DNA from: Cliona cf. orientalis
Taxonomy: Eukaryota; Porifera; Demospongiae; Clionaida; Clionaidae
NCBI GenBank assembly: GCA_963930775.1
Contig: OZ005691.1
Coordinates: 4,394,500 to 4,458,499, forward strand
Direction of reading: 5' to 3'
Length of the DNA stretch: 64,000 bases
Of this stretch, positions 1-64,000 are shown in pieces; position 1 is the stretch's first letter; the number at the start of each line of letters is the position of its first letter. A program made the translations under genes and the position numbers. The notes beneath the pieces are model-generated. The model was not told the DNA's origin and ran no database searches. It was given only the letters and a program-made list of their open reading frames with translations.

Positions 1-1850
1 AGTAGATAAAAAAAAACCCTGTGTATGGTATGATACCTTCTAGTGCTCATAGCAGGAGTGACGAATGCTTGAGAATCCATCGGCTGGTTCTGTGAAATAC
101 CACAATAATTAAAAGTAAATTCACGGTCATAATAACAATGTAACACATTACTGGTTTATTAGCAAAATAAGCACAGCATGGTGATATTACTGTCAGTTGC
201 ACGCAACGTACATGAATATATACAATATGTAAATTATTTTTTGCACCACAAATATCAAATGCTAGGAATGTGTTGTATAGCGAAAAATATTTACTGTTTG
301 CAGTCTTCTAAAAAAATTTCACATAAATTTTATTGCATTTACATGCATAACTTAATCTGAGGATTCGCTCTAAACATTTACATACACAGTAGACTAGAGT
401 GGTTCCTCTCAAAAGGACACCCCTCAAATGAGGACATAGATGCATCCATTGATTAGGACATCATGAATGATCTCAGTTACAATATACATGTACATGTATA
501 TGTACACTGAGACTCATGTACACCGTCAACTATAGTCGAGCCTCCGAACAAAGGACACTTTGGGAACGGGCCTTTTGTCCTTTGTTCGGAGGTTGTCCTT
601 ATCTCGGAGGTTTGCCACATTTAGACCTTAAATAATCTTTAATAGGGCAGAGATTGATTGAAATGAACTAACTATGACAATTGAATGTTCAAAACCTAAT
701 AATATGTACTGTGAGTGAATCATTGCATGACATGTTACTGAATAAAGTAGTCACACAGTGTCGCTTGTCTTGCAGATGCATGCTTTAGGCAACCTTGTAG
801 CTAAACTGACAGACAAGGCTTCATGTCCATGTCCTTTAGCTATACTTCCTTGTATTAAAGTTGTCATCTGGGAAGGGGTTCTTGTTGATCAACGCCAGTC
901 ATTGTCCTCGTCATCATCACCATCTCCTGAGGAGCTGGTTATGGACTTGAATACCATGATAATATTATTTGTGTGTATCAGCTCTATGGACCTATGCCAT
1001 ACATAGACAAGATGGAGTTGGTGGAATCACTATCATCATCTGGCCTTGTGTAAATAACTATCATGTACGTATATTTGCATCAGCACGCGCGCGCTTGGTA
1101 TGTGTGGGTATGGCACACTTTTGAGGGCGTGGTTTTCTGGTGTCCGTTATTTAGAAGCGCATTTGTATTGGAAGGTCACGTTGGGAGCTGGAGTTTTGTC
1201 CGCTGTCCAGAAACGAGAAACGTCCGCTTCTCAGAGGTTGCGTATGTACTACAATCATGCTAAATCCAATCCGTAATAGGGACATATAGAAATGCAGGGA
1301 CATATAAAAATGCACGTGTATAAACTACAACTATTTGTAAACAGAGAATATTTCGTGCGATAATTTTATAATTTTGAGACAAACGACTCTGTACCACATT
1401 ACCGTTAATACTTCGCATATAATATTTTCGAGTGTTTAATTTTCGCACAAGCCAGGCTGTCCGAAAAAATTTTAATAATGAAATATTCGCGATTTAGGGT
1501 ATTCCACATATTATATACACGATCACACACACTACATGTGTACAACTATGTCTCTGCTCCGAGAATGAAAAGTTTTCCACCTTATCAAGCACAGTGTTTA
1601 AGCAAGACAACACTCATAAAACAAATTCCCGTAAGAATCAAGTGTTTACGCAATCCTCAAGATTCCGGGAATAGTCGATCGCTTCTGAGAAATTCTAATC
1701 AATCCTGATCAATGAGCAGCAACTAGCACATATCACTAGTCAATTGGCAATTTATAATACAATTACTAAAGGTGGTCTATTGTCACTCATAGCAATAATG
1801 TGTATGGTACATATACATGTACGAATGGATAAAAGCTGGTTAAATACGCA
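1..1850. other. intergenic DNA, no gene recognised
   Basis: No open reading frame here has family resemblance or a credible exon structure. The stretch contains a TACATGTA-rich tract near 483-510. At 540-600 there is a hairpin whose 17-base arms start CCTCCGAACAAAGG and enclose an 18-base loop. It is followed by a further CTCGGAGG word, so it resembles the roughly 100-bp 'GGACA' MITE family seen elsewhere in the window. A partial relative of that family lies around 391-430. Confidence 0.6.
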
Positions 1851-1852
1851 TA

Positions 1853-1962
1853 CAGTAGAATCCCTCTATTCCGGACACCCTTGGGACAGCTTTAAGTGTC
1901 CTGATTTAAGGAGATGTCCTCATTTCAGGTATGTTCTTATAGAGGGGTTACACTGTATGCAA
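1853..1962. mobile_element. MITE of the CAGTGGAACCCCTCTAT family, copy 1
   Basis: This is an element of about 100 bp. Its ends read as the inverted pair ACAGTAGAATCCCTCTAT at the left and ATAGAGGGGTTACACTGT at the right, and the interior contains GGACA/TGTCC words. Related copies lie at 11945-12002, 48113-48202, 48770-48864, 59749-59830 and 60380-60484. The first segmental duplication described in this window begins inside this copy, near 1905. Confidence 0.6.
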
Positions 1963-2707
1963 AACAAGGATCTTGGAGGTGATGCATTGCTCAGATACCA
2001 GTTGTACAGGTTCATTGCTATGTACGGTGCTTTTGTAGCTTTCTGATCAGCCTACACTGTAGTTGACAGCACTGGTTAGCACATTTAAAGCAGGCCTGTA
2101 CAAAACTACCAACACTATGTGATACTGTAGGTACTCCACCACCTACTAATCACTAATCGCTAAAATTAATCGCTTACATTGTTTGCCTGCTCAGGCAAAT
2201 CTAATTACATGTAAATTAATTGCTTAAATTGCTTACGATTAGCATACATTGTTCATGGATGCATTCCTATCGCTTGCTGTAATGATTAATATTTATTGTA
2301 ATTTTGCTTGCTATCCTCATTACATACACAAATTAAGTGCAATATTATTCACAAGACAAATGTGTACCACTTTTAGTTGTCATGGCTAGGCACGTTTGAG
2401 GGTCTGCATTTTTTGCTGGAATTAGGTTTGGCTGAGCGGGCAATGGGATGGTTGCCCTTAGGCTTAGGGTTGGTAGTGGTAGCTACTGAGTTTATGTGTG
2501 TGTACATGTACATGTACGACTAAATTTTAAGCAGGCAACGGGGCATGGTTCTGTGACTGCTTATGGAAGGCAACTGTTCAAAACTTAGGCGTAAAATATG
2601 TCAAACAAATTTATCTGAGGAAAAAAGCATGCGTAGGTTCCTTGTGATAAACTCAAGAAGGAAGGTATCACTCAAGGCATGGATTACACTTATCTTATGG
2701 CTCTTAC

Positions 2708-4946
2708 CTCCTTACCAAGCTCAGCAGCACCTGCAGTACAGACATCTACATGTGCATGTGTAAATGATATACATGTACATGTACATGTGAAAAAATAACA
2801 ATTAGAAACACAATTAATTAGTAGGGATTTATACGTGAAATTGTGTGCTCTGGAAATCCCTGAGCTTGGAAAGTAAAACAATGAGGGCCTGCATTAGTAG
2901 TTTATTCAGGTGTGCTCGCATGATAACTACATGTAGTATAATGATCGTTAATAGTGGGAAAGGAATCATAACTGAATAAACCTTGTCGTTCATCGTTGAG
3001 CTGGTCCATAAATCCTGAGACAGCTCCCCCTTGTTTTTCTGCTTTCTGTATGAGGACAAGAAAAAGTAATAATTACATGTACAACTGTAGTTACATCCAC
3101 TATTGTACTGCATGCTTATAAGGAAAAGATACCCAGCCTCTGCTAAGAAAGAGCAGAAAAAAAGCTAAAAGTAGAGCCAAGACTGGAAAGAAGAGAGAGA
3201 GAGGGGGGAGGGGAAGGGAAGCACATCTTAAACTGCATAGGTATGCATACCGTATAGCCGGAAATATTGGCGGGCATTAAATTTGGCGGTTTAGCCCAAA
3301 ATCGCTATTGCAAGAATATTGGCGGATTTAAATTTGGCGGTTCGGTACGGGATCGCCATACGTATATATGCGAGTAGGAAATTTTGGCGGATTTTAATTT
3401 GGCGGTTGTAATATAGACCGCCAAACCGCCAAATTTAATTCCCCGCCAAATTTTCCGGCTATACGGTAATTGCCATGCCCCTTCCATTCTAACCCAAAAT
3501 TCCTGCATGAAGTCACGCCAATATTCACCAACATGCTAGAAAACTGTACACATGCACAGAATAATATCAATGCATACATACCAATGACTCCATGACTGCA
3601 CCCAGCGATCCACCTCTCACTACAAGGTATATATACATGTAAGGAAACAATTTAATTTAGGGAAAAAACTATGTAATATTATATGTGTGTATGCATGCAA
3701 GGACAGCTGTTGAGATTAACAGAGTAATGAGCATTGTTTGTTTCGGTTCACAAGTGTACAATAATTCCTTTTGTGTGCATGTATATATAATAATTATTGA
3801 GCAATACTCACGTTTAAATTCACTAGCAGACATCTTTAATATTTCCTACAGAGAATGACATTGCAAGCATAGTGCCATCTACAGTATACATACCTCAACT
3901 AAGATGCATACCGTAGGACAGGTTTTAAATGCGTAGTTTAATGATTGCGTTTTAGTCAAGTCAGGCCAAATTGTGAACCCAATAATTGTGATGGACGACC
4001 CCGTACTGTACTGTAGTATACGTCCATGTTTATGCTTGCGAATCTATTAATTGCAAAACGTACAAAAACTCACAATTCGCAATTAATAGATACTCGCAAT
4101 TAAAACCCGACCAACGGTATTGTACATGTATGATTGAAACAGGTTTTGTAGGCCCATGATCCCTTCACATATTAGCCCACCCATACCAAGAGTATAAGGC
4201 CAGGCAAAATATATAATAGTTTCCCAAGCTATAAGACACTATAGATTAACTAAGACCAGTCACTATTCAAACCTTTTTGTACGAGGTTGGGGGTAAATGG
4301 GCGTGGTTAGTGATGGACCACACCCCCAAAAAATAAAAAATTGAAATAAAAGCCACACGCCCACATCATTTCTTAGCTGGAAAAGCCTGAGAAACTAAAA
4401 TATATTTTTTTTCCTGGCCTAATATAAGCCGAGGGAAGAGGGGAGAGCCCATACTCCTCTGGTGGAGTATAATTCAATATATTGCTAGGCAACAATTGGT
4501 AAATACATGTACATAATCTACATGATTGTGCACAATTTCACACCCATGTTCTCACACCCAATTGTTACATGACCTCAATTAGGATACACGAGAACTATAA
4601 TATTGTTCCAGATATGTTAAATATCGTGTATTAATCTTTACTTTGGGGACGGCTGACTTTGAAGGTATCAGCTGCTGTAATTTCTTGGCTGTGGTGATGT
4701 ATGTACGCCTTGACTGTCTGATAAATGTCTCAGCTGCAGGCAATGATATATGGGAATGCTGTCGTAAATTTCTGACACCCAGGTGAAAATTCAAGTACTG
4801 TATATACTTTGGATTTCAAAGTCAGCCAGCAGTCCATCCAGCGTCTCCTCTTGTGCCTCCGCGCCGATGGCGTCTAGCTTCTTCTTTGAAGCCTCGCTCA
4901 GGCCGTGGTTCTTACTTTTCCTGCGTCCTTTAGCGTTCCTAGGCAT
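2708..4946 (-). CDS. borealin/Nbl1-like chromosomal passenger subunit, spliced (3' end unresolved)
   Basis: Six exons join in frame on the minus strand: 4946-4808, 4733-4642, 3845-3812, 3619-3582, 3045-2982 and 2730-2708. All have GT donors and AG acceptors, and the phases agree (1, 0, 1, 0, 1, 0). The product opens with a basic tail, MPRNAKGRRKSKNHG. At about residues 37-52 it has LDGLLADFEIQTETFI, followed by a helix rich in Lys and Arg, and then VPKEILKMSASEF near residue 75. This order (a 'DF..E..I' helix, then 'PK...M...EF..GG') resembles the N-terminal domain of borealin/Nbl1, which forms a three-helix bundle with INCENP and survivin at centromeres. That assignment is my reading and needs a profile search. 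The C terminus after ELGKE is not resolved, because the next frame stops quickly or uses an exon I cannot define. The ATG lies 383 bases from the divergent carbonic anhydrase ATG. The exon-intron structure itself is well supported because the duplicate copy keeps all six splice sites. Confidence 0.55.
3250..3466. mobile_element. CCGTATAGCCGG MITE with TA target duplication
   Basis: The terminal inverted repeats begin CCGTATAGCCGGAAA at the left and end TTTCCGGCTATACGG at the right. The interior repeats the word TTTGGCGG. TA dinucleotides flank both ends (3248-3249 and 3467-3468). The duplicate locus near 13308-13315 reads straight from the left flank into TAATTGCCATGCCCC without the element, so it is an empty site. 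The element sits in an intron of the borealin-like gene. Confidence 0.8.
3911..4117. mobile_element. CCGTAGGACAGG/CCAACGG MITE with TA flanks
   Basis: The left end reads CCGTAGGACAGGTTTTAA and the right end TTAAAACCCGACCAACGG, an imperfect inverted pair flanked by TA. Internal inverted words (GCGAATCTATTAATTG and CAATTAATAGATACTCGC) add a second fold. It lies in the long third intron region of the borealin-like gene. Its counterpart in unit 2 is absent, and a different element occupies that neighbourhood. Confidence 0.6.
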
Positions 4947-5329
4947 GGGGAGATACTTCAGTCTTCAGAGTCTGTATCGAGTTACCGAGTTTCCCGCCAA
5001 AATTTAATATCACACACTCATTCGTATAATACGAACAAAATTATAATAGTACCGGTATTACGGTACGGCAGGGCTGCGCGCGCTTGGGGGAGGGTCTGGG
5101 GGGTAGCGAGGCCTCCCCCCTCATATTAAAGGTCTGGGCATGGGGACGAAGGTAAAAACTCAGTACCCGGGGTACCGGTCCAGTCGAGACAAGGGCAAGT
5201 GAGGCCCCTGCAGCTCGAGCTAAAGCATATAAAAGGACAGCAGATGGAAAGACGAAGCATTCGTGCAACTGGTGAACTTTTACTCATAAAGGGAGAAAAT
5301 TACCGCGCACTCAATCTCGCCACTTCAAA
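4947..5329. promoter_or_regulatory. divergent promoter between borealin-like gene and carbonic anhydrase
   Basis: The 383 bases between the two opposite ATG codons are more GC-rich than the surroundings. They hold a clear TATA box for the plus-strand gene (TATAAAAG, 5228-5235), about 95 bases ahead of the carbonic anhydrase ATG, which allows a 5' UTR of roughly 65-70 bases. No TATA box is evident for the minus-strand gene. In the duplicate, the TATA position has become CATAAAAAGG near 16269, and the spacing between the two ATG codons has grown to about 1.04 kb. Confidence 0.6.
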
Positions 5330-6217
5330 ATGTTGGTCGGAATCATCCTTACAGCTTGCCTGGTCTTCGCAACAGCAAACGCAGCAGATCCGGTTGAATT
5401 CAGCTATGATGAGCAAAATGAGTGGTCGGGTGTCTGCGTGACCGACAATACCGGGAGACAATCGCCGATCAACATAGTGACTGAAGATGTTCGGGAGAGT
5501 TCGCGGCTGACAGAGCTGCGGTTGGGCGATGGTTGGAGAATGCCTATCTCTGGCAAGTACAGAAACAATGGCCCCGGAAAAAACGTCCAATTCGACCCGA
5601 CCAACTCCACCCGTCCCTCTGTCATGACGACCAATTACCTGGGAAACTATAGTGTTCTGCAGATGCACATGCACTGGGGCGCAAACAACGGGCAGGGATC
5701 TGAGCACACAGTAGATCGCGGTAGCTATCCACTGGAGTTGCATTTCGTGCACCAGAAGATGGGTGAACCGAACAGCACTATCCGTGACGACTTCGCAGTC
5801 ATTGGCGTGTTTGCAGAAGCTGACAATAGTATGCCTATTAGTGGTGTGTGGGAACAGCTGAACATTTCAGCGATCAGGTCTTTTAATGCTACCGTTCCTG
5901 TGTCTGGTCTCATCTACAGCGATCTCCTTCCCTCTTCCCTTGACTACTATCACTACCCTGGCTCCCTTACCACACCCAACTGTAGCGAGGTAGTGCAATG
6001 GTTTGTGCTAAAAGAACCGATCAAGGTGCCCAGTGAATACCTCACCTACCTGCGAATGATAGAGACTGATGATGGATCTAGCCTTACTCTTAACTTCAGA
6101 GATATTCAACCACTCGGTGAGCGTATGGTTGAAACGCCTCTTAGTGGTTCGCCAAAGCTTGTAGCTTCAGCTCTCTCCATATTGATGGCAATCTTCATGA
6201 CACTGTACTTCTCGTAG
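5330..6217 (+). CDS. secreted/GPI-anchored alpha-carbonic anhydrase
   Basis: This enzyme catalyses reversible CO2 hydration outside the cell. The 295-residue protein has a signal peptide (about residues 1-18, ending ATANA). The zinc histidines are in QMHMHWG (His113, His115) and ELHFVH (His138). The gatekeeper Glu125 is in GSEHTV and the catalytic threonine is in PGSLTTP (Thr214). Cys36 and Cys218 fit the single disulfide of secreted alpha-CAs. A C-terminal hydrophobic tail (about 277-295) after a small-residue stretch suggests GPI anchoring. Potential N-glycosylation sequons occur at NST, NIS, NAT and NCS. The position equivalent to His64 of human CA II, the proton shuttle, is Pro82 in NNGPGKNV, so fast proton transfer must use another route. 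The gene is intronless, has a TATA box at 5228, and pairs head-to-head with the borealin-like gene. In sponges, alpha-CAs of this class are linked to skeleton formation and pH control, but a role here is inference. The reading frame is complete. Confidence 0.95.
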   Translation: MLVGIILTACLVFATANAADPVEFSYDEQNEWSGVCVTDNTGRQSPINIVTEDVRESSRLTELRLGDGWRMPISGKYRNNGPGKNVQFDPTNSTRPSVMTTNYLGNYSVLQMHMHWGANNGQGSEHTVDRGSYPLELHFVHQKMGEPNSTIRDDFAVIGVFAEADNSMPISGVWEQLNISAIRSFNATVPVSGLIYSDLLPSSLDYYHYPGSLTTPNCSEVVQWFVLKEPIKVPSEYLTYLRMIETDDGSSLTLNFRDIQPLGERMVETPLSGSPKLVASALSILMAIFMTLYFS

Positions 6218-6884
6218 TCATTGTAGTTATACCTTATATTATGGACAATAACATTTTACATAATATTATAGGGTGTTCATAACAATGTCTTGTACTTGCT
6301 GCATTAAGAACAATAATACAGTCTTCATGCAAATTCGATTCATTGTGTAATGTGTTATTATTTAGTGCAATTTAACATTATTGAAAACTTGCTACAACAA
6401 TTAAGAACTGATACAGCTGCAGAAAAAACCTGCTATTGCAAGGAATCGATTCAACACATGTATTATTAATATAATATTTAGAGGGGCTCACCCCCTTCCA
6501 CAAATTTGAAAAGTAGGGGGTAGTAAATACAACTGTAGAGTGGGCTTATATTATACCTGTGATGAGGCCCACAGTTGCACACATACATATATTATACTGT
6601 GCCACTACTCTTTCTAAGGGTCACAGGCCAACCCTCCTATGCAAAATGGTAAGGGTCGTCTGAGAGAAAGTACGCATTCGAGGTATACCGGACATGCACA
6701 AAGGAATAGTGGTCTGTAAGTCCTGCCCAGTGGTGTATACATGTAGTAGTGTGCCCGTCTGTGTTTACATGGCTCTTACCTCAGCTACATGACTGATAAC
6801 AAATCTGGTCAGTTGTCAGTGCAGTGACAGTGCAAACAGGCAGTGGCTCTCAAGTGCATAATTCAGTTTAGGTTATCACAGTTT

Positions 6885-7208
6885 CAGTGGCGTAGCCAAG
6901 GGCGGGCCTGGTAGGGCCTAGGCCCTACCAATCAGCATCTGGGCCCAAGCATTCAACATCCCTTGCCATACAATTTGAACAAGTTTTCATGATAAACTTA
7001 CAGAATACAAGGGAAAACGAGCTGCTCCAGGCTATGCCTGATGAACCCTGTGTTTTCTAAAAAGCATCAGGACAAACCAACACGAACTCTGACATAATTT
7101 TCATTACAAATCAAGAAATACACGACTCCGTTAATTAGTGGGTGTGGTCAAACTTTGCACATGCGCAACCGTGGCCCTACCAGATCAATAGCTCTAGCTA
7201 CGCCACTG
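6885..7208. mobile_element. CAGTGGCGTAGC MITE with 7-bp target duplication
   Basis: This 324-bp element starts CAGTGGCGTAGCCA and ends TAGCTACGCCACTG, so the 12-base termini are exact inverted repeats. Subterminal words CTGGTAGGGCC and GGCCCTACCAG are also inverted. A 7-base direct repeat, ACAGTTT, flanks it at 6878-6884 and 7209-7215. The CAGTGGCGTAGC terminus is a well-known end of non-autonomous DNA transposons in many animals. It encodes nothing. Confidence 0.85.
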
Positions 7209-8004
7209 ACAGTTTGTATAGTGACATAGCCAGGTGCCTTACTCCTATACCATGCACTGACTCTGAAGAGACTTGAACAGTACCACAACCATGTTCAGGT
7301 GCAGGGTATGTAGTTCAATATTCCTGATATTGAACAAGCATACACAGTGAGTTATGCTGTACATACGCATGAGTCATGCATGCATGTAGCGGTGAGGGTT
7401 CTGCACTCAAGTGCATCCATTACAACTGCAGATCAGCAAAGCAGCTAAAACCACCCTCTACCTATATTCTGGAACATTCTATATATTGAGCACTGCGCAT
7501 TTATAGCATCCTGTTTAAGCACATGGCTACATGTAAATCAATCAACTGTCCAAAAGTCGCCGGTTATATGCTCGTAGCTCCCCTCGCAAGACTTGAGAAC
7601 GCGAGAAGTCGAAGTCAGAATCTACTACCTCCGTGATGTCCACTGAGTGACTTGGACCATGTCTTCTCACGAATCGAGCTGCTTGCTTAATGCTTCTGTA
7701 CGGTAGGTAGTCTTGGCAATACAAGCACGAGTGTAAATTTGCTATTCCGTAAATTAGAACATGGACACTTTATTATCTGGTACCTATACCATGCATGGTA
7801 GATGGACTGGAAACGCGCGCGCCGCGTTAACGTTAACGTATGGGCGTGACGTCATTTCCACTGATACCATCCCGGCCATCCCTAGCTCGTTACGGTATGT
7901 GGCGGTGGATGGTATTTAATGGTATGGATAACTTGTATAAAAGGCTGTACTGTGAGACGATGGAAGTAGGCGGGTGGCTGGAAATGGTCGTTTAATCACA
8001 AGTT

Positions 8005-8516
8005 TGATGGGAAATGGTCGTTAAAATCATAAGTTCAGCTGTCCAAAAAATCGAGGCGGTATATATACTTTTGTATTGTGCTGGTGCTGATGGAAATACA
8101 TGCGGGCGGAAATCAAGGGGGGATAAGAAACAACTAATTGATTTGGAGTGGCCTTAGCTGCTGCCAACAATAAAACTTAGAAGCAACTTGGTTTTCTCCC
8201 TAAACGAAAGAGTCTCATTGCTACATCGATATCAGCCGCCTAATTCTGCACTTCTTTGTCAACCTCTTCAGGAACGCAAGCCTTTAACAAGGGGCGTGGC
8301 TAAGAATTTTGCGCAGATATGATCTTCATTCTTCTACACTGGAATATTGACAGCAAATCATGAAAGATGAATTAGGCCACTCCAAAATTAATCAATAATA
8401 TTAGTAGTTTCTCATCCCCCTTAATTTCCGCCTGCATGCATTTTGTGATTAAGAGCACAATGCAAAAGTATACCGCTTCCTTTTTGCAATCGATTTTGAC
8501 GACCATTTCCATCAAA
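8005..8516. repeat. large imperfect fold-back element
   Basis: The left arm (about 8005-8160) and right arm (about 8373-8516) are inverted copies with roughly 80% identity by eye. Matched words include GGCGGTATATATAC with GTATACCGCTTCC, CGGGCGGAAATCAAGG with CCTTAATTTCCGCC, and GATTTGGAGTGGCC with GGCCACTCCAAAATT. About 210 bases of unique DNA separate the arms. The GGAGTGGCC terminus is shared with the smaller MITE at 50951-51203. Confidence 0.7.
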
Positions 8517-9146
8517 AAATTACATTTTGACAGTTTCTGATTGCATGATAGTAGTTGTGCTACAAAATGGATACCATGCATGCTGAGTCATGTGCTGTCT
8601 AGTCCTCAGTATAGTTACTATGATGTACATGCCTACAAATGGGGTCCCCATTTTCATAAGAGGGTCCCCAAAATCCTATGAAAATGGGGACCCAGGGGTC
8701 CCTAACTATGAAAATAGGGACCCGGGGTCCCCAATTTGTGGAATCCCTATTAATTTTTCACATGACACCAGTATGAGGCCACAGTATTAATACTAATATC
8801 AAGTTAGTGAGGTAACATGTAGTAGGACTTGGAAACTTTGTGTAACATCTCTGCAAAGGCAGAACCATTCCATAGACTCTAGCTAATGTAGTGCACATCA
8901 ATTGGTCTGCACCATGAGATTATATTATTTTGTAATGCTTGCCCCTCTTTCAAGTATGTCGTGAAAAAGTTCCCTAAGGCAAATGGTCTTACTTTGTGTA
9001 ACCAAATCATAGAAGCTATAGATTCTAAAGTTTAGTTGTCAATTATTATAAAAGAATTAACTAACATCATCCATCCTACTGGGAGATATCATTGCATGAT
9101 TCTGACACATTCAGTGACTTCAATATTAATTTTGCTGTTTAAATAG

Positions 9147-11660
9147 GGCATAATGCCAAAGGTTAAAAAGAACAAAAGACATCTGTTTGACAGGAGGAAA
9201 AATGACACCAGGAAAAAAACCAGCAAGGAGAATATACCTCCACCTCCTATCCCGTCGAATAATCCCACTACTGATCTACAACAGACTAATGAGGGAGTAC
9301 TGCAAAGGAATCACCCCAATTCGATGCTTTCGTTTCTTTATGACCAACTTAAGGAGCAGAATACTGACAAGTGGACCACCATCGTCTCTGAAAGCTCACT
9401 GCAACTTTTCACGGTACTGAAGGAACCTAAGTGTCAGCGTAGAATACAACGTACTGTGAAGGTTTGTACATGTCATGTTCAGACCTCTCATATGCATGGC
9501 ATGTTCATGTGTGTGGCCAGCTACTGAATCCTGCTGACTCAGAAGTATTTTCTGACCTACCACAATGTGTCACTGATATATGCTCCCCGCTGTTGTCTAT
9601 ACTGCAACAAGTTTCATCTGCTCTGATATGTGCCAGAAACCCTGATCCTAGTTTTATAGATCTTATTGATCATGAACGTGAAGGGGGAAGCTTTAATTTA
9701 TAGAGGGGAGAATAAGGAGATTGTAGCAACACTTGATGATACATGCAATGTAACAGTGAGTGGATGCAGATATGAACAGACAATCAGAACGCAGAGTGTG
9801 ATCTCTTATGTCGGCCTTGCAGCGCTGGTGAAAAGCGAGTGAGATGCCAAAGATGCAGTCGTTTCAGGGCACATTTACGAGTAAAACAAAGCAGACGTAA
9901 CAACTCTGATCCCTCATCATCAACAGCACACAACAGCCATACATAATATTACAATCATTTGAACAAGGAAGAATTGGTGGAGCGATTGAAGAATGTATAG
10001 AAGTCTAGGAAGGTGATCAGGAGAAAGTATAAGAGATTGGCAAAGAAAGTGATTAAAAAGGAAGGAGTAAAGATCACTGAAGAAGATGAAAGTGATATAG
10101 CTACAGATGTTGATAGACGATGTTACTCCAGAGATCAGAACAAACTACGGCGAAGATTCTCCACAGTATGTCCTTTGGCAGGAGCAGAAGAAGTACAACT
10201 TATTTCAGAACAAGTGTCAGATGCGTTGGCACCCACTTGTTATTCGGTTTGCACTAAATCTCTTCTATTCCTCCAGAGTCGCTTATCGAAATGTTACGAG
10301 CTCTGGCTTTCTGGCTTTACCTTCAGAATAAATACTGAGGGACTACACTCATTGGTGTTCTGCTCACAGTGGTTTGCAGTTCGAGTATATTGAGCAAACA
10401 AAGAAGGTCATTCTAAGGAAGGTGTGAGTGAGAATGAGAGACAGTTTACACTACTAATTGATGAGATGAAAGTGAAGGGTGGACTAGTGTTCTGAAAAAG
10501 CACAGGGCGACTTGTTGGATTCTGTGACCTTGGTCAAGCTAATCACGAGATCGATCGTCTCCTTTCATCTCCTTATGAAGGCAGTGGTGGTGATCAAACA
10601 CCTCAGTTGGCTAAAAACATGCTAGCATTTATGATCAGGCCAATCTTCTGTCCATCGCTTGCTTTCATGATAGGTGTGTTTCCCACTGTTCAGTTGGCAG
10701 GCTACAAGCTTTTTCCGATGGTCTGGAATGTCATTGAATGCCTTGAGCTCAGTGATCTATCAGTTGTTACAGTGACAGCAGATGATATGGTGCTTCACAT
10801 AACTGGCATTTTTTTCACCGCTGCTGCTTTAGTGAAGATGGAAAAAATTCACCCATTCCGTTTGTCACCAAGAACCCATTTGCAGAGAGAGATGTGTACC
10901 TTTTTAAATTTGTGATCCCCCACACCTGATCAAAACTGCGAGGAACTGTTTCAGCAATTCATTTGCTCACAAGATGTCTCGGGAGCTGAGGTAGCTACAC
11001 AGATAGCATGATAATATTATTATTATTGTATGATTAAATTTTTTTATACAAATTTTAATACACAGAAAAATGGTCACATAATATCCTGGAAGCACATTGA
11101 AGCACTGTATCTTTTGGAAGCAGACACAAAGACTCCAGGTGTTCGGCTATGCCATAAACTTAAGCGTGACCACGTATGGCTCAACTTGTATTCAAAGATG
11201 AAAGTTAACCTTGCAGCTCAAGTAAGTAAAAAAAAAAGGCTAGGCTGCATGTGCATGATCATGCATGCATCTCTCTGTCTCTCGGTTTCAAATTTATTTA
11301 GGTGCTCAGTGAATCTCTAGCCATGCAGTGCACTCCAGTTCATGGACAGGGAGGAGACACAGGAGACATACCGGTTTATCTGGACAATGGAGTTATTCTT
11401 TGACTGTTTAATTAAATGTCAAAAATCCTTTGGAGTCCAAGTTAAAAAGAAAAGATAGACGTGCACCTTATCGCAAATGTAGCTAACGATTGGCATTTTA
11501 AGGTTAGAAATTCTGTTAGGAAGTGAGCTAAAAACAATGAATGTAGAGCCCAACGACTCCAACACCAACCAAGATGCTTCCGAGCCCCTTCCAAAAAGAT
11601 ATCGACACCATTAGCAGCTGCTATAATAATGCATCCTATAGTATCAATGCAGTAATGATT
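9147..11660 (+). pseudogene. decayed P-element/THAP9-type transposase
   Basis: Fragments in different frames fit one transposase in order. A Lys/Arg-rich N-terminal segment begins MPKVKKNKRHLF at 9153. A Cys-rich stretch around 9810-9880 reads CSLC, RCQRCSRFRAHLR. Then come RKYKRLAKKVIKK near 10020, FLALPSE followed by a stop and LRDYTHWCSAHSG near 10310-10370, and GFCDLGQANHEIDRL near 10520. They continue with AFMIRPIFCPSLAF, GYKLFPMVWNVIECLEL and WKHIEALY, and end with RLCHKLKRDHVWLN. A short intron (11222-11301) then joins NLAAQ to VLSESLA. These are the hallmark segments of P-superfamily transposases with an RNase H-like core. Many stops and frameshifts show that it is dead. The THAP DNA-binding domain is not visible. 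The relic separates the two borealin-carbonic anhydrase blocks. Confidence 0.75.
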
Positions 11661-13771
11661 ATTATTGATATGGTACACATGTATTATGCATTGATAGTGG
11701 CTATCTAAAACAAGTTATGTTGCTTTCTCAGTACCAATACTCTTTAGTGTCTTATGAGTACCACGCTCAAAACTTTTATGGAAGATAAAGTTACATCCTT
11801 CCACAAACAAGTGGGCTCTAACTGTGATCCATGTATGACATACTTCCTTGACTCAGAGAAGTTTCATTTTGTGCTCATCAAGCTGACATCGTGGTATTGG
11901 TGCTGTCAGTTCCCTCCAATGTTTAATTACGTTATCATCCAGATACTAGATTAAAGGAGATGTCCTCCTTTCGGGGATGTCCTTATAGAGGGGTTCCACT
12001 GTATGCAGAGCAAGAATCTTGCATGGAGGTGACGCACTGCTCAGATACAAGTTGTACAGCTAGGTTCATTGCTATGGTGCTTTTGTAGCTTTCTAATCAG
12101 CTTACACCACAGTTTACAGCGCTGGTTAGCATATTTACAGCTGCCCTGTATAAAACCACAATATTAGTACTCTACCACCGGATAATCGCTAAACTTAGTC
12201 GCTTACATTGTTCGTCTGCTCAGGCAAATCTAATTACATGACATTGTAAAATAATTGCTTACATTGCTTACGATTAGCATAGCTACATTGCTCATGGCCC
12301 ATCACTTGTTGTAGTGACTAATTTTACTTTAACTTTGCTTGCTGTCCTCATTGCATACACAAATTAAGCACAATATTATTGTTCATGGATCATGAGATAA
12401 ACATGTACTACCATGCACTATTATAGTTCTCAAAGCTATAGTTTAGACACCTATTAGATAGAAGTGGCTCTGCATTTTTTGCTGGGATTAGGTTTGGTAA
12501 TGGGATGTGTGCCCTTAGGCTTATAGGATTGGTAATGCTACTGAATTTTCATGTATACATAAATTTTGTGTGTACGTGTATATGTATGTGCAAGACTAAA
12601 TTTTATGAGGCATGGTTCTATGATTGCTTGTGGAAGGGCAATCGCTTAAAACTTAGGCGTAAAATATGTCCAACAAATTTATTTGAGGAAAGAAAAGTGT
12701 AGCTAGGTTTCTTGTGATAAACTCAAGAAGTAAGGTATCACTCAAGGCATGGATTACACTTATGGCTCTTACCTCCTTACCAAGCTCAGCTGCACCTGCA
12801 GTACGGACATCTACATGTGCATGTGCATGTATAAACGACATATATTATGTATATGTACATATACAATGTCATGTAAAAGAAACAATAATTATTATTAGTA
12901 GGGATATTGTACATGTAATTGTGTGCTCTGGAAATCGAAAGCAAAGCAATGAGGTGTGGATATAGTTTATTCAGGTATGCACGTGATAGCTAGCATAATA
13001 GTGATCATTAATAGTGGGAAAGGAATCATAACTGAATAAACCTTGTCGTTCGTCGTTGAGCTGGTCTATAAACCACAAGACAATTCCTCCTTGTTTTCTG
13101 CTTTCTGTGTGTGGATAACAAAAGTAATAATTATACCTGTAGTTGCGTATACAACTGTAGTTATATTGGCTATTGCATAAGGAAAAGATCTAGATACCCA
13201 GCCTCGGCTAAGAAAGAGCAGAAAAAAGTAAAAATATAGATAAGACTAGAGAGAGAGAAAGAGAGAGAGAGAGAAGAGAGGTGCATCTTAAACTGTGAGA
13301 GATACATGTATAATTGCCATGCCCCTTCCATTCTAACCAAAAATTCCTACATGAAGCCACGCCAATATTCATTGTGCTAGAAAACTGTACATAATATTAT
13401 GCACAACAACACTGTACACGTACATATAATATAATATGTGTATTACACAAAGATACGAGAGAATGTACATATCAACACATACATACCAATGACTCCATGA
13501 CTGCAGCCAGTCGTCCACCTCGAGCTTGCACTGCAAGGTACACATGAATTAGGGGAAAACCGTATGTACAGTGTACATGTACTATGACTAACAGATTAAT
13601 GAGCATTGCTTGTTTTGGTTCACAAGTGTACAATAATTCTTTTGTGTGTGTAATTGAGCAATGCTTACTTTTGAATTCACTAGCTGACATCTTTAATATT
13701 TCCTACAGAAAATGATATTACAATCATGGTGCTACTGTAACATATATGCAATACCTCATGCATGCTGTACA

Positions 13772-13995
13772 TGTACCGTATAATGGGAAACTTTTGAGGA
13801 AGAAAATCTTCACAAATTACATAGTTTGAGAGCCACTCGCGAAAATTTTCTTCACGAAATCTGGCATGTCCCACCCACCTATATGAATGATTTAGCATTC
13901 CGTGAAAGTTTTCTCTGCTTAATTCTCACTTCTTACTGATTGGCACGAAAGTTTTCTCCCTCAAATGTTTCCCAGCCGCTATATTATGTGGTATT
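13772..13995. mobile_element. ACCGTA-type MITE with GGGAAAC subterminal repeats
   Basis: The left end reads TACCGTATAATGGGAAAC and the right part reads GTTTCCCAGCCGCTATATTA, inverted and imperfect. The interior alternates GAAAATTTTC and GAAAGTTTTC words. It is present only in unit 2, in the intron upstream of the MSASEF exon. Confidence 0.5.
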
Positions 13996-14160
13996 AGCTG
14001 AACTACATCATGGTACGCAATACCACAACTATTAGGACATACTTTGTACATGTATGTTTGAAACCATTTCATTGGCTCACGACCCTTCACATCATTATAG
14101 CCCACCCATGATCATCCATGCCATACTCCTCTGGTGGTGAATAATTCAATAATATGTTGC

Positions 14161-14253
14161 ATGGATGTAGATAATTTTTTCGTAGTGGGGGGGGGGGGGG
14201 GGGGGGGGGGGCTTCAGCCCCCCTAGCCCCCCCCCCCATTATCTACATCCTTG
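14161..14253. mobile_element. 93-bp insertion with a run of 25 G and a 6-bp target duplication
   Basis: The ends read ATGGATGTAGATAAT and ATTATCTACATCCTTG. The core is a 25-base G run (14187-14211) facing a C-rich tract, so the whole insert folds on itself. TGTTGC flanks it on both sides (14155-14160 and 14254-14259). The matching place in unit 1 (about 4480-4490) reads ATATTGCTAGG with no insert. Confidence 0.7.
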
Positions 14254-14289
14254 TGTTGCTAGGAAACGATTGGTAAATTAGGTAATAAA

Positions 14290-15035
14290 CCTAGTCTCGT
14301 ACCTAGACTTTTCCAGAATGCATGTACAGTGCAACCAAGCAAGAGAGCAAAACTTTTTAAAACCATATTTTTGGGCTAAAAACTATACAGACAGACCTAC
14401 TTGATATCAAAATGGCCACAACAATCATTTTTATTATGTTTTACAAAATTGCAAATTTCCCATATATATATATTATATGTAGCTAATACAGAAGCCACAT
14501 AATATGTGCAGGCCAGTTTTCATAGATTTTGCACTGATTTTGGATAAAAGTGGCTATATCTTGGAAGTGGTAAGGAGTCAAGACTTCAAATTTGGGATTT
14601 AGTAACTTTATTACAAGTGCTATCAGCCCACCAAGTGGAGTTTCTTAACTAGAACTAAATAGGAAAAAATGTGCCTAACATATTTGGCCCTCTGAAAGGG
14701 ATTCTAGGACAATATCTGGTTAGCAATGCACTGTACAGCCTCTACACTCATGTCCAATTAATTTCATATGGATGTGCATGACTGGTTAGAGCGCACACCC
14801 TTAACCGAAAACAATACTCATTTAATGTGCCTAACATATTTTGGAGAGCCATGTTATCTTATGAAGCCATAAAAATGGAAGTAATCATGTTTACATCCCA
14901 TAATTTAAATTTTATGTAGAGTTTATGTCGAAGAAGATTGGTACCAAATTTCAAACTCTTGTCTATAACAGATTTTATTTTATGAGTCAAAATAGGCTCA
15001 AATTCTGAAATAAAAAAGTTTACCAATGTATGCAC
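14290..15035. other. unit-2-specific insertion, no gene recognised
   Basis: About 750 bases here have no counterpart in unit 1, where the flanks join across roughly 150 unrelated bases. Two words recur within it, TGTGCCTAACATATTT (about 14670 and 14826). No coding potential or clear terminal repeats were found. It expands an intron of the borealin-like pseudogene. Confidence 0.5.
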
Positions 15036-16376
15036 CTTGGGGACAGCTGACTTTGTGATGGTACCAACTCGGTAATTTCTTGGCTGTGGTGATGTATGTA
15101 CGCCTTGACTGCCTGGCAAATGTCTCAGCTGCAGGGAATGATAAATGGAATGCTGTCATAAATTTCTGACACCCAGGTGAATTCTAGTCAAGTACTTTGG
15201 ATTTCAAAGTCAGCAGCAGTCCATCCAGTATATATCTTCTCTTGTGCCTCCATGCCGATGGCGTCTAGCTTCTTCTCTGAGGCCTCGCTCAGGCCATGGT
15301 TCTTACTTTTCCTGTGTCCTTTTGTGTTCCTAGGCATGGGACCAGGGAGATACTTTAGAGTCTAATGCTGTGTATCTGCCAAATTGTACGTAACTATTCG
15401 CACGTGCACACGCACAGAGCTAGCTAGATCTATATAGTTATCTATAGAGCTAGAGGAGGTTGGCTACCCATCATGATACGTCATGTGCACGAGTAAGTTA
15501 GCATTCCTGCATAAATTAGCAACTTAATTGTTTTGATTGCAGATTTAGACGACTTTCTTAGCAATCCAGAGATGGAGAACAGATGAACAAAGCCTTAATC
15601 AGCCTGAAATGCTGATTTTCGATTGATTATGAGCAACAATGGGCTATTCCAGTACACCCCTGTGGAGGAAGTTTGATTATAGTATAGTAGTTGATTTTGA
15701 GATGATTTAATGAATTAAGTATCGATGGTATTTTTATGCCATGGGATTTTAATGAAGTATTGTATAGGCACCATTGTGGATAGTAATGAAGTACTGAGGG
15801 GACATGGTGGCAAATAATGAGTATGGCATGGGGTAGCTTGTCCAGGGTGTGGAGGAATTATTATCAGTTTTATAAGATAAAATTTTGATTAGTTTTATAG
15901 GATAAATCTGATAATTTTGCAAAATTAAGTAGTATTCAAGATAGAAAATGCAATTCTCTTCCTCCATGATAGGGGTGTACGCCTATTATATCTGGAATAG
16001 CCCAATAAAGCCTCAGTACTTAGCAAGGCACAGGAGTGTGCATACCTGCCACATTATTTATGTTGGTGCACGTGACACATTGGTGACGTTTGGTGACGCA
16101 TGTCCAACCGCCTCTGCATCTGATCTGATCGACGCGATGCGCTCTGAGCTAGCTAGCTCGAGCTGATCTGCTATTCGCATAATAAGAGCGAACGACAGGG
16201 CGGCCAATTTCAGGGGGCGGGTCTGGGGGGTGAGCATATAATATGGTATATACTCGCTCGAGCTCAAGCATAAAAAGGACACCAGCTGGAGAGACGAAGT
16301 ATTCGTGTAACTGGTGAGGCTTTACTCACAAAGAATAAAGTTACAGCGCACTCCCTGGCAATCTCGCCACTTCAAC

Positions 16377-17266
16377 ATGCTCGTCGTAATCCTCCTTACA
16401 GCTTGCCTGGTCTTCGCAACAGCAAACGCAGCGGGTGTTGAATTCAGCTATGATGCGCAAGATGAGTGGCCGGGTGTCTGCTGCATTTTCAGTCACGATA
16501 TCTATCTGGGAGGCAATCGCCGATAGATATCGTGACTGAAAATGTTCGGACGAGTTCGCGACTGACAGAGCTGCGGTTGGGCGACGGTTGGAGAATGCCT
16601 ATCTCTGGCACGTACACAAATGGAGGACGCAATGTTCAATTCGACCCGACCGACCCCAACAGTCCCTCTGTCATGACAACCACTTATCTGGGAAACTACC
16701 GTGTCCTTCAGTTTCATATGCACTGGGGTGCAAACAACGCACAAGGATCCGAGCACACAGTAAATGGCAATAGATATCCACTAGAGTTGCATTTCGTGCA
16801 CGAGAAGATTGGTGAAGTGGACAGCACTAACCGTGACAACTACACAGTCATTGGCGTATTTGCAGAAGCTGTCGATATGCCTATTAGTGGTGTATGGGAA
16901 CAGCTCAACATTTCAGCGATCTTGTCCTTTGACGCTACCGTTCCTGTGTCTGGTCTCAACTACAGCAATCTCCTTCCCTCTTCCCTTGACTACTATCACT
17001 ACCCTGGCTCCCTTACCACACCCAACTGCAGCGAGGTAGTGCAATGGTTCGTGCTAAAAGAAGCAATCAAGGTGCCCAACGAATACCTCACCAAACTGCG
17101 AATGATAGAGTCCGCTGAGGGTGGACCTAGCCTTACTCTTAACTTCAGAGATCTTCAACCGCTCGGTGAGCGTATGGTTGAAACGCCTGGTAGCGGTTCA
17201 CCAAAGCTCGTAGCCTCTGCTCTCTCCATGTTGGTGGTCATCTTCATGACACTGTACTTCTCGTAG
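16377..17266 (+). pseudogene. alpha-carbonic anhydrase copy 2, frame broken near the N terminus
   Basis: This is the duplicate of the gene at 5330-6217. It has the same signal peptide (ending ATANAA), zinc histidines (QFHMHWG, ELHFVH), SEHTV, PGSLTTPNCSE and hydrophobic C-terminal tail. After EWPGVC the sequence leaves the ancestral frame. At 16482-16507, 26 unrelated bases replace 15, a net +11, and 16484-16506 is an exact inverted copy of 16522-16544. The N-terminal frame stops soon after. The body (from about 16510 to 17266) is open and intact in another frame, beginning MAGCLLHFQ, without the signal peptide. The proton-shuttle His64 position is also missing (NGGRNV). The otherwise clean body suggests a recent break or an assembly or allelic artefact. 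No GT..AG intron repairs it. Confidence 0.8.
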
Positions 17267-18306
17267 TCAGTATAGACAATCAATGTTATCATTGTAGTTG
17301 TACCTTATATGGATATAACATTCATACATATAGGGTGTTCACAATAATGTCTTGTACTTGCTGCATTAAGAACAATAATGATACAGTCTTCAAATTCGAT
17401 TCATTGTGTAATGACATTGTGTTATTATTTAGTGCAATTTGACATGTAATTTTATTTATTAAAAACTTGCTACAACAAGAATCAAGACCCTTGCAAGAAC
17501 TGATATAGCTGCAGAAAAATCCTGCTATTGCAAGGAATCGATTAAGTTAGTATTGCATGAATCATCAATTTTGCATTAATTCTGACTATGAAACGCTTGA
17601 GCTTTTTTGACAATAATCATTATTCTGTGGATAACTCATGCATGTCTACCATTAATTAATTGCTATAAATTCCATTATCATGGAATATAGCCAATAATAA
17701 TAGTCACATTAACTAGTATTCCAATGGCCATATTCAAAGTAATTTAACAGCTATGCTCAATGATGCACAGTACAGTCATATATATTAATTTTGGTGGGGC
17801 CTGGAGATGAGGCTAATCTGTATACATGTAGTAATGCTCCTCCGAAATTTCAATTGGATTCTACTTTCATGAGGTTACATCGGGTGAGATCTGAATGCTG
17901 CCCATGCAGGTCAAGTTTTGCATCACATCGATAATACGGAGTGCAGCTACATTAGGATAATAATGTTGGTGGTCTAATTAGCTCTATCAGGAATTCATAA
18001 TTGCTGGGTTTTCCCCTTCCACGGTTTCACCCGACGACCATTACCTACTATACTATGCTTGGACCGGGTAGGTAAAAGTCGTCCGGTGACAAGTCACACC
18101 TATTGAAATTTGGGTCACAGTACATTGGTAATTTAGTTACACTGCGGGATTATACCCCAAAGATAGCTAATAATCTTTAATATAAGTATACTTCGGTTGG
18201 TCAGGTGCATGCCTATCTATTGAAGATGTTTGCATTTGCAGCCACCCCAATAATTATGATTATTGCCCCTTGAAAAAGTACATGATATCAAACTTATTAT
18301 TTTTAG
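17267..18306. other. intergenic DNA, no gene recognised
   Basis: The first 280 bases are the 3' flank shared with the intact carbonic anhydrase. Beyond that there are only short AT-rich words, and no inverted repeat or reading frame I can support. Confidence 0.6.
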
Positions 18307-19112
18307 CTACTTGGAGGCATAGATATAGGCTTCCACTGTCTCCCATAAGTGAGGAAACTTGCTACTGATTTCTTGCCGAGTAGCTAGTTGATTATCGGCA
18401 TAATCAAATCCAGGAGCCACGGCCTCGCTCATAAGAGAATAATGATTATCCATCATTGCTATAGCTCCCAGTTCAGATCCCGTGAGCATGTGTGCACACC
18501 TCCAGCAATCCCCCGGAATTAGTACTTCTGGCCTGAGAGGATGTCTGGACCAATTGAAGGGCTCAGAAGCAAAGTGGGCTAACCCCGAACTATATGTGGG
18601 GAATTGTCTAAAAAGCTCAAAAATGGACTAAAAACCATACATCGTACTCTACCAAGTTGCCAAAATTTTCAAAAAATTGAATTTTCTATAGCTCATGAAA
18701 CACATTTTAAACATGTTTTCAAGATTCGGGGGGGCTAAGTCAACGTTTGTGGGTTAGCCCACTTTGCTTCTGAGCCCTTCAATTGAGCCACTCCCTGCAA
18801 ACTTCTCCCGGATCACGTGAATTAATAATGAGGTACTCTACTGGGCAACCCTCATCATGGTGGTAATAGTGGATAATATCCAAGCAACTGAGGTTCATGC
18901 ACATAATGGGACTCTCCCTGGTCAGCAGGTAGTGGATGGAGGTCATGATGTGTCTTGTGAGTTCACTATTTGAATCGTTTGCTGATCGCGTCCCGCCCCG
19001 CGTTGTCTGTGATGGACATGTTCATCTTGGCTTCATAGGTTCGACAGTAGTAGCCTCCTTCACGATGAGGCTCCAACTTCAAGAGGTCTATAAGCTTTTG
19101 AGCATCCATCAT
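18307..19112 (-). pseudogene. Cupin_5 (DUF985) pseudogene split by a MITE
   Basis: This is the neighbour and paralogue of the intact gene at 19607-20176. The C-terminal part still reads SEAVAPGFDYADNQLATRQEI. The N-terminal part still shows the ATGATGGATGCT start (19112) and the stretches for LEPHREGG and MTSIYYLLTRE. A 235-bp MITE (18551-18785) interrupts the sequence for the central strand. A deletion of 7 bases relative to the intact copy shifts the frame just after the MITE, and a further gap lies near 18965. It cannot make the full cupin. Confidence 0.8.
18551..18785. mobile_element. MITE with 33-bp perfect terminal inverted repeats
   Basis: The first 33 bases (starting CAATTGAAGGGCTCAGAAGC) and the last 33 are exact inverted copies. 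A second, older member lies at 25270-25512. The interior conserves TCTAAAAAGCTCAAAAATGG in both. It sits inside the cupin pseudogene, where the intact paralogue reads GACCAAGCC... without it. Confidence 0.85.
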
Positions 19113-19606
19113 CCAACACACTCACCGAACTACTTAATTCATGTAGGGCTTCCTAGATTCCAGCTGCCTGGATCCACCGTCGACTATCATGATAATTATT
19201 ATATCAACACATACTAAGAAGTTCCTAAGGCCACACAGAATAAATTGTTTGTTTGAACTAACATGACCACGAAATAGTAGGGTCGGTCGGTCAGGCGGAT
19301 GATAATTTAACCAAAGAATAATATTTTAATTACAAGTGTCAGTGTTTCTACGTAAACTTGTAGTATTCTAGCTGTCTAGAGGTTTGTCCTGCGTGGTAGC
19401 TTAAAAATACATTTTTAAGACAGTCCTATTAAAAGTCTGAGTCAGTACATATGCCTGTAGTAAACTCAGCTATTGGATGCTTTAAATTTTACAGTCGGTC
19501 AGGTTAGTTTAAATAAACATTTAATTCTGGGTGGCCTAATGAATGTATATACTAATAAATTCACTAAAGAAGTCCATCACACTTTTAATGGTGCAGATAA
19601 TAACTA

Positions 19607-20176
19607 TTATTCGGACGTACAGACATAGGTTTTCAGTGTCTCCCACAGATCAGGAAATTTGCTACTGATTTCTTGTGGAGTAGCTAGTCGATTATCAGCA
19701 TAATCAAATCCAGGAGCAACGGCCTCGCTTGTCAGAGTATACCCACTACTGCTCGCTCCTTCCAAGTCAGTCAGCATGTGTCCACACCTCCACCTACCCC
19801 CTTGGATGAGCACTTGAAGCTTCTGCCCTGAGAGGATATCTGGACCAAGCCTCTCCCTGGAAACTTCTCCATTACATGGGTTAATAATGAGGTACTCTAC
19901 TGGGCAACCCAGATGGTAGTAGTAAATGATATCCGAGCGATTGAGGCTCATATGCAGAATGGGTTTCTCTCTAGTCATCAGGTAGTAAATGGAGGTCATG
20001 ATGTGTCTTCTGATTCCATCGTTTGGATCCGCATTTTCTGTGACATTTTCCGATCTCGTCTCCACGCCCTCTGTGATGCAAACGTTCATCTTGGATTCGT
20101 AGGTTCGACGAAAGTAGCCTCCTTCACGATGAGGCTCCAATTTCAAGAGTTCTATAATCTTCTGAGCATCCATCAT
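19607..20176 (-). CDS. Cupin_5 (DUF985) family protein, single exon
   Basis: This 189-residue protein fits the DUF985/Cupin_5 family, a small one-barrel cupin of unknown substrate found in bacteria, fungi and some animals. Visible family motifs, in order, are LEPHREGGYFRRTY (about 13-26), TSIYYLMTRE (about 61-70), SDIIYYYHLGCPVEYLI (about 81-97), IQGGRWRCGH (about 123-132) and SEAVAPGFDYADN (about 149-161). The His and Glu residues in these segments are the likely metal ligands. The start is the first of two tandem ATG codons. The reading frame is intact and intronless. A broken paralogue lies 500 bases downstream in the same orientation. The 5' flank runs into a large inverted-repeat element starting near 20223, which may supply promoter sequence. 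Confidence 0.85.
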   Translation of the reverse strand: MMDAQKIIELLKLEPHREGGYFRRTYESKMNVCITEGVETRSENVTENADPNDGIRRHIMTSIYYLMTREKPILHMSLNRSDIIYYYHLGCPVEYLIINPCNGEVSRERLGPDILSGQKLQVLIQGGRWRCGHMLTDLEGASSSGYTLTSEAVAPGFDYADNRLATPQEISSKFPDLWETLKTYVCTSE

Positions 20177-20390
20177 GGGTTAATCTCTTTTAAGCCTGCA
20201 TGAATTTCACATTGATAATTTATAAGAGTAAATGATCAGATTTTGGACACGAGGTTGATTCAGACACCTGTGCAGCCGATATGAAAGACTTGGGGGAGGT
20301 TTTGCATGGTTATGTAGTACAGTACCTTAGCCCGTATGAGGACTGTACCTCAGTAATGGCCATCGAAGTCCTGCCAGTATAGACCCATTG

Positions 20391-20402
20391 CACGTGACGT
20401 CA
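20391..20402. promoter_or_regulatory. overlapping E-box and CRE (CACGTGACGTCA)
   Basis: CACGTG (20391-20396) overlaps the perfect CRE palindrome TGACGTCA (20395-20402) in a GC-rich patch. About 50 bases downstream an ATG (20452) opens MAKIFRGCLCRS and reaches a consensus donor, AAG|GTAAGA, at 20499/20500. The next acceptor I can find (near 20637) leads to an early stop, so I do not call a gene. The site lies inside the inverted-repeat element. Confidence 0.4.
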
Positions 20403-21425
20403 CGGGGCGTGCGCAGTGGGCCGCCCTGGAGGACAACTGGAGCCGTTTTCTATGGCGAAAATATTCAGAGGCTGTCTTTGTCGCTCATTAGCAAAGAAGG
20501 TAAGAATCCGTTTTTCTCGTGGTTGCAGTATGTTTGACTAACCACAGTGTGCTTCGAAATATCATTTAGTTGGTGATCCAGCCACCACGGAGGTGATATA
20601 ATATTATTTCACACACTTTGTACCTTTTTACCAGTCAAATATGTTCTAAACTATCGAAAGTAGCAGTTTTAGGTTGTAAAAATCATTTAAATACCATTTC
20701 GAAAATTTTCACCGGCTGGAGCGTGGTGGCGCAGCGCCGTTCGCATGCTTCAGGGATCAAAGGTCAAACACGTCGTGTGAAGGGCAGCTGGAGTACTTCA
20801 CATAGGATTGCTAAAATTGACCTCAGATATCGACGTATGGCCTGTCCGACAAACAGTTAAAGAGTGTCCGACCTTCGATGAGTTCGGACAGCATGAATTC
20901 AAGCCTGCCACACCAGTACTAGCAGGACTTCGATGATCATCGGGCCGCATCAATTTAATTTCATATTGGATCCGCCAACTGTATTTTTGGAGATTTCCAA
21001 AATAAAAGCCACAATCACGTGACCACCATGCATGCTTGATCGAGCGACTATACCACTCCCACAGCAGTGTTCAGCTCTTTCAGTTTGACTTAATAGCAGT
21101 CCAAGTATCTGGTATCAGCAAAAGAGCTTCCCCCAGTCAGTGAAGGATTGCCACTTTTTGCCAAGATTCAGTATCCTGTGTGTACTGGTCCATAAACAAG
21201 CCCTAGAGCACAGCAAATGTTAAATTATGACATTCATGACTTTTTAATGAGATTCATAGGGTTTTTTTTTCTTTATTGCCTACCGACCGACCCTATCTGA
21301 GCCCCTCACCTGTCCAAGAAACATGAAATTAAGTAAGCATGGCCTTGCTGGAGCATAGTCCCCATACGGGCTAAGGTATGTAATCATGCTAAGACCACTC
21401 CCCCAAGTCTTTCATATTGGCTGTG

Positions 21426-21478
21426 TAGTCTGGGGTCAGCCCCTTCCTCCTCTCGTGAAGGGGCTGGCACCCAGACTA
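21426..21478. mobile_element. 53-bp hairpin insertion
   Basis: TAGTCTGGGGTCAGCCCCTTC pairs with GAAGGGGCTGGCACCCAGACTA (one asymmetric bulge) around an 8-base loop. The flanks TTGGCTGTG (21417-21425) and TCGGCTGTG (21479-21487) form a direct repeat with one difference. It interrupts the right arm of the 1.3-kb element, since the left arm reads continuously through the same place. Confidence 0.7.
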
Positions 21479-21699
21479 TCGGCTGTGCAGGTGTCCGAAA
21501 TCCGATCATTTACTCTACTCTTTAGGGATTTATTTATGGTTAGTTCATACCTTCGAAGGATCGCCATCTTTTCCAGAACACATGGACTCAAAATTAATTT
21601 AATATCAGATCATGCGCATTCCGATGACGTCACGGAACGAGCTCCATACGCATGCGCAATGGAGAACGCAATTTGGTACCTGGTGTGGCGTTGACAATC

Positions 21700-22800
21700 T
21701 CTGATCATGCATCTGATGCATACAAATGATTGTCAAATTATATCAACTTTGCATTCCTTAAAATTTATAATTTTAGAGGTGTAAGTGCTAAATTTAATGA
21801 ATATTACAAAAACTGTGGTTCTATAATTATATATAACTCAGTGTCATGCAGTAATAATCCTAAGCCTGGTGGACATATTATTATTATGCATGCATCAAGC
21901 TACTTTTTGTATATCCTAAAAATATAATAATCATAATAAATTAATAATATATAATAATAATATCCGATAGTGTATTATCTCTTAGGCTACTCATGTCAAC
22001 CTTAATTGTTGCTATAATATTAATTTGTTATGGGCAAAAAAATCTATAGACTACATGTAAGTATGATATATACTCATGGTCATACATGCATATATACCTG
22101 TAATTATTATCATAATATTATAATATAATATTATTATTATCATCCTTATACACAGATTCTGAAATGCTTAATGTTAATCATGCAAGGATAATATAATAAT
22201 TATTATATTATGTTTTTGATCATGACACATGCATACATAATAATATAAATAGACAACATGCAACACGCACAGTATGATAGCTCCAGGACCTGTGGCTTAT
22301 CTTATCATATATCCCACCTAAGTATACCTAAGTATGAACCCTTGACCACATCCCCAGTGGCTGCATAGTTCTAATGGTGCATGTGGTAAAGGTCGTCAAT
22401 ACACACATCGATGCTGGGGCCTCAATCGCAGAGATGGAGTCTAAGATCAACTTTCGACTTCGAGTTTCGATGCTTCAATCAAAGGAGATGAACTCGACAG
22501 CACAGTACAGCTTCCGAACTTCAAATCGGTCGTGGCATGACGCGTGCTATAAATAGCGCAAGGCTAGCTTTATTTATCCACAGGATTACGTCAGCCAAGA
22601 GAACGCGTAAAGTTCGGCCGGCATTACTTGTCGGAGAAAGTAGCACTCAGCTTTTAATGTATTCGCTGGATATCTATGTAAGTTAATATATGATTCTGTG
22701 GATTTTCAGGTCTCAGAAGTGTTCTGTAAAGTCTCTGAATTTTAGCGCTATGACGACATAGGTTACATCATAATTACAACATAATTACCTAATAACCGCA
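21700..22800. other. AT-rich intergenic DNA
   Basis: This is very AT-rich, with runs of ATA and AAT words (21930-22250) and no gene I can support. A possible TATA-like CTATAAATAG lies near 22549, in front of a less AT-rich stretch at 22560-22640, but no exon follows it convincingly. Confidence 0.5.
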
Positions 22801-22844
22801 AAAAAGTAAATTTATACTGGGGATGTAATGAACAACTTGGAGAC

Positions 22845-23255
22845 TACGTCCAGAGTCCCTCATGAATACGCCGCCACAAATTCGAACTAGGACACATCGA
22901 CAAACTGCGCATGCTCCGTATACGCGTACAATATCGGGGCGCGCGGCTTGAGCCGGTTGACCTTCACCTGCCACGTGTTCGACTGAATAGGGAAATCCCC
23001 CCGAGTGCGAGCTCGCCAAAGAAAGCGAACCGAGAAAATCGCCATATCTCATCGATAGTCCACGATGTCTTCTACGCTAGGTTCGAATTCTGGGTCCCAA
23101 CAACCTTTCATGCGCGCTAAACATTTTGAAACAGTTTCACAGGAATTACATCATAAGTTTCATCATAGGTTTCATCATCATTTCATCATCATTTCATCAT
23201 AATTTCATCATAGCGAGAGCCGAATTCTTTGTTTCTAATTGGGACTCTGGACGTA
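22845..23255. mobile_element. TACGTCCAGAGTCCC element, copy 1 of a tandem pair
   Basis: It begins TACGTCCAGAGTCCC and ends with the exact reverse complement GGGACTCTGGACGTA. The interior is GC-rich (GCGCATGC, GGGGCGCGCGGC) and then tapers into TTTCATCAT repeats. The next copy starts 17 bases later. Confidence 0.7.
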
Positions 23256-23272
23256 ATGAACAACTCAGAGAC

Positions 23273-23673
23273 TACGTCCAGAGTCCCTCACGAATACGCC
23301 GCCATAAATTCGAACTAGGACACATCGACAAACTGCGCATGCTCCGTATACGTGTACAATATTGGGGCGCGCGGCTTGAGCCGGTTGACCTTCACCCGCC
23401 ATGTGCTCGACTGAATAGGGAAATCCCCCTGCCCTGAAAGCGAGCTCGCTAGAGAAAGCGAACTGAGAGAAACGCCAAAAGGATATCATCGGATAGTCCA
23501 CGATCTCTTCTACGCTAGGTTCGAATTCTGGGCCCCAATAACCTTTCATGCGCGCTAAACATTTTGAAACAGTCTTAACCGCATTTACATCATCATTACT
23601 CATCATTACTCATAATAATTACCTCATCGGTCGGCCGATTTGTTTTTTTTTTCTAATTGGGACTCTGGACGTA
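23273..23673. mobile_element. TACGTCCAGAGTCCC element, copy 2 of a tandem pair
   Basis: It has the same 15-base inverted ends and about 90% of the same interior as copy 1. The 17-base sequences before each copy are almost the same (ATGAACAACTTGGAGAC and ATGAACAACTCAGAGAC). A minus-strand open frame (23265-23606) conserves GGFPYSVEH and YGACAVCRCVL between the copies. It matches nothing I recognise, and I treat it as element DNA. Confidence 0.7.
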
Positions 23674-25269
23674 ATAATTATATCAGCCGGGGTATAACTA
23701 GGATATTTTCCCTCCCTGAGGGGTACAAGGGAAAATATGATCCATATTTCCCTCCCTCTGGCTATGACCTTGACCAATCAGAGCCATTGTTTAGTTCACA
23801 CAAGCAGTCACATCATCATACCTACTATATGTGCGTGTGCATCAGCACAGTGCTACTTTTCATTGCACCATGGTTGCACACACACTATACTGTACATAGG
23901 CAGTAGACATTGTTTACATAGACACGGAAACACACGCACACTAATTGACACTAATCAGGAACCAATTAGCTATCACTCGATCTGGCAGTTCTACCACGTG
24001 GCAAGTTCAACTGCAAGTGAACTGTACTAGCTGCTAGTCCAAGTCTCAGTAGCCATTGTCCGAGTTTGTTGAACAGTGAAACTATTCTATTTGTTTTCGA
24101 AGCTAGCTACCTGACTGTCTTCTGTTCACGGAAAGCTGAAGCACTGATTGATTCAACTAGCCATGGTTCCGTGACTCAATTAAGCCATCCGTCATCGGTT
24201 GTTTCTTTGCTGGTTTGTTTTTACTGTGCAACTCTCTTTCTGTTCGGAACTATTGTTGCTAGGTTAGAACGGTTGTTGCTATGCATGTAGACTATGGTGC
24301 GCGTGACTTTTAGCCAATCAGGTGGGATATATAATAGTTATAGCACGGTTGCCAGGGATTTATGGCGACGTAAACCGCCCTTGTCCTCGGGCTACGCCCT
24401 CGGACTCGGGTCGGTTTACTGCCATAAATCCCTGGCCCCGTGCTATAACTAGCGATATCCAACCTCCAAATTTCACTGATTTTTCCGCGGATTATCTTTT
24501 AGTGGAATATCAATGTTCGAGTATCAGAAGGTAGCTCTCCACGAGCTCTATCCAACGGTGCTTGTAACGTGTCCGTAGATAAAACCGTTACGTAGCCACG
24601 CCCACCTAAACTTTCCTCATAGAAACTTAATACAAACAAAACCGAAGCTAGCAGCGGTTCCGCGGAACCGATTTGCACGGTTAAGGCGTCAGTAGATAGC
24701 TCATTCAGTGAGCTACCCAGCGCAGTTTTTCCCGTGAGTGTACTCCTAGCCAGAGCTGAGATATGTTCGATTTACTGGAGGCCCTTGGAGGTTGGATATC
24801 GCTACTATAACTATAACATAATTTTAAAAATCCAATCAGTATTGTACAGTATACAAGAACTAGCTAGCTAAATACACACGATTTTTGCAACTGTTACTGT
24901 CTTTATAATGGCTATAGCTAATGATTATTAAATTTTGTTCCGTATTAAATTTTGTTCCGTGTAATTCAGTACTTTTTGAAGCAACAATATTATAATCAGC
25001 AATAATTATAATAATGTAACCACTGTTATAACGGCAGCCACTGTTGCTATATATAGTAGCCACTTCCAGAGCTACTAGCCGAGAGGATAACAGCAAGGAT
25101 GCTGACGATGGTGATGATTTCAATGACATACCAAACAATGACTGCTATGTTGCAACCAAGAGCCATGGCATGTATCCACACTGTTTAGCACCAGTATAAT
25201 TGCCAGATCTATTATAATCTTGTGCCTGCATGAATCAGATCATGCATGAATATAATAATAAAAGATTTA
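23674..25269. other. intergenic DNA with nested fold-backs, no gene recognised
   Basis: An imperfect palindrome of TTTTCCCTCCCT and AAGGGAAAATAT words lies at 23700-23760. A compound fold-back occupies 24330-24815. The remaining open frames are short and unrecognised. Confidence 0.5.
24337..24449. repeat. 113-bp nested hairpin
   Basis: GTTATAGCACGG, GCCAGGGATTTATGGC and GTAAACCG on the left pair in order with CGGTTTAC, GCCATAAATCCCTGGC and CCGTGCTATAAC on the right, around a GC-rich loop that folds again. A second inverted pair of 17 bases (AGCGATATCCAACCTCC at 24451-24467, complement at 24787-24803) starts directly after it. The whole stretch 24330-24815 is therefore probably one compound element. 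Confidence 0.7.
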
Positions 25270-25512
25270 ATTGAAGGGTCGAGAACCAGAGTGGCCTAAC
25301 CCCAAATTGAATGTGGGAAATTGTCTAAAAAGCTCAAAAATGGACTAAAAACCAAATAATATAATATCCTACACAGTCTTCCAAATCACTCAATTTTTAA
25401 AAATGTGAATTTTCTGTTGCTCATGTAATGCATTTTAAACAGATTTTCAAGATTAGAGGGGCTAACTCAACATTTGTGGGTTAGGCCACTCTGATTCTTA
25501 TAACCCTTCAAT
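25270..25512. mobile_element. older copy of the TTGAAGGG MITE
   Basis: The left end reads ATTGAAGGGTCGAGAACCAG and the right end reads TTCTTATAACCCTTCAAT, with subterminal GTGGCCTAACCCC and GGGTTAGGCCAC. The interior matches the element at 18551-18785 (TCTAAAAAGCTCAAAAATGG) but carries many point differences. Confidence 0.75.
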
Positions 25513-25607
25513 CATAATCAAGCAGGATATAACAGTATCCATTTAAGATCCGGAATATTTTTTTTCCGGATTCTGTAAAAATTTACACTTTAATGAACCG
25601 AGGGTAG

Positions 25608-26080
25608 CTTAGGATCTAAGCCACCCTCGGCTTAGGATCTAAGCCAACCTCCGCTTAGCTTAGAATCTAAGCCAGTACCATCAGCTTAGGATCTAAGCCA
25701 CCCTCCGCTTAGGATCTAAGCCAACCTCCGCTTAGCTTAGAATCTAAGCCAGTGCCATCAGCTTAGGATCTAAGCCAACCTCCGCTTAGCTTAGCCAGTA
25801 CCATCAGCTTAGGATCTAAGCCACCCTCCGCTTAGGATCTAAGCCACTAGTATCAAAGACAACCTTGGTTTAGAATCTAAGCCAACCTCAGCTGCTTAGG
25901 ATCTAAGCCACTAATATCTATAAGACAACCTTGGCTTAGAATCTAAGCCAACCTCAGCTGCTTAGGATCTAAGCCACTAGTATCTAAGACAACCTCAGCT
26001 TAGGATCTAAGCCATTCTCAGCTTAGCATTTAAGCCAGTTCCATCAGCTTAGGGTCTAAGCCAGTCATGACTTGGGAATT
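25608..26080. repeat. minisatellite of TTAGGATCTAAGCCA units
   Basis: About 17 copies of a near-palindromic core, CTTAG(G/A)ATCTAAGCCA, are separated by short spacers of a few recurring kinds (CCCTCCG, ACCTCCG, GTACCATCAG, CTAGTATC). Higher-order blocks of two to three cores repeat. The array ends about 220 bases before the assembly gap. Confidence 0.85.
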
Positions 26081-26300
26081 ACAGCTGAGGATCTAAGTCA
26101 CCCCCAATGTTGGCACAATAGCTTGCCTTATAATTAAGCCACAAACTACTTGAGCATAACCACTAGCCTACTTGAGATACAAACCACGTGACGTGGTCAG
26201 CAGCTCATCACCAAGACCATTAATTAAAGTATGTACCTCAGTGTACCTGAGCACTATTGTTACATTGTATGCTGTTGACTTCTATGCAGGGATTTTTTTT

Positions 26301-26500
26301 NNNNNNNNNNNNNNNNNNNNNNNNNNNNNNNNNNNNNNNNNNNNNNNNNNNNNNNNNNNNNNNNNNNNNNNNNNNNNNNNNNNNNNNNNNNNNNNNNNNN
26401 NNNNNNNNNNNNNNNNNNNNNNNNNNNNNNNNNNNNNNNNNNNNNNNNNNNNNNNNNNNNNNNNNNNNNNNNNNNNNNNNNNNNNNNNNNNNNNNNNNNN
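26301..26500. other. assembly gap (200 N)
   Basis: A run of exactly 200 unknown bases is entered from a T homopolymer. The true length is unknown. Reading frames through it are meaningless. Confidence 1.
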
Positions 26501-28338
26501 GCATTATTCCACCATGCGGTCGCCCATATACTACTGTACAGCTGCCCAAACCGCATTCCAGAGCCAATTAAGGCGGTCTTAGCGTAGACTGTACTGTTGA
26601 TATTTGTAATTATTGCATTTGCCTGTGCTTGGATCCTTCGAAGTATTTAAATAATTTTGATTATAGCCAAATGAGACATCTCCATAGCTAAAGTGGAGAA
26701 GATATTCAGAAGAAGCAAAAGTGATTAGCTATCTGGATACTGTTCTCCATAATATTGAATAGCTATATATACAGCACAAGGTTTATGTATATAGCGTTTA
26801 GCATGTTTACTACTTTGTAAATCCCATTCCAGTAATGAATTTTGACACAAATGGCATGCACCCCATATGAGCTATGGTTTTACGCAGACTATGTTGGTAT
26901 GTCATCTGTTCCTGAACATTGATTAGCCAATAAATCAGTAGTCCTTATTGCAGATCCAGGAAGTGCATCTTGTGGCACTGCATGCAATTCTTGCAGAAAT
27001 AATAATTCATATTAGTAGCTATTCTCTCAGAGTTCCTAGGATTTAGTAATGGGGGTGTCAAGATTTCTAGGGGCTACCAGAATCCTTACACACAAGGGGA
27101 TTCCAAATATCCCAAGGGGTGCATAATATCCTAGAATGGGGGTGCCAAATTTCCTGGGATGCCAAATATACTGTGATACCGGCATTAAATTCGGCGCCAG
27201 CTCGCATGCATGCAAGGCTCACCCCCCGCATCCACTGCCCTAGCAGTACTAGTGTTTGAGCTAGCATGTTCAAGAATATTATAGATTTAAAGCTGACAGT
27301 ACTTTTTATGAATTTTATGTATGGCTATAATTATTGTGTAGTGTCACATGTCATGCAGCTATAATGTATGGCTATATTAGCTATTGTTGTGTGGTATCAC
27401 ATGTCATGCAGCTATAATAGTAATCAAAACAATATTTATGATGATAACAACATCGCTAGAGCTTGCACGTAGCTACCGTAACACATAATGATCAACCATC
27501 AACCTATTAGGAACCCCATGCACTTTGTGAATGCGGCTTCAGAATCTACAATAATGTATCCACTTACATGTAATTGAACCCCTTGAAATAATATGGTGTG
27601 CCATAAAGTGGACACTTGGCTTGGCTGAAAAGTACACCTCAGTATCCAATCACTTATACTGGATCCCAGATTTAATTTAGAGGGATTCCGCCATAGAAAG
27701 CAGCCATAGCGGCATAGCGGCATAGCACAATGTCGTGGCTTTACTACATGTAGGTACATGCATGAGATGGATAGGCATGACTGATCAAAATGACAATCTC
27801 TATGTAGCATTCATGATCCTTATCGAGAGCTTTGAAGAAAATAGTCACTTTTTGCCATCTTAAAATTAATGTCTTGATAGCACTGGCCACTCATGCACTT
27901 AGATACCTAGCTGTCAAGACCTGGAGGTTTTGTGCCTACGATTGACAATGATGACAACATAATGCAACACTGTATACCATAGTAATGTGCATTGTACTTG
28001 TACTGAATTCTAATTGATGTCCTATACTGCCAACACATGCATAGTAGTAGTCATCATAAGCTAGCTAGGCATGCATGAGCAGGCAATGACGCATGCATAC
28101 ATCTGGTATTATATGGTCTTGTGTGATGATAGTACTCGATGCCATGCCTTATTATGGGCTTGGTATTCATAATTCAAAATCATTGTAGCAACGTAACACT
28201 GTACCTGCATGAATAGCCATTGTCACTTTGAAAAGCTGTGTACAGTTATATAATAATATTATGTAGCTACTTTAGGTTATATATATCTCAGACTGAGCTG
28301 CTTCTCTTTTTTAGAATTAGTGCACCAGGAGTAACAAC
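26501..28338. other. intergenic DNA, upstream of the NLR gene
   Basis: The part at about 26680-27260 is a diverged copy of 34490-36020. It shares AGAAGCAAAAGTGA, GAGCTATGGTTTTACGCAGACTATG and ATTGCAGATCCAG, followed by GGGGTGTCAAGATTTCTAGG-type words. The rest is AT-rich with no gene. A pyrimidine tract and AG at about 28300-28314 or 28320 could be a splice acceptor for a 5' leader exon of the NLR gene. Confidence 0.5.
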
Positions 28339-31300
28339 ATGGAGAAATTCATTACCAGCATTAAAAAGAAGTACAGAGAGCGACTCTTAGTTCATGAAAG
28401 ACAGTGGCCTCTACGCCATTCAAGTAAAATAATTAGCTTTTCGCTAGTAAACAGAAAAATAGGTGAGGGTTACTATGGCAACCAGCAAAGGGGCAAGGCT
28501 GTTGAGGAGACAAAGCGAAGTTTGTTAGATTATAGCAAGCTCTTTGAGGTGGAGGATGGACAAAAGCCAGTTAGGAAGGTCCTTGTCGAAGGTGACGCTG
28601 GGATAGGCAAGACATCCTTTTGCTTGTCAGTGATTGAGGATTGGGCAAATGGGAAAATCTTTCATGAATTCAAGTTAGTCTTGTTCTTGCCGCTACGGCA
28701 TAGAATAGTTAGTTCAGCTGGCTCACTACTTCAGCTACTCGAATTGCTACACCCCAGTAAAGAGGTTTGTACATCAGTAGCTCACTTTTTGGAAAAGGAG
28801 GAAGGAGAGAAAGTGCTTATTATTGCTGATGGCTGGGATGAGCTTGATAAATCTAGACGACATAAAGGGTCTTTCTTATGTACACTACTTTTTGAAGGTC
28901 TTCTTCCTTTTGCTTTCGTTATATTGACCTCACGTTCTTCTGCCTCTAGCTCACTTCACCAGTTTGATCGATGTGTTGAGATTCATGGTTTCAGTAAAAT
29001 TAGTAGTCAAGATTACATCCTATCTGAATTTGCTGATGATCGGGATAAAGCAAGACGACTATTGAAGCAGATTAGTATTATACCATTTCTTGAGAGTATA
29101 TGCAGTGTTCCCCTCAACTGTGCTATCCTATGCCACTTGTGGCGCACACGTGAGGAGGCTCTTCCTGCTACCATGACAGATTTGCATACGAAGGTTATCT
29201 TGAACATAATTCTTCGTAACTTACAGAAAAGTGAGGCGTACGAGAGCATAAAAAGTTTAGCTAACTTTGATGCTTTGCCCAATGATTTAGTTGAACCTTT
29301 TAAGCTTTTGTGTGAGTTTGCTTACCGTACAATGGAAGAAGATCAAATTATCTTCTCTAGGGAAAAGTTGACCACCTTTTTTCCTCAGGGATTAGCTTTG
29401 GATGAAAAGATTCTTTGCTTTGGCTTGCTACAGTCAGCTGAACCTATTCTTGAAACTGGCTATGGAGTATCTTTTCATTTTCTTCATCAAGTCTTCCAAG
29501 AGTATCTTGCTGCCCTACACATTGTGAAACAACCATATGATAAACAGTTGGAAATCATTGAGCTTAAGCCAGATGAAGATGTGAAACCATTACTCATAGT
29601 CATGAAAAACATGTTGAATAGGTCTTTGCGTTTTGGCCCAGTCTGGAGATTTTTCTGTGGCATTTACTTTCATGAGGCTACGGTGGATCCGAAAATACAA
29701 CAGCCAAATGTTGAACACCTTACAGAGTCTCTAATAACCACGTTCAAGGATACACTAATATTCCTTGATGGATGGTTGCAGCTTTGCTTCTTAGCCTTCG
29801 AAGCTAGAAACAAGTTAGTAAGTCAGAAAGTGATTCAAGCTATACATGGATCTTGCCAGGAATTCACACGTCTTGAGCGAGACAAAACACTTAAGTCTGC
29901 CATAGCAGTACTTAACAAACCATTTCATCCCTATGATTCTGCCATAGCTTTAAACAATCTCTTCCAGATAACTGCACCAATTCCAATGGTACTTGGAAGA
30001 CCACATCTTTCTGCTTATGATTGTGCTGCTATTGTCTTTGTTATCTCCAGCATTCAGGAAAAGAATAATATTATTCCTCTAAGGCTTGATTTTAGTTGGT
30101 CTGGTATTGGTGACGATTCAATCAGAGCATTAACTGATACACTAGTCAGTAAAAGTGGAACAGTGAAAATCCAGATGCTAATATTAAATGGCAATAAATT
30201 AGCTGACAAGGTCATAAGTGATCTCTTCAGTCGAGCTTCAGCTGCTTTTGATTCACTTCAAGTGCTTGAAGTTAGTAATAACAAGATAGGAACTGAAACT
30301 TTAATGTCTATTACTGCCCCAAAGGAAAAACACTCTTTCGGAACACTATCTACGTTAGATCTATCTAACAATCGCCTTTCAGTTTCTGGTATCCAGGCAT
30401 TAGGCAAAGCAGCCAAGTGTCATACATTCGATCATCTTGATGAGCTTAATCTAGAAGGATCACTTAGTATTGATAATGCCAAAATCAATGATGACCTCTT
30501 AAATATCTTTGCATCTTGTTGCTTTTGCCTCCTTGAGGTTAACATTTCACATAATGCTGTTGGTGTATCCGGAGCAGTAGCCCTAGGTAGGATCGTATCT
30601 AAGAGCAATCGTTTAATACCTATGCTTTACCCTGGCCTCATGAAAGAAACAATGGGACATAAATTTTGTAGTAAAGTACCACAGTTTAGGATTACTTTGA
30701 ACGAGACAAACCTTGGCGATTCTGGTTTGATAACTTTCATTGAGACATTAAGAGCAGATCAATTGCAAATCATGATCAGTTTCTGTTTTTATACATTGGA
30801 CTTGAAAGGTAATTGCATCCATAATACTGGAATTTTATGCTTGATCGAAGCTATGCACTCAAAGATGATAATTTTGGCAAATGAACTGTATGAATTCAAT
30901 TTTGGTAACAATCCATTCGGCACCTGTGGAACTCGTACCATTGGTGAAATGCTCAGCAATAGTCGCTATGAATTTACAGGTCTCAATTTATCTCACTGCC
31001 AGCTAACAAATGTTGAAGTTATTCCTCCAAGCGGTGAATCTAGATCTGATAGGAATGTGATAGGTGTGCAAGAGGTAGGACAGCTGCTTTGTCAATTGCC
31101 TCAAACGGACATCCTTTTTGACTTAACTCTGGATGGCAACAACTTCACAGGGGAGGGCATTTATGTTTTGGCTGGATTCATGCACTTGTGTCCATCCTTG
31201 AGCTGGCTAAGCTGTATTAACTGTCGTATCACTTCTGAAGACCTTCTACTGCTGTTTAACGTAGTTTTTGGCAAGAATTCACCAGATAATCGGTGTCCAT

Positions 31301-32552
31301 GTAGAGAGCTGGCCGGGTGGCGCCTGGATCGCAATAAAATCGATGACGGAGGCTTTTCTGCTTTAATGGAGCGCCTACCATCACAATTTCCTAAACTAGG
31401 CTATGGTCGTTTCTTTAATAAGATCTTTGTGTTTGATGGAAATCCAGTGAGTCCTGAATTAGCTAGAGTGATGAATAACGAAATGGAAAGACGTCATCAG
31501 GTAAGATATGGATTGTACTAATCTTATTATTGCCGTATAATTTATTATTATGCTGTGGTTACAGGAGGATCTTGCTATAGCTAGATCTAGTACAGTTAAT
31601 CGAGTACAGCAACCTAAAGTGGTATGATTATTTCTCCTTATTTGTTGCCAAAATTATCTCTGTTGATTTTTCACAGGAGAATGCTGATCATCAGTCATCC
31701 TCAACAAATATTGTTCAATTGACAGATGACGTTAAAATTTTAGCTCCTTCCACCCCTCCATGTTCAATGGCTGATTTGGCTCAAATAAAATATTATGTAC
31801 CAAAAGGTATCTTTGTAACAGTTTCAGAATTAGCTGTAGCTTTAGTGTGATCAATGTATTCATTATGCACAGCTAAACCCTCTACTGGCTCACCAGACTG
31901 TGCTTCACGACATGAGGATACTTCTAAAAGTTCTAGGCCAAGTACCCTATCTTCAGCCGATGATAAAGAAAGTACTGCAATAGTACCACCACGTGAGAAT
32001 ACTTTTGAAAGTTCTAGACCTAGCACCCTATCTTCAGCCGACAATAAAGACTGTATTGCAAAAACACCACCTTGTAAGAATGCTTCTGAAAGTTCTACTA
32101 GTAGCCCTAACACCTTATCTTCAGCCGATAATAAAGATAAAGTAAGCCTCAATAGCATTGTTGCCAATGATTGATTGAGATGGTGCTTTGTTAATTGTCA
32201 TTATTATAGTATTATATTATTGTTATTATGTCATCGTGTGTGTGTGTGTGTGTCTATGTAGGTTGAAGAAGCTTCTCGCCTTCTCACAGTTGATGACTTA
32301 GCAGCTGTCCAGAGAGCAGTGTGGGAGGCACGATCTAAGTGGTACAATATTGGTTTAGAATTGGGTCTAACAGTTGGAACTCTGGATGCCATTAAGAAGT
32401 CCAACCATTGCGATGTTGACGACTGTTTCAGAGCAACTCTAATAGAGTGGATGAGGAACTCTAAACTCAAGCCAACCTTGAGCAGTCTGGCTGATGCCCT
32501 CAAATCACCTACTGTGGGACTACCTCATCTAGCGGAAGACATTGAGCTGTAA
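28339..32552 (+). CDS. NLR-type receptor: NACHT, LRR, linker, C-terminal DEATH domain
   Basis: Five exons join in frame: 28339-31500, 31565-31621, 31677-31806, 31873-32141 and 32262-32552. They have GT..AG introns of 55-120 bases and give 1302 residues. The large first exon carries the NACHT ATPase. Walker A is GDAGIGKT (85-92), Walker B is VLIIADGWDELD (159-170), a sensor-type ILTSRS is at 195-200, and the winged-helix end is FHFLHQVFQEYLAALHI (379-395). From about residue 583 onward come RNase-inhibitor-type leucine-rich repeats. Exon 4 encodes a Ser/Thr/Pro-rich linker with three copies of a RPSTLSSAD-like repeat. Exon 5 is a DEATH domain with LTVDDLAAV, SKWYNIGLELGL, DDCFRATLIEWM, LSSLADALKSP and VGLPHLAEDIE. 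Sponge NLRs described so far place DEATH or CARD at the N terminus, so this order is reversed. An in-frame TAG lies 21 bases before the ATG. It supports this start unless the second of two AG acceptors (just after that TAG) joins an unseen upstream exon. The likely role is intracellular sensing of microbes or damage, with DEATH-mediated assembly. Confidence 0.85.
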
Positions 32553-32725
32553 TTAGAAGGCACATAACTTGTGACATGAGCATGACATTAATTGTTTTTA
32601 TGCAACCATGAATTGACTGAATGATGTGAATATTATTATATATTAGCATTGAAACATGTAGCTACAGCACACACAAAATGAAATGGCTGATCACATAGGC
32701 ATGATACATTGATGTACTAGCTTGT

Positions 32726-33890
32726 TCACTTCTTTCTTTCTAAGATTTGTACAGTGTCCCCCACTCTGACCTTCCCTGTCCACTGGAGGGGGATCATCAG
32801 CTGGCCAAATTTGGCATGCAGGGGTCCTTTAGGAGCTCGGTAAGTTCGTAGAACGTCCAGTGGTCCTACTTTGTCCACCTCTCCAGTTTCTTGATCCACA
32901 CCAGTCATCTTGCAACGCTATGAGATGATATTATAGTTAAAGGGTTAAAGGCAGCGCATAGTGAATGGAACATTCAAAATGTACAACGTCATAATTATGA
33001 TAATATTATGGTAATAGGGTAACTCTATAACAAAGGCTTATGGAGTAGGCCTACGATCTATGACTCTCAAACACCCTTTTAGGCATAATATAAATTACTA
33101 TGATATGATGTGTATAAATTATTCGTACCTCAGAGTCCCTGTAGATGAGGAAGGGGACTTCCCCTACACGCACTTTCACCCACTCGTCCTCCTCGTAAGG
33201 TCTGGAGCATCCTGCTATCTCAATGTTCATCCGAAATCGATTCAACGGCACCTCGTATGCACCGCTCTCTGCCATTCTGGTGTTCAGATCTTCCAGTGAC
33301 TCCTGAGACATCAGTGACACGGGTGCTGAGTCAGCAAGACCGACCTCCACACTAGTCTCATGCCCAGTGCCTTCCACGCTAGACTGAGGTACATTTAGTC
33401 TGTTCTTTACACCAGACGGTAAGTTCCAAATCTCTCTCTCGTATGTTTCACCCTCTCTACTCGTCTCTGCACTTGCCACCAGCCTGTTATTGGTAGATTG
33501 GCAGCCCAGTAGCTCATTGAACCACTTTGCCGGAACCTCTCCTTGATCTATCACTCTGATGTGACTGTCCCAGACCGTAGCGTCAATTCGAGGTCCTTCC
33601 AAAATCGGTTCAAATTTCAAGTCCCAGGTCATGCTGGGAGCTCTGGCGCGGAGGTAACGCTTTCCCTTCTCCATCTCGAAGTTGGCAGTTACTGTAGCCA
33701 TGATGGGTGCCTGGCGTTGAGCGAGGAGGCGTCCGTTTCCGTTTATCATCATGAACCTACGGTCGCCAGCGACTCCATAAGCGTCGAACTCTATCTCTGT
33801 CTTTCGTATGGCCTTACAGGACTTGATGGGGAAGACGTTCAGCCCTGTCACTCTGGGAGGGTCCACGTTCGAGTCCATCCGCCTCAACAT
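32726..33890 (-). CDS. mARC-like MOSC-domain molybdoenzyme, paralogue A
   Basis: Two exons (33890-33129 and 32917-32726, phase 0) give 317 residues. The N-terminal half is the MOSC beta-barrel domain: PRVTGLNVFPIKSCKAI (about 13-29), followed by GVAGDRRFMMIN. The second part is the MOSC domain with LNRFRMNIEIAGCSRPYEED and, at the start of exon 2, RCKMTGVDQETGEVD, LRTYRAPKG and GKVRVGDTV. Cys256 in RCKMT corresponds to the molybdenum-ligating cysteine of mARC proteins. Such enzymes reduce N-hydroxylated compounds with electrons from cytochrome b5. The N-terminal membrane/targeting segment of vertebrate mARC is not visible here, so location is uncertain. It converges on the NLR gene with 173 bases between stops. 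Two paralogues follow upstream. Confidence 0.85.
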
Positions 33891-33900
33891 TATTGTTGAA

Positions 33901-36123
33901 GTCTAGAGAATTGATGACAGTATTCTAAAGCTTACGAAGTGTCTTTCTTGTCCTACTTGACTCCTCTGGCTTGCTGGAGGTCGAGACCACACAACGATAC
34001 GTCCAAATATACAGGAAGACAGTTGATATCAATAACATGTGTCTCGGCTTTCTTCAACTCTCCGCGCCTTTTTCATGTTTTTGACCAATGACATGATATG
34101 ATGCATGTGCACAGCCCCACCCCTTTTTATGAAATTGGGTGTGGCTCAGTTACAGTACGGTGTCACAGTAATTTTGACATTCCCCCTTTATGGTACCCCC
34201 GTACGTGGAATAATTTGCTCCCCATGCCGCATACCCTCGGTATCCCCAATGGTACCCCTTAGGAAATATTGAATCCCCTTCACGCGCATAGCGCTGATCA
34301 CTGGCAATGCAGGTTGAGCTTAGGGGAAGAGACTAGGTTGAGCTCGAGGTTAATGAGGAAAAAAAAAATCTAGCTATCCTGTGCTTTCTGACACCTCAAA
34401 GGACAAAAGAGGGTGAAGTAGGAGTACCGGTAGTTCCTCCTCATCTCATGGTGCATGTCCCATAATGAGATAACATCTCCTTAGTTACCTGTCTAAAGCG
34501 GAGAAGACTTTCAACTTTCTCGAAGAAGCAAAAGTGACTGTCTGGATACAGTCGTCATTTCCCATGATATTGAAATAGCTATTACCGTGGCCCTGAGGTG
34601 TCCTAAACCACTTAGACCTCTTAAGTCATTCAGACCTAAGAAGTGCCCATGCTAAGACATGATGCTAAGCGATTCACACTCTCTGCTAAGCGATTCGATC
34701 TTAAGAAGTACCAGTATTCTCTGATCCACGATTATGCTAAGCGATTAATTAAATTGCTCTAACGTGTGGTGCTCTATGCTAAGAAGCACCTCTGCTAAGC
34801 GATTAATTTCTAAGAAGTAGCAGTGCTAAGAAGTTGCCGCTAATATGAATAAGACAGCGTCCCTATAACTTGCGCATGCGCAATCAAGTGAGCGCGGCGT
34901 GGTTTGAACTTTGACCTATTCTTTAGAGGACTGGCACGACTCTGAACTTTTGTCTGGTATTCCCGTGAAACAACCATTGCAGTTGAAGTGGCCTAAATCA
35001 TAAATCCATTTACAGACAGGATCTAGATCCAAAACATTGCGCAGGTTCAAGGTTCATGTAACGTTGGGCGTGCAAATGCGTGCGGACGCATACGCGCATG
35101 TACATGTAGGCATGGGCATGTGCGCAGAGCATAATTTAGCTCAATCGCTTAGCGGCTACTAATCAATCGCTTAGCATAGGTGCTTCTTAGCATAGAGCAC
35201 CACACGATGGAGCAACTTATTAATCGTTTAGCATAATCGTGGAGCAGAGAACACTGGTACTTCTTAAGATCGAATCACTTAGCAGAGGGTGTGAATCGCT
35301 TAGCATCATGTCTTAGCATGGGCACTTCTTAGGTCTGAATGACTTAAGAGGTCCACTTAGTTGGAGTGGCTTAGGACACCTCAGGGCCACCGTAAGCTAT
35401 AGCTACTACACCTGTCCCATATATATGTAGCTACATGCCTGTGATATATCGAGACAAAACAATTGAATGTGAACAATGTGAGCTATGGTTTTACGCAGAC
35501 TATGGTGGCATTCCTGAACATTGGTTAGCCGATAAGCCAGCAGTCCAATTATTGCAGATCCAGTCGTAATACTGCAATTTTTGCAAAAGCAATAATTCAT
35601 ATAATAATATAGTCTATATATAGCTAACCGTTATTCTCTCATTTTCTTGATAATAATAATTACACCCTGGTACCGGTACTTGTGTGTTGAAATTAATTAA
35701 TAATTGGTATGAGGTATATACCTATTGTAAGAATAATTGCCTACGGCTAGCCTGGGGTACCAAACGATTCCTAGTATGGGGGTGTCAAGATTTCTAGGAT
35801 ATTAATTTTGGTAGGGGGTACCAAAGTTCCTAGGAAATTTGGTATATATGGGGGTGTCAAAATTCCTAGGATATTATAATTTAAATTTGGTAAGGGGTAC
35901 CAGAATTCCTTACTCACAAGGGGGTTCCAAATATCCTAGGGGGGTGTATAAAAATTACTTGTATTTTATATGGAATGGGGGTGCAAAATTTCCTGGGATG
36001 CCAAATATACTATGTCACCGGGTAATAGATATGCATGCATGGTTCTGAACACCATTTAGATATTAAAAAATACTTCATTTGACAGAGTCTGAACATTATA
36101 AAAATTAAGAACGTGACAGGTTC
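33901..36123. other. intergenic DNA between mARC-like paralogues A and B
   Basis: No gene is recognised. It contains the second copy of the segment seen at 26680-27260 (here 34490-34583 and 35400-36020), split by an 800-bp fold-back element at about 34590-35396. GGGGTGTCAA and TTCCTAGGA words recur at 35780-36000. Confidence 0.55.
34590..35396. mobile_element. 800-bp fold-back element built from CTTAGC words
   Basis: The left end reads CGTGGCCCTGAGGTGTCC and the right end GGACACCTCAGGGCCACCG. Arms of about 240 bases are inverted copies and consist largely of TAAGCGATT, CTAAGAAGT and CTTAAG words (AATCGCTTAG, ACTTCTTAG on the right). The centre (about 34850-35130) is unique and includes TTGCGCATGCGCAA. 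It interrupts a segment that is uninterrupted in its copy at 26760-26800. Confidence 0.8.
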
Positions 36124-36471
36124 TTAGTACTTTTTCCACTCCATGACTTTTACCACATCACCCACTCTGACTTTGCCTGTCCGCTGTAGAGGGAGCATCT
36201 GCTGGCCGAACCTGGCATGAGCTGGGCCTTGGGGGGCACGGTAAGTCCGAAGGATGTCCAAAGGGCCGAGTTTATCCACCTCTCCGGTGTCCTGATTGAT
36301 ACCAGTCATCTTGCAACGCTGTGTGTATGAGGAATACAATTAATTTTGAGGGTGAGTATATACACTGTTACAGTAGATCTGTTATCGGCCACCTATGTGA
36401 TTGTCTGTGTGTGCACATGACTGAGTCAATATTAAAGGAGAGGAAAAGAGAAGGAAGAGGGGAGGGGGAGG

Positions 36472-36503
<32 letters not shown>

Positions 36504-37580
36504 AGAGAGGGAGGGAGGGAGGGTGGGAAGGGGAGAGGGAGAGAGAGACTCAGAGAACATGTGTACATGTACCTACATGTACATGACTGGAGCATGCATT
36601 TGTGGTGAGGCTGAGGTCATACAAATGCTATAATGCTATAATGAGGGGAAACGTTACCATGCCAGCGGGCATGTGACTACTAATCTTGACTGTGTGTACT
36701 TAATATCTTTGATGTATAACTATAATGTGCCAACCAGATGCACACATGCAACCATTCCAAATGTACAATACATGTATCTTACATGTACATTCTCTGCTCA
36801 TTCAAGAAAATGGTCTGAGGCCGTACTGTACTTACTTACCTCCACATACGTATACACTAGAAAGGGGACCTCTCCAATGTGAACCAAGAACCAATCATCC
36901 TCCTCAAAGGCTCTGGAGCATCCCGCCACTTCAATGTTCATCCGAAATCTATTCAATGGCACCTCGTTCACTCCTCTCTCTCTCAGTCTGGCATTCAAAT
37001 CAGCCAGCGATTCGTGAGACGCAACGGTCACTGGTGCTACATCTGCCAGACAGACTTGCATAGGGGGGAGTTTATTTTTGAGGCTGGGGGGTATGGTTGG
37101 AACCAATCGCTGAAAGCTCTCCCCAGCACTAGGAATCTTCTCAGCACTAGCCACGAGTCTGTTGAACGTCGTCTCGAGTCCAATGAGTTGATTAAACCAT
37201 TTAGCTGGGATCTCCCCCTGATCAATCACCCTCACTTTCTCGTCGTAGCCGACGTAGGCGTCCACGCGAGGTCCCTCTAAGATTGGCTCGAATTTCAAGT
37301 CCCAGCTCATGCTCGGAGCACTGGCGCAGAGAAATCGTTTGCCATTTTCCACGACAAAACTAGCTGTGACCGTGGCCATTATGGGGTAGCCACTCCGCTG
37401 AGAGAGAAGGGCACCTTTACTGGTCATCATCATGAATCTTCGGTCACCGGCCACGCCAAACTCGTCGAACTCGATCTCCGTGACTTGGATAGACTTGCAT
37501 GACTTGATTGGGAATACATTGAGAGCAGTCACTCTGGGAGGGTCAACAGATGAGTCACTGCCAGCAGCCAGGGACGCCAT
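36124..37580 (-). CDS. mARC-like MOSC-domain molybdoenzyme, paralogue B
   Basis: Exons 37580-36840 and 36318-36124 (phase 0) give 311 residues. The layout matches paralogue A: PRVTALNVFPIKSCKSI, GVAGDRRFMMMTS, LNRFRMNIEVAGCSRAFEED, and exon 2 starting RCKMTGINQDTGEVD with the metal-binding cysteine at about residue 249. I chose the ATG of MASLAAGSDS. The codon for the longer frame is GTG, and an acceptor-like TTTACAG just upstream suggests a 5' leader exon. The 520-base intron contains a GA-rich microsatellite (36452-36547). The order and orientation, A-B-C all minus strand, indicate tandem duplication. The three proteins differ mainly in the middle of the MOSC domain, where substrate contacts would lie (inference). 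Confidence 0.85.
36452..36547. repeat. GA-rich microsatellite
   Basis: This is an impure run of GA, GGGA and GGGGG words, purine on the plus strand, in the intron of mARC-like paralogue B. Confidence 0.85.
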
Positions 37581-38019
37581 GACCGGGGGGTACACTGTAA
37601 ATCATAAATTATTTTATGGTTCAAAACCTGTATAATCAGTATCCTTGCACCCATGAGACTACATGCCTAAAAATATTAAATTGTGTAGCCTCTAATCAGG
37701 ATATAATAATTTACAGAGGGAGAGAGATATTTTGGGCATCTACTCTATAACTTACAAGATATATCCCGAGAGGTGAACGGTAGTCTAGCGGGCCAGCCAC
37801 CACCCTTCAGCTGATACATGTATGTATGGGTGGAGTTTGGCATGCAGAGAAGCTGTAAGGGGTGGGGCTTGTTCAGCGACCATTTCCATATCATAATATT
37901 AGATTTTCATGAGCTCGGGAGGGGTATACCATCAATACATGACACTGTATCATGCATGTACATGAATAAATATATAAAAATAATATTATGCTAGATTCAG
38001 ATAATTTGGTGGCATGAGT

Positions 38020-39215
38020 CTATTTCTTTCTCTCTATAATTTGAATAATATCTCCAACATGGACCTTGCCAGACTTCTGAAGGGGGATCAAATGTTGACC
38101 AAAATTGGCATGTGTGGGTCCCTGGGGGGCTCGGTACTTGCGTAGAATGTCAATGGGTCCAATCTTGTCCACCACTCCGGTCTCTTGGTTCACACTGGTC
38201 TGCTTACAACGCTGCAGGTGGAGGGATCAAGTGTAAAGGCAGTGGCAATCATCTCAAAACAGTTACTATACAATAATTGAAGTTGGTAAATGTTATTAAA
38301 GTATACTGTCTTCGTCCCCAGGTCCATTCCCAGCTTTTCAGTATATAATATCGAAAAAGCGAGGAATGGGCCTGGGGACGAGGCTAACTGATCATGATTT
38401 AATTTTAGTCTCGTGACATGATTAATTTTATATCCTCATCTATACACCATATCCCTTAGAAATCTAAGTAGTAAAGGGGGGACAAATTAAATGCTACTTA
38501 CCGCACAATACTCATAGACCAGGAAGGGAATGCCTCCGATGCGAATCTGTAGCCACTCATCCTCTTCAAAGGCCCGGGAGCAGCCAGCAATCTCAATGTT
38601 CATCCGAAATCGATCCAGACCAACTTCACTGACGCCATTCTGCGTCATCTTTTCGTTTAGATCACCCAGTGATTCCTGTGATACCAAAGACACTGGTGAT
38701 TCATTCGCCAGTCCAACTTGGATACCAGACACTCTATTCTCTAAATTCTTTGGAACGTTCTCAACAGATCTCCGATATTTTTCACCTATGCTGCTTCCAT
38801 CTGCACTCGCAACTAGACGAACCTTCCCACCGCAGTCTGGACCAATCAGCTCATTGCACCATCTTGCGGCCTCATCACCTTGATCGATCATTCGAACACT
38901 ACAGTCCCACAGATGTGTATCAATTCTTTGGCCCTCCGTGACAAGTTCAATTTTCAAATCCCAGCTCACACTTGGAGCACTCATGCAGAAGTATTCTCGG
39001 CCATTTTCGACTATATACTTTGAAACAACGGTGGTCATTACTCCAAAGCGCCGCTGGCTGAGGTAGCGATTGTTCTGGTCGATCATCATGAGCCGTCGAT
39101 CGCCAACCACTCCAAACTCGTCAAATTCAATCTCAGAGACTGAGAGAGCCTTACAGGACTTGATTGGGTAGATGTTGAGCTTAGATACTCGGGGAGGATC
39201 GACAGAGGACTCCAT
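38020..39215 (-). CDS. mARC-like MOSC-domain molybdoenzyme, paralogue C
   Basis: Exons 39215-38502 and 38211-38020 (phase 0) give 301 residues. Exon 2 is too interrupted by context to be seen as a long frame, but it translates cleanly from the acceptor: RCKQTSVNQETGVVD, LRKYRAPQGPTHANFGQ, GKVHVGDII, ending ERKK and a stop. Exon 1 shows PRVSKLNIYPIKSCKAL, GVVGDRRLMMID and LDRFRMNIEIAGCSRAFEED. The molybdenum-ligating cysteine is residue 240. As in A and B, the intron falls directly before the Arg-Cys pair. A hairpin repeat lies in the intron at 38310-38382. The intron position is ancestral to the three-gene array. Confidence 0.85.
38310..38382. repeat. 73-bp hairpin repeat
   Basis: CTTCGTCCCCAGGTCCATTCC pairs with GGAATGGGCCTGGGGACGAGG, and CTTTT pairs with AAAAG inside, around an AT-rich loop. 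It lies in the intron of mARC-like paralogue C. Confidence 0.75.
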
Positions 39216-40425
39216 TGTAGATGACTAGTGTACAGAATTGACTACTGTAACAATTGCTGAGCCATTCAAGAATTTTGCTGCACTGTAAAAGCAGATGATG
39301 AAATATCATCAAGTTATTATGCAACAATTTATTACAACAGGATATTGTATGTGGTAATGAATGATCAATGGCATAGCCAGGGGTGGGTCTCAACATTGGT
39401 AACTACGTGTATACAACATGCACATGATCCCTTGAGCAAATCATATCTGATTGAATTCAAAAAGAGCCATGATTTAGTGGCCTATTGCAGAGTCCCGTAC
39501 AATAATAATATGCTCCCTTAACTCCCTAGCGTGAATGTAAAGTAAACACTATCTTCCCCTCCAAACAATAATATTAACTCCCCCACCCTTGAAGTACTAC
39601 ATGTAAAATGGAAACAGTCACTTAATAGAGGGGAGCACTATATGACAGCATTTTCAACATGGTGTTTAACATAGCATGGGAATTCAGGAATGATAAAGAA
39701 TAGCCAAGTACAGTACATACACGGCAAACAATGGGAATGCACTCACCGTGCTATATATAGACTGTCATTTAATACCACATGCCCATTCTGTGGCCAATAC
39801 AAGTTTAACATACATACATACTCTATTCAGAGCATCTATTGACAACAATAGACAGTCACTGAGTCACTCAACTAAACAGTGAGTACCAGTTACTGAGTAG
39901 TACGTTTAGCCAGCAACCTTTGAGTTGGCATTCAGAGTCAATACTCAAGTCAGGCTTATGGTATCTGAAAAGGTCAGCCAGTTATTCTTGGAATAAATTA
40001 TTGATTAGCATATAAAGTACCTCTCCTAAGCTATATTGCAGTACTAAAATAATTTATATAAAAGTCATGGTTTTGTGATCACAACTTGATCAACACAGAG
40101 AAACAATTCAGGTAGGTCTCATTGTCTCACTACTGATTTCATGATAATTTTACGCGATGACACAATAGATCTAATTATCGATTCCCGTTTAGAGAAACGT
40201 ACAAACTTACAAGGAAGAGGAGTTGCAGGGGCTAGGACTGTACTTGTGGGTTGGTGCCTCGCCTCGGGCCCTTCTTCACAACTACAAAGGATCGGAGAAC
40301 CGGATATCGTGAAATGCGGTTTCAATCAAATCACGGATATTAATCACTTTAAAAATTTTGGATCTAACCGTGTAAAATTTCAACAGCCAATCATCGGCTA
40401 ACCGTACAAAATTTATTTGGGCAGG
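39216..40425. other. intergenic DNA and probable Rab promoter
   Basis: No gene is recognised. An 86-residue plus-strand open frame (40141-40401) has an ordinary composition but no homology I know and no partner exon. The final 300 bases are less AT-rich and must contain the promoter of the Rab gene. No TATA box is obvious. Confidence 0.45.
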
Positions 40426-50244
<9,819 letters not shown>

Positions 50245-50568
50245 GTTATTATCCACATTTTTTCTTATTCATCATACTTCATTGTATTTTAAAATTGTGT
50301 TTGTGTTGTGTACTGTTCTTTAGCCTGTTCTTTCAATTTCACTATGTCTACATAAACTGTCAGTAAACATTAAAATTTTAATTATTGCCATAGATCATTA
50401 CAAACAGCAGAATTATTATCGCTGGATCATGATCAAGGTCATACGCTAAACTCCTTACGCGTCTTGTGATATTATTACCGGGTATTGTGCACAACTGGAA
50501 TTGTACAAGTAAATTTGGCGATCTTTACCATCTGCGATTTCCTCTAATATATACTTGCGTTGGCTGAA

Positions 50569-52205
50569 ATGGCGTCAAATGCTGCGAGGTGGTCGAGACT
50601 GTTCGGTGGTGTAAAGGGAGCTGTGATCGGAATGATACACGTACAGGCACTCCCAGGTAAGGCTTTTGAAAGTCAGGAAAGTACACACTGCATGGAGACA
50701 AAATCATGCTTGTACAGTCTAGTAGTGATGCACGCATATAGGTTTAATTGATGACCCTTTACCAAATCTCCCTCCACGTGTACATGTGGGATGATTACAC
50801 TTCTTCCCTCCACGAATCTCCATCCCTCGGTTGGCTAGATTTCAAGCTGTTTTGGTTTTCAAAGTTTGGAATTTTAATCGAGCCAAGTTAGTCATAAAGC
50901 TGTTACCTGGCTGGAGGTAGTAAGGGTGCTTCTATCAATTTTGTGTGTAAGGCCACCCCAATATGATTCACTGTTTCCCCTTTCACCAGAAAGCCTGGGG
51001 CATGCGGGCGGGCGGTTCATTATTCATTATTCATTATCACTATACATATTAGAGCGCCAGCAACATTGACGACCAATGCCAAAGCTATTGTTAAACAACG
51101 AGATAAGAGCGGGTATACTAATACACTATAATGAATAAAATCTGGAAATTGTGGAAATGATGCGGGCGGGAATTGGGAAACAACTAATTATATTGGAGTG
51201 GCCTAACTTTCCTTACATCATAATAATGTGGTTGTTGGCAATGTAGGGAATAATGGTAATCTTGGTAATGCGGGTAATAAAATTTGGGGAATAATAATAA
51301 TTATTATTATTATTGTTGCAGTGCAATAACAATATCTCACGTACTAATAGAGCTGCGTGAGTTTATAGACTTGCGATTTTGAATTAGGGCTAAGATTGTC
51401 TGCCAAGAGAGTTGCAGTATTTCGTTTCTTCCATCCTGCATGTGGATGTTTTTAGATATGCAAGCATGCCAATTTAGCTGGTATACCTGCTTCATTCTGC
51501 TCACCCAGATTCTTTGAAAATTCATGAGCTAGTATCATGGTACACTTGATGCTTCTATACTCTGAAGTACTTATGGGCTCCCCATGTGTGTTAAAATGAG
51601 TCACTGAAACAGCTAGCATTAAATTTGGCAAACCAATCATTAATGCAACAGCAAATGTTTTGCAATTATTATTATTATTATTATTGATTTGATAAACACA
51701 CCACTATAGGTGCAGCATAAATTAAAGTATAAATAAAATAGATATTATAGGATGATAAAGTAAAATAAAGAAAGAAAATGAAATGTTATACTGAACAGAT
51801 ATGGATAATTTCTTCACTTAAATGTGAATTCAGGTCTGGTGCCAGTCTGACATCTCGTATATTATGAGTGCTTACAGCGAAATAGTGCAGACAGTAAAAT
51901 TTTGGCCATTCTTTTCTTTAACAATCACCAATTTGCACCAATTAAAAATCTCTCCATACATACATAATATCATGCAGGTACTCCGAGGTATCACCTGGCA
52001 GTTGATGACATCATCAACAGGGCATGCCTTGAAGCGGAGATCTACCGTGAGTGTGGTGTCCACGGGATCATCGTGGAGAACATGCACGACACACCTTACC
52101 TCAATGGAGGGCTGGGTGCAGAGGTCACGGCCTGCATGACCCGAGTGACGAGTGAGGTGAGACGGTTGGTGCCTCGGCTGGCTCTAGGGGTGCAGGTACT
52201 GTCAG
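50569..52205 (+). CDS. BtpA-family protein, 5' part (copy A)
   Basis: Exon 1 (50569-50656) and exon 2 (51978-52205) join in phase 1 and encode 105 residues. They are clearly the N-terminal half of a BtpA/SgcQ-family TIM barrel. MASNAARWSRLFGGVKGAVIG is followed by MIHVQALPGTPRY, then GVHGIIVENMHDTPYLNG, VTACMTRVTSEVR and LGVQVLSG. The family is named after a cyanobacterial photosystem I biogenesis protein, and animal members have no settled function. A good donor (TCAG|GTGAGC) follows exon 2, but no exon with the expected C-terminal half lies downstream. Instead the next gene runs in the opposite direction. So this is either a truncated copy or a gene whose 3' exons lie elsewhere or were lost. 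The sequence is uninterrupted and only 325 bases follow the Rab stop. Confidence 0.7.
50951..51203. mobile_element. GGCCACTCCAAT MITE with TAA flanks
   Basis: The left end reads GGCCACCCCAATATGATT and the right end AATTATATTGGAGTGGCC, with subterminal GCGGGCGGG words. TAA flanks both sides. The third copy of this region (near 62415) reads GTGTGTATTAAACTTTCC without it, so the insertion followed the duplication. Confidence 0.8.
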
Positions 52206-52659
52206 GTGAGCTCTCAGCAGAGAGTATAGATACAGGTACACCATTTGTACCCACTGCCCATGCACGGATGATCAGTTTGACCATCTGAGCCACCAAATGA
52301 GGAAGAAATAAGCAACTAGTTTCTGTGTACTTAGGATGATTAATAAATCTAGCGAGTATGAGAGAGCTCAATCGTTTTGTTTTGTGATCAGCATCAACAC
52401 ATGGAACATGAATGTTGGATATAGCTATATTATGTTCCCGACTAAGACCACCTGGCAATGTGAAATGATAATGTTCCATATACAAAAGCTGCAACGCTGA
52501 AATTTATCAATTAAATGATGTAAGAGGCTACAATAGAACACATTAACAAAAAAAGATTTGCTATAATACACATTATTATACATCTATAATATTATACACA
52601 TGTAGGTATACCACATGTATCTTCTACTAAAGTTTTAGAAACCTTATCTTGTCCACTAT

Positions 52660-53604
52660 TTAAGAGATTGAGAGGTTGCCAACCTCATAATACATACCAA
52701 AACTAGTATTTACTTCACGCATTCTCACAACCTGGCCTTTGCTATTCAGAGTGACAGCTGGATACGAACCAGTGTCATACTCGAGAGGCTTGCCTTGCTC
52801 ACTCCATTCGATCCTTTTCTTGTTTACATTGACGACTCCGTAGACCACATAAAGCTTTCTGAATGAATTAGACATGTGCACGGAGATAATGTGGTTCTGC
52901 TTGTTGATTGCAACGACTGGACAACAGCCCCACATGTCCTTCGATAGAGCCAGATCAAAATCCTTCCATGTGATGCTATGATTCTCCTCCAATGTGCCAA
53001 TATGGAATACAATCTTATTAGTCATTATGCCAGAAGCGTTAGCAGCCACCACCACCAGTCCTTTCTCATTCATACTTATGGAAGGCTCCTTTGTTGGAAT
53101 AGTGAAGACCTCTTCAGCTCCTGAAGCGTGCCATGTGATATCTGTTATAGCTTTGTTGACTTCTCCAATGCGATAGAAAGTTTTGTTACTTTGTTCATAT
53201 ACAACAACGACTGTGCCCAAATTGGTGAATGCAACGGCTGGATTACAGCCTCCGCTTCCAAGAGTATGGTCCTTTTCTGACCATTTGATTTCCTTTGTTT
53301 GCTCATCAATTACGCCAATGCTGTACCAGAGAGTGTTCCCCCACTGTGATTTGTGCACTTCAATGACAACTTTGCTATCATTGATTGCTACTTTGGGATA
53401 GTGCCCGTCACTGATATACTGGGGTTGTTGTGCCCATTTGACGTTGTCTCTCTCAATCAAACCCGCTATGGAGTACATTTTTGGCCCATAGAACCATGCA
53501 CTGTTGAAGACCATCACAACCCATCCATCCTTATTGCAACTTAGCTGGGGGTAGCGTCCTGTAAAGTCTTGATTCCTTCTCGTATAGACAGACAGTGATG
53601 CCAT
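52660..53604 (-). CDS. six-repeat protein, probable beta-propeller, family unknown (copy A)
   Basis: This intronless gene encodes 314 residues from the ATG of MASLSVYTRRN; the frame extends further upstream only through a GTG. The protein consists of about six repeats of 46-55 residues. Each starts with a G.YP.(V/L)..N..G-like segment and ends with a (Y/F)..G.(I/V/L)......I.W segment. Examples are GRYPQLSCNKDGWVVMV, GHYPKVAINDSKVVIEVH, PSISMNEKGLVVVAA and GSYPAVTLNSKGQVVRM. Conserved Trp and Tyr residues at fixed spacing and alternating hydrophobic strands suggest a six-bladed propeller. No catalytic motif or signal peptide is evident. I do not recognise a named family; a lectin-like binding protein is possible but unproven. 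It converges on the BtpA fragment. A paralogue with about 85% identity lies at 57590-58522. Confidence 0.75.
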   Translation of the reverse strand: MASLSVYTRRNQDFTGRYPQLSCNKDGWVVMVFNSAWFYGPKMYSIAGLIERDNVKWAQQPQYISDGHYPKVAINDSKVVIEVHKSQWGNTLWYSIGVIDEQTKEIKWSEKDHTLGSGGCNPAVAFTNLGTVVVVYEQSNKTFYRIGEVNKAITDITWHASGAEEVFTIPTKEPSISMNEKGLVVVAANASGIMTNKIVFHIGTLEENHSITWKDFDLALSKDMWGCCPVVAINKQNHIISVHMSNSFRKLYVVYGVVNVNKKRIEWSEQGKPLEYDTGSYPAVTLNSKGQVVRMREVNTSFGMYYEVGNLSIS

Positions 53605-55013
53605 GTTGTAGAGCAATAATGTGAGAAACACTTCAGGTAGCTATAGGTAGCTCGACAATCGTATGCTTTCAGAAAAAGGAAGTTGTAAAATATTCATAGC
53701 TGGCGCGCCACAACGCGTCACACATTGTAATTGTGGCAGGGACTATACATTATCTTTCTGAAAGATAATGTATAGTCCCTGATTGTGGTTACCTCATGCG
53801 GACTACTCCCCATATACTTCTATAGACAAAGGGCGCGGGCCCCAGTGCTACACTTAGAAGCCAGGCTGTTCAGTGAACTTTTTCCAGATTTCCAAGGCTT
53901 CATTCTCAGACGGTTTACTCAGTATCGATTCCATGCCACTGCTTAAGGACATAGTATGGATCATAAAAATACCCTTGTGCTCATTCTAGAATGTCCATTA
54001 CTGATTTGCACAAAATTCAAAGTTCATTCCAGACAGCAATTTGTCCACAGTCAGCAGACAAGATGGCTCACTATGAAGAATCTATTTGTCATGAAGAGTT
54101 TTCGCTTGGACTGTAGCTAGTACTAGTACTAAAGTTTAGCCTGACTTGTGTTTAATAGCTTAGCTATGTTGTACTCTGGAGGGAAGTCTGTCTAAAGTCA
54201 TGAATTATTTGTTCTTTTAAAGTATGTTTGGTGTTCACCAGGTAAGTCCAGTACTCTCCAGATTGTAGTTAAAGATAGTTCTGATACTTACCTATTTGTA
54301 TACCAGGGCCTCGAGGTACAGCTTGCCCATTACTGATTTGCACAAAATTCAAAGTCTGTCCTAGCCAGGCGTGGGTTGACCACCGTGGCCGCCATTGTCA
54401 CTAGTGAAGACTACACTTCTTGATGATCTTGATACCACTAGAAAGCGCTTTTTGTGCTCTCTTCAATGGTACCTTAGACAAGGTCACAGCTTGTTCACAA
54501 CAAAAGTTACAAGCTGAATAATGTAGCTATAATTTTTACCGCCACGTGCGTGGCTTGCATATCATTAATCCCCATACACGTAGTACAAAATTCCATTTTC
54601 CGATAAAATGTATGGACTTCCGGTCACCTTAGCGTAGACTGCACACGTTAATTGTGGAAAATTTTCACTAAGTTGGGGGTGGATCTATGGTATTCATGCA
54701 TATTATGCTGAAAAATTTGGGGGGTGGATCTCTAAAGTACGCCGCAAATTTATGGGCGTAGCCGCAATGATGCAATAATTAAAATAATAATAATGATTAC
54801 CGGTTATTATTCAGATACACCCTGTTTTGGTGGGGTACATGGACAGATGTGACTCAGGTGCAAGTCGAGTCAAGAATGAATATTAATAAAGTCCATGCCC
54901 CGTAGTGTTATAAGTGTATGCCCTAAGCTCTGTAGAAAATCATGTAAATTTCTTGCCTATATGGTTAGGGTTGTTCTCTCTCTCCCCTCTCCCTTTCTCT
55001 CTCTCGCCTACAG
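53605..55013. other. spacer between duplicated blocks A and B
   Basis: No gene is recognised. It holds the 45-bp hairpin insertion at 53737-53781 and two direct copies of ATTACTGATTTGCACAAAATTC (near 53998 and 54330). The join to the Rab exon 7 copy is near 54975. Confidence 0.55.
53737..53781. mobile_element. 45-bp perfect hairpin with 7-bp target duplication
   Basis: Two perfectly complementary 22-base arms (left starting CAGGGACTATACATTATC) flank a single T. ATTGTGG is directly repeated at 53730-53736 and 53782-53788. Apart from the target duplication, the whole unit is palindrome. Confidence 0.85.
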
Positions 55014-55111
55014 CTGAAAGATTACCATTAGACAGAATTGCATTGGACAGCAAAATTGGTACTCTAAAACTAGGACGCTCAGCGGAAAAGAAGGCAAAGT
55101 GTAGTTGTTAA
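55014..55111 (+). pseudogene. isolated copy of Rab exon 7 (copy B)
   Basis: It is identical to Rab exon 7 at 50147-50244 (from AERLPLD to the CSC stop), with the acceptor CGCCTACAG and the 3' UTR. No other Rab exon precedes it, and the CT array is cut to about 35 bases. It marks the left edge of duplicated block B. Confidence 0.85.
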
Positions 55112-55394
55112 GTTATTATCCACATTTTTTCTTATTCATCATACTTCATTGTATTTTAAAATTGTGTTTGTGTTGTGTACTGTTCTTTAGCCTGTTCTTT
55201 CAATTTCACTATGTCTACATAAACTGTCAGTAAACATTAAAATTTTAATTATTACCATAGATCATTACAAACAGCAGAATTATTATCGCTGGATCATCAT
55301 ACGCTAAACTCCTTACGATATTGCGCACAACTACAGTTGTACAAGTAAATTAGTCGATCTTTACCATATGCGATTTCCTCTTGCGTTGGCTGAA

Positions 55395-56958
55395 ATGGCG
55401 TCGAATGCTGCGAGGTGGTCGAGACTGTTCGGTAGTGTTAAGGGAGCCGTGATCGGAATGATACACGTACAGGCACTCCCAGGTAAGGCTTTTGAAAGTC
55501 AGGAAAGTACACACTGCATGGACACAAAATCGTGCTTGTACAGTAGTGATGCATGCATGTACATGTACACGTGGCGGGCGATTTGGTAAAGGGTCAGCAG
55601 TAAACCTGGGATGATAATATCTTATGGCGGATAATTTTCGTGGGGTGCTAATTTTCGTTATTTTCGTCGTTGACTTGGCAGTCACGAAATTTTCCCACCC
55701 ACGAAAAGTAATGCCTATGGTGATATGGTACCATGCGAGTCCATAATGATGGGCGTGGCCGCAAACATCGTACGCGTGGCAGCATGGCCAACACTTTCCA
55801 GTGTTAGCAAGCAACAGTAGCCATTATCATCCAGCTGATAGCGTCTTCGACACTAATATTCTTCTATCTCATGCCTTTTGTCCAAGTATCTGCTGCATGT
55901 ATACAGGTATCGCTTAGTAACAAAGAAGATCGCGAGCGCCTGTATCGATTATATCATCGCTTATGCAGTAGTGCCACGCCCCTAGACTGGTTGCTGTCAC
56001 GAAATTTAAAACCACGAAAAATAATTTTGAGGGCCTTTTTGGACTTTCCACAAAAATTAGACCCCACGAAAATTACCCGCCATACGGTAATATTATCATC
56101 GGCCTGTACACTTCTTCCCTCCATGAATCTCCATCCCTCGGGTGGCCGTTTTAATTTTCAAGTTTTGGAATTTTAATCAAGCCGAGTTAGTCGTAGAACT
56201 GTTACCTGGCTGGAAGTAGTAAGGGTGCTTCTATAGATCAATTTTTTCCTTACAATGTCATCATAATAATGTAGTTGTTAGCAATATAGGTAATCTTGGT
56301 AATGTGGGTAATAATGGTAATAAGTAGAAGGAATAACTTTGAATTAGGGCTAAGATCGTCTGCCAAGAGAGTTGCAGTATTCCGTTTCTTCTATCCTGCT
56401 TGTGAAATTTCAGTTTTTACTGCAACTACTATGCAGCCAAGCATGCCAATTTAGCTGCTATACCTGCTGCTCACCCAGATGCTTTGAAAATTCATGAGCT
56501 AGTATCATATGGTACACTTGAATTACTTATGGGCTCCCCAAGTGTGTTAAAATGAGTCACTGAAACAGCTAGCATTAAAAATGGCAAACCAATTGTTAAT
56601 ATATACAACACCAAATCTTTTGCAATTATTATGAGTGCTTACAGTAAATAGTGCACACAGTAAAATTTTGGCCATTCTTTTCTTTAATTTACACCAATTA
56701 AAAATCTCTCCATGCATAATAATCATGTAGGTACTCCGAGGTGTCACCTGGCAGTGGATGACATCATCAACAGGGCATGCCTTGAAGCGGAGATCTACCG
56801 TGAGTGTGGTGTCCACGGGATCATCGTGGAGAACATGCACGACACCCCTTACCTCAACGGAGGCCTGGGTGCAGAGGTCACGGCCTGCATGACCCGCGTG
56901 ACGAGTGAGGTGAGACGGCTGGTGCCTCAGCTGGCTCTAGGGGTGCAGGTACTGTCAG
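55395..56958 (+). CDS. BtpA-family protein, 5' part (copy B)
   Basis: Exons 55395-55482 and 56731-56958 match copy A almost exactly. There is a Gly-to-Ser change at residue 14 (LFGSVKG) and an Arg-to-Gln change in LVPQLALG. The splice sites and phase are conserved and there is no stop. As in copy A, nothing resembling the C-terminal half of the barrel follows exon 2. The intron contains a micro-inverted 29-base segment at 55567-55595 and a MITE-like insert (about 55618-56092). The preserved reading frame may reflect recent duplication rather than function. Confidence 0.6.
55618..56095. mobile_element. GCGGATAATTTTCG MITE in BtpA copy B intron
   Basis: The left end reads CTTATGGCGGATAATTTTCG and the right end CGAAAATTACCCGCCATACGG, an inverted pair. 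The interior repeats CACGAAA and TTTCGTG words. Copies A and C lack it at this place. Confidence 0.7.
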
Positions 56959-57097
56959 GTGAGCTCTCAGCAGAGAGTAGATACAGGTACACAATAATAA
57001 ATTATTGTTCCCACTGCCCGTGCACGAATGATCATGCAGTTGAACCACCTGTGCCACCAAAAATTAATTAATGTAACAACTCTGCTTAGGATGATTA

Positions 57098-57303
57098 CCG
57101 TAAAATTCGGCATGCAAATAATGATAATATTGCTTGAGCTTCGCCGAAATTCTAGAGGTTAATATCATCCATGTGCGCATTCTATTCCCATTTATAGCAT
57201 ATTATATGTGTGACGACCTTTGCCGAAAATTAGAGACTATTTTCAATCCTTCAATAAAGGGTGCCGAATAATTAGAATGGACGAATTTTTAGAAGAAGTA
57301 CGG
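57098..57303. mobile_element. 206-bp CCGTAAAATTC MITE with TA target duplication
   Basis: It starts CCGTAAAATTCGGC and ends AGAAGAAGTACGG. TA flanks it (57096-57097 and 57304-57305). Block A at about 52333-52348 reads GGATGATTAATAAATCT with a single TA where the element sits in block B, a clean empty site. Confidence 0.85.
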
Positions 57304-57589
57304 TAATAAATCTAGAGAGCTCATTTTGTTTTGCGATCAACATCAACACATGGAACACAAATGTTGGACGTAAAGTGTACCCCGGCCACTAAGTCCACCT
57401 GGCAATGTGAAATGATAATGTTCCATACACAAAAGCTGCAACACTGAAATTTATCAATTAAGTGATGTAAGAGGCTAAAAAAGATCAAATTAAAAAAAAG
57501 ACTTGCTATAATGCACATTATTATAGGTATACTACATACATCTTCTATTAAATAACAAAAAAGTTGAAGAAACCTATCTTGTCCACCAT

Positions 57590-58522
57590 TTAAGAGCTTG
57601 AGAGGTTGCCAACCTCATAATACATACCATAGCTGGCATTTGCTTCGCGCATTCTCACAACCTGGCCTTTGCTATTCAGAGCGACAGCTGGATACGAACC
57701 AGTGTCATACTCGAGAGGCTTGCCTTGCTCACCCCAGTCGATCCTTTTTTTGTCTACATTGACGACTCCATAGACCACATAAAGCTTTCTGAATCGATCA
57801 GACATGTGCACAGAGATAATGTGGTTCTGCTTGTTGATTGCAACGACTGGACCACAGCCCCACATGTCCTCCGATAGAGCCAGATCGAAATCCTTCCACG
57901 TGATGCTGTGATTCTTCTCCAGCTTTCCGACGTGGAATACAATTATGCCAGAAGCTTTAGCAGCCACCACCACCAGTCCTTTCTCATTCATGCTTATGGA
58001 AGGCTCCTTTGTTGGAATATCAAAGAGCTCACCAGCTCCTGAACCATGCCATGTGATTTCTGTTGCATCCTTTTTGACTTCTCCAACACGATAAACAGTT
58101 TTTTCACCTTGTTCATACGCCACAATGACTGTGCCATCATTTAAGAGTGCAACAGCTGGATTAGAGCCTCTGCTTCCTAGATCATGGCCCTTTTCTGACC
58201 ATTTGATTTCCTTTGTTTGCTCATCAATTGTGCCAATGCTATACCAGAGAGTGTTCCACAGTTCTGATTTGTGCACTTCAATGACAACTTTGCTATCGTT
58301 GATTGCTACTTTGGGATAGTGACCTTCACTGATATACTGGGGTTGTTGTGCCCATTTGATGCTGTCTCTCTCGATCAAACCCACTATGGAGTACATTTTT
58401 GTTCCGTTGAACCATGCACTATTGAAGACCATCACAATCCATCCATCCTTATTGCAACTTAGCTGGGGGTAGCGTCCTGTGACTACATGATCCCTTCTCG
58501 TACAGATAGACAGTGACGCCAT
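57590..58522 (-). CDS. six-repeat protein, probable beta-propeller, family unknown (copy B)
   Basis: This paralogue of 52660-53604 has 310 residues from the ATG of MASLSICTRRD. It is shorter by four residues in the fourth repeat, where copy A has an extra MTNK-like insert. The repeats, Trp/Tyr spacing and absence of introns are the same. Many differences are conservative (RDNV to RDSI, GVIDEQ to GTIDEQ), which suggests selection on the protein. It is in the same position relative to BtpA copy B as copy A is to BtpA copy A, so the pair arose by block duplication. Function is unknown. An intronless gene in an intron-rich neighbourhood could reflect retroposition or transfer, but the sequence alone does not show it. 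Confidence 0.75.
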   Translation of the reverse strand: MASLSICTRRDHVVTGRYPQLSCNKDGWIVMVFNSAWFNGTKMYSIVGLIERDSIKWAQQPQYISEGHYPKVAINDSKVVIEVHKSELWNTLWYSIGTIDEQTKEIKWSEKGHDLGSRGSNPAVALLNDGTVIVAYEQGEKTVYRVGEVKKDATEITWHGSGAGELFDIPTKEPSISMNEKGLVVVAAKASGIIVFHVGKLEKNHSITWKDFDLALSEDMWGCGPVVAINKQNHIISVHMSDRFRKLYVVYGVVNVDKKRIDWGEQGKPLEYDTGSYPAVALNSKGQVVRMREANASYGMYYEVGNLSSS

Positions 58523-59560
58523 GTTGTAGAGCAACAATGTGAGAAATGGTTCAAGTAGGTAGCTCGACGATCGTATATTAACAACGTACCACACATTAAT
58601 TTTTCACTAAGTTAGGGGTGGATCTACGTATATATGATATTCATCATAATATATGTGACCAGCTCTGAGAAAAGGGACCATTTGGGATTTCATTTTCCAA
58701 TAACAGCTAAAATGTGCGTGGAGAATTTTCATTTTTCAGTTTTTTTTACTCTATCAGAAAGTATAAAATTTTGGCTTCATATTGGTATGCTATGTTTATG
58801 TTGTTGCAATACCGGTATTATGTAAACTTTCATTATGGGCGCAAATAATTGCTCGGACACATATAATTTAATACAAACAAGTATGTTTGATGTCACAATC
58901 ATGGGATAATGTGACTGAACACTACTAACAGCATGCTATTGTACAATCGAGTGCCTGTTAGTACAGCGCATGCGCAGATAAAGACCATACCCCTCACTAG
59001 CACTGCAGGCCAAAAGTAGCTGCTCGTGTAATGGCGACGTTCTCACTCCGCTCGAATGTCGAATCTTAGACTACCATCAGACCATGATAAAGAGCAGACA
59101 TCGCTTCTCGCTTCGCTCGAAGCTCGGTGGCCTGCCAAGCAGGCGCGCGGCGCTTGCGCCGCTCGCTCGAGCTCAAGCGCTCGAGAATGCATCTCTATGG
59201 CTCCTAGGCCCTGGCAACCTTGTTTGTGCACACGGCACAACAATTCTGACCAATCATGAGTCTTCTAAATTTGTAGGAGAGCGCATCTTTTATGCCCTCC
59301 AGGTTAGGACACGGACTATATAAGAAAATTGATCGTCTGAAAAATATTTTTCGTTGTATATATATAATTAATTTTACTTAAATATGCACAGTTCCAAAAA
59401 TCAAATATAATATTATACCTGCGTGTATAAAACTGGTCATACATGTAACTCCACTTGTGATCAACATTTTTTAATGAAATTTGCACCATTGGATTCAGTA
59501 CACACAGAGCTATCAATCCATGCTAAAAAATTTTCGGAGCAGGTCACATAATATACTCGT
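58523..59560. other. spacer between duplicated blocks B and C
   Basis: No gene is recognised. A GC-rich patch at 58960-59180 has GCGCATGCGC (an NRF1-like word) and a short ATG frame beginning MATFSLRSNVES. It stops after a dozen residues and has no donor, so I do not call it. Confidence 0.5.
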
Positions 59561-59608
59561 ACTTGACTATTATTATTATTATATTGTCCACCCCTTCCCC
59601 CTTTACAG

Positions 59609-61756
<2,148 letters not shown>

Positions 61757-62097
61757 GTTATTATCCACATTTTTTCTTATTCATCCGATACTTCATTGTA
61801 TTTTAAAATTGTGTTTGTGTTCTGTACTGTTCTTTAGCCTGTTCTTTCAATTTCACTATGTCTACATAAACTGTCAGTAAACATTAAAATTTTAATTATT
61901 GCCATACATCATCACAAACATAGCAGAATCAAGGTCATACGCTAAATAATTCCTTACGCGTCTTGTGATATTATTATTGTGCACAACTAGAGTTGTACAA
62001 GTAAATTTGGCGATCTTTACCATCTGCGATTGATATTATAGACTACGTAGTCATGGTAGTCTATAATATCTATGCTCTAAGACTTGCGTTGGCTGAA

Positions 62098-62181
62098 ATG
62101 GCGTCAAATGCTGCGAGGTGGTCGAGACTGTTCGGTAGTGTAAAAGGAGCCGTGATTGGAATGATACACGTACAGGCATGA
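62098..62181 (+). pseudogene. BtpA exon 1 remnant (copy C)
   Basis: It reads MASNAARWSRLFGSV and on to MIHVQA, then a stop. A deletion of about 70 bases relative to copies A and B removes the donor and the LPG codons. Exon 2 is absent before the block ends near 62688. A 39-base hairpin (62032-62070) has been inserted just upstream. Confidence 0.8.
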
Positions 62182-62699
62182 GTAGCAGATGCATGCATGT
62201 AGGTTTAATAGATGATCCTTTACCAAATCTCCCTCCACGTGTACATGTGGGATGATTACACTTCTTCCCTCCATGAATCTCCATCCCTGGGTTGGCCAGA
62301 TTTCAAGCTGTAACAGTTTTGGTTTTCAAAGTTTGGAATTTTAATCGAGCCAAGCTAGTCATAAAGCTGTTACCTGGCTGGAGGTAGTAAGGGTGCTTCT
62401 ATCAATTTTGTGTGTATTAAACTTTCCTTACATCATAATAATGTGGTTGTTGGCAATGTAGGGAATAATGGTAATCTTGGTAATGCGGGTAATAAAATTT
62501 GGGGAATAATAATAATAATTATTGTTGTAGTGCAATAACAATATCTCATGTACTAATAGAGCTGCATGAGTTTATAGACTTGCGATTTTGAATTAGGGCT
62601 AAGATCGTCTGCCAAGAGAGTTGCAGTATTTCGTTTCTTCCATCCTGCATGTGGATATTTTTGCTGCAACTATTATGCAAGCATGTCAAGAAGTCAAGT

Positions 62700-63700
62700 C
62701 AAGAATGAATAATTATCATAGAGTCGGTAGACTCTATAAGTAGGGATGGCCCGGACACTCCATATGCATAATACATTACAAATACCCAAATATCTCAAAA
62801 TAGGTAACTTTATAAAATTTCTAAGTGTCAAAATCAGAATCTCCAGCAAATTATCTATCTATTGAGACCAAGATCATTCATCAAAACAATTGTACATGCC
62901 AGAACCAGACGTTCAAAAAATAGGCCATTTGTCAATCTTTCTTCTTTCTTTCTTTTTCATTATCAGGGCTAACTCAATACTGCCTTGATCGCTCATCTTA
63001 GTTTGAGTGTAAATCCACTCCATTTTGTAGCGCGCAGGTCCATGATACGCTAGTTTTGCGTTATCTCTCTACAGCCACGAAATGGTGGGTATGTACGGCG
63101 CTTAACGAAAAGGGTGTGTCTGATGTACGCCATTTTGTCATAATAATGCGCATGCTCATAATGTGTTGCCATGGTGAAGTCATGTGACTGTAGTCAGCGG
63201 CGCGCGCCACCGCCGCTGCTAGCTAGCCAGCTCCAGCTAGCGCCGCGCCTCGATCAAAACTAGCTAGCTTAGCCTAGCCAGCCATAGCTAAGCGCCAGGC
63301 TCTCCCACGCAAGCTAGGGCAGTGCGAGCGCGAGCGCGATAAAGCGAACCTAGCTAGCTAGAGGCTAGCGCGTGCAGCGCTACTGAGTACTGCGCTGGGA
63401 TAGGCAGACTCGCGGCCTCAGTGACGTACGGGCGCGGCACGGCCCTCGGCAGTCGGAATAACAGCCAGCTTAGTAGTGACAAAGATAGTCGATAATAGCT
63501 ATACTATAACTAGTACTAGAGTCTCATCGCTACTAGGCCGCCTGGAATAGCTTTATCGGGTAGGCGAGTTAACGAGAGGCGTGGCTACGCGAACTTCGGC
63601 ACCTCCCATCTACACTTACTGTATATATAATATTATATAGTTGCACTCATGCAATAAAAAAGGAACAGAAACAAGTATAAAAACAATTGAATAAAATTGA
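62700..63700. other. intergenic DNA with a GC-rich island
   Basis: 63180-63440 is strongly GC-rich for this window, with GCGCGCGCC, repeated GCTAGC words and GCGAGCGCGAGCGCG. It could be a promoter for a gene outside the window or element DNA. No exon was identified. Confidence 0.4.
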
Positions 63701-63711
63701 AGGATGAAGTA

Positions 63712-64000
63712 GGGATGGCAATGCCCCAAAAAGTACACAAACAAGATTTTTAGGGATAAGAGATAATCACAACCACTATACATCCCTACGCTTGCTTCTT
63801 TGAGTAGCATGGGGATCATAAATGACCGACAGGGTGAATTTCTCCTACATATAAGTCAAGAACACTCCAAGTATAGCAAGCCTTGGATAAGTCGACATCA
63901 ATAGGCCTGTAGAAAAGCAAGCGTAGGGATGTATAGTGGTTGTGATTATCTCTTATCCCTAAAAATCTTGTTTGTGTACTTTTTGGGGCATTGCCATCCC
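63712..64000. repeat. fold-back with 86-base perfect arms, cut by the window end
   Basis: 63712-63797 and 63915-64000 are exact inverted copies of 86 bases (left arm starts GGGATGGCAATGCCCC), separated by 117 bases. The right arm continues beyond the window. A related word, AGTAGGGATGGC, also occurs at 62746. Confidence 0.85.

Follow-up and report, generated by a model that had tools for sequence, protein, structure and literature searches.

The window, i.e., the whole stretch of 64,000 nucleotides analyzed here, corresponds to C3:4394500-4458499 of a sponge assembly of 216.8 Mb and 149 contigs, and the genome was searched for relatives of the gene described below. Between positions 28339 and 32552, on the forward (+) strand, five predicted exons join in frame to encode a protein of 1302 amino acids followed by a stop codon, with the order NACHT-LRR-linker-DEATH. 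The GT-AG introns are 64, 55, 66 and 120 bp long and have phases 0, 0, 1 and 0. A five-exon model with matching phases, the same domain order and a Ser/Thr/Pro linker had all been proposed in the preliminary description, and each of these points is borne out by the splice phases, by Pfam matches to NACHT, LRR_6 and Death, by the composition of the linker and by a paralog of identical order.

Exon 1 (28339..31500, aa 1-1054) begins with the ATG and encodes, as judged from its open frame and Pfam, the NACHT domain, a winged-helix/HD2-like region and the leucine-rich repeats. The NACHT NTPase domain (PF05729, 75.9 bits, E-value 4.3e-21) covers aa 80-233 (28576..29037), with motifs that we take to be Walker A at aa 85, Walker B at aa 159 and TSR at aa 197. 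A match to NLRC4_HD2 (0.0025) stayed below the Pfam cut-off. The leucine-rich repeat region extends from about aa 670 to aa 1035 (30346..31443), its end being set by eye, and is matched by LRR_6 (1.7e-11) and LRR_1 at aa 670-749. NLRP3 and NLRP6 are the solved structures nearest to exon 1. Left unspliced, the exon is by itself a near-complete NACHT-LRR frame that stops 12 codons into intron 1, and retention of this intron would accordingly truncate the protein after the LRR.

The linker is encoded by exons 2 (31565..31621), 3 (31677..31806) and 4 (31873..32141). Serine, threonine and proline make up 56 of its 152 residues, and in exon 4, which is rich in them, an SSRPSTLSSAD(D/N)K-like repeat occurs roughly three times. 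AATAAA hexamers occur inside exons 3 and 4, at 31784, 32043 and 32130. Exon 5 (32262..32552) encodes the C-terminal DEATH domain (aa 1207-1302) and the stop codon. On its own it passes the cut-off of 22.6 bits for Pfam Death (PF00531) with 27.4 bits (3.8e-6), while within the whole 1302-residue product, for which a domain search had been recommended and which readily yielded NACHT and LRR, the Death match reaches 21.9 bits and falls slightly short. A profile of 26 rows built from the exon and its relatives matched the solved structures of FADD (8.5e-9) and PIDD (7.4e-8). Besides Death, neither FIIND, CARD nor another signaling domain was matched by Pfam at E<=0.1 in the 1302-residue product, the same holds for ZU5/UPA, and no match to Roc or COR was found in it, which sets the gene apart from those with a ROCO module. 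With NACHT and LRRs the gene qualifies as a bona fide NLR. It also falls under the definition of NLRX, a NACHT-LRR protein without N-terminal CARD or DEATH, to which the C-terminal DEATH domain is an addition. With NLRP1-type receptors it shares a predicted death-fold domain placed C-terminally to the LRR, but no match to their autoproteolytic FIIND was found in it.

Two very close relatives of the DEATH exon are present in the genome (89 and 76% identity), and each of them follows a paralogous NACHT-LRR gene of the same orientation. The closer one, L002, lies about 230 kb from the window gene and agrees with it in order, introns, frame and all eight GT/AG dinucleotides. Its exons measure 3183, 60, 181, 248 and 291 nt compared with 3162, 57, 130, 269 and 291 nt in the window gene, such that exon 3 is 51 nt longer, exon 4 is 21 nt shorter and all differences are multiples of three, while the introns differ by lengths other than multiples of three. 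The third close copy, L001, has the same domain order and also retains the splice sites of the linker exons. It is probably disabled, because exon 1 is split by a transposon-like insert that measures about 0.68 kb, is bounded by terminal inverted repeats adjoining TA and contains stops in every part seen, and because the last intron is expanded. A complete distant case is L003 on C16, where NACHT, LRR, linker and DEATH are in frame in a protein of 1383 amino acids and a single 69-bp intron separates the LRR and DEATH exons; its linker has about 50 residues (by eye) instead of 152. In L004 on C19, LRR, linker and DEATH share one frame and NACHT lies in a different frame from the LRR. Chance or a neighboring gene as the source of the arrangement was rejected on these grounds, as L002 keeps splice sites, frame and order and L003 is complete in frame. 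The sequence comparisons thus confirm the NACHT-LRR-linker-DEATH architecture as real. Purifying selection on the DEATH exon is not supported by dN/dS among the three close copies, the values being 0.93 for window/L002, 1.42 for window/L001 and 1.45 for L001/L002.

An upstream exon adding an N-terminal DEATH or CARD would have spoken against the proposed architecture. The window gene, L001 and L002 have in common a 3' splice acceptor followed by an in-frame TAG ahead of the ATG (28313..28320, + strand; AG 28313-28314, TAG 28318-28320 in the window). An exon spliced there would therefore contribute 5' untranslated sequence only and add no N-terminal domain. In the three forward frames of 24001-28338, read through stops, there was no Pfam match at E<=1, and local DEATH queries found no convincing DEATH on the + strand of 14001-28338, where the best stretch had an E-value of 0.11. 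No convincing match was obtained with local queries in 5.1 kb upstream of L002 either, and the sole DEATH upstream of L001 is the C-terminal exon of L002. A weak match was seen upstream of L004 (HMM E-value 0.016, 10.2 bits). Absence of an N-terminal death fold from the window gene, as anticipated in the preliminary description, is supported by the DNA, with a small doubt stemming from a gap of 200 N at 26301-26500. With no upstream match and a TAG after the acceptor, the DNA alone would not place the gene among NLRD receptors, which carry an N-terminal DEATH.

In a genome search with exon 1, 44 loci out of 470 candidates were scored, and their surroundings were compared with the matches of five types of DEATH query, listed up to 150 scored candidates or down to the E-value limit. 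Among the matches listed, seven loci have a DEATH at both ends, 12 at the C-terminal end only, nine at the N-terminal end only, and in 16 neither was found, which does not mean that it is absent. A C-terminal-type DEATH resides 0.5-4.8 kb behind the LRR in at least 19 of the 44 scored loci, and the 12 C-only loci include the window gene and its two close copies. Matches were counted on the same strand and with no listed gene in between, within 4.5 kb for the N-terminal type and 4.8 kb for the C-terminal type; weak matches at C16:5583714 and C11:7205849 (38-40% identity) and many matches of low identity elsewhere were left out. Note that 'both', 'N' and 'C' are calls by position, and that frames were verified for the window gene, L002, L003, the C-terminal end of L021 gene 1, the N-terminal end of L021 gene 2 and both ends of L025. 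For L004 the frame check covered LRR to DEATH, and L022, L023, L024 and L026 are classed by position. L025 on C8 gives one in-frame model of DEATH-NACHT-LRR-linker-DEATH with 1217 amino acids and one GC-AG intron. Also on C8, L021 gene 1 has the order NACHT-LRR-linker-DEATH, its C-terminal DEATH being in frame with the LRR and ending at a stop, and in L021 gene 2 a two-exon N-terminal DEATH joins NACHT in frame. In L025 and L021 gene 2, the N-terminal DEATH is spliced to the same place as that of the upstream acceptor in the window gene. Because the clade has both-ended, C-only and N-only members, the window gene, as far as can be read from these models, is one of several C-only members and not a lone reversed receptor.

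In the pair L024 and L025, both on C8, identity amounts to 86% for NACHT-LRR (771/897) and to 84% for the linker exon (53/63), but to 28% for DEATH (26/92). The opposite is seen for L021 gene 1 and L022, with 60% identity in NACHT-LRR (519/868) and 93% in DEATH (93/100). The corresponding BLASTP identities for NACHT-LRR are 83.5% and 53.3%, respectively. DNA homology between L024 and L025 stops at position 6898 of L025, 8 bp before the DEATH exon starts at 6906. These contrasting identities indicate that the terminal exon moves independently of the receptor, and it is apparently exchanged or replaced on its own. An extra domain that varies between close paralogs, as is characteristic of integrated domains, is thus seen in the relatives L024/L025 and L021/L022 and not in the window gene itself. 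Between the window gene and L002, exon 1 shows a synonymous divergence of 0.218, and the DEATH exon a lower one of 0.061, with four of about 68 synonymous sites changed (binomial P 0.002, Fisher P 0.0045). This would fit a recent exchange or conversion, though other causes are possible. The preliminary description had spoken of a reversed receptor. We abandon this term, given that relatives carry DEATH at both ends, at the C-terminus only or at the N-terminus only and that the C-terminal exon appears to be exchanged; the C-terminal DEATH is more aptly described as a module that was added or swapped at the end of the protein.

Following L002, L001 and L003 in similarity to the DEATH exon of the window gene are, among the matches listed, exons of 51-59% identity, some of which belong to genes whose frames are of the P-loop, Roc or COR-like kind. 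The DEATH exons of the Roc-COR-like loci L005, L012, L019 and L020 are 53-59% identical to that of the window gene. Of L005, L019 and L020, which were scanned with Pfam, only L019 exceeds the COR-A cut-off, L020 lies just under it, and L005 has sub-threshold matches to Ras and Roc only; Roc-COR-like loci other than these three were judged from the appearance of their open frames. The terminal DEATHs on C8 and C10 are of a separate kind, 23-27% identical to that of the window gene and matched by Pfam Death at 8.1e-10 to 3.9e-9. Grouping the five window-type NLR DEATHs in one clade is not rejected (p-AU 0.113). The tree itself requires two changes, and a single change was found in 0% of 200 bootstrap trees, so that a single origin of the five is unsupported in spite of the p-AU value. 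An earlier DEATH tree built with long rows had poor resolution.

The Roc-COR-like (ROCO) proteins of the same genome resemble the window protein in the DEATH exon and its C-terminal place and differ in having Roc-COR where the window gene has NACHT-LRR. PIDD1 has the domain order LRR-ZU5-UPA-DEATH. It likewise combines an LRR with a C-terminal DEATH, and PIDD is among the nearest solved DEATH structures, but PIDD1 lacks NACHT and the window protein lacks ZU5/UPA. Plant NLRs are NB-ARC receptors. In those such as RGA5, as in the genes studied here, an additional domain follows the LRR and varies among related receptors, although the integrated domains of the plant receptors are not death folds (PMC9528084). 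Signaling by a death fold at the C-terminus has a precedent among vertebrates in NLRP1 (NACHT-LRR-FIIND-CARD), where release depends on the FIIND (PMC7483925). The window protein agrees with NLRP1 in the death fold behind the LRR and deviates from it by the absence of FIIND, by DEATH in place of CARD and by the absence of an N-terminal PYD. The sponge NLRs of Dysidea avara are classed by their N-terminal domain into NLRX (NACHT-LRR) and NLRD (DEATH-NACHT-LRR) (PMC12909245), and a metazoan survey likewise sorts NLRs by the N-terminal domain (PMC11508797). NACHT and LRR, many clustered paralogs and the use of DEATH domains are common to these sponge receptors and the present ones. The window DEATH, however, is C-terminal, and under the scheme for D. 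avara the gene would count as NLRX, with its DEATH going unnoticed. The preliminary assumption that sponge and vertebrate NLRs normally carry their death fold at the N-terminus is not supported in that wording, given the FIIND-CARD behind the LRR of the vertebrate NLRP1. No NLR with NACHT followed by a C-terminal DEATH was found in the literature searched, outside of which most subscription papers lie, and priority is thus not established; within the same scope neither 'NACHT-LRR-DEATH' nor 'NACHT-DEATH' is used in any paper, and three passages of the 'C-terminal death' type that were examined do not describe such a placement for NLRs.

Our best explanation, to which we give about an even chance, is that the window gene encodes an NLR with a last-exon DEATH on a flexible linker, that this DEATH occupies a modular terminal slot and that it serves as an adaptor-recruiting output. 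Architecture, conservation and exchange pattern are directly visible in the genome; expression, oligomerization, partners and output of the window gene are what we infer. The LRR, or a protein associated with it, would sense a ligand, upon which NACHT, judging from its intact motifs, would exchange nucleotide and oligomerize. The linker would then allow the DEATH domains of neighboring subunits to cluster at the rim of the oligomer, and the cluster could recruit DEATH-containing adaptors or kinases via DEATH-DEATH contacts. A swap of the terminal exon would engage a different adaptor with the sensor unchanged. In the double-ended relatives, the two DEATHs might split input and output or restrain each other. 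Against this explanation speak the sub-threshold Death score in the whole protein, the dN/dS values of 0.93 and 1.42 relative to L002 and L001 without a sign of purifying selection, the unconserved linker length, the possible truncation after the LRR by retention of intron 1 along with the AATAAA hexamers in exons 3 and 4, and the 16 scored loci with neither DEATH and nine with an N-terminal one only among the matches listed.

In principle, the domain could also be a bait, i.e., a sensor copy of a signaling DEATH that microbes might target, such that tampering activates the receptor and the signal exits via another part or a partner NLR. This reading is raised by the likeness of the slot to that of plant integrated domains behind the LRR: the DEATH is located at the sensor end and exchanged between paralogs at an intron border, it resembles the DEATH exons of the large Roc-COR-like gene family, and L025 retains an N-terminal DEATH as a possible output. 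RGA5 carries its C-terminal domain after the LRR, with isoforms that have or lack it and different domains in cereal orthologs (PMC9528084). We nevertheless consider a bait rather unlikely, since the domains exchanged here are death folds, whose usual task is signaling, no other recognized output domain is present in the window gene, and any interaction of its DEATH with an effector would be hypothetical. Release of the DEATH from the LRR end, by cleavage or otherwise, had been suggested in the preliminary description and would be akin to the C-terminal fragment of NLRP1, which signals by a CARD freed upon autoproteolysis and N-terminal degradation (PMC7483925). The position behind the LRR and the long, S/T/P-rich linker would suit such a mechanism, but the 1302-residue product has no ZU5/UPA (FIIND) or other protease-like domain, which leaves the FIIND type unsupported, and the linker of L003 is short; we regard release as improbable.

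Two further alternatives concern the gene itself. An ordinary NACHT-LRR gene might lie beside a small DEATH gene, considering that exon 1 alone is almost a complete frame and that the joined model is a prediction from DNA. This appears very improbable in view of the splice sites, frame, order and multiple-of-three exon differences in L002, the one short intron between the LRR frame and DEATH in L003, and the recurrence of a C-terminal DEATH in L021 gene 1 and L025. Alternatively, the window gene might be double-ended like L025, with an unseen N-terminal death fold. The conserved acceptor just upstream of the ATG, the splicing of an N-terminal DEATH to the same place in L025 and L021 gene 2 and the 200-N gap would be in line with this, yet in each of the three close copies a TAG comes after the acceptor, no convincing DEATH lies within 14.3 kb upstream here or 5.1 kb at L002, and the single one upstream of L001 belongs to L002, making such a fold most improbable.

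Of more interest than the gene itself is the exchange seen for the terminal DEATH exon in its relatives. Tentatively, and with doubt prevailing, we propose a cassette slot behind the LRR in this clade, in which exchange of the last exon would couple the same sensor to different DEATHs, either rewiring the output or providing a swappable bait copied from Roc-COR-like signaling genes; animals would then possess a counterpart of the slot that plant NLRs have for C-terminal integrated domains. If signaling domains may be placed C-terminally of the LRR or at both termini, surveys by the domain preceding NACHT miscount signaling-competent receptors, and the window gene would be listed in them as lacking a signaling domain. 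With the terminal exon swapped and the sensor constant, these paralogs would represent a natural domain-swap experiment, which makes it testable whether a C-terminal death fold acts as an output, as a bait or as a brake on an N-terminal one.

Synonymous divergence between the window NLR gene and its close paralogue about 230 kb away (L002), which shares the NACHT-LRR-linker-DEATH order, is 0.061 in the DEATH exon (32262-32552), far below the value of 0.218 obtained for exon 1. Such low divergence hints that the DEATH exon of this pair may have been converted or exchanged recently. In the linker encoded by exon 4 (31873-32141), a PSTLSSAD(D/N)K-like repeat recurs, with about three copies discernible by eye, and its copy number seems, again by eye, to vary among the paralogues.

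The other close paralogue (L001, C3:4178000-4187999) has its first exon interrupted by an insert of approximately 0.68 kb, which has terminal inverted repeats adjoining TA and contains stop codons. This copy is probably disabled. For the relative on contig C8 with an in-frame DEATH-NACHT-LRR-linker-DEATH model (L025), the second N-terminal DEATH exon is closed by a GC rather than a GT donor (1883-1884, reverse strand coordinates), and this is the donor in the sole frame that fits.

Downstream of the window NLR gene and on the opposite strand, three MOSC_N/MOSC genes follow in a row (33054-33902, 36801-37601 and 38490-39224, all minus). Words resembling GCTAAGCGATT appear by eye to be abundant on both strands at about 34600-35400, a palindromic stretch that is perhaps a foldback element. 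The window also contains two eukaryotic-type carbonic anhydrase frames (5276-6214 and 16466-17263, plus strand) and a Cupin_5 frame (19610-20179, minus strand).

Elsewhere in the same assembly, DEATH exons resembling that of the window gene form a large array on C8 (about 5.6-9.6 Mb), which accounts for many of the 150 matches that were scored; at the sampled loci, their neighbours are mostly P-loop or Roc-COR-like frames. NACHT matches also lie within very long open frames of up to 3702 aa on C14 (about 4.7-8.1 Mb) and at C8:2776948 and C8:2816269, some of which apparently hold two NACHTs in one frame (e.g., C14:5415115 and C14:5417281).
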